From positions 2,174,501 to 2,238,500 of the forward strand of contig JBAIAA010000605.1 of the NCBI GenBank assembly GCA_037893245.1: 64,000 nucleotides of DNA. The letters are read 5' to 3'. The notes under the pieces were generated by a model. It ran no database searches. It was given only the letters and a program-made list of their open reading frames with translations, and was not told the DNA's origin. The translations under genes and the position numbers were made by a program. This DNA comes from Crossaster papposus (Eukaryota; Echinodermata; Asteroidea; Velatida; Solasteridae). Below are positions 1-64,000 of this stretch, one piece after another (the stretch's first letter is position 1; every line of letters begins with the position of its first letter).

Positions 1-86
1 AATTGTATGGCGATGGTGGATATGAATATGCAATTTAGAAACGTGACTGCATTACGTCAGTTGAGGGCGCACTGTCAGATGGCCGG

Positions 87-765
87 TGTGGAAGGTAATT
101 CTGTCCCCCGGTAAAATTGTCCGGGGGGACAGAATTACCTAGGTAAAAGTGTCCCTCTGGAGACGTTAATTCTGTCCCCCTCCAGTTTATTCTGTCCCCT
201 CTCTAGGTAATTGTGTCCCCCAATGTTCCACACATAAGCGGTTATTTTGATGTTATTTCAATGAAAAGCCCACATGGTATTTATTATTTGGACTTCTCTT
301 CCCTTCATCGATTTATCAAAACAAAAAAACAAATCAGATAACTTTATTAATTAAATCAACCGATCTACGTTTCTGCGCGAAAGGGAAAATGGCAGTAATC
401 AGTATTTTTAGACTTCTTGCACGCGTACAGATTCTAGATACCCAGCACGAAAAAGGCAGCACTTTTGACCACCTGTAATTTGTAGGACGCTACACATCCT
501 ACAGTCTGCCACAAATAATGCACCATGGAGGGGTGAACCTGTACTACACTGGTTGTTGCGTCTAGTGGGTGCTAGACTTGTGACGTTGCACGGGACAAAT
601 TTACCAGGGGGACACGTTTAACGTTGGACAGGGAGACAGAATTACCTGGAGGGGGACAGAAATACCTAGGTAAATGTGTCCCCCCGGACAGATTTACCGG
701 GTCATGGCCTGGTAAGTCTGTCCGGGGGGACACATTTACCAGGGGGGACAGAATTACCTTTCACA
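87..765. mobile_element. Terminal-inverted-repeat element (MITE-like, 679 bp)
   Basis: The ends are inverted repeats, TGTGGAAGGTAATTCTGTCC on the left and its near-complement ending GGTAATTC...TTTCACA on the right, with one mismatch over about 23 bp. The empty site in copies B and C reads GATGGCCGGCCTG. Here it is split with CCGG on both sides (83-86 and 766-769), consistent with a 4-bp duplication, or CG if the ends are drawn 1 bp wider. Near both ends the motif GGTAAnTnTGTCCCCC recurs in both orientations. There is no transposase frame, so it is non-autonomous. A relic lies at 53517-53577. Confidence 0.85.
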
Positions 766-1617
766 CCGGCCTGTTGGGTTTTTTAATCAGGATTTTCACG
801 ATGATGTAAACTCAGAAATCCCGAAGTGGTTCGTATTGTTTCCCGTACGATTCCTGTTAAAAAATCACGAGACGCAGGCAGCATGCAAGCGAAGATGGAC
901 TGCCTATTGAGTATTATTAGTTCGGAAGTCGGGAAGTATTTTTACAAAGATTGTTTGTTATTCAGAGTCGATGGTATTCTACGAAGCCCCTAAAGGGACA
1001 CATGACGAATAAAAATCACCGTTACGAAATAATTTGAGTATTTTATTTCGTGCACTCAAAATAACTTATTTCGTGAGCTCGAAATGTTGTAGCATTAAGT
1101 TATGAAATTATATCGTTTAAAGCAGCAACAGTTCTCCAAATAGAATTGACCTGACAACGTTTTAGCTCTGCGAATGCTGTATATATTCCAAGAAAATAAC
1201 ATTTATAAGATTTCTACAGTGTAACCAACTACTTATGAATTTTTCAAAAAATGCGTCTCAGAGACGCATCTTTGGACTTCTTTTGATTATTTCTTCAAAA
1301 TGAAAGAATATCAGAAGGAATAATTTAATTATAGGGAGTTTTTAATTCTTGACATCATGTAAGCTGATAAACAATAATTTTGTTGGTTACTTTGTTGATA
1401 GTTGCAAACAGTATATACGTTCCCTTTTTGTTGTCGTGGCCACGAAATGACTTCGTGCGCTCCAAGAATATCTGTTCGTGAGCTCGAAATAATTTCGTGC
1501 GCTCAAAATACTTTCTAGCTGGTACTCTACTCGCTAAGTTTCGCGATTTGTTTGTCATATAATCCATTATGTTTTTAAGACGTCAACAAGGTGTATCTAT
1601 AAGTTACGATTTCACCC

Positions 1618-1653
1618 AGCTAGCAGGTGCCGCGCGAAGCGCGGCATCCTGCT
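1618..1653. repeat. Perfect-stem hairpin in unit copy A
   Basis: CTAGCAGG and GCCGCGC pair with GCGCGGC and CCTGCTAG around a GAA loop, giving a stem of about 15 bp. The same hairpin is in copy C at 17031-17063. Copy B lacks it together with about 90 flanking bases. Confidence 0.7.
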
Positions 1654-1674
1654 AGTACTATAAAAGATGACAAA

Positions 1675-1757
1675 TGCGCCATCTTGTCCCTGGGCGCCGC
1701 CATCTTGGAACGCAGGGCCGCGCCATCTTGGAACACAGGGCCGCGCCATCTTGGCGC
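1675..1757 (+). promoter_or_regulatory. Cluster of YY1-like GCCATCTTG motifs in unit A
   Basis: Four GCCATCTTG sites at about 20-bp spacing fit the CCAT-core consensus of the zinc-finger factor YY1. A GCCATGTTGG variant follows at 2942. Copies B (9585-9640) and C (17089-17160) keep the cluster. Regulatory use is an inference from motif density only. Confidence 0.35.
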
Positions 1758-2934
1758 ATTAGCCTCTGTCATGAAATGACGAAAATCAACCGAAGAGGGC
1801 GTTTTGCGGAAATTTGTCAATATGGCTGCCGAGCTCTCGCGTAAGACTAACGTAATTAGCTATACCATGGAGGAAAGACAACAGATAGTTAGTGAATTGC
1901 GGGAAATACTTAATAAAAAAATGGCCAATCATAAAACTAGATTTGCTTTCCTGCACTTGAAAAGACCCGCCGTGTATTTAGGCTCCTTAGAAAACCAGTT
2001 AGGCCCAAAATTTTAACATTTTTTTTTTCAGTGGCGTACACGTACTAAACTCAGTGAAGCTTTATTTGAATGCCAAATATTTGAATGCAATACAGTAAAC
2101 AAATTCTGGGGCCAATTCATACAAGCAATATTCTTTTTGCATTTTTTTTTTGACATCGAATATAAATTTGGGGCTTTACACACAAGCACTTTGTTTACAT
2201 AATTACTATATGGACGTTACTCCTCAACATTCCTGATCCTGCAATGTTAATTTAAAAACCAACCAGTTTTAAATACTGTTTCATTAAATGTAGACGCCTG
2301 TGAAATCTATCTTTCACCCTTTTATTGACTGAAACCTTACATGGGTCAAAAATGACATTACTCTTAAAAGAAGTTCTTAAATATAAACTTGAATTTTCCA
2401 AGAATTTTTCAATTGCGCCACGACTTAGGGAACACTCGGTCGATTGTGTGCCAAATTTCTGGACGCCACCGTTTTGGGGTTTTTTTCAGACTAAGTTTAC
2501 ACCTAAATTGTTAACAGAGGGTAAATAGCAAGCATTAATAACATTAACATGGTAAAGGTACAATGAATTTGCAGTTTGTCAACAAAGAAGTTTAGCAACA
2601 TCATGAGGAAAGTCGGCCCTACATTAACTGTTTATAAACAATGTAAACGTCGAAGTACAGCTATATCTACGCACGTACGTATAGCGCAGCACACTTTCAC
2701 CAACTGACCATTTTTTTAGTCGCTTTTTTTTTCTCTTTCGTAATTTTACGGTTTTGGGTGACATTCAGCCTTATGCCTACGGTTTATTCTTCCAAAATAG
2801 CCACAGCCTTTAGAGCTCCGTCGTAAGCCATTAAGTTCTGACATTGACGACACACGTGTTGCTGTTGTTAAGCGCCGCCATCTTGACAATGTTCCGCGCG
2901 TTGACCTTTTAGAAAGGTCATGACAGAGGCTAAT
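1758..2934. mobile_element. Non-autonomous DNA element with 17-bp perfect terminal inverted repeats
   Basis: The block starts ATTAGCCTCTGTCATGA and ends with the exact reverse complement. Copies B and C lack it at this point. It is 1177 bp with no transposase frame. Near the left end an open frame from 1825 (MAAELSRKTN, then an EERQQIVSELREIL helix-like stretch) follows a GCCATCTTG-like context, and GCCGCCATCTTG recurs near the right end. These could be captured host promoter and exon pieces, but I do not recognise the protein. No clear target duplication is visible because TTGGCGC repeats occur naturally at the site. Confidence 0.75.
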
Positions 2935-3360
2935 GGTTGGCGCCATGTTGGCTTTTGGTCGGGCGACTCGTCGCCGCGCGTGTGTGCCGCCGGCGTCGGT
3001 GCGGCGGGGTGCCGGATCGTTCGCGACGGGGAATCCCCCGGGGAATAAGATTTAAAAAAAAATCGTATTCGTCCGAAGAAGATTTAAAAGAAACGGACGT
3101 TACCGTGAACTATTGCGTTATTTTTGCATTGTCCTTGCCCGGAGTTCGGGCCGAAGCCTTCCCGAAATCGTACTACCGTAACTCGGTTGCCAAATTGTTG
3201 GCTGTTTGCGATTAAGCGGCGGCTACTGCGTTACGCGAAGCCTTCGCAAATTAATTGTATCCGCCTTGCTTGCGCGGTGGCCGAGTTGGTGCCGAGTTTG
3301 TTGTTCGCGATTGGGCGGCCCATCAAGGGGTTATTTGAGCTGGTGCCCCGATTTATACTT

Positions 3361-3711
3361 CCTTTCTTTAAATGGTTTATTCCTTCCGAAAAAAACCTAC
3401 ATCGAAAAATATACAATTATACAATTACACAATTACAAGTTTACAATTAAAAAGTTACACTTCTTTTCAATGCCTTAGTTTTCAATACGTTTTACTAACT
3501 TTTAAATCATGAACTCCTCACTTTTTGGAAAATTTGAAAAATCGATTTGTCTATTAAAACAAAATAATGGGAAAACTGTTATTACCCACCACCATAACTT
3601 GCTTGTTTGACAAGATGACTACCAATATGTATTCATTTGTTCAAATTAGTTGAAAATAAATGATGGACTGCAAAACAACCTTGGCTGAGGAAAACAGGCC
3701 CCGACACGGAC
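3361..3711 (-). other. LINE-1 3' untranslated region
   Basis: There is no coding frame. The plus-strand left end holds short ACAATTA-type repeats (about 3410-3450), consistent with a low-complexity LINE tail rather than plain poly(A). The rest is unremarkable AT-rich sequence. Confidence 0.5.
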
Positions 3712-6700
3712 CTATAGGTACTTTTTTAGACGGCACAGTAAATCATGACTATTAATATTTTTCTTATCAAATTTTGCTTCATTCCTTGCAAGCCAAATCG
3801 TTCGTCTAAAAATACTTAATTTGTGTGCCGTCTTAAGTTCCAGTGCTTTTGTTCTTGGTTTGGGAAACAAAGACAAAATTAGCGTATCCGTGTCGGGTGG
3901 GTACGCGCGCGTGTTGTTCAGACCGCCCAAGTAGTGACCAAGCCATTTGCCCACCGGCTTGACCACACCACACTCGACGAAAACATGTTCTAACGTCTCT
4001 AGTCGAGCGCAATGTGGACACAGACCGGGGTCATTTGACCCGAACCGTTTACGAAGTCTGTCACCGGTGGGCAGCACGTTGTGCACGACTGTGAAATTAA
4101 ACGAAGTTTGAGTATTAGACAATTTGCTACTACACAGCGTGCGTGACCATGCCGTAGTCCAGTCCTTACCAGGGCGGGAGCGTTGTACCCGCGGCACCAA
4201 TCCTTTGGTCTGAAGTATGGTTGCAAGGTGTTCTTTGAGTTTTATATGTCGCCAGTCTTGAACTAAACTTTGATGTTTACGGAAATTAAACAAAATGGAA
4301 CGATAAAAGTCCGGCTGTGTGTCACAGTGCGGCAGATTCTCACGCGCCAATGACGGGTCTGCACTACGTAGAGACAGACCGCACCAGTAGCGCGCGAGAA
4401 CCCGCCACTTGCCGGGTTTGCCTGATAAGATGCTGGCGACATGAACACCCTGCATGGCGGCAATCTTGCTGTCTATGTCCACCATCCCCATCCCTCCCTG
4501 GGATGGAGGGAGGTACATAGTGTCCCGGCTAACATACTCTGGTTTGTGCCCCCAAACAAAACCGAAAATCAACTTGTTGATCTTTTTAAGTTTCTTTTTG
4601 GGGGGCGGGGCGACCTCAGCTAAGAACCAAATTTTGGAAATCACAAAAGCATTTATTACTGAAACCCTCCCCTTAATCGAAAAATCACAGTCTTCCCATT
4701 CCCCAATACAGTTTTCCAGCTCTCTCAATTTATCTTCCCACATATCGTTTAGGATGTTCCCATAACCAAAAGAAATCCCAATGATTTTAGCTGAAGTCGC
4801 CCAAGAGATGTCAACCGGCCCATTTGGTCGATTTTTCCATCGACCAAGAAACACGCCACTCGTTTTCTGCTGGTTGAGCTTAGCGCCCGATGCGCGCTCG
4901 TATCTCTCGACCAGCTCAAAGCTGCGGACGATAGACCTATCGTCCGCTAGAATGAGGGTGGTATCATCAGCATACATCGAGACCCTAGCTTCGGTGCCCC
5001 CTGGTAATTTAACTCCCTTTATTTTGGGATCGGCCCTGATCGCACACCCGAGTGGCTCGAGGGCAAGGATGTAAAGTAACGACGAAAGCGGACAGCCTTG
5101 TCGAACCCCTCGGGATAGCGAGAAAGGCCGAGAAATATGCCCATTACAAATCACACTACTTTCAATGTCGGTGTACAGAATTTCCACCCATTTTCTAAAA
5201 TTTTCACCAAAGCCGAGGGTCCCAAGGATCTGCTGAAGATACCCCCAGTCAACTCTATCAAACGCTTTTTGCTGGTCGAGCGACACGAACACAGCACACA
5301 TATTTTTCTGATCTACGTAACTCTGAACGTTGCGAAGTAGGTGAGCATTGTCCGATATGCTTCTCCCCGCCACGGAGCAAGTCTGGTCTTCATTAACAAT
5401 GCTAGGCAAAATGGTCCGCAATCTGGTGGCGAGAATTTTAGCAATGATTTTGTAGTCGACGTTCAGTAGTGATATGGGCCGCCAATTACCCAACTCTTCA
5501 CGACTTCCTTTGTTCTTGTACAACAATGTAATCAGACCCGACCTTTGACTTTGACTAAGCCTACCTTCTTGAAAGACACAATTCACCATATCACAAATAT
5601 CTTGGCCCATATCACTAAAGAACGTCTTGTAAAACTCAGCGGGCAAGCCGTCCGAACCCGGGGACTTGCCCGCCGCCATATCGAACAAAGCCCGCCTCAC
5701 CTCATTAACAGTCACTGGCCCTTCGAGCAACAATTGCTCGTCAGGGCTCAGTGAACTGTCAATAGAACCCTTAAGAAAATCAATCTCTTTATCATCCGTG
5801 TCGGTTTTTGTATACAAATCGTTATAAAAATCCCTACAAATGTTGGTCATACGATTTGGTTCCGTGTGCAGTTGACCTGAACCATCACGGAGGCCTTGCA
5901 TGCGTTTTAAGTCCGAGTCGTGCTCCTTGGGCCGGAAAGTACTTTTTTCGGCAGAGGGCACTGGGTTGGGAACAGAAAAATGTGAATTATTCAGAGTGTT
6001 GTATTGGGTTTTTAAGTTATGCAAATCGGCTACGCACGCAGGATCTCCGTGATCAATTTTGTTTTGCAGGAGATTGATTTCTCTTAAGAGTTCCTTACGC
6101 TCAAAGCTACGTTTTCGTGCTTCGCCAGCAGAAAAAACAATCACTGCACTTTTTAGTTGGATTTTTCCCCTGTCCCACCACTCAACTAAATTATCAAAAT
6201 CCCCTTTTCGCGCACCCCAATCTTTCCATTCTGAACTAACGGCTTGTTTAAAATCATCCCTTCCCAGAAAAGAAGTATTAAGTTTCCAAAAACCCCGTCC
6301 AGCGTTTTGGATTTGGTTCGTGAAAACGACAGAAATTAAATCATCGAGGAGGCTGCTCTCTCTCACGATTTTCTGGATTTCCTTATTCCCCCGCGTAGTG
6401 TGTTGTGTAACCCCCCTTTTTGAATCAAGAACCAAATTTTCAATGCAATTAAAGTCGCCCCCCCAAATAACATGTCTCATACCCCGTGTGTGGTTACGTA
6501 ATTCACTTTCAAAGAACTTACGTCTGTCGGTCGGATCATTCGGACCATAAACGTTAACAATACGAATTTTTGTTTTTGTGTTGGGCATTGAAACCGTGAG
6601 AGAAAGCAGCCTACCTCTATTGTCACGCAAATAGTCCGTGGGGCACCACGAGTGGCGTGAAGACAGCAAAATGGCCGTCCCACAACTCGATGTTGTCCCA

Positions 6701-6936
6701 AAGGACCAGTACCCAACGCCGTCAAATTCACGGGCCCACGCCCTGGCTTCGGAAAAGCCAGAGACGTGAGTTTCCTGCAACAGCAGAACATCAATATTCT
6801 GACTGTTGCAGAAACCGAAGACCTGACGGCGCTTTGCCTGCTTCCTCAAACCACATACATTTAAAGACGCAACTTTAAAATTAACCATACAAAAGGCAAG
6901 CACAAAACAAGCAACATTGAAGCAGTCCATAAACAA
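3712..6936 (-). CDS. LINE-1 ORF2: endonuclease (C-terminally deleted) plus reverse transcriptase
   Basis: A 1074-residue open frame. The N-terminal APE-like endonuclease shows SLNVCGLR, the catalytic glutamate in LLQETH, VYGPND and GGDFNC. The C-terminal part of that domain, normally an RIDRFY-like and SDHD segment, is missing: the chain passes from LLDDLISV almost directly to GFWKLNTS. The reverse transcriptase is complete, with NWRPISLLNVDYKI, SLDQQKAFDRV, GVRQGCPLSS and the YADD catalytic motif. A CPHC...H...C zinc motif follows near the C-terminus, as in L1/Tx1 proteins. Likely start ATGs lie near the frame start (MFMDCF or MVNFKVASL). The intact frame suggests a young copy or an in-frame loss. 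It is probably unable to nick DNA on its own. Confidence 0.88.
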   Translation of the reverse strand: MFMDCFNVACFVLAFCMVNFKVASLNVCGLRKQAKRRQVFGFCNSQNIDVLLLQETHVSGFSEARAWAREFDGVGYWSFGTTSSCGTAILLSSRHSWCPTDYLRDNRGRLLSLTVSMPNTKTKIRIVNVYGPNDPTDRRKFFESELRNHTRGMRHVIWGGDFNCIENLVLDSKRGVTQHTTRGNKEIQKIVRESSLLDDLISVVFTNQIQNAGRGFWKLNTSFLGRDDFKQAVSSEWKDWGARKGDFDNLVEWWDRGKIQLKSAVIVFSAGEARKRSFERKELLREINLLQNKIDHGDPACVADLHNLKTQYNTLNNSHFSVPNPVPSAEKSTFRPKEHDSDLKRMQGLRDGSGQLHTEPNRMTNICRDFYNDLYTKTDTDDKEIDFLKGSIDSSLSPDEQLLLEGPVTVNEVRRALFDMAAGKSPGSDGLPAEFYKTFFSDMGQDICDMVNCVFQEGRLSQSQRSGLITLLYKNKGSREELGNWRPISLLNVDYKIIAKILATRLRTILPSIVNEDQTCSVAGRSISDNAHLLRNVQSYVDQKNMCAVFVSLDQQKAFDRVDWGYLQQILGTLGFGENFRKWVEILYTDIESSVICNGHISRPFSLSRGVRQGCPLSSLLYILALEPLGCAIRADPKIKGVKLPGGTEARVSMYADDTTLILADDRSIVRSFELVERYERASGAKLNQQKTSGVFLGRWKNRPNGPVDISWATSAKIIGISFGYGNILNDMWEDKLRELENCIGEWEDCDFSIKGRVSVINAFVISKIWFLAEVAPPPKKKLKKINKLIFGFVWGHKPEYVSRDTMYLPPSQGGMGMVDIDSKIAAMQGVHVASILSGKPGKWRVLARYWCGLSLRSADPSLARENLPHCDTQPDFYRSILFNFRKHQSLVQDWRHIKLKEHLATILQTKGLVPRVQRSRPGKDWTTAWSRTLCSSKLSNTQTSFNFTVVHNVLPTGDRLRKRFGSNDPGLCPHCARLETLEHVFVECGVVKPVGKWLGHYLGGLNNTRAYPPDTDTLILSLFPKPRTKALELKTAHKLSIFRRTIWLARNEAKFDKKNINSHDLLCRLKKYL

Positions 6937-6978
6937 TAGAGTTCAAGAAAATCAATCCAAAAGAAAACAACCTACAGT

Positions 6979-8673
6979 TCAGTTCTTTCTTATTTTCCCT
7001 CCTTTGATTTTCCATTTTCTGTCATATTCGTCTGGGGAGTGCCCCCGCTTACTACTTACGGCGCTGACCATGCTGGCGACAGAGAAAGTTGACGCGTTGG
7101 AGTCCGAGTCCGAGTCAGAGTCCGAGTCCGAACCCGAGCCCGAATCCGAGCCCGAATCCGAGCTCGAATCCAAGTCCGGGGCCCCAGGCTCGCCGTCGAA
7201 CACCTCGGCCGCTTCCCGGGCCAACTCGTCCTCCAGCCCGTCGAAGGGGTTGGATGTCACCACCGATTGTGCCCACTCCCGCGTGCGCAACTTAGACGCC
7301 TCCTCGGGGGTAAAGATCAATTTTTCCTCGTAGTCCACTGCCGGGGCGGCGGTTGCGGGGCTGGACGGGGCTGACCCAGTTTTCTGCCGTGTCGCGCCTT
7401 GACTTGGTGGCTTAATGGGGGGCGACTCGACGGCTTGACGGCGGGGTGACTTGGCGGCTTGACAGAGGGGAGACTTGGCGGCTTGACGGGGGGGTGATTT
7501 GGCGGCTTGACGGGGGGGTGACTTGGCGGCTTGACGGGGGGGTGACTTGGCGGCTTGACGGGGGGGTGACTTGGCGGCTTGACGGGGGGGTGACTTGGCG
7601 GCTTGACGGGGGGGTGACTTGGCGGCTTGACGTGGGGGTGACTTGGCGGCTTGACGTGGGGGTGACTTGGCGGCTTGACGTGGGGGTGACTTGGCGGATT
7701 GACGGGGGGATGGCTTGGCGGATTGACGGGGGGTGTTCAAAAGCACCGGGTTGGAGGGAGAGCTGCTCTTGCTGTGTGGGGCCTTGTTGGTAGCTGAACG
7801 GTGAATGCGTCCGCTACTCACCGCCTGGTCCCAGAAGCCAGGGGCTCTCTCGGCGGATGTCTTCTTGGCGGGTGTCTTCTCGGTTGTCTTTTGTGGCGGG
7901 TTTTCGGGGATGATGGCCGGGATGTCGTCTCTGGGGCTGTGTACTCCCTTGGTGGGCGGCGGGAACGCCGTGGTGGATGGAGGAGTGTGCTGGGCTCGTG
8001 CCTCGGTGGTCTCTTCGTTTTGCCGTGTCATGTTCTTCCATGAACGCGGGCAGGAGCGGGCAAAGTGGCCCTGTTCCCCGCATATCTTGCATAGCCGAGG
8101 CTCGGGGCAGTTGGCAGCTCGATGGCCGGTTCGTTCGCAGTTGAAGCATGGTATGTTGGGGCAATCCGCCGCGAAGTGGCCTTCTCCTCCGCAGGCTCGG
8201 CAGGTCTGAATTTGCCCTTCGTAGCTTACTTGCACCTGGTACCCGCCGATGCGTAAAAAACTGGGGATTGGTGTTTTCAGCTCCACCCGGTAGTGGCGTG
8301 TGCCGTTCTTCCATTCTTGCACAGTTTGCCAACGGCCCCGGCGGCTTGAGATGACTCGTCCGTAGTTAGACAGCTTAGCCGTAACAACCCCGTCGTCCAT
8401 TTCATCGGGCGCGTTGCGTACGTTGATGAAGGAGAAAGATCCACCTGCTGATGTGATCGTCACCGGCTTCTTGTTCACCTGCATCTCGCTCCGTATGAAT
8501 TTGTTGGCAGTGATGATGCTCGTAGTAGTAACAGCCCACTTGGTTGGACCCAGCTGCTGCACGCATTCCACTTCATTGCGTCCGGCCACTTTCTGAATGG
8601 CCTCGAAGATCTGTCCAGGAGCTGTCCCCTCGCAGAGGTGCAGAGTGACGGTTTTCTTCCGGTCCAGACTCAT
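6979..8673 (-). CDS. LINE-1 ORF1: zinc-knuckle nucleic-acid-binding protein
   Basis: A 564-residue frame starting MSLDRKKTV. Three CCHC knuckles follow an N-terminal RNA-binding-like region: CRACGGEGHFAADC, CFNCERTGHRAANC and CKICGEQGHFARSC, at roughly residues 158-208. The middle is a proline/basic array of about 12 octapeptides, SPPRQAAK, encoded by a 24-bp tandem repeat. The C-terminus is a Ser-Asp run and then a basic tail. This is the usual Tx1-type ORF1 arrangement (gag-like, CCHC). The start lies about 65 bp inside the element's 5' end, so the 5' UTR is very short or truncated. ORF2 follows after 42 bp. Confidence 0.88.
   Translation of the reverse strand: MSLDRKKTVTLHLCEGTAPGQIFEAIQKVAGRNEVECVQQLGPTKWAVTTTSIITANKFIRSEMQVNKKPVTITSAGGSFSFINVRNAPDEMDDGVVTAKLSNYGRVISSRRGRWQTVQEWKNGTRHYRVELKTPIPSFLRIGGYQVQVSYEGQIQTCRACGGEGHFAADCPNIPCFNCERTGHRAANCPEPRLCKICGEQGHFARSCPRSWKNMTRQNEETTEARAQHTPPSTTAFPPPTKGVHSPRDDIPAIIPENPPQKTTEKTPAKKTSAERAPGFWDQAVSSGRIHRSATNKAPHSKSSSPSNPVLLNTPRQSAKPSPRQSAKSPPRQAAKSPPRQAAKSPPRQAAKSPPRQAAKSPPRQAAKSPPRQAAKSPPRQAAKSPPRQAAKSPPRQAAKSPLCQAAKSPRRQAVESPPIKPPSQGATRQKTGSAPSSPATAAPAVDYEEKLIFTPEEASKLRTREWAQSVVTSNPFDGLEDELAREAAEVFDGEPGAPDLDSSSDSGSDSGSGSDSDSDSDSDSNASTFSVASMVSAVSSKRGHSPDEYDRKWKIKGGKIRKN
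7425..7737. repeat. 24-bp tandem repeat inside LINE-1 ORF1
   Basis: About 12-13 copies of GGCTTGACGGGGGGGTGACT-type 24-mers in frame, encoding (SPPRQAAK)n on the minus strand. Copies are nearly identical in the centre and diverge at the edges, which suggests recent expansion by slippage. Confidence 0.9.
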
Positions 8674-8738
8674 GGGTTACCCTTAAATTTGCAAGGGAAA
8701 CAAGGTGTAGAAGAACTTCCGACTTGACCACGGTGTTA

Positions 8739-10106
8739 CCTTGGTTTACTGCGGAGTAAACATAGTACCAGTTGAGCGCCGGCTTCGTTTTCGGGTTCGA
8801 ATTCGTGCGCGTCGACCACGTTTCAGTCACAGCTTGGGAACGTTAAAAAATGATTTATATCCTTTCGTGTTGCCTTTTGGGCAAATTTCTTTGCTTCCCA
8901 TTGTCGATACTTAAATATTACAACATTATCTGTCTCAAAACACTCCGAAACATATCGCTATTGCCTCAATTTCAACTTTGATCGTGCAAAAATGTCGCGA
9001 AATTGTATGGCGATGGTGGATATGAATATGCAATTTAGAAACGTGACTGCATTACGTCAGTTGAGGGCGCACTGTCAGATGGCCGGCCTGTTGGGTTTTT
9101 TAATCAGGATTTTTACGATGATGTAAACTCAGAAATCCCGAAGTGGTTCGTATTGTTTCCCGTACGATTCCTGTTAAAAAATCACGAGACGCAGGCAGCA
9201 TGCAAGCGAAGATGGACTGCCTATTGAGTATTATTAGTTTGGAAGTCGGGAAGTATTTTTAAAAAAATGGTTTTTATTCAGAGGCGATGGTATTCTACGG
9301 AGCCCCTAAAGGGACATAATTATGACGAATAAAAATAACCGTTACGAAATAATTTGAGTTTTTTTCGTGCACTCAAAATAACTTATTTCGTGAGCTCGAA
9401 ATGTTTTCGTAGCCACGAAATGACTTCGTGCGCTCCAACAAAATTTGTTCGTGAGCTCGAAATAATTTCGTGCGCTCGAAATACTTTCTAGCTGGTACTC
9501 TACTCGCTAAGTTTCTCGGTTTGTTTGTCATACAATCCATTATGTTTTTAAGACGTCAACAAGGTGTATCTATAAGATGGGCGCCGCCATCTTGGAACAC
9601 AGGGCCGCGCCATCTTGGCGCGTGGTTGGCGCCATGTTGGAAAGACGCGGCGCTTTTGGTCGGGCGACTCGTCGCCGCGCGTGTGTGCCGCCGGCGTCGG
9701 TGCGGCGGGGTGCCGGACCGTTCGCGACGGCGAATCCCCCGGGGAATAAGTTAAAAAAAAAAAAATCGTGGTGAGATTTAGGAGAAACGGACGTTACCGA
9801 TAAACGCGTAATCGCTTTTCGATTGCCTGTTGATGTCTGTGGGCCTTTTTGCGTGAACTATTGCGTTATTTTTGCATTGTCCTTGCCCGGAGTTCGGGCC
9901 GAAGCCTTCCCGAAATCGTACTACCGTAACTCGGTTGCCAAATTGTTGGCTGTTTGCGATTAAGCGGCGGCTACTGCGTTACGCGAAGCCTTCGCAAATT
10001 AATTGTATCCGCCTTGCTTGCGCGGTGGCCGAGTTGGTGCCGAGTTTGTTGTTCGCGATTGGGCGGCCCATCCCGTGTTATTTGAGCTGGTGCCCCGATT
10101 TATACT
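8739..10106 (+). repeat. Copy B of the ~1.4-kb tandem unit
   Basis: The most complete uninterrupted copy. It runs from GCGGAGTAAACATAG near 8750, through an ATG frame (8992-9126), the CGAAAT palindromes (9340-9480) and the GCCATCTTG cluster (9585-9640), to TGCCCCGATTTATACT at 10091-10106. It lacks the hairpin block of A and C. The last 16 bp are the left target duplication of LINE-2. Confidence 0.85.
8992..9126 (+). other. Small conserved ATG frame in unit B (44 residues), coding status unknown
   Basis: The frame starts MSRNCMAMVDMNMQF and recurs in copy C (16427-16561), in copy D (17864-18094, longer) and in A, whose ATG lies outside the window. In D it continues to 76 residues because short indels shift the frame after QMAGLL. 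No family is recognised. It may be a decayed coding segment of the unit. Confidence 0.3.
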
Positions 10107-10357
10107 AATTTTTAAAAGGTTTGGGATTCTCTAAAAGGAGATCCCAGGGTAGGGTAGTCACACTACACCTTAGTTCGTGAGGCTTCGAGCCTCCCTACCC
10201 TTTACTTAATATAACAATTAAACAGACACTAAACCAGGACGGTACAAACAGAGAGTGTAGCCACGCTACCCAAGCATTACCATGGTAGGGTACGACCCTA
10301 ACTCCCTGCTATGAAATACATATAAACATAATGCATACTATAAACTCCAAGACAACA
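10107..10357 (-). other. LINE-2 3' UTR with a nested stem-loop
   Basis: AGGGTAGGG at 10146-10154 pairs with CCCTACCCT at 10193-10201. Just inside lies a second hairpin, GAGGCTTCGAGCCTC (10179-10193). Stable 3' hairpins are how stringent LINEs let their reverse transcriptase recognise the RNA. That role here is an inference. Confidence 0.5.
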
Positions 10358-11896
10358 CTATATACGAACAACTAAACGACCACCAACGACTGTGCAAAGA
10401 ATACCCCGCACACACCAGGTAGCTTGAAAGTCTTGTTCGGACAGCCTAAAGAAGTCTGCCCGAATTCTGTCCCTGACCACACGCTTGATACGATGAAGTA
10501 CAACACCTGCGCTGACAGCGGACTTGTCGAACAAGGTCTCGCAACGCGATGACCAAACAAGCCACTTAACAACACAGATGATGTACCACACCAGAAAACA
10601 ATCTTTGCGGTTTTCAAAACCGACGGCATACAAAACACAAGGTGCGGTCAGGGAGATGTTCCTACCCAGAACTTTCCCACCCACATGTTCAGCCCAACCC
10701 CAAAGGAGCGAAAGAAAAGGACAGTCCCAAAATACATGGTTTATGGTCTCCGAGACGCCACAACCAATACGGGGGCACCTACCGGAGCCATATCCCCAAT
10801 TTAAAACCTTCGTGGCCGTTTTAACAGCTCGCCAAATGATACGCCAATTAAGATCTCTCAGGCGATGATCTAAGATTGCACGATGAGCAAATTTAAAAAC
10901 AAGATCCAAATCCTGGAAAACCAAAACCGGTTTTCTGACAAGGTCTTGGCCAAGAAAATAATAATACAGCTGGCGAGACGAGCCAGCTTCCCAGTCAAAG
11001 TTAGGGGCTATTTTAAATACGTGCAAGACTAGCTTGCAAAAATACGAATAAAAACTAGTTGGATCCCAAGCGTGGGGCCTGCTATTGGACCAAAGCCCAA
11101 CCGGCAGGACGCCACGCAAGGAAAACGTACACCAAAAAAGGGCAAAAAATCTCCAAGGCGGTCCATCAAGGTCCCAAACAGACCTAAACCCCCTGACAAA
11201 AAGACTGTCACACTTATGCCGAATATTTACAACGCCAAGGCCTCCCTGATCAATAGGTTGAAAAAGGACTGGGCGCGCAACTAAGTCGGGTTTACCCGAC
11301 CAAATAAAGCTAAAAATAGCCCTATCTATCACCTTCGCCACAGAGGCGGGAAGGGGATAAACTGGTGCTAAGAAATACAATGGGGCTAAAATGATAGAAT
11401 TAACTACCAAGGATTTAACAAGAAGAGAGAGCTTTCTCCCCTTCCACATGGCTATGCGGGTGATGAGGGCCGGGACACGATCTTTCCAATTCCGGACGCC
11501 CATGTCACCCCTACCAACTAAAACACCATTTATTTTAACCGGATCCCTGGTCCACTTAATAGGAACAAGGGAAGCCAAATCAAGGGGCCAGGACCCAAGA
11601 ATGAGACCCTGGGATTTAGACATGTTCAGGCGAGACCCGCTTGCTAGCTCAAAATGTTTAATAACTCCGAACAGCCGCACCAGCGACAAGCGATCCCGGA
11701 CAATGCAAGTGGTGTCGTCCGCGTACTGGACGACCTTGCACGACAAGCCACTGCTGCCAGGAACCACCAAACCGCCAATGCGACTGTCACGGATAACTGT
11801 AGCCGCAAAGGGCTCAATGAAAAGGACGTAGAGAAGAGGAGACAGGGGACATCCCTGCCTTACTCCCCTCGACAAACAAAAGGGATCGGACAGAAA
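10358..11896 (-). pseudogene. LINE-2 ORF2, 3' part: reverse transcriptase palm to C-terminus
   Basis: About 505 residues that continue the frame of the next entry after a one-base shift near 11890. It begins within the RT at SRGVRQGCPLSPLLY, carries the YADD catalytic motif, and ends with a thumb/connector and a C-terminal CPRIGCG...H...C zinc motif. There are no further stops in this part. Relative to LINE-1 the order of motifs is the same but sequence identity is low, so these are separate lineages. Confidence 0.85.
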
Positions 11897-13833
11897 ACTA
11901 AAATCTGACTAGAAATGTCAAAGTAAAGAATTTTAACCCAACGAAGGAAATTTGGGCCGAACCCAAATTGCCCCATTACTTTAAACAAAAAATTCCAATT
12001 GACCCTGTCGAAGGCCTTCTGTAGATCTAAAGATAAAACTAGACATGCAAGGTTCCGTCCATCCACATACGCCACCAGATCCCGAAGGAGTCTGATGTTG
12101 TCGTGGATGGACCTCCCCTTGACGCCGCACGTTTGAAAAGGACTGATAAGGTCCGGTAAGACCTTACCAAGGCGGTTACACAAGGCCTTCGACAGGATTT
12201 TGTAGTCTACATTCAACAAAGTGATTGGACGTTTATACCGGGGGTCTAAAGGGTCCCCAGGTTTGTCCAACAAAGTAATAATCCCCACACGCTGAGAATC
12301 GGCTAAAAGATTTAAACCAAGGGCACAACGAAAAACTCTCAGCAGGTCCGGGCCTATTAAATCCCAGAAACTGATGTAAAATTCCTTAGGAAGCCCGTCC
12401 CCACCGGGGGCCTTGCCGTTGGCCATTCCACGAAGGGCATAAGTCAACTCAGAAAGCTCTAAAGAACTTTCGAGTGTACAAAAAGAATCTGGGGAGACTC
12501 GGGATGACAACGAATCTAGAAAAGGGGACTGGAGATCACCCTGGACCGGCTCGTCGCTAAAAAGGTCTGAATAAAATAAACGATAGATAGAGGCTATCTC
12601 CGCCGAGGTCTCGACAACAACGCCGTCCGGACCACGAACGGAAGAAACAGATTTTTTCCTAGCTTGCTCCGATTCCAGTCGGAAGAAATATTTAGATGGC
12701 TTCTCGGCTTCATTGAGGTCACGGACTCTAGAACGAACCCGAGCCCCTTCGGCCTCGAAGTCATCCAACTTCTCCAGCTCTCCTTTAAAAAAATCATGTT
12801 TAACAAAAATGTCAGTAGATGATTTCCCGCTATTCAAATCATTAAGAACTGAATTAAGAGAGGACATCAGGTGCTCTCTCTTTTTACGCCGCTTCTTAGC
12901 GAGGCGACATGAAAAAGAAACAATAAATTGCTTACAACGAAGCTTGACTTCGTCCCACCAAAGGAGCTCGTTGCCAAACCCCCTGATGAGAGAACGCCAG
13001 CCCAAAAAAGCTTTTGTAAATTCCTCCCTGAACCCAGCAGCAGAAAGGGTGGAAATGTTACATTTCCAGTACCCCTTCCCAATGTCAGGTGAAGAGGGGA
13101 AGTTAAACTTAAGGATCACGGAGTCATGATCAGAAAAATAACATGAAGAATGTGAACAACCTTTTACATCCAATCGGTTGGACACGTAAAAACGGTCCAG
13201 ACGACTAGAAACTGAGTTGCTGGCATTACGCCATGTATAACAACGAGCATGAGGATGGAGACCCCTCCAACAATCATCTAAAGAAAACGTGGTCAATAAT
13301 TGACTCAACTCCACTGCACCAATATCACCAGATGTGAAAACAGAGCCACGGCGATCCATGGAAACATTTAAAACGCAATTAAAATCCCCACAGAGAATAA
13401 TGGGAAAGTTGCCTGTCAAATGAGAGACCAGATTAGAAAAGAAAAGACGACGGGCCCCAGGGTCCGTGGGTGCGTAAACTGTGCACAGCTTAACACTCTT
13501 CCCGGGACCCTGGAGGGTACCGCTAATAATACGACCTTCAGTGTCAACTGAAGGATCTAAAAAACGTAATGGACTACGGGGCGAAAAAAGAATGACGGTG
13601 CCGCAGGAGAAAGATGTGCCAAAACTGGCAAACATCCTCCCCCTCCATTCCGTCTGCCAAAAATCAAGATCAGAAAAAATAATATGACATTCCTGCAAGC
13701 AGGAAATATCATAAGACTTGCAAAACTGAAAAATACGCCGTCTTTTAATGGGGTCGCGCATACCGTTAACATTCAAAGAAATAACAGAAATCATTGTGAT
13801 TGAAAAGAGAAGAAGCCGAAAAAAGGCAACCAT
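11897..13833 (-). pseudogene. LINE-2 ORF2, 5' part: complete APE-like endonuclease and RT fingers
   Basis: The likely start is the ATG at 13833 or 13794; the latter gives MISVISLNVNG, the usual endonuclease start. Endonuclease motifs are complete: SLNVNGMRD, CLQECH, VYAPTDP, CGDFNC, SSRLDRFYVS and SDHD. A linker follows (SKYFFRLE) and then RT blocks KAPGGDGLP, KRPITLLNVDYKI and SLDLQKAFDRV. A one-base frameshift near 11890 separates the catalytic YADD half. The endonuclease type places the element with L1/Tx1-like LINEs. Confidence 0.87.
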
Positions 13834-13868
13834 AGGAGGGGTCAACTTAGAATAAGAACAAAAACAAA

Positions 13869-14219
13869 TCAATACTTAATTGAAGACACAAGGCCAGTCA
13901 CATCTGTGTCCAGGACATACCGGGTATGTTCCCGGACCAGATGGCCGACCCAAAACGACGGAGAAACGGCTGTGTCGTCACACACCGGACAGGGAATCAA
14001 CGCCCCACGATTGTGGGTTCCCTGCCGGTGAGTGACAAAATCCTCCCAGGTCGAGAACTCGGCATTGCAACCCGAAAGGTTGCAGCGAACTGCCAAGTCC
14101 TTAGAGCCTGGAAGGACAAGAAATTTGGTTTTGACCTCGGCCTGGCGGACCAGGTCTAACGAAGGACCCTGGAGAGCCTCATGAGGGGTCTCCGGGGTTA
14201 TCTCCTTCTTATTTTTCAC
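13869..14219 (-). pseudogene. LINE-2 Cys/His finger segment between ORF1 and ORF2
   Basis: A 116-residue open frame without any ATG; its first codon is GTG directly after an in-frame TAG. It has two C2H2-like fingers: CNLSGC...FVTHRQGTH and CPVC...FWVGHLVREH. The frame ends 35-75 bp before the plausible ORF2 start codons. Because the CR1-like tail lies immediately upstream, the simplest reading is that this is the displaced C-terminal part of ORF1. A separate small ORF that has lost its start is the alternative. Confidence 0.55.
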
Positions 14220-14249
14220 CTAAAAGGTTTTTTTATTTGGCGGGTTTTC

Positions 14250-14416
14250 GCCTATCTCGTAAATCAGAATTAGTATTAATGTTTAGAATTCCTGTAATAT
14301 CCTTGTATTTATAATATGTACTGTTATTTTATTTGATGATGTATGCAGGGCCCCAATGAAAACCAGTTTTAAACTGTTTGGGCACACCCTGGGTAAAGAA
14401 ATGGAATAAAATAAAT
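14250..14416 (+). mobile_element. CR1/L2-like LINE 3' tail nested in LINE-2
   Basis: On the plus strand, GCAGGGCCCCAATGAAAACC and AAACTGTTTGGGCACACC are followed by a GGGTAAAGAAATGGAATAAAATAAA-type end, closely matching 42708-42776 elsewhere in the window. Short 5'-truncated LINE tails of the CR1 group end in this way. The insertion cuts the ORF1 frame, whose last residues (IYFIPFLYPGCAQTV) are encoded by the tail. The left edge is uncertain. Confidence 0.65.
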
Positions 14417-15590
14417 CTCCACTGACGAAACAGAGTTCATGGAGTGCTCGGAATCTGAACAAGAATCTGGCTCACATTCCGCGCTAGCTACCCGTGGGCC
14501 CTTCTTAGAGGTGCCCTCGTCAGAAGAACCAGTATCCAAAATACGTTTCCGCCCACCCTTGCGGCGTTTGCGCCTAGGGGCACGGGACTGGCCGCCAGAG
14601 GATTTTCCCTGGCGGGCTACACGGTCATTAAAAGCAGAGATACATTCCGGCTCGCCACAAAACAATTCTAGCGTGCTGTAACCTTTTGTGCACATTGCAC
14701 AAGAGATTGTACGGGTCGACTTGTGACCTACTGGAAGATCGCAATTCATGCACAAATCGTTCGGGTTTGGAGGACCAACGGTCTCCCCACAAGTGTGGCA
14801 CTTAGCCGTCTGCTGGTCAGGCGGACCAGCTTCCGGCTTAGGTGTAGTCGCGGGCACCGATTCGGAAGTATCAGGAACCGGTTCCGCAGACCGATCCGGG
14901 GGAGCAGTCTGCTTCGCCATCAGATCCAGAGTGATGACCACGTCCTCCCGCACTACCTGAGCCCAGGAGCGACGGGGGACTACCTTGTTTGCAAAAGAAA
15001 CGGGGCATAATTTGAAACTGTGCCCCACATCCCCGCAAACAGTACAAACAACTCGGTTGGGGCACGAGGAAGCCATGTGCCCTAAACGGAGGCACTTAAA
15101 GCACTTTTGCTCTTTACAGCTATTAGCAAAATGACCATTTTTGCCACACTTGGCGCACGTTTTGGGTTGGCCTATATACGACACCCAGGCGTTCCTGTTC
15201 CCGATCCGGAAAACGGAAGGAATGTGCTGTTTTATTTTCATGCGGTATTGCCGGGTGCCGTTAAAAACAGAGGGTTCTCCAGCGTAGGTACAAAACCTAC
15301 TCTGGAGAACCTCACCGAACGCAGCAAGTTTGCCTCGGACGACGTTGTCTTCTATACCAATATTGATGTAGTGGATGGTCACAATGACCACCCCCTCATA
15401 AGACAAAACCTCACAGGACGGGATCAGATTGTGTCGGAATATATACTTTCGCCAATTCGGGCGTCTTGAACACAACATCAAAACGGTGGCCCGGTAAGGG
15501 CTGAACTGCAGACAGATGATCTTTGTCGGGTTTTACTTCGCCGGGGAACCGCAGTTCCACGGCGCATTCCTTATACTGTAGCGGTGGCAT
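14369..15590 (-). pseudogene. LINE-2 ORF1: CCHC knuckles plus PHD-like Cys/His cluster
   Basis: The natural start is the ATG at 15590 (MPPLQYKECAVELRFPG). A frameshift near 15425 moves reading into the 370-residue frame that ends at 14369. Three zinc knuckles are visible: CAKCGKNGHFANSC, CFKCLRLGHMASSC and CTVCGDVGHSFKLC. Further on, a C-x2-C-x13-C-x2-C-x5-H-x7-C-x2-C-x11-C-x4-C pattern (from CHTCGETV to CGEPEC) resembles a PHD finger. A basic patch (RKRRKGGRKR) and a Ser/Asp-rich tail follow. The last codons come from the nested CR1-like tail. Confidence 0.82.
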
Positions 15591-16158
15591 CTTGCCAGTC
15601 TACAGAAAAGGACAAAACACAAAAACACAAATACTCAAAAGTTGCTACTTGCAACAACAAAAACGAAACGATTAGGTTGGCGTAAAATACACCAACCTAC
15701 TACAGGGGCATCAATCTCCACGGGTTGCAATTGCCAACCCGCAAATAAAGATGCAACGAAGAAAAAAACAAAAAAACAAACAACTAGAGAGTTATATACA
15801 CGCTCAGTAAATACAGCGTACAAACTGTATACACAAATGTAAGGTATACAAAAATGTATACAAAACAAAATGGCGTGAAGGCAAGACTTGTTGCCTTCAC
15901 CCACACAAACACACGCATACAAATATAAAACCCGTAGCGATACACACACAACTGGTGTTATGTAACCGCCACGGGTAACTGAACAAAGAAAAGAAAAGCC
16001 GTACACTGCCAGGCGTGAACAAAAGAAGAGGCAAACAAAGGCCTATGCTGGCTAGTACAGAACTGCCTACCAACCTAGTCAATAAATGAAGACGAAGACA
16101 ATAGTACAAAATATGCAGCTGGAAAACGAGCTAAATCTCGACAACGCTTCGAAAAAAT
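15591..16158 (-). other. LINE-2 5' UTR
   Basis: There is no supported frame between the ORF1 start and the target duplication. The sequence is A-rich on the plus strand with CACACA and TATACA stretches. Internal promoter elements are expected here in a LINE, but none can be named from sequence. Confidence 0.6.
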
Positions 16159-16175
16159 TGCCCCGATTGATACTT

Positions 16176-17625
16176 GTTATTATATTGCGGAGTAAACATA
16201 GTACCAGTTGAGCGCCGGCTCCGTTTTCGGGTTCGAATTCGTGCGCGTCGACCACGTTTCAGTCACAGCCTGGGAACGTTAACAATTGATTTATTCCTTT
16301 CGTGTTGCCTTTTGGGCAAATTTCTTTGCTTCACATTGTCGATACTTAAATATTACAACATTATCTGTCTCAAAACACTCCGAAACATATCGCTATTGCC
16401 TCAATTTCAACTTTGATCGTGCAAAAATGTCGCGAAATTGTATGGCGATAGTGGATATGAATATGCAATTTAGAAACGTGACTGCATTACGTCAGTTGAG
16501 GGCGCACTGTCAGATGGCCGGCCTGTTGGGTTTTTTAATCAGGATTTTCACGATGATGTAAATCAGAAATCCCGAAGTGGTTCGTATTGTTTCCCGTACG
16601 ATTCCTGTTAAAAAATCACGAGACGCAGGCAGCATGCAAGCGAAGATCGACTGCCTATTGAGTATTATTAGTTCGGAAGTAGGGAAGTATTTTTACAAAG
16701 ATTGTTTGTTATTCAGAGTCGATGGTATTCTACGGAGCCCCTAAAGGGACATATGACGAATAAAAATCACCGTTACGAAATAATTTGAGTATTTTATTTT
16801 GTGCACTCAAAATAACTTATTTCGTGATCTCGAAATGTTTTCGTGGCCACGAAATGACTTCTTGCGCTCCAAGAATATCTGTTCGTGAGCTCGAAATAAT
16901 TTCGTGCGCTCGAAATACTTTCTAGCTGGTACTCTACTCGCTAAGTTTCGCGATTTGTTTGTCATACAATCCATTGTGTTTTTAAGACGTCAACAAGGTG
17001 TATCTATAAGTTACGATTTCACCCAGCTAGCAGGTGCCGCGCGAAGCGCGGCATCCTGCTAGTCTATACTATAAAAGATGAAAATGCGCCATCTTGTCCC
17101 TGGGCGCCGCCATCTTGGAACACAGGGCCGCGTCATCTTGGCGCGTGGTTGGCGCCATGTTGGAGAGACGCGGCGCTTTTGGTCGGGCGACTCGTCGCCG
17201 TGCGTGTGTGCCGCCGGCGTCGGTGCGGCGGGGTGCCGGATCGTTCTCGACGACGAATCCCCCGGGGAATAAGATTTTTAAAAAAATCGTATTCGTCCGT
17301 GGTGAGATTTGGGAGAAACAGACGTTACTGATAAACGTGCAGTCGCTTTTCTATTGCCTGTCGATGTGTGTGGGCCTTTTTGCGTAAACTATTGCATTAT
17401 TTTTGCATTGTTCGGGCCGAAGCCTTCCCGAAATCGTATACCGTAACTCGGTTGCCGAATTGTTGGCTGTTCGCGATTAAGCGGCAGCTACTGCGTTACA
17501 CGAAGCCTTCGCAAATTAATTGTATCCGCCTTGCTCGCTCGGTGGCCGAGTTGTTGCCGAGTTTGTTGTTCGCGATTGGGCGGCGCATCCCGTATTATTT
17601 GAGCTGGTGCCCCGCTTTATACTCC
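16176..17625 (+). repeat. Copy C of the ~1.4-kb tandem unit
   Basis: Complete copy from ATTGCGGAGTAAACATAG to CCCCGCTTTATACTCC. It carries the hairpin block (17031-17063) and the GCCATCTTG cluster. It joins copy D head-to-tail with no LINE, showing the natural unit junction TTTATACTCCCTTGGTTATT. Confidence 0.87.
16427..16561 (+). other. Small conserved ATG frame in unit C
   Basis: The same 44-residue frame as in unit B (MSRNCMAIVDMNMQF...), with one conservative change. Function unknown. Confidence 0.3.
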
Positions 17626-18386
17626 CTTGGTTATTGCGGTGGAAACATAGTACCAGTTGAGCGCCAGCTTCGTTTCCGTGCGCGTCGACCACTTTACGGT
17701 CACAGTTTTGGAACGTAAAAACAATGATTTAGTCCCTTCGTGTTGCCTTTTGGACAAATTTCTTTTTTCACATTGTAAATACTTTAATATTACAACATTA
17801 TCTATATAAAAACACTCTGAAACATATCGCTATTGCCTCAATTTCAACTTTGATCGTGCACAAATGTCGCGAAATTGTATGTCGATCGTGGATATGAATA
17901 TGCAATTTAGAAACGTGACTGCATTACGTCAGTTGAGGGCGCACTGTCAGATGGCCGGCCTGTTGTTTTTTAATCATGATTTTCACGATGATAAAATCAG
18001 AAATCCCGAAGTGGTTCGTATTGTTTACCGTACGATTTCTGTTAAAAATCATGAGACGCAGGCAGCATGCAAGCGAAGATGGACTGCCTATTGACATGGA
18101 GGAATAAGCCTTCTTATTCCTCCATGCTATTGAGTATTATTAGTTCGAAAGTCGGAAAGTATTTTTACAACAAGGATTGTTTTTATTCAGAGTCAACGGT
18201 ATTCTACGGAGCCCCTAAAGGGACATATGACGAATACAAATCACCGTTACGAAATAATTTGAGTTTTTTATTTCGTGCACTCAAAATAACTTATTTCGTG
18301 AGCTCGAAATGTTTTCGTGGTCACGAAATGACTTCGTGCGCTCCCAAAAATTTGTTCGTGAGCTCAAAATAATTTTATGCGCTCGA
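17626..18386 (+). repeat. Copy D of the tandem unit, truncated
   Basis: Begins head-to-tail after copy C and breaks off within the CGAAAT palindrome zone near 18386, where a further partial unit starts at GTCACAGTCACAG. It contains a 16-bp insert near 18098-18124 (GGAGGAATAAG...TATTCCTCC) that forms a hairpin. Confidence 0.8.
17864..18094 (+). other. Longest version of the unit ATG frame (76 residues)
   Basis: Starts MSRNCMSIVDMNMQF and continues through FFNHDFHDDKIRNPEVV to CKRRWTAY. Relative to copies B and C it differs by small indels that keep the frame open. This could be nearer to the ancestral coding state, or chance. No family recognised. Confidence 0.3.
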
Positions 18387-18690
18387 AAGTCACAGTCACA
18401 GTTTTGGAACGTAAAAACAATGATTTATTCCTTTCGTCTTCCTTTCACATTGTCAATACTTAAATATTACAACATTATCTCTCTAAAAACACTCCGAAAC
18501 ATATCGCTATTGCCTAAATTTTAACTTTGATCGTGCAAAAATGTCGCGAAATTGTTTGGCGATCGTGGATATGAATATTCAATTTAGAAACGTGACTGCA
18601 TTACGCGGATTGTTTTTATTTAGAGTCAATGGTATCCTACGGAGCCCCTCAAGGGACATATGACGAATACAAATCACAGTGACGAAATCA
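18387..18690 (+). repeat. Degenerate partial copy E of the tandem unit
   Basis: The segment from the GTCACAG region through the ATG frame start (18541) is present. It then jumps at GCATTACG to the later GGATTGTTTTTATT segment, so internal parts are deleted. Confidence 0.7.
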
Positions 18691-19190
18691 TTTGATTATT
18701 TCATTTCGTGCGCTCGAAACCATTTCGTGCTCACGAAATCATTTCGAGCCCACGAAATCATTTCGAGCCCACGAAATCATTTCGAGCCCTCGAAATAACT
18801 TATTTCGTGAGCTCGAAATGATTTCGTGCCCACTATAAAATGATTTCGTGCGCTCGAAAAAACAAAATTATGAGCTCGAAATGTTCTGCGTTTGTTTGTC
18901 ATACAATTACGGAGCCCCTAAAGGGACATATGACGAATACAAATCACCGTGACGAAATAATTTGAGTTTTTTATTTTGTGCGCTCGAAATCATTTCGTGC
19001 CCACGAAATCATTTCGTGCACTCGAAATAACTTATTTCGTGAGCTCGAAATCATTTCGTGCCCACGACTGATTTCGTGCGCTCGAAAAAAATCTTTTCGT
19101 GAGCTCGAAATCATTTCGTGCGCTCGAAATACTTTGTTTCGTGCGCTCGAAATCATTTCGTGAGCTCGAAATCATCTCGCGTGCTGTGGG
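18691..19190. repeat. Palindromic minisatellite built on ATTTCGTGAGCTCGAAAT
   Basis: Roughly 25 half-units of CGAAAT/ATTTCG joined by GAGCTC, GCGCTC or CCCAC. The core is self-complementary, so both strands and all frames look alike. A unit fragment (18903-18965, GGAGCCCCTAAAGGGACATA) is embedded. The array is an expansion of the palindromes present once per unit. Confidence 0.85.
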
Positions 19191-19364
19191 AGAATAATGG
19201 AAGGGCCATGTTTTATCGCCTGTTTAAATATTCCCACGTGTTGGCTCTCGATCAATGGGAATGGATAAACTCTCTAGAATTTATGAATATGATTTAAAAG
19301 CTCGTTTTTGCACAACAAAGTTGCCTAAATAATTCCGTTCACCCATGCACAAAAGGGTATACGG

Positions 19365-19800
19365 GTTGGACATAATCGTCCGTCGGACGTAATGGGTCGG
19401 ACATAATCGTTCGTCGGACGTAATGGGTCGGACATAATTCGTCCGTCGGACGTAATGGGTCGGACATAATCGTCTGCTGGACGTAATGGGTCGGACATAA
19501 TTCGTCCGTCGGACGTAATGGGTCGGATATAATCGTCTACCGGACGTAATGGAAGTTGGACATAATCGTCCGTCGGACGTACTGGGTCTGACATAATCGT
19601 CCGTCGGACGTAATGGGTCGGATATAATCGTCTGCTGGACATAATGGGTCGGATATATTTGTCCGTCGGACGTAATGGGTCGGACATAATCGTCTGCCGG
19701 ACGTAATGGGTCGGACATAATCGGTCGGACATAATCGTCCGTCGGACGTAATGGGTCGGACATAATCGTTTCTGTACGTCCAAAATTTACTGTCGGATGT
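19365..19800. repeat. 31-bp minisatellite, about 13 copies
   Basis: Unit GGTCGGACATAATCGTCCGTCGGACGTAATG with 31-33-bp variants. Each contains the near-palindrome CGTCCGTCGGACG. Repeats are direct and adjacent with no spacers, so this is a minisatellite. The open frames across it are products of the repeat. Confidence 0.92.
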
Positions 19801-19966
19801 AATGGAACAAGCGGACATAATGGGCGTGAACAAACGTAGTTAAACGTAGTGGACCGTAGTTTTGAACGCACTTGATTTGGCCGTTGTTAGCCCAAAGGTT
19901 TTTAACATGTTGAAAATATGTCTACAGTCACCTTGAATGCCTATATCGTACTGTGAGCCTAGTATA

Positions 19967-20066
19967 TACGTAGTGGGGACCGTAGTGGGGACCGTAGTGG
20001 GGACCGTAGTGGGGACCGTAGTGGGGACCGTAGTGGGGACCGTAGTTAACCACCGTAGTTAACCAC
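19967..20066 (+). repeat. 12-bp tandem repeat GGGACCGTAGTG
   Basis: About seven copies followed by two copies of a 13-bp variant (CGTAGTTAACCAC). Related CGTAGT words precede it from 19835. Confidence 0.88.
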
Positions 20067-20122
20067 AACACTGCGTCGAAGTACGGTCTACTCATTTTAA
20101 GTGTAGTCTTGTAAAATTAAAT

Positions 20123-20222
20123 TCCGGAGATCGTCGTCATTACAGAATATAGTCTATGTTTTATTGCAAAATCACAATGGCCAACATTAAACGAGGGGGG
20201 AAGGGGGGGGGGGGGGGGGGGG
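20123..20222 (+). repeat. Dispersed-repeat fragment followed by poly(G)
   Basis: GGAGATCGTCGTCATTA... to TTTATTGCA recurs at 26891-26940. It is followed by a G6 and a G20 run (20203-20222). Confidence 0.6.
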
Positions 20223-20229
20223 TCTCCCC

Positions 20230-20779
20230 TTCTCATATATTGCTTCATATGTCCGACTACATCACCATTGCCAAACTTTCAAAATCTTTTAAAAATACTT
20301 GAAACTCTCTCACAGGTGTTCAGACTTTAAAGACGAAATGATGACCAACATGCCATCTTTCATGTTCTTTTCAATTGTTGGTGGATTTTCCCACGGCGTT
20401 TTGGAGAATTTACACCCAAAGAAGACCACCGGGTACTTCAGCTAGTGTTAGATAAAGCGCCATGTAGCTAATGGCGTCAACATTAAGATTGGTTAAAAAG
20501 TTTCTCGGACATAACGATGTTTAAAAAAGTGATATGAAACAGTAATCATTCAAAAAGGCATTTAATAAACAAATATTGAGTGACGGCGATGATGTGAGTT
20601 TTGTATTTGTCATCATACAAGTACAAAGGAGTCTAGATTTTGTTTTGTGACGCAACTGATAATATTTGCGACTTCATTACATTTCAGGCTGTCAATTCAG
20701 GTTTGGTATCTTCCTTGAACGTAATCAGCGTGTGGCCTTCGGTAGAAGGAGTTGGCATAGTAACCAGAGAATTACCTCT
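20230..20779. other. Spacer with no gene recognised
   Basis: AT-rich unique-looking sequence with no supported open frame, RNA gene or inverted repeat. Confidence 0.4.
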
Positions 20780-21084
20780 CATTCTCATTAGATTCACTGA
20801 AACTAAACCAATATCGTGGATAGTTCGTGTTGTCAGTTTTAAAGCTATAATAATAATAATGTAAAGACTCCTCTGAATAGACGACTTTTTTCTCTGGCTT
20901 TATCATTCAAGTTTTAAGAATGGAATCAACGAGCGTGAAATTGATATGAACGCATATGCAATCTCCCGATTGCCGTGGCCTTGCATGACGACAATTAATT
21001 AAAACGAATTAAGAGTGAACCTTAGCGCTTAACGTTTATCCAGAATCTCACAGACCGATGAGGTTATCAGCTTACGATAAAACA

Positions 21085-21240
21085 TCAGCCAATCAAAGGC
21101 TACGGTTTGTAACTGCGGGAATACTGACCAATTACTAGCCACTGACGTGAATGACGTACTCACTTAAATAACCAATCAGAGAGAATGAGAGATATACATC
21201 GTCTGCCTCAACCCATTCCTTTCTGTAAACTATACAAAGT
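21085..21240 (+). promoter_or_regulatory. Putative promoter of PAN-fibrinogen gene copy 1
   Basis: CCAAT boxes at 21089, 21128 and 21172, two TGACGT half-sites 3 bp apart (21143 and 21152) and a TATA-like TATACAAA at 21231 lie 250-400 bp before the ATG. The arrangement is kept before copies 2 and 3. No start site has been measured; the call is by motif and conservation. Confidence 0.45.
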
Positions 21241-21487
21241 TCAACCATCGCCAGGCCTCGGTATCATAGGAGCATCCTAGCATTTTGTGTAGAGAGGACA
21301 GCAGCCGAAAGCAGTACGACTGGACTTTTAGTCGTTGAACAATCATTGCGGGTAGTTCAATCAGACAAGACAGAACGCTAGATTTTCTTGCCCGATTTCA
21401 ACTATACTTGGCGCACATTATACAAAAACAAATAAAACAAACTGAGATCGACGTTAAGTCATCTGATTTTAGCGAATCCTTTAAGTA

Positions 21488-22534
21488 ATGGAAGCAATGG
21501 TGAAACCGACCCTTACTGGGTTGCAACTATTTCACATAATATTCATCATAAGTCAGGGAGCTACTTCGTCTGTCTCTGGATGTGAAACTTCTTATGCAGG
21601 GAAACATGCGTTTTATGCCGCAGAAAATCGCGCCCTAAAAGGGTTTGCGTTTGCAACCAAAATTGTACGATCTCGTGTCATCTGCGGACGTGAATGCAGC
21701 ATGGATCAACATTGCAAATCTTTTAACTTTAATGTCTGCAGTAAAATGTGCGAGTTAAACCTTGCCATAAGACGGCAGCATCTCGACTACTTCAATGCAA
21801 CTCAAGGGAGCGTGTACTTTAATGCAGATGAGAACACACCTCGCTACTCACTGGCTGATAGTTCCTTGAATCGCTACAGAAGTTGCAAGATGCTCTTAGA
21901 TTCTGGTTATCGTTCAAGCGGTATCTACATAATCTACCCAGAGGGATTCTGCAATGGCGGTCTTCGTGTCTACTGTGACATGGAAACTGACGGCGGGGGA
22001 TGGATCGTGTTTCAGAGGCGACAAGATGGCAGCGTGGACTTCTACCGTAAGTGGGCCGACTACCAGTCTGGCTTTGGAAATCTGTCCGGTGAGTTCTGGT
22101 TGGGAAATGACAACTTGGTGACTCTGACGTCTGATGATTCACGTGGATCATGGGAACTACGAGTTGACTTAGAGGACTGGGAGAACAACACGGCATGGGC
22201 AAAGTACTCAGATTTCCAATTATCCTCGGGTGAGTACAGTCTGAACTATGACCAATACGATTCAAGCAGCACCGCCGGTGACTCTATTGGGGAACACAGA
22301 GGGCGTCCCTTTACGACAAAGGATCGTGACAATGATAATAGACCAGACATTAATTGTGCACAAGTGTACTCTGGAGCCTGGTGGTTTAATGGGTGCTATA
22401 AGTCTCACTTGAATGCTGGATATTACCCAGATGAGAATGCCGGTGGTGAAAAGGGCATACAATGGCGTACATGGAGATCGCAATATTATTCTATAAAAGC
22501 ATGTAGCATGAAAATGCGTGAAATTGGACCTTGA
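21488..22534 (+). CDS. Secreted PAN/apple plus fibrinogen-related domain protein, copy 1 (intact)
   Basis: 348 residues in one exon. Residues 1-29 look like a signal peptide with a hydrophobic FHIIFII core. A PAN/apple-like domain spans about 31-112, with CGREC, CKSFNF and MCELN cysteines. A fibrinogen-related domain runs from about 130 to the end. It shows [17 protein letters not shown], the calcium-site-like DRDNDN (279-284), NCAQVYSGAWWFNGC, and the C-terminal MKMR. Cysteine pairs 133/163 and 290/303 match the usual disulfides. Such proteins are ficolin- or FREP-like lectins that bind acetylated sugars or microbes, or extracellular ligands; a role in immunity is an inference. The ATG chosen has the full signal peptide after it. 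Copies 2 and 3 are frameshifted, so this is the only intact gene of the three. Confidence 0.9.
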   Translation: MEAMVKPTLTGLQLFHIIFIISQGATSSVSGCETSYAGKHAFYAAENRALKGFAFATKIVRSRVICGRECSMDQHCKSFNFNVCSKMCELNLAIRRQHLDYFNATQGSVYFNADENTPRYSLADSSLNRYRSCKMLLDSGYRSSGIYIIYPEGFCNGGLRVYCDMETDGGGWIVFQRRQDGSVDFYRKWADYQSGFGNLSGEFWLGNDNLVTLTSDDSRGSWELRVDLEDWENNTAWAKYSDFQLSSGEYSLNYDQYDSSSTAGDSIGEHRGRPFTTKDRDNDNRPDINCAQVYSGAWWFNGCYKSHLNAGYYPDENAGGEKGIQWRTWRSQYYSIKACSMKMREIGP

Positions 22535-22567
22535 ACGCCGCATCCTAGAATATTATATTTTATATTA

Positions 22568-23384
22568 TATAGATTTTCCCGGCCAACTTTAAACAAAAAA
22601 TCATTCAAATTAACACCAAGCTCATTCAATTTCGTTTCAAAATGAATTCTCCGTTGCACAGCATTCAACGACACATGAAGTAATTATATTTCAGCAGTTA
22701 GCATTCATTGGCCATTCACTGGCAATTAGCATTCACTGTGTTCAGCAAATGCATACACGTTTGTTTATGGTGTAAATCGAGGAGTTTCTTTTGTTCCTCT
22801 CGATAATTTCCTTTGTTTGTACTCTCATTGGTTTTGTACACGAATCTCAATCGTGGACGTCCTCGATTCTAACCCTAACCCCAATTCACCTTCGTGTCGC
22901 TAGGCATGTGTCCTCAATTTACACCATAAACAAACGCAACTTGTTGGCCACTTCTAAACTATTTTCAGAAGCTAAACATCATTTGCGCGTGTAATATATA
23001 AACATGAATGATAAATCGCTAGATTTTGTCGATCAATACTCTGAAGATCTTAGTGTTTGAACGCGTTCAATTCAAATTCACGAACTCTCACATTCATTTT
23101 TGTCCCGACAAATTACAAGCTTTTTCCGAACCAATGTAGTCATTTATCATTCAATTTCAAAGTTAATTCACTCTAATTAAACATTGGATCGAGAATATTC
23201 GTCATTACAGACCAAATTCGTCTAAGCTTTGGCTCAGACGAATTTTGATCTGTAACGACGAATATGTTCTACCTGGCGTTTAAAAAGTTGAAACGTTGAA
23301 ATTAAATGATAAATTACTTAATTGGTTTGGTAAAAGCATGTGAAATTGTTGAAAATGGTTTAAAATAGCCGGGAAAACCTATAT
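22568..23384. mobile_element. Inverted-repeat element with TATAGRTTTTCCCGGC ends
   Basis: Begins TATAGATTTTCCCGGC and ends GCCGGGAAAACCTATA. It starts 34 bp after the gene's stop codon, so the 3' UTR and polyadenylation region probably lie within it. The interior repeats CATTCA and AAATTCACGAA words. Counterparts are at 33404-34548 and 59735-60561. Confidence 0.6.
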
Positions 23385-24449
23385 AATAATAATAACCTTC
23401 AAAAGAAAGGTTTTTTTTCTGGCTGTTAACAACTATTGTCAATTTGTAGTCAAAATGTGTACGATACTAAATGAACGTGACTCGTTTTGGACTTGCAAGC
23501 CGAGCAGAACGTTAGATCATTGGACACGTGCAGCACTTAAAATTAATCCATGATTTCAGCTCTGAAGACAATAGGCCTATAATAAAGATGTTTTTACCCC
23601 ACATATTCTCTTGTTTAAAATAAATATTATCATATGAAAGAAATGCAACATTGTATACGTGGCCTTTCGAGGTATGTTTACCATATACACAAATATTGAA
23701 TTTACATTACACCGACGCCAATTCCATCGTATGAATACTTTCAGAAACATTTCAAAGAATATGATACCCTTGAATTAATTAATTTGTTATAACCAGTCAA
23801 AATAAAAATTAATAGTGAGAATTCAGCGATTTTTCGATTATGGATTAAGTAATAATAAAAAATAGTAATAATATAATCATGCATTGATTTAACTCTATCA
23901 TTTCCTTCTCACCTTTTCAACGTTATTTTTGAAAAACAGTAATAAAAAACACACACAAACGAAATTAGAAATGAACAAACAAAATCAAATGTAATTGTTG
24001 AGTCAGTTTGATTTCAGTATCAATTATTCTTAGTTAAATTCCACAACAATTTAATGTTGCACAAAAGCCGTCACTTAAAATGTGGAGAAGTGTTGTTTCT
24101 GTTTCTCCTCTTAACAACAGTTGTTACTGTTGCGTAAACTAATATTACACACATTTAGAGAATCAAGACAATTTTTATTTTACATATTAAATTAGTCGAT
24201 ATAATTATTTATAATTTCCGAATTTACTGCAAAAACACGAAAATCAGCCTTCGACTATTAATTCGTCGTCTTAGCAGTGAGTTGAAACTGTCACCCGTTA
24301 TTCATTGAATTTATTGTCGCAACAACTCCTGGCACAGGTTGTTTTCTTTCTAATTTGGCGGGGGACGAATTATTTTTTCAAAAATAAAGTCTAAAACCAG
24401 TGGCCGAACTAAAGTTTCAGTGATGGTATTGAGCGAACGAGTAACTTAA

Positions 24450-24782
24450 AGGTAGGATACATCATTTGCGGATATCGAAACTTTTTACTACCGAATTATT
24501 AGGAAATATCTTACTTATTTGAAAGGAAATAATGATAGTAGGCATCCAGCAAAATGATTGCGCTAGATATATATAACGGCGATCGTGAAAAAGACCCAAG
24601 AACAACATAAGAACCACTGCCCGACGCCGGTTGAAAACGAACGCCGTTTGTCTTGCTTTCCTGGGCATCCATGATTGTAAAACTTCAAACAGGTCCATTA
24701 AACGATATTTACTATAAAATACAACCCCCCAAATCCACCCATTGGTAATAATTCAAGCAATTACCAATGGTGTATTCTACCT
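24450..24782. mobile_element. TTAA-flanked MITE, copy M1
   Basis: 333 bp flanked by TTAA (24446-24449 and 24783-24786). The ends are AGGTAGGATAC and its inverse GTATTCTACCT, with a conserved inner ACCATTG/CAATGGT. TTAA duplication is typical of piggyBac, Kolobok and ISL2EU superfamilies. No transposase frame. Other members are at 31477, 54944, 61600 and 50307, and partial ones at 25728, 62922 and 53838. Confidence 0.8.
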
Positions 24783-25727
24783 TTAACTTTTTTTACTTTT
24801 TCATTGGTGCCATTTTTGTTGGCAGCTAAAATTACCTGTTTGTAATGTACTTACATTATAAGGCAGTCTGTGAATTTTCATTAGCACATGACCTGCTATT
24901 TCCAAGAAATAAAAAGGGAAATTTGGAGCCCGATCGACGTGATACGTGTGCGGCAATGGGATCATTTATCTTGGTGCCTTGTACCCTGACTCGTTTATGT
25001 TTAAAATAACACGAGCCCTTCGAAGCACCAGTCTATATAGCTGAGCCTTATCCCAATCCGGACGGAGAACGCGAAAAATACGTCCATTTACATTTTTTTT
25101 CATTTACTTCATTTTTCCACAAAACAAACAATGACATTAACACAGAAATGCACATGAACATTAGCAAAACAGACTGTGCATTTATTTTGTCCAGGTCCGG
25201 CTGAGTCTGTACAAACGAGAGCCGATTGTACACGTACATGTAAATATTAAACTAATCTAAAAAGCATGAGAATTTGGGACTTGGTCAAAAAGGTGATCAC
25301 GTAAAGAAAGAAGGAAGTATTTTGGAGAGGGTTCTATAGGCAGCGATTTTTGGAGGTCACGCAGAAGTGAAATAAAGAATCTGGGGGAAAGGGTAAATAA
25401 AGAAGATTTCACACAGTTAGTTCGGCAATAGTGAAGTTTAAAGAGCAAAGTGTCCGTCTTCTTTGTGTTTGGCTGTGGAAGAAAATGTAGCTGGATGATA
25501 GTATGTTTATATAGAGACATTTGATGACAAAAGAAATACTTAAGTAGATCTGTCTATTATAAAGAGGGGAAAGTTTAAGTTTAGATAAGCGTTCTTCATA
25601 CTATGGGAGGAGGCGTGGCAACATTCAGTTGTAAGTAAGGCACGATTTCATGAAGCGCCGTTGAATTGTCTCAATACATTAAAAATTGTCTTTCTGATGA
25701 TGTAACCAAACTAGTGGTCCATATATT

Positions 25728-25857
25728 CCACGATTGTAAAACTTTGGACAGATCAGTTAAACGATATTTACTATAAAGTACAACCCAACAAAACCACTCA
25801 TTTATGATAATTCAAGCACTTACCAATGGTGTATACTACTGTACCTTTAATGGCAAT
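25728..25857. mobile_element. Partial TTAA-MITE relic
   Basis: Right half only (ATTGTAAAACTTTGGACAG to ACCAATGGTGTATACTAC). The same truncated copy lies at 62922-63043 in block 3, so it predates the duplication. Confidence 0.6.
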
Positions 25858-26271
25858 GTATACACACGTTTTGCGCGTCACATAAATGACATACAGTACC
25901 AATGCATAAATGTGGTTTCTTACACGTCCACAAAGGGAGAACACTTTGAGGCTGAAAGTTTCGATCGACTACACTGCGAAACAGCTTGAATACAAAGTGA
26001 TTTGCATGTTTTCATAAAACACAAGTGACTTTTGTGCTTCCCGCGCAAAGACAATTTGTAGCAAGTTTTCTCCTGTGGGCTTCGAGCAGAGAAGACCAAC
26101 ATAAATTGGGTCTGAAATTCTCTCAATTTTCTACTCCGAATATAAACCACATAAACCACGTGGGAGAGTAACCTTCATAGAGTAATGTTGTAATTTGTTT
26201 CATATTTTTGTAAGATATTGTGTCATTTTCGCGACCGTCTATTTCATTATTATATTGTCAGATTGTAATAG

Positions 26272-26752
26272 CTATAGGTTTTCCCGGTCTATTTCGGCAA
26301 ACGAGCAGCCAATTTAACCACTGCGTCATACTATTTCGCGCGAAATCAAATGCTGCTGAAAATGGTCATTCTGTTTCGTGTTATGACTAGGCAATTGTAC
26401 TGTTGTGTCATTTGATTTAACAAAATAACTGTTAATTTAACAATTCCACAAAACAGCTTTCAAATTCGCAGGAGCATTTTCAAGGCTTGTGTTCGGTCAT
26501 TCATATAACAAATCTCAGCAAAAATCTCTATAGTCGAACCACCTTTGCTAAATTGAATAATTGTGCGTCGTTAAAAAGGACGACGATATGCTAAATTGAA
26601 CAAATTGCTAAAGAAATTTGAATGCCTCAACATTAAAATGAATGCCCTAATTCTGGAACACCGCAAAAATGGAAAGTCAAAATTTTATTTCGAACGCACG
26701 AACATTTAATCGGCTGCTCATTTGCCGAAATTGACCGGAAAAACCTCTATAG
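26272..26752. mobile_element. MITE with ~35-bp terminal inverted repeats
   Basis: The left end CTATAGGTTTTCCCGGTC, TATTTCGGCAAACGAGCAGCC is mirrored at the right by GGCTGCTCATTTGCCGAAAT, TGACCGGAAAAACCTCTATAG. There is no coding frame. The counterpart at 63465-63980 shows it was in place before duplication. Confidence 0.78.
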
Positions 26753-26789
26753 CGTACGTACATGTAAAGTGCAGCTAGCCATGTGTTGA

Positions 26790-28473
26790 CATTTAACCTT
26801 CATGTTGTATTGCTGTGGCATATTTGATTGTACTACGCCTTAATAATACTGTGCATTTAATATAATAAGTGTTGCCTCGTAGAAATATATTCAGGAGATC
26901 GTCGTCATTATAGAATGAAGTCTATGTTTTATTGCATATTTTGTTGAATGCTCGTCTGCTTTAATTAGAGGACCGTTCCTCCTTTCCCATTAATTGACGT
27001 GGGTGTGGTCTGCTACAAAATGGCGTCGTCGACAGGATGGAACATTAATATTTCTTTGATGACGTACTTTTATCCGGATATGTTTTGTGCCGGACTTTAG
27101 ATGTTCTCCTATACACGAGAACTGCATACGCGTTCGCTTCCGCGCAATTATTGTCGCGAAATATTGATATGATTCGTACCTATACCAAGCATTGAAGGGA
27201 CTTCATCGACAAATTTCGGTTACATTATTTGTTGCGTAATTTTCATTGTATAATTCTAGTGATAGAATTGTGTTTAATGATATTTGACCAGCTTGTATAT
27301 CTAAGCTAGATGTAGATCTGTTCAGTTTTTAGGCGGTTGTGCCTCATATGAATCTGTTGAAGATTATTATCAAATTATTATCAATTATTTTAGAGCCAGT
27401 TGTTTAGGCCTGTGCTTAAGTTGGATTGAGTGTTTTTGTGCTAAGTATTGTTGTTACACACACGTTAATGTAACTCTAGGTTTTTAGCTAACTGTATTTT
27501 GCACTGTAATTCACACCAGTGTGAAAGATATTTTATCAATGATTTCATTGTCTTGGCATATTATTGTGTAACATTTAAATATTTGTAAGACTGTGTGAGT
27601 TGGAGATTTTTGAATTGCAATTGTACTTTTGTCTACAGTGACATGTGGTTAGACATAATAATTGTTGATTGTGTGCAGACTAGATGCCAGACAAACTGTG
27701 GATGAGTGTTTTCTTTTTGTTCCTCTTGATAATAAAAGGTTTGTTATTATTGCCTAAAAAATATTACAAACATTAGAGAATCAAGACAATTTTGAATTTA
27801 CATATTAAATGTGTCGATATCATTAGTTATAATTCCCGAATTTACTGCAATAAAACAAAAACGGTTTTCGACTATTATTCGTCGTTTTAGCAACAAGTTG
27901 AAACTGTAACCCGTTTTACATTGATTTTATTGTCGCAACAAATCCTGGCACATGTTGTTTACTTTGTAACTTGGCGGGGGACGAATTATTTCTTTCCAAA
28001 CGACCTTCCAATGAATGGATTGTTGAGCGCCACCTATAATACCTTTAATAATACGTACGTATTTATAGGTATATAATACAATTATATTTTGCTTTTCTTC
28101 TGATTCGTGGCTTTAAAGTTGTAAAGTCAGAAATCTCGTAGCGTACATGTACACCCCATTAGGATGTTGTTTGGGAAAAGCAAGTATCAAATGGTAGCCA
28201 CTTGTCAGTTTCGACATCACACATAATTTAGAGCGTGTCGTCGTCCTTTGATGAGCGCTTAACGTAAAGTTAATGAAATAAAAAAAAATATATATAAAAC
28301 AAACCTACTAGATAATGGGAAGAGGTACCAACAACATTTCTTGCTGTTATGCACATTGTACTTTTGCTTGTATATACAATGTATTGCAATAGAAACAATA
28401 GTTCCAATGACCGATGACGTTGATTAAACTGAGTGACGAGAACCAAGGTGGGTTTGTTTGGTTTCGTTTTTTA
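26790..28473. other. Spacer with dispersed-repeat pieces
   Basis: 26891-26940 repeats 20123-20170. 27760-28030 matches 24150-24400 (ACTAATATT...GGCGGGGGACGAATTATT). A GC-richer patch with ATGGCGTCGTCGACAGG near 27020 looks promoter- or exon-like but no gene is supported. Confidence 0.45.
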
Positions 28474-28532
28474 GGGGGGGGGGGGGGGGGGGGGGGGCTT
28501 AAGCCCCCCTAGGCGCCCCCCCCCCCCCCCCC
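28474..28532. repeat. G24 run followed by C17 run (potential long hairpin)
   Basis: G24 at 28474-28497, a 18-base spacer containing CTTAAG, then C17 at 28516-28532. The arms can pair, and the G strand could also form a quadruplex. Run lengths in assemblies are unreliable. Confidence 0.8.
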
Positions 28533-30451
28533 ATCCCGATATAAACGCGCCTGCGTCAACGTCAATAAATCTTAATGATGAGCTCTGGGAGGTGAATTTG
28601 TCTCCTAATTTCTGATTGGTTGTAACAAAGTCTAAACAATAATTGTGTTCGCGCATTTCTGAGATATAACTTACATACAGTTTCGATAGAGGTCATGCGC
28701 CCTTAAACACCCCTATAATAATGTAATACTCCCTCAATTGCACATGACCCCAAGATTTTGCCCCTACCTATAAAGATATAGAAATCTGCCTTAGCCTTGA
28801 ATGAGATCAAGACAGACACACGTACAACATAATGTAGTTACAGGGCAGCACACGGTGGTCACTAGTACCTGGTCGTTGGGACCAGTTGTAACCACAAAAC
28901 AGATAGAAGGACTGGTTTCAAGACTAACAAAACAACAAGCTACTAGTTAAATGGTATAACGCCCTAAAATATCTTGCACGTCCACAAGAGGCGAACATTT
29001 TACGGCTGGAATCACGACTATAACCAAACAGTTCGAGTATATTTGGTGTCGCAAAAGTGGACCCCGAAGCTCGTTATACACAAGAATACTGCACAAAACG
29101 CTCAGTTTTTTTTAAGGATGGTTGTGTGGATGTTTTTATCCTACTTTTGATTGTTCTCACAGATTAACATAATCTCGTTCAAAACGCGTTTTGTAGCTCA
29201 CTTGGGCGCTTCCAGTATGTAATTTCCTTTAAGGTTTGTGGTGACACTATGTGGAAAGTCTTAAGTTGTGAAGGTTTTGAAAAGAACCTGTTCGCACTGG
29301 ACCTAAGTGCCCATTATGGGCACGTGCCCATAATGGCACGTGTACGTGCCCAAAATTAGTGAAGGAACGCACCCGTGGTGGCGAGGCTGTAATTATCCTA
29401 AAGACTGCACTGCACCTATTGACACGTAGTAAATTAATTAATGTGGCGAGGCATCATAAAGATCGTTGCCGTTCCGCCCTCGTCAAAACAAAAGAGAGGT
29501 CACGTGCGCTTGAACGCATTGTGTTGAACGGCTGTGGATGACGACCACGCAACGAGTATCGGATACATCGGATAATCGGTGGTTCGCTAAAAGTAGGCAT
29601 ATTAATTTGGATTTTAAGTTATATACCAAGAACAAAATTGAACATAAAAAGAAGCTGTAAACAAGTGTAAATAAATGCAGAGTTTTAACTTTCAGTGGAG
29701 TTTCAAATGGTAACTTGATCAGACAAAACCCTTCAGTACTCAATACACGCCACTTTTGTGATTTGTAAATCCATTCCCATATTGAATGTGAGACGGCAAC
29801 GATAAAATTTAGTCCGAAATTCCCCCCCAAAAGTGGCGTCTGGATATTGGGAACAAAATCGGCCGAGTACGTGTTCGTCCCTAATCTGAGTGCGCCACGT
29901 CAGAGATTATCAAAAGCAAAAGCAACTTAACACTTAAAAACAAAACTTAGAGGATATGAAACCATCTCAAATCAAAGAATTAGTCTATTTCAAAGATTAT
30001 TATTGATAATTAGAAGTTAAAGAAAATATGTACAATATTTATGTATAGGTAGAAACCTAACAATAACATAATGACAAGCCTACACTTTACGTCGCATGGT
30101 TTCCTTGACAACAATATCACTATGCAACCACCATTGTTTTAGGTGGCCCTATATTTGTGCCTTTATTAGCTTTTCAGGTAGTTGATCCCATTGGCGCTAG
30201 AATTCCGTCTCCATGACAATTTGCCGTCTTTAACTAAGTTCCCACAGTCATCACTTGGCGATGGGCCAAGAAGTTTCCCGCACAAAGCATCGGTTGAAGT
30301 GTTGTGTACGGCTGTTTACTGTGCAAGTAGTGGGCCTGATTCTGAAACATAGTGGCGCTGGGCGGCTCTTTAATGTTCCTACATGGATGTCTGCAAGCAC
30401 AGCCAACTTCCTTTAATTACTTCTTGTCGACTGGTAAAATAATTTGAGCTC

Positions 30452-30455
<4 letters not shown>
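28533..30455. other. Spacer, no gene supported
   Basis: Contains a decayed copy (28978-29050) of the CACGTCCACAA...GCGAA segment of 25920-25990, and the palindrome at 29307. Open frames near 29359-29541 and 29483-29830 have no recognisable features. Confidence 0.4.
29307..29339. repeat. 33-bp palindromic cluster GTGCCCATTATGGGCAC
   Basis: GTGCCCATTATGGGCAC is followed at once by GTGCCCATAATGGCAC (sharing GTGC), making nested inverted repeats centred on CACGTG. Further CGTGCCC words follow to 29352. Confidence 0.75.

Positions 30456-30488
<33 letters not shown>
30456..30488. repeat. (AT)n microsatellite
   Basis: About 16 AT dinucleotides without interruption. Confidence 0.95.
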
Positions 30489-30489
<1 letters not shown>

Positions 30490-31476
30490 ACCCTATTTTT
30501 ATTTTATTTATACCTTTCCTACTTGATTTTTCAACATTGACCATACAGTTTCACACAATGTCGCCATGTAAATGTTTGTCACCATCGTTTTAACTCCCAA
30601 ATTAATGATTACTTGCCTTTCTATAATTATATAATAAATACTTATTCTAGAAATTCTTATAAACATTAAACAAAGAATGTTCACAATGTCATGTGCCAGG
30701 AACACCGTGGAGGAAAGATAAAGCCACCGTTTATTATTCGTTTAGAGGCCTGCTACAGTGTCGGAAAAAAACACTAACTATCTACACCATCTGAATTCAC
30801 TGATTGCTTTAATTTAGCAACTTAGAGAGGGAACTTCTGTACTCGAAGCTGTGCAACACAAACAAAATACCTCTCAATCTCATTAGATTTAATATCGTGG
30901 ACAGTTCGTGTTGTCAGTTTTAAAGCTATATGATAATAACGTAAAGACTCCTCTTAATCCTAGACGACTTTATCTCTGCCTTTATCATTCAAGTTTTGCG
31001 AATGGAATCAAAGAGCGTGAAATTAATATAAACGCATATGCTATCTCCCGATTGCCCGTGCCTTTATGTGGCCTTGCATGACGACAAATAATTAAAACAA
31101 ATTAAAGGTAGGATACACCATTAGTTGATCCGCAACTAAAAAAGGGATGTCGGTATATTTGACGTCGTATTTTCAAATAAAGAAGAGCATAAATATCAAA
31201 ACAAAAACTGTAGTTTCTCCATCACTCAAGGTAAACTACTAAACCTATTTCATTTAAATTTCGAGGATTAGACTTGCCGAAAACAGCCTGAATATTGTTT
31301 GCGATCCGGAACTAGGAAAACGTCTGTAATGTGGCCAAAATGCAACCCAAAGCCGGGGTTTAGAAAACGGCCCTTGGAAAACCCATGATATTACTACATA
31401 TAATTCCCTGCACGTGATCGAGTCTCGGCCAATCAGAAGCCTTCAACTCTCCTAGGTATTTATTAAAACAAATTAA

Positions 31477-31853
31477 AGGTAGGATACACCATTTGCAGAT
31501 ATCGAAAATATTTTAAACCAAATTATTAAGAATTATCTTACTCATCTGAAAGTAAATAATGATTCAAGGCATCCAGCAAAATGATTGCGCTTGATATCCT
31601 GTAATTATTCTGAAAAATAGAATTTTATATAAAAAAAATCGCGATCGCCCAACGGCTATCGAGAAAAAACACAAACAACATAAGAATAACTGCTCTACGC
31701 CGGTTGAAAACAAACGCTGTTTTTGTGCTTTTCTCGCCATCCATGATTGTAAAACTTCGGACAGGTTAGTTAAACGATATTTACTATAAAATACAACCCC
31801 CACATCTATCCATTCATGACAATTCAAGCAATTACCAATGGTGTATCCTACCT
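31477..31853. mobile_element. TTAA-flanked MITE, copy M2, inserted upstream of gene copy 2
   Basis: 377 bp with AGGTAGGATACACCATT ends. The left flank is TTAA (31473-31476), the right TCAA (31854-31857, one change). Blocks 1 and 3 lack it at this point. A further copy of the left end (AATTAAAGGTAGGATACACC) lies at 31099-31118, so the flank itself appears partly duplicated or a second element began there. Confidence 0.78.
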
Positions 31854-31929
31854 TCAAGAGTGCACCTCAGCTCTTAACGTTTATCCAGAATCTCACAGAC
31901 CGATGAGGTTATCAGCTTACGATAAAACA

Positions 31930-32075
31930 TCAGCCAATCAAAGGCTACGGTTTGTAACTGCGGGAAATACTGACCAATTACTAGCCACTAACGTGAATGA
32001 CGTACTCACTTAGATAACCAATCAGAGAGAATGAGAGATACACGTCGTCTGCCTCAACCCATTCCTTTTTGTATA
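31930..32075 (+). promoter_or_regulatory. Putative promoter of gene copy 2
   Basis: The same CCAAT and GACGT arrangement as before copy 1 (CAGCCAATCAAAG, GACCAATTACT, CGTGAATGACGTAC, ACCAATCAGAG). The first TGACGT half-site is changed to TAACGT. Confidence 0.4.
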
Positions 32076-32331
32076 TTATACCAAGTCCAACCCTCGCCAG
32101 GCCTCTGTATCACAGGAGCATCTAGCATTTTGTATAGAGAGGACAGCAGCCGAAAGCAGTACGGCTTGGCTTTTAGTCGTTGAACAACCATTGCGGGTAG
32201 TTCAATCAGAACCGACAAATCGCTAGATTTTCTTCCCGTGATTTCAACTACTTGGCGCACAATATACAAAAACAAATAAAACGAACTGAGATCGACGTTA
32301 AGTCATCTGATTTTAGCGAACTCTTTAAGTA

Positions 32332-33369
32332 ATGGAAGCAATGGCGAAACCGACCTTTACTGGGTTGCAACTATTTCACATAATATTCATCATATGTCGG
32401 GGAGCTACTTCGTCTGTCTCTGGATGTGAAACTTCTGTTGCAGGGAAACATGCGTTTTATGCCGCAGAAAATCGCGCCCTGAAAGGGTTTGCGTTTGCAA
32501 CCAAAATTGTACGATCTCGTGTCATCTGCGGACGTGAATGCAGCATGGATCAACATTGCAAATCTTTTAACTTTAATGACTGCAGTAAAATGTGCGAGTT
32601 AAACCTTGCCTTAAGACGGCAGCATCTCGACTACTTCAATGCAACTCAAGGGAGTGTGTACTTTGATGCAGATGAGGACACACTCACTGGCTGATAGTTC
32701 CTTGAATCGTTACAGAAGTTGCAAGATGCTCTTAGATTCTGGTTATCGTTCTAGCGGTATCTACACAATCTACCCAGAGGGATTCGGCGATGACGGTCTT
32801 CGTGTCTACTGTGACATGGAAACTGACGGCGGGGGATGGATCGTGTTTCAGAGGCGACAAGATGGCAGCGTGGACTTCTACCGTAACTGGGCCGACTACC
32901 AGTCTGGCTTTGGAAATCTATCCGGTGAGTTCTGGTTGGGAAATGACAACTTGGTGACTCTGACGTCTGATGATTCACGTGGATCATGGGAGCTACGAGT
33001 TGACTTAGAGGACTGGGACGGTAACACGGCATGGGCAAAGTACTCAGATTTCCACATAAATTATCACCGGGTGAGTACAATCTGATTTATGACCAATACG
33101 ATGCAAGCAGCACTGCCGGTAACTCTCTTGGCGGGTATCACAGAGAGCGTCCCTTTACGACAAAGGATCGTGACAATGATAATGCACCAGAAAGGAATTG
33201 CGCACATGTGTACACAGGAGCCTGGTGGTTTAATCAGTGTTATTGGTCTCACTTGAATGGTGAATATTATCCAGATGAGAATGCCGGTGATATGAAGGGC
33301 GTACAATGGGGATTGGGTTATTATTCTATAAAGACATGTAGCATGAAAATGCGTGAAATTGGACCTTGA
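32332..33369 (+). pseudogene. PAN/fibrinogen gene copy 2 with two frameshifts
   Basis: The start, signal peptide and PAN domain are intact (32332 to about 32680). An 8-bp deletion near 32682, between short CTC/CAC repeats, then shifts the frame. The fibrinogen domain continues in another frame to about 33055, where a net 5-bp insertion (ACATAAATTATCACC in place of AATTATCCTC) shifts it back. The net change is -3 bp, so the end of the domain (GAWWFNQC, MKMR) is again in the original frame. As read, the product would stop just after the PAN domain. Sequencing or assembly error is possible, since the rest is well preserved. Confidence 0.85.
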
Positions 33370-33403
33370 ACGCCGTACCCTATAATATTATATTGTACAT
33401 TAT

Positions 33404-34548
33404 ATAGGTTTTCCCCGCCAACTTTAAACACAAAAAAAACATTTAAATTAACACCAGGCTCATTCAATTTCGTTTCAAAATGAATGCTCCGCTGCATCAG
33501 CATTCAACGACAAATGCAGTTAGCATTCACTGGCCAAATAAGATCATTCAAATTCACGAGGTCGTCAACCATTCAATTTCATCAATGGCAAACATTTTTT
33601 AACTGTTCACATTCAAATTCGTATTTACCTATATAAAGGCAAATTCTGATAGGCCTATAAGAGAATACAGAATTAGACTAATTCGGCGTTATACCTTTAG
33701 TAAAGCATTTTTGAACGAAACAAAACGCGATTAGAAAAGAAACTGTAGAATCTACATGAAAAGAACAACCTTTTGTTTTAGTTAACGACCCCCTGAGAGA
33801 TTATAAGCTTTTGTTTCTTAAAAGCATTTCATATTTTGTTATTTGACATGGTCCGAACATTAGCAGAAATAAAGAATAAAACATCAAGACCAGTGCAAAC
33901 GATCACAAGACAATAGCGAAATAATTTGTTACAGGGTACAGGCTTTAGCCGGGAAAACCTATAGTATAAATTTAACTGAAGAATGGTGAAACTGTAGTCT
34001 TGAATGCCTATAAATAAAATAGAACGACTAAAACGAACCCTGAATGATAAAAACGAAATCCTGTGTACACAAACACTAAAAAGAAACCCTAGTTTCATTG
34101 AATTAGGGGGAAATGTGTAAATTTGAATGCGTGTTAATGAAATTGAAATAATTTGTGATGAACTTGGCCGGGAAAACCTATATTAATTTCAACGCGTTTA
34201 AACGCGTTTATAAAAAATAACAAGACGGTATTTAGAAAGGTGTTTCAATGTTAAAGACAGGTTTAAAATTGGCCCACAAAAAAACCCAGTTTTGGGCTAT
34301 TAAAACAAAAAAAAATTGTTCAAATTCACGAACTCTCACGTTCAATTCCGTATAGACAAAAATTACAAGCTTTTTCCGAACTAATTTAGTCATTTATCAT
34401 TTAATGTCAAAGTGTGGTCACTCTGTTTAAACATTGGATTTATAATATATTTGTCATTACATAATATTCGTCATTATGCCTACAGATTAAAAATTGTTAA
34501 ATTTGTAGATGACAAAAACATATTTTAAAATAGCCGGGAAAACCTATA
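33404..34548. mobile_element. Composite TATAGGTTTTCCCCGC inverted-repeat element, block 2
   Basis: The left end is at 33404. Three GCCGGGAAAACCTATA right ends follow (33952, 34168 and 34533), suggesting nested or repeated insertion of related elements. No coding frame. Confidence 0.5.
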
Positions 34549-35299
34549 TAAAAATATAACTTTCAAAGATAAGTTTTTTTCTGGCTGTAAACTATGGTCA
34601 AATTATTGTCAAAATGCGTACGATACTTAATGAACGTGACTCGTTTTGGACTTGCAAGCCAAGCAGAACGTTAGATCATTGGACTATGCAGCACTTAAAA
34701 TTATTCCCTGAATTCTGCTCTGAAGACAATATAGTAAAGATGTTTTTACCCCACAAATTTTCTTGTTTGAAATATTATCATATGAAAGAAATGCAACATT
34801 GTATACGTGGCCTTTCGAGGTACGTTTACCATATACACAAATATTGAATTTACATTACCCCGACGCCAATTCCATCGTATGAATACTTTCAGGAACATTT
34901 CAAAGAATATGATGCCCTTAAATGAATTAATTTTGTGTTGTTTTTAGCATTTATGACCTGCTCCAACGAAACCCAAAGTAAGTCGCACTGATGTGATTGA
35001 CTTTGTGTTACAACCAGTCAAAAATAAAATAAATAATAGTGAGAATTGAGTGAATTTTCGATTATGGATTAGGTAATATTACAATCATATCACTTTCACC
35101 GTGTTATTTGTTTGCCTAAAAAAAAGGTAAAGTAGTGAAATCATGACGTCAGCTTATAAAATGCAATTGTGCATTTATATTGCAAAGGAAAAGATGCATG
35201 ATGTTTTTTTGAAAGAACAGTAATTAGAAATGAACAAACAAAATCAAATGTAATTGTTGAGTCAGTTTAATGTCAGTTAAATTCCACAACAAAATTTGT

Positions 35300-35765
35300 T
35301 TCTGTAACCTCACTTAGTCAGTTGACTAAAAAAAATTAGTCATTTTTATGTTTAGTTTTACCAATCTTTAATTAGTCACCAGATCAAAAGATTAGTCAAA
35401 TCACTTCTTAATTGACTAATAATAATTAGTCTTTCAAAATGGTTTAGTTTTACTAATTTTTCTTGAGATTAGTCATCCTTGAAATTTAATTAGTAATGCA
35501 AGAAAATTAATTAGTCAAACAACAAAATGTATTAGTCTTTTAATTAGTCAAACAACAACATGTATTAGTCTTTTAATTAGTCAAACAACAAAATGTATTA
35601 GTCTTTTAATTAGTCAAACAACAAAATGTATTAGTCTTTTAATTAGTCAAACAACAAAATGTATTGGTCTTTTAATTAGTCAAACAACAAAATGTATTAG
35701 TCTTTCAATTAGTCAAACAACAACATTCATTAATCTTTTAATTAGTCTGACAATATCAATAATTT
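35300..35765. repeat. ATTAGTC-rich repeat with a 33-bp tandem core
   Basis: About seven copies of a 33-bp unit (AATTAGTCAAACAACAAAAT + GTATTAGTCTTTT) at 35510-35740, within a longer zone where ATTAGTC or GACTAAT recurs every 20-40 bp. A related zone lies at 49730-50030. Confidence 0.85.
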
Positions 35766-36370
35766 GTCTTGCACACAATTGTGAATTTACGTCACTGTAA
35801 ATTTATTGTCAATTCAATGTCCAACTAACTAGCCAGTACAGGCCGATAATTTACAAAATGATCTAAAAGAAGTTATGAAATACATTTGAATTGAATTTTT
35901 AGTGTCTCCATTTTAAAGTTTCCTTTAACATCTGGCGTGAGAATTGCACAAATCCACGAAATCTAAGAACAATCCATTAAATCCACAAGAAATCCACGAA
36001 CATTCCACGAGGAACCCAGAACAACATTCACCCCCTTAAAATATCCATTTTGATTGATCTATATTCACGTTTATATACACCCCTTAAAATGAGTGTATTA
36101 TATTATAAAATGAGCCATGAGTTTTTTCAAAGTATGACGTGATTTCAGGAGAATTGCATGTAACCAGCCATGTACACGTAGGCTATCGCTTCCATAATCA
36201 CAAGTCATACAGTAGGTCTATTTAGATGGCCGTTCTTTTGAAAAATCCCATAGCCAAATTGGAAAATCAAGTTTGCTTGGGCAACACTCGTGACTGAGCA
36301 AGTTAAGTCACAGAGTCAAACATTAAACAATTCAATTCATTTATATACATGTAGTATAAGGTTAATTAAA
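35766..36370. other. Spacer with short ATCCACGA repeats
   Basis: AT-rich, no gene. AATCCACGAA-type words recur loosely at 35950-36015. Confidence 0.4.
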
Positions 36371-36567
36371 TGAACTTTCTTCAATTAAATGAACTTTCTT
36401 CAATTAAATGAACTTTCTTCAATTAAATGAACTTTCTTCAATTAAATGAACTTTCTTCAATTAAATGAACTTTCTTCAATTAAATGAACTTTCTTCAATT
36501 AAATGTACTTTCTTCAATTAAATGTACTTTCTTCAATTAAATGTACTCTCTTCAATTAAATGTACTC
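36371..36567. repeat. 19-bp tandem repeat GAACTTTCTTCAATTAAAT
   Basis: About 10-11 direct copies, with a T replacing the second base of GAA in the last three. It lies just beyond the stop codon of the seven-exon gene, in its presumed 3' UTR or flank. Confidence 0.93.
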
Positions 36568-36608
36568 AAAGAACAAGAATGTTATGGATGCTATTATGAG
36601 TATTTGTT

Positions 36609-39600
36609 TTACTTTTTCTTTGGAAGTACCTGTGCAGCCGATTTTTTCTTACTCAGGCGTGCCATCAAAGTTAGTACTGACTTGTGAACACCAGACTGAT
36701 CATCAATTTTGAGCAAGCCAAATTGATAGAAAGCGATAGTCTTGTCAAGCCCTACAATGTACTGAAGGTGAAATGCATAAAAAGAGGCTAAGTAGCATGC
36801 AACTGCAGTTATTATGCCGTCAACAGTACAAAGTACCTCCCCTTCTGCAAACACTGTGAATTCTGATGAAACATGTGCTGATTTCTCATTCATCTCGATG
36901 TATACAGCATGTTCATTTTCTGCATCCTAAAATGAACAAAAACAGTGTTAAAAAGATTATTCTCCATTGTCCCTACAATTTGTTTAGAATTTGTAGACAG
37001 CACCACAGCTCAGTAGCAAATTATGGAATAATCATTGAGGAGAAATTTGTAGGAGTGCCTTTTTGCGAGTCAAACTGTTTGCGGTAGAATTTCACAACCT
37101 GCAGTAATGCTTTGAGAATACAATGCATGAAAAAATTTCAAAACAAATTCACTTGACCATAGGCCACCGGGCTTATAGCTGGTAACTTTCACTGGACCAG
37201 AAATACAGTTTTGCAAGACCAGAGCCAAAATTGTTTTGGCTTTGAAACTAAACTCTGCAGTACAATGAACATTTCTGGAGAAAAACATTAGAATGCCATG
37301 AGTTTCATGAGTTTACTGGCCCAATATGTTTCCAACACGGGACTCGGGCCATTGATATATTTTGCTTGCAATTTCTGAGACAACAAACCATCACGGTAAG
37401 CAATAATGAAAGTAATACTTATCCATTGTCAACGATTTTTCACTATGTGGACCGCGACATTTATATTGCAACTGCTAGTCTTCATAAGGTGCATGGTATA
37501 GACCTGTCGGTGTTGTCGTTATACGCTTATAAATGTATGCTTTCTAGCAACTTGCAAGAACTGCGGCGCTGACTGGAGAACTGCGTACTGTCCTCAAGTC
37601 TGGCACAATCCTGAGAAACCACCTTTTTCGGCCAAAAGACTATAGGTGCCCTCCGAGGGATGCAATGGAGTCATTTACAGGATTCCTTGCAAGGAGTGCG
37701 ACAAGGTGTGCAGTACATCGCCAGACTGGTTGGCGAAAGGATGGTGGAAAACCGAAGTGATTAGGTCAGACTTATGCGGATAGACAGATCAGCCGTCGTT
37801 GAACATGCTTGGGAGATGGGACACGGGCCAGACTGGAGTGATGTCTAGTGCGTCGACTATGACCCGCATTGGTATACTCGCCGGGTCAAGGAAGCCACCC
37901 AGATCCCCCTCCACCCCAGCAACATCAACAGAGACAACGGCATCGAGATACAAGAGTAGTGGATCTGTGCTGTTAGGCGTCAACGCACCAGCAAATGATC
38001 GGGCTGCTGGGCCAGTCAATGACTGTGCATTATCAGCGCACAATGGATCCCTGGGAAGCCGACATAAGGACAACACTGATGGGTCTACACCATCGCCTTA
38101 TGAAGACTAGCAGTTGCAGTCGAAACGTCGCAGTCCACATCATCGACTATCCTGAGACAACAGATGAGTATCACTTCCATTAAACCTTTAATACTTGCTT
38201 GTTCCCAAATATAACTTACCTTGGTACAGAACATATCTTTGCTGTTTTCTTTTAGTAAAGATGGTATGGCCAAGATGGCTGCCGTTGTCTTCAAATCTGT
38301 GTTCAAAATAATACCATTAAAATGAAGAGAAACTGACAAACCTTTCAAATATTATCACATTCAAAACACCATTCTGGATCTGCGCCTTAAGATACATCGG
38401 GAAAGCCTTTTCAAAGATTTTGCCCTATCAAACAAATTTGATTATGCCCCTCACACTATAATATTTGCTAACTGGCTCTAATTAATCCATCAGATGGAAT
38501 ATCATCCGGGTGGTGTAAATTCAATATTGGGTTTTAACCTTCACTGACGTATTTAATAAACACTGTAGTGTTGTCCCAAATTATTTTTTTTAAATTATTT
38601 AGGTGGGACTCAAAACCACGAGCTCCTGCTAGGGCTTTCTGGTGCAGATATCTTACCACTTGGTCAGTCGGTCAGTTTGAATCTGTTAGCAGCAAGTAAT
38701 GCAATGTTTGTGTCGTGGTGGTGTAAATTCAATATTGGATTTTGCCCGTCACCCACATATTTTATAAACACTATATACTCAGTACTGTCTTGAGAGATTA
38801 TTTTGAAAACAAAAATCACTTGACTACCTACCGAGTATACAGTGTTTATAAAATATGTTGGTGAAGGGCAAAACCCAATACTGAATTTACATCATCCTGA
38901 CGCAAACATTCCATCTTATGAAGAGTTTTGTTGCATTACCCGCTGCTAACAGATTCGAATCAGCCAACAGACTTGAACAATTAGCTTGGGGGTCGAGTGG
39001 TAAGACATCTGCACTACTAAGCAGATATTATCACCCTGCTCATTGAACCAATCAAACATTATAAAGACCATCTCAGCTCCCTGGGAGTATACAGCTTGAT
39101 GCTGCCATTTCAGCACAAAGCAGCTAAATTAAAGTTCAAGGATTTGAGTCCCACCTGAGTGATTTGTTTCCAAATAATCTCTTGGGACAACACTGAGTAT
39201 ACAGTGTTTATAAAATGCATCAGTGTAGGGCAAAACCCAATATTGAATTCACTCCAATTTCCTCCACAAAAACCATTTCCAAATCAGTCATAGCTCCGAT
39301 TGCTCACTGCATTGTTTATACTCACGGTTAGAATCATGTTTAGCGGAATTGTCCACTCTCGCTTCATTTCCCCTTGCACTGTAGCATTCTAAAATGCTAA
39401 ATGCATTCTGGTCTAGTCCATCTTGCAGTAATGACTTCAACTGCGATGTCCCATGGATCCTGTGAAACTCTGCTAGAAGCTGCAGTGAAGACAGTTATAA
39501 TTAACTGTGGTTTAAATTTGTCTTACATTTGTTGTAAATTTACCCACACAAATTCATGTTATTTTCGTACATTATGTTATGGGGACAATTCATAGGGTTT

Positions 39601-42600
39601 GTGTGCTAAGGGAAATCTCTCTAAACTGAAACTCAGAAAATTCTTTCGACCTAAAATTGTCAACATCAACCTAATTTGTGGTTTTCTTCATTTCCTTTCA
39701 TTATACCCTAACCCAATTCTACCTCTAGACCCCTTTACTGGAGAGTATACCCTAACCCAATTCTACCTCTAGACCCCTTTACTGGAGAGTATACCCTAAC
39801 CCAATTCTACCTCTAGACCCCTTTACTGGAGACCCAACATGCTATGGGGGGGGGGGGGGGGGGGGGACACGAAAATGTCCCAACTTACTCGGTCCGTTTA
39901 TTTCAAACAAAAGAACCTGTACGCACAACTAGCTCCGTTATTGCTGCCGTCTCTCTGGACTTCTAGTCCATACGAGTAAGGAACAACACCGACTTCATCC
40001 CCACATGTTCCTTCTCTTGGTCAGAGAGGGACAAATCTTCTGAAAACTTATGATGATTTTGCATGTTTCTCGATGTTGTCGTACACGCGTTATATATATA
40101 GTGTGCATGCATGGCTAGCCGGCCAGTCGGCCTTCTGTCAATGACATCACGGTTCTGACATCCGGGCTACTAGTGTAAGTGGGATTTTTGTAAGGTTTCT
40201 ATTACAATAAACATGCAAAAGATCAATGAAATAGTTATTGATTACCACGATGCATTTTTCCATTTCTGTTAGTTTTGTTTTCTATTTCGGTGACCTTTTA
40301 AATGTTGCAAAAAAGTAGAAATACCTCATGTTCAGTGAAGAGCCATGGATACTGCTGCTTCCTCTGGCCAAGTGTTTTCTGTTCCCCCTGTACGATATCT
40401 CGTCTCCTATCTGCAAATGTTAGCCCCATCAGCCGTCCCACTTCCTTATAGTCTGGCCTCTTTTTGGTGATCTCTATCTGAAGCCATTTGTTGTGAGCAG
40501 CAATCGTGATCTCATCTTCTGATGCCAGACGATCAGGTAAGTAGTTTGGCAAACCCCACATCGGTGGATACTTTGGTGTTGTTTTCTTTTCCGTGCTGCC
40601 TCTTGATGCTGGCGGCTGTTTACGTTTTCTGGATTTGACCACAAGAAGTTCCCTGATAGATGGATCCCTTTTCCGGGTATTCTGAAATTTGTGTTTCAGT
40701 TTGTGTAACCACAATTGCTGAAACAATCACAATAATATATAAATCAAATAAGTTAAGAGGGCCTAATATTTCGATCTTAACAAGATCTTCTTCAGAGACT
40801 AAATGACTGTGTACAAGAAACAAACATATATAGGGCAATATTCAGCATGATGCACATCATGGACGCTGAAAAAACACAAAAGAAAAAAGCACAGAGTTCA
40901 ATGGAACAAACAACAAAAGGAGGATTAGGCTGAGGGATTAAAGGGTGAGGTCAGTGTGGGTAGGATCAAAGGCAGGGTAGGAACAAAAACAGAAGGGATA
41001 AAGCCACAAGGAAAGGGGTCCAGGGTGGAGATCAAAGGGAAGAACTATAGGAGTAATGAGGAGGGGGGGGGGGGGGGGGGTGAAAAACCAGAGAAGTGAG
41101 AACAAACAAAAACAAAATTCTGGCAAGGAATGAATCTGAAACGGATGACAAATGGAGAAAAAATAGAAGTTAATCATTTCCTAGTTGGATGTTAAGCCCA
41201 TGTGGTTGAATAGTCCGAAGACGATTCATCCAGACTTTCTCCCGGCTGAGGCGGACTGAGTCTTTCCGATGGCCAAGTGATTCTATGCCCTCAGCTGAAG
41301 AATCATGTCAGAAATGCAATGGTTAGGCTGGTTAAAGTGATGTCCTACAGGGGTATCCAGTTTCTTGGTGTTGACAGTCGATCGATGACCGTAGAAACGC
41401 TTTTTTAGGGCATTTTTGGTCTCTCCGACATACTGAACTCCACAAAACCTGCAAGAGATGAGATATATGACATTAGATGTGCTGCAAGTGATGTTACCAA
41501 TAATTCTATGAGTAGTACCAGAAGAGTGGCCAGAAAAGGAGTCAGACTCCTGAATGTGGATCTGGCAGACCACACATCTAGAACTGCACTTGAAAGTTCC
41601 GTGCTGGATGGGGGGAGATGCATCCAAGCTGGGAACTTCGGCTCGAACAATGAGGTCTCGTAGATTTTGAGGGCGTCTATAGGCCAATACAGGGCTGTCG
41701 GGGATGGCCCGGACAAGGCGATCTGAAGTGTGGAGAATGTGATGGCTGTCGTTGGTGATTTTGCGAAGGGAAGGGAGACTGGGGTGAAAGGTAGTCACCA
41801 GGGGGGCCTTTACCTTTAGAGCCAAATTTCTGGGTACGGCTTTGGCTCTGGCAATGGCACGTTGAACTTGGCGGGAGCTGTGACCCCTGGCAACCAAGTT
41901 GTTCTTCAGTATTTGTGAATGGCGGGAGAAATCATAGTCGTTAGAACAAATCCTTTTGAGTCTGAGGGCCTGACTAAATGCTATACCAGTCTTGCAATGC
42001 CTAGGGTGACAGCTGGAGGAGTGGAGATACTGGTGTGTGTCTGTGGGTTTAGAATACAGATCAGTGGTTATTAAGTTGTCCTCCTTGCGGATGGTGACAT
42101 CCAGGAAGTGGGCCTGATGATGTGAGTACTCTGATGTGAACTTGATGGTCCTGTGGAAGGAATTCATGTGATTAGTGAAAGTCAGCAGACTGTCCTCATC
42201 ACTGGTCCATATAATATATAAACAAAAACATTCACAATATTTTAAAACTAGAAGACTACATGTATTTCTAACCGTGGGTATACAAAAAGTACACAAATGG
42301 GACAGATTTTGAAGCAAGTCATTTGCCCAATTACCTCATCCATGTACCATAACTATATCGGATGAAGGAACCCATTGAGTGCAGTTATTAACAGTGAGGC
42401 CTCGGGGTTGCTGTGATCTATGAAAGAGTTGTTCAAAAATGCAGAAACATACCTTTTGGTTAGCCACTTTCATTTCAGCCTTGATCGGGTGTTTGAGCAG
42501 AAGCTGTTCTACAAGTTGCACATAGTCTGTTGGTGTTGGGTACCTAGACATAGTATGTATAAAGGTTGAACAAAAATTGTCCAAACTACTTTGATGCAGC

Positions 42601-43462
42601 TGTCACAAATGGAAACAAAGTTGACTCTCATTAACCATATGCTGTTATTTTATTGTATTGTATATTATTATGTATTGTACATGTGTATTCATTTTTAATT
42701 GTATTGTATGTAGGGCCCTTATGAAAACCAGTTTTAAACTGTTTAGGCATCCTCTGGGTAAAGAAATGCAATACAAAAACAAATACTTACAAAGTATGTT
42801 GTTGGACAGCATCAAATATGGTGTCCAGGATGACTGTTTCATTTGCTGTTGACAGTATTTCTCCGAATTCTATTTTATGCATAATCAAGTCTGGAAGTTG
42901 TGGAAAGTCAAATGCATTGATCCATCCAGACTTCGTGACAGCTTTAGAAGGCTGAACAATTCTGGAAAAAAGAAGTTAAATAAGGGAATAAATATTTGGT
43001 ATTAAACAAGTGTGTTAAATACCAATGAAAGTTTCATGGACCAGACTTCACATTTACTTTAAATCAAATCATTACCCTGCTTAGATGAAAAAACAGTCTG
43101 GTTTCTGAGAGTCATAATAATAATAATCAAACAGGATAACAGACGAAGATGGCGGCAGCATGATAAAGATCTACATGTATACTCACAAGTGTTCCTGGCC
43201 AGCCGAGACAGTATCCAGAGGAAGTGTAACAGGGATTGTCAGGATGCTTGTTAACTTTACTTTGGACATAGGTGGGATTACATCATCTCCTTCAACATCA
43301 ACAAACTCATCAAAGTCTGTGCTCCAGACTTGGAGATGCACATCTTGTCCCTCGAGCTCTGGGAAGGTCTCGTGGACTATAAGTATGAGGTCTTGGGGTT
43401 TCACATGTTCTTTGTCTGGCACATCTATAATTTTCTTTGTGTCATTCCACATCAACAAATAC
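36609..43462 (-). CDS. Seven-exon gene resembling predicted SAMD3-like proteins
   Basis: Exons by splice signals and phase: 43187-43462, 42791-42961, 42453-42543, 40325-40717, 39326-39479, 38220-38332, 36609-36926. Donors include GTGAGT, GTAAGT, GTATGT and GTAAGT; phases match at all six junctions and the joined frame is open for about 504 residues. The N-terminus (WNDTKKIIDVPDKEH ... STDFDEFVDVE) looks like a ubiquitin/PB1-like fold. The centre has RYPTP or LYPTP, WGLPNYLP and MGLTFADRRRDIV; the C-terminus is basic (KKKSAAQVLPKKK). Predicted proteins with these motifs are often named sterile alpha motif domain-containing protein 3-like, although I see no SAM domain. Function is unknown. The true start may lie in an earlier small exon, or at the ATG of MWNDT near 43450. 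Confidence 0.72.
37407..38185 (+). mobile_element. Penelope-like element relic, plus strand, in intron 6
   Basis: Decayed C-terminal coding sequence is readable in shifting frames. About 37590-37660 gives VLKSGTILRNHLFRPKD, then GVIYRIPCKECDKV (GIY-YIG endonuclease) and ARLVGERMVENRS. About 37795-37955 gives SAVVEHAWEMGHGPDWSDV, a stop, then VDYDPHWYTRRVKEATQIPL. The terminal 85-90 bp (about 38100-38185) recur inverted at 37407-37500, a known habit of Penelope elements. It lies in the opposite direction to the host gene. Confidence 0.72.
38505..39255. repeat. Cluster of tRNA-derived SINE copies in inverted arrangement (intron 5)
   Basis: One copy reads on the minus strand (38671 to 38512). 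It has an A-box-like AAGTGGTAAGATATCTGC, a B-box-like TTTTGAGTCCCAC, then a body ending AACCCAATATTGAATTTACACC. The plus-strand copy (38985-39255) has GGTCGAGTGGTAAGACATCTGC-type head, an extra ~110 bp, GGATTTGAGTCCCACC and the same body. Two more body fragments lie at 38722-38800 (minus) and 38838-38905 (plus). Confidence 0.65.
39702..39831. repeat. 44-bp tandem repeat, three copies
   Basis: Three virtually identical ATACCCTAACCCAATTCTAC-initiated 44-mers. They are followed by a G21 run (39846-39866). Both are in intron 4 of the seven-exon gene. Confidence 0.95.
40790..40830 (-). ncRNA. Hammerhead-ribozyme-like core at the Penelope 3' end
   Basis: On the minus strand, CTGAAGA is followed by a perfect stem-loop AGATCTTGTTAAGATC and then GAAA. 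This fits the conserved CUGANGA - stem II - GAAA core. Penelope-like elements are known to encode hammerhead motifs. I could not assign the cleavage triplet or stem I/III, so self-cleavage is unproven. Confidence 0.35.
41283..42210 (-). pseudogene. Penelope-like polyprotein fragment: RT C-terminal part plus GIY-YIG endonuclease
   Basis: About 309 residues without a stop, beginning WTSDEDSLLTFTNHMN, which belongs to the RT palm/thumb of Penelope proteins (LDVTIRKEDN, DLYSKPTDTHQYLH, SSCHPRHCKTGI). After a linker, a Cys cluster (CSSRCVVC) precedes the GIY-YIG domain: VIYLISCRFCGVQYVGET, LKKRFYGHR and VGHHFN. The catalytic RT core is absent by 5' truncation. The open frame extends another 36 codons upstream, but those lie in the host intron and are not part of the element. 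Confidence 0.87.
42650..42784 (+). mobile_element. CR1/L2-like LINE 3' tail in intron 2
   Basis: GTAGGGCCCTTATGAAAACC, AAACTGTTTAGGCATCCTC and GGGTAAAGAAATGCAATACA match the tail nested in LINE-2 (14340-14412). It ends next to the GTAAGT donor of exon 42791-42961. The left edge is uncertain. Confidence 0.62.
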
Positions 43463-43670
43463 CTACATGTATGGGAAAGATTATTGGAACTTATGAATCC
43501 AATTTATATTATCCAAAGTAATTTTGAATACTAAAAATACACTAAAAACGTGACGTGGGACGTATTTCTTGGCCCACAGTTTGAGATTGTTGAATACATG
43601 TACATGTTCTTGCTACAATTGCACTGCACAAACATACTTTGGAACCCAAGTGGTACTGGTATGCAATTGA

Positions 43671-46100
43671 TTAAAGAAGGCGATGTTTGAGAACAATAAA
43701 CTTGGAAAAGTCTGTTTCGTAAATGCCAAGTGGGTAGTGATCTGCCAAATCTGTCACTTTCACTAGTTTTAGTTGTCCATGGTCAGCAGATATTGCATAG
43801 GCATGAACATGCTGTACATAATCAGTTGTCTGGACGGTTTTGCATAGAATATGAACAATTCCAGCAATGATGAAGCTCATTTGAATTATTCCAAAATGAT
43901 ACACATTCTCCAATTTGTCCAGTATAACAGCAGAACCTGAATAATACCATGTTCCACTACATGCTACGTTCTTCACCACGTAGACATCTGCTTGCCCAGC
44001 AAGTGGGAGAAGCAACCGTTGCACATCTCTAGGTAGTTCATTAGTATGTTTAAGTTCACCCCATGTATGGTCAATTACTTCTTGTGTGAGGAACTTTTCA
44101 GATTGTGATTTTGACATGCACCATGCTTGATGATACTGATGTCTCTCTGCAAGAGTTTTCAGGATATTTTTTCTATTTTTTGTCCTCCATGCTGTTTCTT
44201 TGAAATAGAAGTGCTTCGCTTCAAAACGAAGTGTCCAACAATGTATTAGTGGACCATACTCTAAGATAAGTCTTGGGTAGTGCACAAGATAGTGAAACTT
44301 CGGTTTCATAGTGATTTCTGTGTATTCTGTGTAGTATCCTGTCAGAAACAACTCAATGAGATAAGCAAGGAATTCAGTCGTCACTTTGTCTACTTTCGGC
44401 ATCACACAATGCTCTACGACATCAAGAAGGAGCAAAAATATCGCCCACTTTGCATTACCAAATGGAATTGTATGACCAACCATAAGGGGCAACAAACGTA
44501 ACAAGCACCATGCTTGCGCAGCTGTTTGCCTGACCTTGAAGCTTCCCATCTCTGATGACATTACACTTGGTTTGTTTCTCTTGTCACTGGCATCATAAGA
44601 AAAAGTAGAAACTTGGTGGTTAAAATACTCAAGTGAGAAAAATTCCTGCCTTACACAGTACTTTATAGTATTGCTTATGACCTCGGGCACAATTCCTTCA
44701 AGAAGATCATGTGCTACATCTGCAGGGAGACCACTGGTTATGTGAAAGTGTTGTAGCTGATTGAGTGTACAGTTATGTTTTACTCCATACAATGATGCCA
44801 AATTAGGATTATCCTGTACAAGTTGGACCTGTTGATCATATGCTTCCTCAGATCGTATCTCTAGACTTTGACTAGTGAAATGGTTCTTCAGTGTTCGTGA
44901 AGTCACGTTACAGAAACGACAAACACGACCATGGTGAAAGTGTTCTTGAAAGCCTCCTATTGTGTGGGCTCCTTGGTTATCAGCACTTATAAAACTGACA
45001 GTACCATGAATGTTGTGCTCTACACCGTCCTTGTGCAGCGTTAGACCATCAGTCTCTAAAGCAGTAATATCTCTTATAAGAGGCTGGAGGATTCTATGCA
45101 TTCCATATTTTTTTACGTGAGATGATATGCACAGAGCTACAAGTTGTATACTTTGCAGTTTGGATCTATATTTTGGGGATATGTTCCCAAGAACATAGTA
45201 AAAGGCACCAAACTTAAGTTGTTTGACTTTGTTCCCTAATGGATTTGCCACACAAAAGTCATCAAAATATAGCTGGATTTGGAGATTCATGTGGTTTCCA
45301 CAGAACAGATTATTGCTTGCAAAGAGAGAGCCATCACAATAGTCCTCAAGGATTTTGTCTGCAAAATGGCCATTGTAGACTTCTGCAAAGACATCATCCT
45401 TGTTTAGTAATGATTTAATAGATAACAGAACTGGAATATACTGCATTGTCTCATCGTCACCCCTGACATTCTGTCCTAAAATATACTCCACTGGCTCCAC
45501 ATAATCAAACTGTTCTGCTGCATATGTATTGATATGCTTATCTGCACAGAAATAGTTGAATGCTTTCTCATATTTTGATTCCTCTAATGCAGCAAAGAGA
45601 CCCAGTTGCTCAAGGTCATGGAGATTATCTGCACCACCTCTCTGCAAAATTCCCCTTACTCTGTCATTTAACTGTTCACGATACGATTTCATGATATCCA
45701 ATATTCCATTGGCAACATAGCTGCATGCATTAGTTGTGGTTTTGAATTCTTCTCTTAAACCAAGTAGGAATGAGCTGACCTCATGATTTTCATTAACAGG
45801 TAGCTCTCGGTATTGGTCATCATAATCATGAAAATCATTTGCAACATCATCCTCATCTGCATCATCTTCATTATCTCTGTCATTAATGTGTTGGATTCTA
45901 TTGCGCCTAATATGTTCCATCCAGAACTCCTCATGTTTACATTTGATGTGATTTAAATAAGTCCGGACTGTTTTCTGCAATTTATGACACCCATTAACAT
46001 TGCATTGTATTTGTCGGGTACTATGTCCATGCCTATAATGTTTAATAAGAGCTGAAAAGGTATTCTTTTCAGCAAAACAAATACTACATGTAAACCTCAT
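43671..46100 (-). CDS. Single-exon C2H2 / HDLLEG protein, probably transposase-derived
   Basis: 809 residues. Two C2H2-like fingers (C5-H26 and C33-H56) and an acidic stretch (74-95) lead into a long globular region. Motifs YFDDF (278-282), VANPLGN, SADNQGAH (372-379), CRFC (394-397) and GLPADVAHDLLEGIVPE (457-473) recur in a large set of unnamed animal proteins. The aspartates of YFDDF and SADN and the glutamate of HDLLEG could form a DDE-type catalytic site, which is an inference. Intronless structure fits a transposon or domesticated transposase gene. The ATG at 46100 follows TTTGTTACAG, which could be an acceptor for a 5' UTR exon. The seven-exon gene lies ~210 bp downstream on the same strand. 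Confidence 0.75.
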   Translation of the reverse strand: MRFTCSICFAEKNTFSALIKHYRHGHSTRQIQCNVNGCHKLQKTVRTYLNHIKCKHEEFWMEHIRRNRIQHINDRDNEDDADEDDVANDFHDYDDQYRELPVNENHEVSSFLLGLREEFKTTTNACSYVANGILDIMKSYREQLNDRVRGILQRGGADNLHDLEQLGLFAALEESKYEKAFNYFCADKHINTYAAEQFDYVEPVEYILGQNVRGDDETMQYIPVLLSIKSLLNKDDVFAEVYNGHFADKILEDYCDGSLFASNNLFCGNHMNLQIQLYFDDFCVANPLGNKVKQLKFGAFYYVLGNISPKYRSKLQSIQLVALCISSHVKKYGMHRILQPLIRDITALETDGLTLHKDGVEHNIHGTVSFISADNQGAHTIGGFQEHFHHGRVCRFCNVTSRTLKNHFTSQSLEIRSEEAYDQQVQLVQDNPNLASLYGVKHNCTLNQLQHFHITSGLPADVAHDLLEGIVPEVISNTIKYCVRQEFFSLEYFNHQVSTFSYDASDKRNKPSVMSSEMGSFKVRQTAAQAWCLLRLLPLMVGHTIPFGNAKWAIFLLLLDVVEHCVMPKVDKVTTEFLAYLIELFLTGYYTEYTEITMKPKFHYLVHYPRLILEYGPLIHCWTLRFEAKHFYFKETAWRTKNRKNILKTLAERHQYHQAWCMSKSQSEKFLTQEVIDHTWGELKHTNELPRDVQRLLLPLAGQADVYVVKNVACSGTWYYSGSAVILDKLENVYHFGIIQMSFIIAGIVHILCKTVQTTDYVQHVHAYAISADHGQLKLVKVTDLADHYPLGIYETDFSKFIVLKHRLL

Positions 46101-46988
46101 TCTGTAACAAACTTATGTATACTCTGTTAATTTTGATCATGTACATGTATTAAACCAATCTCAGAATTATTTTGGTACACATACATGTCAAATTTAAATT
46201 CAAATTTGCTGTAATCAGAGTGCCAAACAAAATCAAGACCCTGTAAAAGTAAACAAAATAAATAAAATCAAACTTAACCCTCCTATACTTACAACTATCA
46301 CAGCCCATCAAAACTTTACACCATCTCTCATACAGTTTGTGTGTTTCAATCTGTCATTTGATCTGTAAATATGCGGCTATGGGTCGATTTTGGCTCCGAG
46401 TCAGTGACTTTTCGTGGCACGAATTTGTTCGTCACGCATTTGACAAGCCTGCCTCTTTAATTTATCCCTTTTACAAGGAAAATGTAAACAACAATAATAC
46501 GACTTACTTTGAATTCATGGTGGCTGGAATATTTCAGAGGTTTTCTGAAACACAAAAATAAAGAAATTACAAAAATTGTCAACAGATCGAGGGCGCCTAC
46601 ATCACATGGCAAGACATGTATTTTAAGGATGTTTATGTACGGTACCACAGACATGTATTTAGGTCTGTGGAAGTATACACACCAAAAACCCATGATACCA
46701 GCCAGCCAAAACACAGCATATTGATAAACTACCGGTAAAACCCTTCCCTTTGGCATGCCTGTTGGTTTGCAATGTCGCTAAGTACATGTTAATACAAAAT
46801 TAGGAAAGATTTTCCCTTTATAATAACCCCCCCCCCCCCCCCCGCCAAAACCAGTAAGGAACAGCATGCACATCCTGGAACAAAAAACACCCATTTGTGT
46901 TCATAATATATTATATAACACTTGGCACAACCTTTAATTTTGAGAATTTTGTTGAGACATTTTTATGGTGGCCCTAGAGGGACACGCA
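46101..46988. other. Spacer upstream of the 809-residue gene
   Basis: AT-rich, with a C17 run at 46827-46843. The promoter of the minus-strand gene should lie near 46100-46400, but no clear core element is seen. Confidence 0.4.
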
Positions 46989-47292
46989 TATCGTAAATAT
47001 TGACATCAATATTCGCGACAAATTTTACGACTTTCCCCAAAGTCGCGAATATTGACGTCAATATTGAAGTCAAATGTCACAATTTTCCCCAAAAGTCGCG
47101 AATATTGAGGGAAAGTCGTGAAATTTGATGTCAATATTGACGTCGTCAATATTCACGACTTTGGGGGAAAGTCGTGAATTTTGTCGCGAATATTGACGTC
47201 AAATTTGACGTCAATATTTGCGACTTTTGGGAAAAGTCGTGAAATTTGACGTCAGAATTGACGTGAATATTGACGTCAATATTCACGATCTG
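46989..47292. repeat. Palindromic repeat zone built on AATATTGACGTCAATATT
   Basis: GACGTCAATATT and its complement recur about a dozen times, interleaved with GTCGCGAATATTGAC and TTTCCCCAAAAGTCG in both orientations. The whole zone can fold into alternative hairpins. Confidence 0.8.
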
Positions 47293-48047
47293 TGTAATCC
47301 CTCCAGGGCCATCATACATTTTAGTGAAATATAGGGGAAGAAAGTGTGTGTTCTTGGCACCATGTACAGTCACTCAAAGTGTTCACATACATGTTGATTT
47401 CTTCCTCATTTTTCCCCAGATTTTGCTGACATAAATCTTGAAATAACAGGGGCCAATTTCATAAAGCTGTTAAGAAAAACAAAAAACAATATGTGTGGAA
47501 TATTGCTTTTGACTGGTATTCAGCTGTTGTTTGCTTAGCATGAAAATTACATTGATTTTTGGCTGGCAACCTGTTTTTATTAAAGCAAGACATTTTTATG
47601 CTAAGCAAATGTTATAAAATTAGCCCCAGGGTTGTGCCACATGTTTGGAAAGTTGTTATCAAGGAGGGTTAGTTATTCAAGATTTCGCTGTTCTTGACTG
47701 ATTTTGGTGGGGGGGGGGGGGGGGGGGGGGGGGATGAAAGTTAAAAAAAACACAGGGAATACGTGAAATGAGACACGGATGTTTTTAAGTTGAATAAGAT
47801 ATGAGCAATTTATCAAATTGCATGAATGAGAAAAATTACAGAAGTGTGTACCTTAAAAATTCCAGCTCTGGGCTCATGACATGACAGAGCTGGAAATACT
47901 ACCTTACCTGCAAATTCATGCAGCTTGTTATCCCCTTAAAATGAGAATATGCTCAAGTTAAACCCCCCAAACAATTTGTTGTGCAACTTCGGTGCATGCA
48001 CAAACCAGCTGTGTACAAAGTAACGGAGCGGATTTTTGAACAAACCG
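47293..48047. other. Spacer with G25 run
   Basis: No gene. A G25 homopolymer lies at 47709-47733 and a short CAGAGCTGGAA inverted repeat near 47862-47893. Confidence 0.4.
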
Positions 48048-48192
48048 ATGTTTTTCCCGATCGATGTTTTTCCCGATCGATGATTTTCCCCGATCGATGA
48101 TTTTCCCCGATCGATGTTTTTCCGATCGATGTTTTTCCGATCGATGTTTTCCCGATCGATGTTTTCCCGATCGATGTTTTCCCGATCGATTA
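48048..48192. repeat. Short tandem repeat CGATCGATGTTTTTCC
   Basis: About nine copies of a 15-18-bp unit containing the palindrome CGATCG. Confidence 0.9.
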
Positions 48193-48323
48193 TCGGCCAG
48201 CGGCACTGTGCGCGCCTCGGGGCTCGATATACAACATCTGTTTGCTGATCGCTGTCACAGTCACCGTCAGTATTTCATCAAACATGGCCTAAGACTTTGT
48301 GCATGAGGTATAGCCAAGGCTAG

Positions 48324-48909
48324 CCCTAGTCTATGGCCCCGCACTAGAGTACACTCTGTGCTATAGGCCGTACGTCCATCAGTGCAAAAAAACAGGATTT
48401 ATTTCACTTATTTCATGGAAATCATTCGGTCTCAAACTCGGCATGCAGGTTCATTTATTATAGCGCATCGATATTTTGCTAAAACTTTGCTAAATCTACG
48501 TTATAAATTTTCAAAAAAATTTGAGATAAACACAAAACAATATGGCGGATCAAGTCTGCGCAGGCGTGCAAAGCTCGTCGCACCGAACAACAGTAGGCGC
48601 CTTTGTTGTTTGATGCGACGAGCTTTGCACGCCGCGCCTGCGCAGAATTGTTCCGCCATATTGTTTTACTTTTATCGGAAATTCTTTTGAAAATTTATAA
48701 CGCAGATTTAGAGACAAATTACACCAGACGGAACCACGGAAAAGTCCAAATTTTAGCGAAATATCGATGCGCTATAATAAATGAACCTGCATGCCGAGTT
48801 TGAGACCGAATGATTTCCATTAAATAAGTGAAAAAAATCCCGGTATTTTTGCACTGATGGACGTACAATAGCACTGTACTCTACTGCGGGGCATAGACAG
48901 ATAGACTAA
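48324..48909. mobile_element. Foldback element with ~270-bp inverted arms
   Basis: The left arm (about 48324-48590) is mirrored by the right arm (about 48613-48909). Matching landmarks are TACGTCCATCAGTGCAAAAA, CATTCGGTCTCAAACTCGGC, AGCGCATCGATATTT and CAATATGGCGGA. The loop is only about 20 bp. There is no coding frame, so this is a MITE or foldback transposon. The arms diverge by small indels, so it is not a recent assembly artefact. Confidence 0.82.
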
Positions 48910-48966
48910 GGCATATGTCCAGATATGGAAATCTTTCCTCTCCCGGTGAGAGCTGGATTTTGTTTG

Positions 48967-49030
48967 GTATGGGTCCGAGTTGGTTTGGGTCCGAGTTGGT
49001 TTGGGTCCGAGTTGGTTTGGGTCCGAGTTG
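48967..49030. repeat. 16-bp tandem repeat GGGTCCGAGTTGGTTT
   Basis: Four near-perfect direct copies. Confidence 0.92.
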
Positions 49031-49720
49031 ACCTGCTTCCGCCGTCATGATCGCAACCGCCATATTTTAATATTACTGTAATGTGGGCCTAGTTGTATTG
49101 TATTACATGTATGATGTACTTAGGCCCGGCCTTGTACAACAAGGCCATCGGTCTATCGAGTCATCACGAGCAGACTCGACTGTGACTATCGAGTACTAGC
49201 TTTGACTGACTCCAGACTGTTTTAAACTTTGGTTCAAATTTGTTCTCATCATAATTACACAAGTCGATCTGTTTAAAAATTACAATAAATTCTTACCTTA
49301 AACCTTACCTTAAACGGAAGAAACAAGATGTCACCGCACCACCAATACAATCTATCGTCGTATGCATGCGTTTTCGTACACGTATACGTACGCGACGAAT
49401 ATTATAAGATTTTAGCGCGAAAAGTCACGAGCAGCTGTTCTATTAACTGCACTCACCACTCGAATGAGTTTAAATTGCTCCCTGTTTACAAAGTCATTTC
49501 CCATTATTTCCAAATTGAAATCACGAATTGTTGTTAATGTTTTTGTTTCATTACTGAAATATGGCTGTCAAGTCGGAATAATGCATCTTTATTTAATTCA
49601 CAGCTAAACAAGTAATTGTTTTAGCTTCAGATCCAGAGGGAGGGGGGGGGTCAATAATACACTGACCGACTTATACACTTTGGCAAGTTTTCTTCGGGCG
49701 AATTGGCTGAGTGAAAAAAA
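49031..49720. other. Spacer, no gene supported
   Basis: An open frame at 49328-49537 has no family features. A short G-run is at 49642-49650. Confidence 0.35.
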
Positions 49721-50039
49721 ATATCATTAGTATTTGGGCAATAAATTAGTCAATCGATTAGTAATTTAAAAATTAGTTCGTCATTTCCGATTGAGGAGAC
49801 TAACCGCATTAGTAAATCAGTGATGGGTCAATTAGTCACACAGCAAAATTGGTATTAATAAAATTCGTGTTAGTCTTTGAACATTTTAAATTAGTACTTC
49901 ATTTTGTTTAATTAGTCAACAATATTTCCATTAGTATTTTAGATTGAACAATTAGTCAGACATTGAAAGACTAATTTTTATTACCTACTTGACTAATTTT
50001 TCACTCAAATTGACTAGATTTTGTTTTCAGTACAAAATA
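49721..50039. repeat. Second ATTAGTC-rich zone
   Basis: ATTAGTC/GACTAAT recurs about 14 times with irregular spacing, without a clean tandem unit. Related to 35300-35765. Confidence 0.7.
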
Positions 50040-50665
50040 GAAAAATTGTTACTTTTGAGTAAACTAATATTACAATTTTTTTTAGAGAATCAAGACAATT
50101 TTTATTTTACATATTAAATTAGTGCAAAAACACGAAAAACAGCCTTCGACTATTAATTTGTCGTTTTAGCAGTGAGTTAAAACAATCGCCCGTTATTCAT
50201 TGATTTGATTGTCGCAACAAATCCTGGCACAGTTTGTTTTCTTTCTAAGTTGGTGGGGGACGAATTATTTTTTTCCAAATTAAAGCCTAAAACCAGTGGC
50301 CGAACTATTACTACCGAATTATTAGGAAATATCTTACTTATTTTAAAGTAAATAATGATAGTAGGCATCCAGCAAAATTATTTGTAATGATTTGTAATTT
50401 CACGATCGATCGTGAAGAAAAAACCCCCAAAACAACATAAGAACCACTGCCCGACGCCGGTTGAAAACGAACTCCGTTTGTCTTGCTTTCCTGGGCATCC
50501 ATGATTGTAAAACTTCAAACAGGTCAATTAAACGATATTTACTATAAAATACAACCCCCCAAATCCACCCATTGATAATAATTTAGGCAATTACCAATGG
50601 TGTATTCTACCTTTACCTTTTTTAACTTTTTCATTGAAGCCATTTTTGTTGGCAGCTGAAATTAC
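50040..50665. repeat. Gene-less fragment of the PAN-fibrinogen block
   Basis: Matches 24130-24850 of block 1 and 61450-62000 of block 3, including a left-truncated TTAA-MITE (50307-50612). It shows this segment moves or duplicates without the gene. Confidence 0.72.
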
Positions 50666-50954
50666 CTGCTTGGTAGGAATAGTCCAGGAGCTAGCAGACT
50701 TTTATCGGTATTGTTGAGTACGAAAGGTTTGACACCTGAAATGAGTAGGACTATGTGTGGGAACCCCAAAATGTGGATTCTTAAGTTTGGCACTCTTGCA
50801 CTGCCCCCTGGGGGCACTCTCAAAATGACCCCCCTATTTTTTGTATCGGTATTGTGGCGTACGAGGACCAATTTTTTTTTCATATGTACTTCAAGGGAGT
50901 CTTATTTCAAAAAGCCAATTCTTAAGTTTTCAACTAATGTACTAAGCCACTTAA

Positions 50955-51188
50955 CCAGTTCGCGCCGGGATTATTTAAACAACGCCGAGCCGACGGGCGG
51001 GATTATATTTAACGAAACTCGATCCGAAGCGTATTCAGGCTGATAGTGCCGGGAAGCACACCCACGCATTTCCGGCCTTGCGCGCTGCTGACATACATTT
51101 CCGAACTTGAACTTGGCGTGTTTAGGCGTCATCCGTTTTAAATTTTGAAATTTTTTTGCGTTTATATACGTCATCCGGCGCGAACTGG
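50955..51188. mobile_element. 234-bp MITE with TTAA duplication and visible empty site
   Basis: Ends CCAGTTCGCGCCGG and its exact inverse, flanked by TTAA (50951-50954 and 51189-51192). The neighbouring module copy reads TACTAATCCACTTAAGAATGG (51316-51336), which is the uninterrupted form of this site. Confidence 0.88.
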
Positions 51189-51377
51189 TTAAGAATGGCC
51201 TAATTAACGCTAATTAGCACTTTTATCGGTATTGTCACGTACGAGGACATATTTTGGCTCAAATGTACTCCAAGATATCCTGATTACGAATATCTAATTC
51301 TTAAGTTTCAACTCCATGTACTAATCCACTTAAGAATGGGTCAAAGATCGATAATTGAAATAATTACGTTTGGAATA

Positions 51378-51631
51378 ATGTGACCCGCTCCATCGAAATC
51401 AGGAATAAGTCTCAAAAAAGTTATGGTCTGATGAAGATGACAGGTGTATATTTATTTGCCGAATCCACATTCCGAGAAAAACAGCTCTGAAATAAACAAA
51501 ATTGACCAAAATCATACGGACAGCACAAACAAATACTTGGCCACGATTTTCACCCATGCATTCACTTCAACGGCCGATTGCGTAAAACGGCCTCAGCGAC
51601 TTATTCCTGATTACGATGGAGCGGGTCACAT
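51378..51631. mobile_element. ~254-bp MITE with ~32-bp inverted ends
   Basis: ATGTGACCCGCTCCATCG, AATCAGGAATAAGTC at the left is mirrored by GACTTATTCCTGATT, CGATGGAGCGGGTCACAT at the right, with one mismatch. A 2-bp AT or TA target duplication is possible. No coding frame. Confidence 0.83.
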
Positions 51632-51935
51632 ATGCCATTTCTCCGGAACCACATGGGGTAGAGGATTGAAATAAGGTTTAATGTGAAGGTCTAAACATTG
51701 TGGACAAGGACCAGTTGTTAAAGTAGTATTTTGTTGGTGTCTTCATGGCTTAAACACGCAATTAGGCCTAAAAGTGTACCCTTTTGACCCACCACGTGTT
51801 TATAATTGTATCGGTATGATCGAGTACGTCCACAAAACTTATGTCAACATGTTCATCTGGCAACCCAGGATACGAAAAACTCGTTCTTAAGTGTCCATCT
51901 GATGCACAAATCCGCTTAAGAATAAGAAATCGGTC

Positions 51936-53516
51936 AACTTATGAAAGCATGTTTAAGCTATTATTGAGTTATTCCTCATGAAAAGGAGGCCTTCATCAAA
52001 AGTTTAATTTATCAAGAGCTTTTCGGAGTTTTCATGTGTATTTTAAGAATTGCTCGCATCCAATTATTAAGCTGGATAGTACAGTAACCATGTGTCTGTG
52101 TCAAGGACAATAAGACTATATATATGCCCTATTGTTCATTGTACCTATATATATGCCCTATTGTTATTGTCAGCTCAAGTTGCCTCTGCATAAGTGGTTT
52201 TTGCTTTTGATGATTAAAAGAGATTTATCTGCACCGTATTGGCTCATTTCATTGTATAAAGTTGTATTTTTTTCAAACTGAAAACTTGCCATTTATATTC
52301 TTTGGTGAGAACTGTCTGTTGTACGAATTATAACGAGAAGTAAAATGCCGATAGTATACCGATGAAATAACAATACAAAATGATGATTTAACAGGCGACA
52401 AGTTTTGCCTCATACTACATTTCACCTATAACAAGTAAGCAGAGTTGTAAGGAGTCACTGATTGTTGAAACTCAAGTCGAGTTGAGTCATGTATTTGCCA
52501 GTGTCGGTTCATGTTCATGTCACGTTTATGTTAGCGAATAATAAGTACACATACGGTATATTATACAGTGGCCGTCTGTACACGTTTTCCTTTCTTTATG
52601 ATATAACAATTAAACATTCGTATCATGGATTTACACCTTGTGTTTCTGTAACGTGTTTATTTATTAGTGACTCGAATTAACTCAAGCTTAAAATACAATA
52701 CAATTATCAGCACCCAGACTCCAAGAGGTATTAGACAGAGTGATTAATACCGACCGAACACACATTTATTCCCATTCATAAATACCTTTTTTGTAAAATT
52801 CAGCCCCAAAAGCCCCGAAAATCCCAGAAAATTGTCGCAAGTAAATGTCGGTGTTTCGCCATTCTGTCTGTGTCAAATGACATGTTTCCGCCTCTGTCGC
52901 TCTCTACACAATACATGCAATAAAGCGTATTTACTGTGAACCAGACTATTACTGCCATTGGCAACCTCGTTCCCAAGGTGTCGAGCTGTACGCGCTCAAC
53001 ACTACCCGCTCTTATTATTGGAGACGATATTGGGTTGGAAATAAAGTGAGCCCTGGGGACGGAATGTTGTTTCCAGCTGCCGGGTTTAAACACTTCCAGC
53101 CATGTCTTTATCGTCCGTTTAATACCGGCCACGTGACGGGCTCTCGACCAATAGGAATGCCTAAACTGTCCCAGGTATTTATGAATTAGGATTCAAGATC
53201 AATGTGAGAGCAGCAACACCATAGCAACGGCCAAATGTCAAAGAATGATAGTTCCCCGCGTCACCGTGTTAACATAAATTATATTGCAATTACTTCTCGG
53301 TCAGGCCCTAATTTGATGTAAATTGACTGGACTACAATCATAGCGAGTATAAATGAGAGTTTCTCCTTTTCCGGTAGTGTTCTTGGATAGAGTTTTTTAT
53401 TTTATTTCATTTAAAAAAAAATTATTACAATTTTCTACAGGCTGACGGACAAAAATAAGAACATTGCAAAAAATTACAATATCGAAGAATATTTTTTTTT
53501 ACAAAATACATCCCTG
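51936..53516. other. Spacer, no gene supported
   Basis: Contains a ~30-bp direct duplication (TATATATATGCCCTATTGTT, 52117-52166). A promoter-like stretch at 53095-53195 (CACGTG, GACCAATAGGAA, TATTTATGAATTAG) resembles 19205-19300. The minus frame 52800-53132 has no recognisable domain. Confidence 0.4.
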
Positions 53517-53577
53517 GCTTGACACAATTACCTAGGTAAAAGTGTCTCTCCTGCCCAGTTAATTTTGTCCCCCTTTT
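53517..53577. mobile_element. Relic of the GGTAATTCTGTCCCCC element family
   Basis: GACACAATTACCTAGGTAAA, AGTGTC and TTAATTTTGTCCCCC match the left subterminal part of the element at 87-765 (127-183). Confidence 0.6.
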
Positions 53578-53837
53578 TTCACCCGTTTTCATGTATTGCT
53601 TTGATGAGTTAAATATACAGACTATAAATCCAGGGCTGTTTGCTCTTTATATGACAGTGTCACTATCAACATTCAGAAATTAATCGAGCTATGTTTCTTG
53701 CTGTCATTGATCGACGCCGAACATTGGTCGAAAACAGTTCCGGTTAGTGGCCCGCCGAACTAATTAAGCCCCACGTTTAGCTTTACCATTTAGATTTCAT
53801 CCCAGTGCAACCGCCAGTCTAACTTGCCTAGTTTCAT

Positions 53838-53955
53838 AGTTTTACAATTATGGATGCTGATAAAAGCAAGAAAAACGTCATTCGTTTTCAACCGGCGTTG
53901 GGCAGTAGTTCTTATGTTGTTCTATTTTTTTTCGCGATCGCCGTCCGTTTTTTAT
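53838..53955. mobile_element. Inverted TTAA-MITE fragment
   Basis: TTTTACAATTATGGATGCTG, ATTCGTTTTCAACCGGCG and GCGATCGCCGTCCG are the reverse complement of the centre of the M1/M3 family. Confidence 0.62.
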
Positions 53956-54939
53956 AACATATGATTTGTTGGAACAGGTTGTTAAAAAAACAAAGGCATA
54001 TGGTGTTTCTTTTCTACCTAAGTCACGACCCTCGAATATCAAGTCTATAATACATACAGACAGAGGGTTATTGCTTCACGGTTTTTCTAGTACAACAGAT
54101 CATATATGGCGAGCCTGTGAGGCAAATCGAAGTATTTAGAGTCATAAGAAGGGCATGTTTAACTGCGTGTGAAGGTACAGATTTGGAAATGTAGTCATAT
54201 TTAGTCGAGCAAAGAATGCAAAGTGTTAGGTCACTGTCACGGTGCCACTTTTTGTTTACATGCCTTCTGTTGTATAGGAAATATACTGATGGCGGTTGTT
54301 ATATATTGTGGAAATGACAGGATTTCAAAAAGACCTAGGTGAACAAGTAGTGAAAAGTAGGATCAACATTTATTAAAGAAAAAAGGTAGAATATTAGAGG
54401 ACAAAATTACAGCCGCATGTCTCATTTGGCACGCTGTGTACTCATAAATAAGATCTTGAAATACAGATGCAAAATCGTTATCATGCAAAATTCATTACAA
54501 GCAAAATCCAAAATTTGTCATTTGTTTGAATTTTTTTTTACTATCGAAGAGTATTTTTTTAGAGTGAAATTGCACTAACCGTGAGCTGGGTACGTAGTTT
54601 TGTTGTGCGACAAAAAACTCTGAAAGACAAAGATAATTAACAGCCATATTTATTCAGTTTTTCAATTCCAAATTGTTTGGTTATTCTCGTGCAGTTATCA
54701 TTTGAAATTACACCAAACACACATGCACAAGCACTGCATAGCTTGACAGCGTGGTGACAGTTTAGGGTGAAATTCGAATATTCGATCATCAACCGAACTA
54801 TTCGAAAGTCTTTTTACCAGTTACTGTGATGTAGTTTCAAACTTGCGGCTTTTGTACACAAATAAATCCCAATTTTCAGATGCCATTCCTTTAGTCGGCA
54901 GTAACGTTTTGTTGACACCTATTTATTGGTCCCCTCCAT
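53956..54939. other. Spacer, no gene supported
   Basis: AT-rich. A loosely palindromic TTCGAATATTCGA lies near 54772-54786. No frame or RNA gene recognised. Confidence 0.35.
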
Positions 54940-54943
54940 TTAA

Positions 54944-55331
54944 AGGTAGGATACTCCATTTGCAGTTATCGAAAAAAATGACTACCGAAGTATTAGAAAA
55001 TATGTTACTTATTTTAAAGTAAATAATGATTGTAGACATCCAGCAAAATGATTGCGCTAGATATTCTGTAATTGTTCTGAAAATTGAATTTTATTTACAA
55101 AAAATCAAGATCGCCGGACGACGATCGCGAAAAAAATAAAACATAAGAAACACTGCCTAGCGCCGGTTAAAAACGAACGCCGTTTGTCTTGCTTTTCTCA
55201 GCATCTATGATCATTGTCAAACTTCGGACAGGTCAGTGAAGCGGTATTTACTATAAAATACCCCCCACCCCCTCCCCCATTATCCACCCATTTACGATAA
55301 TTCAAGCAATTACCAATGGTGTATCCTACTT
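54944..55331. mobile_element. TTAA-flanked MITE, copy M3
   Basis: 388 bp between TTAA at 54940-54943 and 55332-55335, with ends AGGTAGGATACTCCATT and CAATGGTGTATCCTACTT. It is the longest member seen here and retains the central AACGAACGCCGTTTGTCTTG. Confidence 0.83.
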
Positions 55332-55335
55332 TTAA

Positions 55336-57594
55336 GCTAGGTAAATTCCCCTGACAGTTTTGTACGAGTACTGTAAATTTACTGCAAAACACAACAACAA
55401 TTAATATTCATCGCTGACCAAAGTGTAACCAGCTTTGTATGCAAATTTTGACCAACGAGGATGTCAGCTGCATCTGGCCTTTGTAGAACTGGATCGGCGA
55501 GTTTCGAATATTTTGTCACGTGCTCTTTCGAATAACCGAATACTAAATTATTCGAACAAGAACAGCCTTATATTTTAATATGTTGACAAAATACACAGTG
55601 GCTTTCACACTAATATCTTGTGGGTACATATTGATGGTTTGCTGCGGTTACGCTTTTGGTTTCTAATTTTTGTTTCAGTTATAAAGACAATGAGACAACT
55701 TTAATCACAGGCGTTTTCAACGAACAACAGCGTTTACAACTTGAAGAGACCATTCCTGATCTGGGGTTAATTTTATGGAGCTGTTAAGCACAAAATGTTT
55801 GCCTAATGTAAATTCTTCCTTGGCAAAAACAGGGTTACAAACCAAATTCTAAGGTTGATGTATATTATCTGTGTCTGGTATTATCTGTGTCTGGTATGTT
55901 TTTTATTCAACATGAAAAGCGCACGCGGTTTTGGCTTGTAAGCAGTTTTTACTGAGCAAGATTATTCTGTGCTCAGCATATTTGTGTGCAGCTCCATGAA
56001 ATTGGCCCCTGGTGATCGTGGTCCTAAATTGACCTTAGAGCAACAGCGCCCTTAGTTGTCAGGAATAGCATGATACATTTTCAACGTTAAAACAAAGTGG
56101 AGATTGTAAAACAGTTTACCAAAATAGATATCTCAGTTTTGGTTGCATTTGCAGGAGTCGATATTTGCTGCAATGCACCACAACCACTGTAAAATTCATT
56201 TGAGATAAAAATGACCTCGTGCACGTCAATACTTGTGGTATATTTTTAATTGGTTTCGCACCAGCGTATCGATCGAGAAAGGGAGACCTATTAGTGAAGG
56301 TGGGTTGGGAAATAAAGTTGGCACAATGGGGGAATGGCGACACACAAATAGCCATTATAATCCAACGAGCGCGTTTTTTATCTTGGCGTTGTCGTCTTGA
56401 AATGTGTGGCGCGTTTTAGAGGGATATTAAAACGTGCAGTAACCGGAATGGGGCGGGCGAGGTAGTCTAGCCCTAGACCCCTTGGGTTATTTCGGCGCCT
56501 ACGCGCGCAGATTCGTTAACGTTGTCTCTTTTTCAAATCCCGGCTTCGTGTGCGTTCTGGTCTCACGCATGCGTAGTTTACGAAATGCAGCTGGATCCAT
56601 GTTTGCACTGGAGCTGACGTTTGACAAAGTACATGATTTTGGATTCCCCAAAGGGTCTAGCACTAGTTGGCAAGCAATTAGTTTTCGACGATTCTCCCTC
56701 GCTTTTCCGAGGGATCCAATCATCGACCGAGTTTGAGCCTCATCATGAATTATTCATTATACACAAATACAGGATATGACTGTGTATAGACGTTCATGAC
56801 TGTATATATACATGTACATGTACGTGCGTATGTTTTTATAAACATATGGGGAGAATGCAGTAGTCCTAGCGATCGACCACGCTAGCGAAATGCAGAGTTT
56901 ACTGGTTGTTTTTGCTTTCAAAACTGGAGACAGTAATCGTCCTTTTCGTCAATAAAACATTAAGATAGTGCCTATATATGTATTTATCCTAGCCTCAACA
57001 TAGAAAGACCATAGTATGATTTAATACGTGGAAAAAGGCAGAATTATGTGCAGAGGTTTTGCGGATCAACATCTGATCCAGCTCGCGGGCATTGTGTCAC
57101 GTGATTCGAAAGGTCACCAAGCCGGGTACAGAAGTAGAAAATGCGTGATTGAACACTATTTGTTATTATGAATGGGCGGCCGAACTAAACAACCAATCAA
57201 TTTATGTTTTATATCACTAGAAAGCTACTGAAATTTGCTACACAAATCCGTTCACCCGGGTGCTGTACGAAAAGGGGTTATTTATATATGACCTGCTGAA
57301 CGTAAAATAGTGTTCTCAAAAGGGCAAAATGTCATCGCGTCCCATTGAAAACGTGTCTTGAAACACACATTTCCCTAACATTTGGCGGGACCCCTGAGGG
57401 GAGCATGATATCGAGAGTTATATTAACAAAAAGCCTAATGTGTCTATTTTTACAAACCGTTCACCCCAAATTTACAGCTCATTTAGTTTTGAAGATACGT
57501 TAGGTTTTGTAAAAAAAAGGCCGCAGTTTGGGTTATTTCCCGTGTTGAAGCATGCGTGCATTGTTTTGGTTGAGCAGATGACCCTAAGTTTTCA
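55336..57594. other. Spacer with no supported gene
   Basis: Around 56440-56740 a GC-richer stretch has overlapping open frames on both strands (56482-56736 plus and 56499-56723 minus). Neither shows a domain. ACATGTACATGTACGTGC simple sequence lies near 56810. Confidence 0.35.
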
Positions 57595-57814
57595 TTATCA
57601 CTGAAACTAAATCAATATCGTGGATAGTTCGTGTTGTCAGTTTTAAAGCTAGAATAATAATAATGAAAAGACTCCTCTTAATAGACGACTTTATCTCTGC
57701 CTTTATCATTCAAGTTTTGAGAATGGAATCAACGAGCGTGAAATTGATATGAACGCATATGCCATCTCCCGATTGTCCGTGCCTTCTTTTATTTGGCGTT
57801 GCATGACGACAATT

Positions 57815-58159
57815 CGGGCGATTCACAATGCAGTGCGCCACCAAACTTTGACTCAAAAGAGCCACTTTTAAACTTTACTTCCGTATATCATACTATAGTG
57901 AAATGTCTATTTTTCATTGTCCACGCGAGGTACAACACAAACCTAAATGTATCCGGAAGCGTCGTTGATTAAAACATTGATATTTGCCGAAACAAATTAG
58001 AACTTTAATCGTGCGCGTCCAAAAAGACGTAAAAACTGATGAGTTCATGTAAAATTAATACCGTTTTTCAAACCGATGCCGACTTTTCCCCATGATGCAC
58101 TGCGGGTATAGCAGGATTTGCGCCTCCAACGGCATCTTCTAGGTATTGTGAATCGCTCG
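57815..58159. mobile_element. 345-bp MITE with AATT target duplication
   Basis: The ends CGGGCGATTCACAATGC and (inverted) CGAGCGATTCACAATAC match at 15 of 17 positions. AATT flanks both sides (57811-57814 and 58160-58163). Block 1 at 20988-21003 shows the empty site GACAATTAATTAAAACG. Confidence 0.87.
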
Positions 58160-58249
58160 AATTAATTAAAACGAATTAAGAGTGCACCTCAGCTCTTAAC
58201 ATTTATCCAGAATCTCACAGACCGATGAGGTTATCAGCTTACGATAAAA

Positions 58250-58405
58250 CATCAGCCAATCAAAGGATACGGTTTGTAACTGCGGGAATACTAACCAATT
58301 ACTAGCCACTGACGTGAATGACGTACTCACTTAGATAACCAATCAGAGAGAATGAGAGATACACGACCCCATTCCTCAACCCATTCCTTTCTGTAAATTA
58401 TACCA
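58250..58405 (+). promoter_or_regulatory. Putative promoter of gene copy 3
   Basis: The same three CCAAT boxes and paired TGACGT half-sites as copy 1 are present (CAGCCAATCAAAG, CTAACCAATTAC, TGACGTGAATGACGTAC, ACCAATCAGAG). Confidence 0.42.
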
Positions 58406-58654
58406 AGTCCAACCATCGCCAGGCCTCTGTATCACAGGAGCATCCTAGCATTTTGTATAGAGAGGACAGCAACCGAAAGCAGTACGGCTTGACTTTTAGT
58501 CGTTGAACAACCATTGCGGGTAGTTAAATCAGACACGACAAATCGCTAGATTTTCTTGCCCGATTTCAACTATACTTGGCGCACAATATACAAAACAAAT
58601 AAAACAAACTGAGAACGACGTTAAGTCATCTGATTTTAACGAATCCTTTAAGTA

Positions 58655-59700
58655 ATGGAAGCAATGGCGAAACTGACCTTTACTGGGTTGCAACTATTTC
58701 ACATAATATTCATCATAAGTCAGGGAGCTACTTCGTCTGTCTCTGGATGTGAAACTTCTTTTGCAGGGAAGCATGCATTTTATGCCGCAGAAAATCGCGC
58801 CCTGAAAGGGTTTGCGTTTGCAACCAAAATTGTACGATCTCGTGTTATCTGCGGACGTGAATGCAGCATGGATCAACATTGCAAATCTTTTAACTTTAAT
58901 GACTGCAGTAAAATGTGCGAGTTAAACCTTGCCATAAGACGGCAGCATCTCGACTACTTCAATGCAACTCAAGGGAGCGTGTACTTTGATGCAGATGAGG
59001 ACACACCTCGCTACTCACTGGCTGATAGTTCCTCGAATCGTTACAGAAGTTGCAAGATGCTTTCAGATTCTGTTTATCGTTCAAGCGGTATCTACACAAT
59101 CTACCCAGGGGGATACTGCAATGGCGGTCTTCGTGTCTACTGTGACATGGAAACTGACGGCGGGGGATGGATCGTGTTTCAGAGGCGACAAGATGGCAGC
59201 GTGGACTTCTACCGTAGTGGGCCGGCTAGCAGTCTGGCTTTGGAAATCTGTCCGGTGAGTTCTGGTTGGGAAATGACAACTTGGTGACTCTGACGTCTGA
59301 TGATTCACGTGGATCATGGGAGCTACGAGTTGACTTAGAGGACTGGGACGGTAACACGGCATGGGCAAAGTACTCAGATTTCCAAATATCCCTGGGTGAG
59401 TACAGTCTGAATTATGACCAATACGATGCCAACAGCACTGCCGGTGACTCTCTTTGGTATCACAGAGGGCGTCGCTTTACGACAAAGGATCGTGACAATG
59501 ATAATAAACCAGAAATTAATTGTGCACAAGTGTACCTAGGAGCCTGGTGGTTTAATGGGTGTTATTGGTCTCACTTGAATGCTGGATATTACCCAGATGA
59601 GAATGCCGGTGATGAAAGGGGCATACAATGGAGTACATGGAGATCGCAATATTATTCTATTAAAGCATGTAGCATGAAAATGCGTGAAATTAGACCTTGA
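58655..59700 (+). pseudogene. PAN/fibrinogen gene copy 3 with one frameshift
   Basis: The frame is open from the ATG through signal peptide, PAN domain and the start of the fibrinogen domain ([19 protein letters not shown]). One A missing near 59214 (CCGTAGTGGG versus CCGTAAGTGGG in copy 1) shifts the frame. The product would end SSGWEMTTW at 59287. The remaining domain, including the calcium-site-like DRDNDNKPEINC and MKMR, is open in the next frame to 59700. A single-base homopolymer-adjacent indel could also be a sequencing error. Confidence 0.87.
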
Positions 59701-59734
59701 ACGCCGCATCCTAGAATATTATATTGTATATTAT

Positions 59735-60561
59735 ATAGATTTTCCCGGCCAACTTTAAACAACAAAATCATTCAAATTAACACCAAGCTCATTCAATTTC
59801 GTTTCAAAATGAATGCTCCGTTGCATCAGCATTCAACGACAAATGAAGTAATTATATTTCAGCAGTTAGCATTCATTGGCAATTAGCATTCACTGTGTTC
59901 AGCAAATGCATACACGTTTGTTTATGGTGTAAATCGAGGAGTTTCTTTTGTTCCTCTCGATAATTTCCTCATTGGCTTTGTACACGAATCTCAATCAAGG
60001 ACGTCCTCGATTCTAACCCTAACCCCAATTCACCTTCGTGTCGCCAGGCATGTGTCCTCAATTTACACCATAAACAAACGCAACTTGCTGGCCACTTCTA
60101 AACTATTTTCAGAAGCTAAACATTGCGCGTGTAATGTGTAAACATGAATGATAAATCGCTAGATTTTGTTGATCAATACTCTAAAGATCTTAGTGTTTGA
60201 ACGCTTTTAAAATTCAAATTCACGAACTTTCACATTCAATTTTGTCCGGACAAATTACAAGTTTTTACCGAACCAATGTAGTCATTTATCATTCAATTTC
60301 AAAGTTTATTCACTCTAATTAAACATTGGATCGAGAATATTTGTCATTACGAACCAAATTCGTCTAAGCTTTGGCCTAGACGAATTTTGATCTGTAACGA
60401 CGAATATTTTCGACCTGGTGTTTAGAAAGTTGAAACGCTGAAATTGAATGATAAATTACTTAATTGGTTTGGTAAAAGCATGTAATATTGTTAAATTTAA
60501 TGTGAGAGAGGGTAAATTTGAAAAAAAAATAATGGTTTAAAAATAGCCGGGAAAACCTATA
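59735..60561. mobile_element. TATAGATTTTCCCGGC inverted-repeat element, block 3
   Basis: Counterpart of 22568-23384, with the right end GCCGGGAAAACCTATA at 60545-60560. Confidence 0.6.
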
Positions 60562-61599
60562 TACAAATAATAACCTTCAAAAGAAAGTGTTTTTTTCTGG
60601 CTGTTAACAACTATTGTCAAATTATTGTCAAAATGCGTACGATACTAAATAAACGTGACTTGTTTTGGACTTGCAAGCCGAGCAGAACGTTAGATCATTG
60701 GACACGTGCAGCACTTAAAATTAATCCATGATTTCAGCTCTGAAGACAATGTAGTAAAGATGTTTTTACCGCACAAATTATCTTGTTTTAAAATATTATG
60801 ATATTAAAAAAATGCAACATTGTATTACGTGGCCTTTCGACGTATGTTTACCATATACACAAAATATTGAATTTACATTACCCCGATGCCAATTCCATCG
60901 TATGAATACTTTCAGGAACATTTCAAAGAATATGATGCCCTTGAATGAATTAATTTTGTGTTGTTTTTAGCATTTGTGACCTGCTCCAATGAAACCCAAA
61001 GTAAGTCGCACTGATGTGATTGACTTTGTGTTACGACCAGTCAAAATAACAATTAATAGTGAGAAGCGAATTTTCGATTATGAATTAGGTAATATTAAAA
61101 CAATATCACCTTCACCTTGTTACTTGTTTGCCTAAAACAAAAGATGAAGTGGTGAAATCACGACGTCAGCTTATAAAATGCAATGGTGCATTTAAATTGC
61201 AAAGGAAAAGATGCATTGATTTAACTCTATTATTTCATTCACAGCTTTTCAACGTTATTTTGGAAGGACAGTAATAAAAAAACACACAAACGAAATTAGA
61301 AATGAACAAACAAAATCAAATGTAATTGTTGAGTCAGTTTGAATTCAGTATCAATTATTCCTAGTTTAATTCCACAAAAATGTAATGTTGTACAAAAGCC
61401 GTCACTTAAAATGTGGAGAAGTGTTGTTTCTGTTTCTCTTGTTAATAACAAGTTGAAAATTGTTACTGTTGCGTAAACTAATATTACACAATTTAGAGAA
61501 TCAAGACAATTTTTATTGTACATATTAAATTAGTCGATATAATTATTTATAATTTTTGAATTTACTGCAAAAACACGAAAAACAGCCTTATACATGTAT

Positions 61600-61945
61600 C
61601 GAATATCGAAACTTTTTACTACTGAATTATTAGGAAATATCTTACTTTTTTGAAAGTAAATAATGATAGTAGACCAGCAAAATGATTGCGCTAGATATTT
61701 TATTATTGTTACAAAAATATATGTTCACGATTGCCAGACGGCGATCGTGAAAAATACCCAAGAACAACATAAGACCCACTGCCCGACGCCGGTTGAAAAC
61801 GAACGCCGTTTGTCTTGCTTTCCTGGGCATCCATGATTGTAAAACTTTAAACAGGTCCATTAAACGATATTTACTATAAAATACAACCCCCCCAAATCCA
61901 CCCATTGATAATAATTTAAGCAATTACCAATGGTGTATTCTACCT
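61600..61945. mobile_element. TTAA-MITE copy M4, left end deleted
   Basis: The right end TGGTGTATTCTACCT is followed by TTAA (61946-61949). The left terminus was lost in a block-3 deletion near 61590. Confidence 0.7.
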
Positions 61946-62921
61946 TTAACTTTGTTTACTTTTTCATTAGTTCCATTTTTGTGGGCAGCTAAAATTACCT
62001 GTTTTTTAATGTACTTACATTGCTGTCTGTGAATTTGCGTTAGCACAGGGCCTGCTATTTCCAAAAAATAAAGTGAAATTTGGAGCCCGATCGACGTGAT
62101 ACGTGTGCGGCAATGGGAACATTTATCTTGGTGCATCGTACCCTGACTCGTTTATGTTTAAAATAATACGAGCCCTTCGAAGCACCAGTCTATATAGCTG
62201 GGCCTTATCCCAATCCGGACGGCAAACGCGAAAAATAACACAAATATAAAACGAATGTTGTTTTCTTTTCCCCCTTTTTTCCTCGGCATCCATTTACATT
62301 TTTATTTACTTCATTTTTCGGCAAAACAAACAATGACATTAACACAGAAATACACATGAACATTAACAAAACAGACTGTGCATTTATTTTGTCCAGGTCC
62401 GGCTGAGTCTGTACAAACGAGAGCCGACTGTACACGTACATGTAAATATTAAACTAATCTAAAAAGCATGAGAATTTGGGACTTGGTCAAAGAGGTGATC
62501 ACGTAAAGAAAGAAGGAAGTATTTTGGGGAGGGTCCTAGACATAGATTTTGGAGGTCACACGGAAGTGAAATAAAGTATCTGGGAAAAGGGTAAATAAAG
62601 AAGATTTCACACAGTTAGTTCGGGAATAGTACAGTTTAAAAAGCAAAGTGTCCGTCTTCTTTGTGTTTGGCTGTGAAAGAAAATGTAGTGATATGATAGT
62701 ATGTTTATAGAGACATTTGATGACAAAAGAAATACTTAGGTAGATGTGTCTATTATAAAGATGAGAAAGTTTAAGTTTAGATAAGCGTTCTTCATACTAT
62801 GGGAGGAGGCGTGGCAACATTCAGTTGTAAGTAAGGCACGATTTCGTGAAGCGCCGTTGAATTGTCTCAATACATTAACAATTGTCTTTCTGATGATGTA
62901 ACCAAACTGATGGTCCATATA

Positions 62922-63043
62922 TTCCATGATTGTAAAACTTTGGACAGATCAGTTAAACGATATTTACTATAAAATACAACCCAACAAAACCACTCATTTC
63001 TGATAATTCAAGCACTTACCAATGGTGTATACTACCTTTAATG
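62922..63043. mobile_element. Partial TTAA-MITE relic, block 3
   Basis: Counterpart of 25728-25857. Confidence 0.58.
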
Positions 63044-63464
63044 TCAATGTATACACACGTTTTGCGCTTCACATAAATGACATACAGTACCAATGCATAA
63101 ATGTGGTTTCTTACACGTCCACAAAGGGAAAACACTTTCAGGCTGAAACCTTCGATGGACTACACTGCGAAAAAGCTCGAATACAAAGTGATTTGCAAGT
63201 TTTCATAAACACAAGTGACTTTTGTGCTTCCCGTGCAAAGACAACTTGTAGCAAGTTTTCTCCTGTGGGCCTCGAGCAGAGAAGACCAACATAAATTGGG
63301 TCTGAAATTCTCTCGATTTTCTACTCCGAATATAAACCACGTAAACCACGTGGTAGAGTAACCTTCATAATAGAGTAATGTTGTAATGTGTTTCATATTT
63401 TTGTAAGATATTGTGTCATTTTCGCGACCGTGTATTTCATTATTATATTGTCAGATTGTAATAG

Positions 63465-63980
63465 CTATATGTTTTCCCGGTCTATTTCGGCAAACGAGCA
63501 GCCAATTTAACCACGGCGTCATTTCGCGCGAAATCGAATGCTGCTGAAAATGGTAATTTGGTTTCGTGTTATGACTAGGCAAATTCGATTTAACAAAATA
63601 ACTGTTAATTTAACAATTCAACAAAACAGCATTCAAATTCGCAGGAGCATTCTCAAGGCTTGTGTTCGGTCATTCATAATTCAATATTGGGCAGGCATTT
63701 CCGCCATTTATGCAATCTATATTAGCGCAAATGATTACCTCTTTACCAAATTTTTAAAAAATTCAGCAACTAAATTGCTAAATTGAATAATTGTGCGTCA
63801 TAAAAAAGAACGACGATATGCTAAATTGAACAAATTGCTAAAGAAATTTGATGCCTCAAAAGTAAAATGAATGCCCTAATTCTGGAACACGGCAAAAATG
63901 GAGAGTCAAAATTTTATTTCGAACGCACGAAAATGTAATCGGCTGCTCATTTGCCGAAATTGACCGGAAAAATCTCTATG
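63465..63980. mobile_element. MITE with ~35-bp inverted ends, block 3 counterpart
   Basis: Matches 26272-26752 with the same GGCAAACGAGCAGCC / GGCTGCTCATTTGCC ends. Confidence 0.75.
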
Positions 63981-64000
63981 GCGTACGTACATGTAAAGTG

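What the first reader, a model, noticed from the sequence alone, without database searches (positions are those of the whole stretch)
3340..16190. Two unrelated Tx1/L1-like LINEs inserted at the same point of a tandem repeat unit
LINE-1 and LINE-2 differ throughout their ORFs, yet both begin immediately after ...GTGCCCCGATTTATACT and both lie antisense to the unit. LINE-2 duplicates that 16-bp site. Two independent insertions at one site are unlikely by chance. Target specificity is established for some Tx1-clade LINEs that use multicopy RNA genes or transposons. A ~1.4-kb satellite-like unit as the target would be a new case.
Basis: partly seen in the sequence, partly recalled or inferred. 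Interest (0 to 1): 0.85.

Follow-up and report, generated by a model that had tools for sequence, protein, structure and literature searches.

The report
LINEs that switched onto a Helitron repeat
Two distantly related jumping genes of an animal genome insert within about four bases of each other in a common repeat that looks like a Helitron transposon, and one of them seems to have moved there very recently from another target, the U1 small nuclear RNA gene.

Summary
Repeat copies are called R0-R3, to avoid confusion with snRNAs U1 and U2. The repeat is Helitron-like, ~1.45 kb (also ~1.88 kb), solo or head-to-tail; 555 places match its empty site at <=1 mismatch. Of 30 close LINE-1 copies with a readable 3' flank, 15 sit in the repeat, 14 in U1 snRNA genes at one nucleotide, 1 behind another LINE-1. 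Of 7 close LINE-2 copies, 6 sit at the repeat site and 1 behind another element in a remnant of it. Repeat-site LINE-1 copies are one shallow group (99.3% alike), separated with ultrafast bootstrap 100 from more diverse U1-gene copies (96.9%), and carry an 18-nt U1-like 5' end: a very recent U1-to-repeat switch is the best reading. LINE-2's 3' tail (~83%) is shared with an element sited mostly in U2 snRNA genes (19 of 23 fetched). Corrections: the LINEs are homologous (31-36% aa), not unrelated; LINE-1's junction lies ~4 nt downstream of LINE-2's; the window's 'duplicated site' recurs with the same variants at three loci. Tx1 membership was not testable.

The parts
1..3359 (+). Repeat copy R0 (starts before the window; not alignable to the other copies at about 87-765, 1089-1428 and 1732-2950, taken as inserts)
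   Evidence: blastn of the window against itself
3343..3363 (+). Target sequence left of LINE-1: GTGCCCCGATTTATACT plus TCCT, which most likely belongs to the target
   Evidence: empty sites read GATTTATACTTCCTTGG
3364..8738 (-). LINE-1 (3' end at 3364; last two bases 'TA' at 8737-8738 of unclear origin)
3712..6942 (-). LINE-1 ORF2: APE-type endonuclease, reverse transcriptase, zf-RVT (27.3 bits, just under the cut-off of 27.5); endonuclease lacks ~51 residues near 6340-6345 that other copies have
   Evidence: Pfam; alignment to LINE-2; 153 extra bases in L069; other copies
6979..8676 (-). LINE-1 ORF1 with three CCHC matches and a 24-bp tandem repeat
8719..8736 (-). U1 snRNA-like 5' end of LINE-1, 16 of 18 matches to nt 21-38 of the closest U1 variants of this genome
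8739..10106 (+). Repeat copy R1
10107..16157 (-). LINE-2
10358..13875 (-). LINE-2 ORF2 in two overlapping frames (10358-11908 and 11860-13875): endonuclease, reverse transcriptase, zf-RVT
14369..15532 (-). LINE-2 ORF1, CCHC match
16158..16174 (+). Second copy of the target site at LINE-2's 5' end (TTGCCCCGATTGATACT)
16175..17623 (+). Repeat copy R2
17027..17077 (+). Helitron-like head-to-tail junction: CTAG-ended hairpin then TCTATACTATAAAAG
17607..17640 (+). Uninterrupted (empty) target site between R2 and R3, variant ATACT|CCCTTGG
17624..18390 (+). Repeat copy R3 (partial, then degenerate repeats to about 19180)

Best explanation
Both LINEs are site-specific APE-type non-LTR retrotransposons of the L1/Tx1 group that use a ~20-bp stretch of a Helitron-like repeat (CCCCGMTTTATACTTCCTTGG) as target. 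Their endonuclease nicks the plus strand after TTTATACT (LINE-2) or after TTTATACTTCC(T) (LINE-1), and the freed 3' end primes reverse transcription of the LINE RNA. LINE-1 descends from a U1 snRNA gene-specific element and moved to the repeat once, recently: its repeat-site copies are one shallow group and still carry U1-like nt 21-38 at their 5' end. LINE-2 shares its 3' tail with an element sited mostly in U2 snRNA genes, whose site also ends ATACT. Shown: positions, copy flanks, grouping of copies, U1-like 5' end. Inferred: enzymology, direction of the switch (midpoint root plus the U1-like end), 5' joining with help of target-derived RNA, and the link of LINE-2 to U2 specificity.
For: LINE-1: of 48 matches to its 3' end (52 candidates, 40 scored), the 30 close copies (86% or more) with a readable 3' flank are 15 repeat, 14 U1 gene, 1 stacked. 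U1 recognised by Rfam in 2 of the 3 such loci given (L028, L035, not L015), the rest by flank similarity and against intact U1 genes of the genome. Grouping: 14 repeat or stacked against 9 U1 copies, ultrafast bootstrap 100; 99.34% within the first, 96.86% within the second. The same LINE 5' end in 7 of 7 repeat-site or stacked ends read (window, L085-L089 and the element before L020), 5 of them followed by TACCTTGG. The 18-mer at that end is the single best of 5359 LINE-1 18-mers against 11 distinct U1 sequences and aligns at nt 21-38, directly before the U1 insertion point. LINE-2: 6 of 7 at the repeat site, 1 behind a LINE-3 in a 15-nt site remnant. LINE-3: 19 of 23 fetched loci in U2 genes, 1 at the repeat site (Rfam U2 in L046). 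Endonuclease and RT domains.
Against: Eight distant relatives of LINE-1's tail (77-78%) sit elsewhere: 7 at one shared flank, 1 alone. Three of 23 LINE-3 loci are at other sites. Only weak sequence similarity joins the U1 and repeat sites (CC before the nick, by eye). No enzymology. The root of the LINE-1 tree is the midpoint, without an outgroup. Two U1 pairs (L035/L036, L031/L037) are 99% or more alike in 1.5-kb flanks, so independent U1 loci may be 12 of 14. The 450 nt next to repeat-site LINE-1 copies are 95.7-99.3% alike (mean 97.4, 105 pairs, gaps not counted), so a few pairs cannot be told from carried copies by that measure. LINE-2's independent insertions may be fewer than 7, and in L092 its 5' junction was not found. 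LINE-3 in U2 genes may have been multiplied with U2 arrays.
Confidence: 0.83

Rival explanations
1. One insertion of each LINE happened in a repeat copy, and Helitron transposition or array amplification then carried the LINEs to other loci.
For: The repeat is dispersed and tandem. The window's LINE-2, L090 and L091 share a variant site copy at the 5' end. Near flanks of some LINE-1 pairs reach 99.3% over 450 nt, about as alike as the LINE bodies.
Against: Mean near-flank identity is 97.4% against 99.34% for LINE-1 bodies; over ~1.5 kb the listed repeat-site LINE-1 pairs (those among the 45 best) reach at most 96.9% with gaps counted; LINE-2 near flanks are 93.8-97.5% in 10 pairs of 5 copies against bodies of 98.1-99.4% for the same five. 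LINE-1 also sits in U1 genes. Stacked insertions (L020, L088, L045) and repeat-site copies that end early (L019, L029) need separate events.
Confidence: 0.09
2. The elements are L1-like LINEs with a broad preference for T-rich/TATA-like sites, and the repeat is hit often only because it is abundant.
For: The site contains TTTATACT, and LINE-3 has three other sites with ACT before the junction.
Against: All 30 close LINE-1 copies read are at exact nucleotides of two targets or stacked; the repeat is ~1.45 kb and only this point of it is used.
Confidence: 0.03
3. The switch ran the other way: LINE-1 was a repeat-specific element that later colonised U1 genes.
For: The tree has no outgroup.
Against: U1-gene copies are more diverse (96.86% against 99.34%), and repeat copies carry a U1-like 5' end.
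Confidence: 0.07

Closest known systems
Keno (APE-type, U2 snRNA gene-specific; passages of PMC4640811 seen)
   Same: APE endonuclease LINE with an snRNA-gene target; LINE-3 sits in U2 genes after AGATACT
   Different: LINE-2 uses a Helitron-like repeat and LINE-1 uses U1 genes and that repeat; the U2-sited LINE-3 copy read in full has no ORF2; no Keno sequence was at hand
Tx1L of Xenopus (target: a DNA transposon; recalled)
   Same: LINE whose target lies inside another transposon
   Different: target here is Helitron-like; no sequence comparison was possible
Utopia and YURE (PMC4640811, passages seen)
   Same: snRNA-gene target; YURE occasionally enters a U2-derived satellite; tandem insertions reported
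   Different: restriction-like endonuclease, not APE; the repeat here shows no snRNA match at Rfam's thresholds
Dada-U1 (DNA transposon; passages of PMC4640811, PMC3706591, PMC8869645 seen)
   Same: targets U1 snRNA genes
   Different: DDE DNA transposon, not a LINE
R2/R1 (recalled)
   Same: target-derived 5' RNA thought to help 5' junctions
   Different: rDNA targets
HAL1 (recalled)
   Same: ORF1-only LINE derivative like LINE-3
   Different: HAL1 is mammalian and not site-specific

Membership tests
APE-type non-LTR retrotransposon (LINE) | APE-like endonuclease plus RT in ORF2, ORF1 upstream | tested here: met
   Exo_endo_phos, RVT_1 and zf-CCHC in both, zf-RVT over its cut-off in LINE-2 and just under in LINE-1; LINE-1 ORF2 and the first part of LINE-2 ORF2 match human L1 ORF2p best in the PDB
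Tx1 clade | RT phylogeny groups with Tx1 references | not testable with these tools
   No reference sequences at hand; scans of viral and genome contigs found no relative
Tx1 clade | Sequence-specific insertion in multicopy genes or transposons | tested here: met
Keno (U2-specific) | Insertion in the U2 snRNA gene | tested here: not met
   No close LINE-1 or LINE-2 copy read is in U2; only LINE-3 is, 19 of 23 loci
Helitron (the repeat) | 5'-TC start and hairpin plus CTRR 3' end; insertion between A and T (consensus recalled) | tested here: met
   18 distinct hairpin ends (17 CTAG, 1 CTAC): 16 followed by the 5' start or a variant of it, the 2 others by T; 4 of 5 non-tandem starts preceded by A, the fifth by G
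Helitron (the repeat) | Rep/helicase protein (autonomous) or an autonomous partner | not tested
   No ORF of 200 aa or more lies in R1 or R2; no partner was sought

The most novel reading that the evidence does not exclude
A natural retargeting of a site-specific LINE from U1 snRNA genes to a Helitron repeat, so recent that few changes separate the two groups. In the endonuclease stretch read, the only amino-acid difference that held up is residue 34 (Asn in 4 of 4 U1-gene copies, Lys in 5 of 5 repeat copies), a few residues after the conserved LNV motif; residues 621 and 929 also differ (14 against 9 copies), and ORF1 was not compared. The change at 34, alone or with a few others, might have redirected the endonuclease.
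Probability: 0.25. Interest if true: 0.92.

Novelty: new variant of a known kind. Interest (0 to 1): 0.78.

Why it matters
How site-specific LINEs change target is, to my knowledge, an open question because families known to differ in target are usually old and divergent. Here two groups of the same element, 95-99% identical, use two different targets in one genome, and a second lineage related in its tail to a U2-gene element has come to within ~4 nt of the same point. That makes the determinants directly testable. A U1 snRNA gene-specific LINE and a Helitron target were not seen in the listings of the searches made, which cover only an open-access library.

Tried and rejected
Considered and rejected or held unlikely: carriage of the LINEs by duplication (flank against body identity; partly open for single pairs); an RNA gene inside the repeat (Rfam at gathering threshold and at E<=5, ARAGORN; only sub-threshold, implausible hits); LINE-2 at a non-repeat site (L045 first looked so, but its left neighbour is a LINE-3 5' end followed by a site remnant). 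Apparent fixed endonuclease differences at 6502, 6408, 6402 and 6343 were dropped: a direct pattern check showed no difference at 6502, the frames printed disagree with 6408 and 6402 (the pattern check for these gave nothing), and 6343 lies at the window copy's deletion. Relatives outside the genome: none in phages or in viral and genome contigs; one weak RT match in plasmids (Alicyclobacillus). The 3' ends as folded RNA: only LINE-2's is clearly more structured than shuffles (z -2.93 against -0.75). Not obtained: whole-genome junction counts for LINE-1 by pattern, an autonomous U2-sited relative (not sought), the organism's name.
Full report
What is in the window. Two minus-strand LINEs lie between copies of a ~1.45-kb repeat; I call the copies R0-R3. 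LINE-1 has ORF1 at 6979-8676 and ORF2 at 3712-6942. LINE-2 has ORF1 at 14369-15532 and ORF2 in two overlapping frames, 11860-13875 and 10358-11908. Both have CCHC matches in ORF1 and an APE-type endonuclease and RT in ORF2; zf-RVT is over its cut-off in LINE-2 and just under it in LINE-1. LINE-1 ORF2 and the first part of LINE-2 ORF2 match human L1 ORF2 protein best among solved structures. Between themselves they are 34% (endonuclease to RT), 31% (RT to C end) and 36% (ORF1) identical in protein and show no significant DNA similarity. They are therefore distant members of one group, not unrelated elements. The LINE-1 copy of the window lacks ~51 residues of its endonuclease that other copies have, so this copy is probably dead.

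The site. Of the first 100 listed, on 36 contigs, 36 lie within 2.5 kb of the previous one, mostly at ~1.45 or ~1.88 kb; 58 have such a neighbour, and 3 are directly followed by LINE-1. Empty sites read CCCCGMTTTATACT|TCCTTGG in 6 of 6 distinct contexts of the loci then held, and 555 places match that at <=1 mismatch; the window's own empty junction is a CCCTTGG variant. TCC(TT) at LINE-1's left end is thus most likely target, and LINE-1's junction is ~4 nt downstream of LINE-2's.

The repeat. It ends in a hairpin with a perfect 7-bp core plus CTAG and starts TCTATACTATAAAAG. Of 18 distinct ends found in held sequence, 16 run straight into the start or a variant of it, and 2 run into other DNA beginning with T. 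Of 5 starts not in tandem, 4 are preceded by A and 1 by G. These are Helitron features (consensus recalled). PMC7492417 (passages seen) says that whole Helitrons can be repeated in tandem. No RNA gene was found in the repeat.

LINE-1 copies. Its last 401 bases match 48 places (52 candidates, 40 scored). These rows are: 29 loci with an intact 3' end (L009-L037), two pieces of one further copy on C3, one row lacking the 3' end (C119, not examined), two rows of one divergent copy on C692, and 14 rows of 7 divergent copies. Of the 30 close copies, 15 end in the repeat at TTTATACT-TCC(T), 14 end in U1 snRNA genes at one nucleotide (GGGAGAACCG, plus strand), and 1 (L020) stands directly behind another LINE-1. 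Rfam recognised U1 in L028 and L035 but not in L015; the other U1 loci rest on flank similarity to L028 and on intact U1 genes of the genome. The 8 divergent relatives (77-78%) lie elsewhere: 7 share one other flank and 1 is alone.

Independence and direction. A tree of 23 copies (7 truncated or partial ones of the 30 left out) separates 14 repeat or stacked copies from 9 U1-gene copies with ultrafast bootstrap 100. Mean identity is 99.34% within the first (91 pairs), 96.86% within the second (36 pairs), 97.27% between. The flanks speak mostly for separate insertions. Over ~1.5 kb the listed repeat-site LINE-1 pairs (those among the 45 best) reach at most 96.9% with gaps counted. Over the nearest 450 nt all 105 pairs give 95.7-99.3%, mean 97.4, gaps not counted, less than the bodies on average but not for every pair. 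Stacked copies (L020, L088) and early-ending ones (L019, L029) add separate events. Two U1 pairs have near-identical 1.5-kb flanks (L035/L036, L031/L037) and may be duplicates or alleles. Repeat-site LINE-1 copies begin ACACCGTGGTCAAGTCGG. This is the best match of all 5359 LINE-1 18-mers to 11 distinct U1 sequences (16 of 18 for the closest variants, 11-15 for the others), aligned with U1 nt 21-38, just before the U1 insertion point. The two U1-gene copies read through at the 5' end (L069, L072) have the same bases there, although intact genes with the same downstream variant read ACACCGTGATCAAGATGG or close to it, so the stretch seems to travel with the LINE. The same LINE 5' end was seen in 7 of 7 repeat-site or stacked ends read; in 5 of them (window, L085, L086, L087, L089) it continues TACCTTGG, in L088 and before L020 another LINE-1-like element follows. 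A U1-gene ancestor that switched to the repeat once is the simplest reading; the root is the midpoint, so direction is inferred.

Endonuclease. In the stretch read from 5 repeat and 4 U1-gene copies, residue 34 is Lys in all 5 and Asn in all 4; two silent differences also hold (one in 5 against 3 readable copies). Other rows of the automatic list were artefacts or unreliable and were dropped. In the 3' 1.9 kb, 5 sites are fixed between the groups, two of them changing residues 621 and 929.

LINE-2 copies. The search scored 40 of 345 candidates. Seven are 98% or more identical over the query: six at the repeat site and one (L045) directly behind a LINE-3 5' end followed by ACCCCGCTTTATACT. Of four stretches fetched for 5' ends, three show the junction. 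At C124 (L044/L093) both junctions carry the locus-specific variant CCCCACTTTATACT, a ~14-bp duplication. In L090 and L091, as in the window, the right-hand copy has the same variant TTGCCCCGATTGATACTTG although right flanks are 95-98% alike, so it may be part of the LINE's 5' end. In the fourth (L092) similarity stops ~19 nt before the window copy's 5' end, and what follows was not identified. LINE-2 3' bodies are 97.7-99.4% alike over all seven and near flanks of five copies 93.8-97.5%; fewer than seven independent events remain possible.

LINE-3. The other 33 matches share only ~240-270 bases of LINE-2's 3' tail at 80-84%. Of 23 fetched, 19 sit in a U2 snRNA gene (Rfam hit in L046; the rest by a 170-nt flank at least 99.4% identical), 1 at the repeat site (L063), 3 elsewhere. 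One read in full on C1342 is ~2.5 kb with a single 579-residue ORF like LINE-2 ORF1 and no ORF2. U2 and repeat sites share ATACT before the nick, which may explain why a U2-type enzyme accepts the repeat; this is inference.

Known context. [quoted passage not shown] PMC3706591 (passages) lists Mutsu, Keno and Dewa. No LINE specific for U1 genes or for Helitrons was seen in the listings of searches; the library is open-access only.

Verdict. The repeat is a real, specific target for both LINEs.

Noticed in passing
L046 + L071 (C1342), L046-L068: A LINE derivative (LINE-3; 345 first-look candidates for the shared tail) sits mostly in U2 snRNA genes; the copy read in full has only ORF1, with CCHC knuckles and later paired Cys/His motifs (by eye). 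Its ORF2 donor was not sought.
   Followed up: partly
L071 (C1342:127600-131000) and L046 230-275: A histone H2A-like reading frame (by eye) and a histone 3' stem-loop (Rfam) lie near the occupied U2 gene, so U2 and histone genes seem linked here.
   Followed up: no
C319 and C579: U1 snRNA genes in tandem arrays with spacing of about 1372 bp.
   Followed up: no
L094-L100: Seven relatives of LINE-1's tail (77-78%) share one other flank that reads like the start of a coding frame (MSSSDDPYIFLSRN...) of a further repeat; perhaps a third target or a composite element.
   Followed up: no
L020/L024 (C769), L088 (C877), L045 (C752): Stacked insertions: LINE behind LINE at the same target point.
   Followed up: partly
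window 7400-7733: 24-bp in-frame tandem repeat in LINE-1 ORF1 (14 copies), giving several overlapping matches in L069 and L072.
   Followed up: no
window 21425-22534, 32269-33309, 58592-59631: Three similar copies of a fibrinogen-like gene region (name from reading the translation, not tested).
   Followed up: no
window 41283-42335 and 43671-46112: Two long minus-strand frames, the first resembling a Penelope-like GIY-YIG end (recalled likeness, not tested).
   Followed up: no
window 87-765: Insert in R0 with inverted, C-rich repetitive ends, MITE-like.
   Followed up: no
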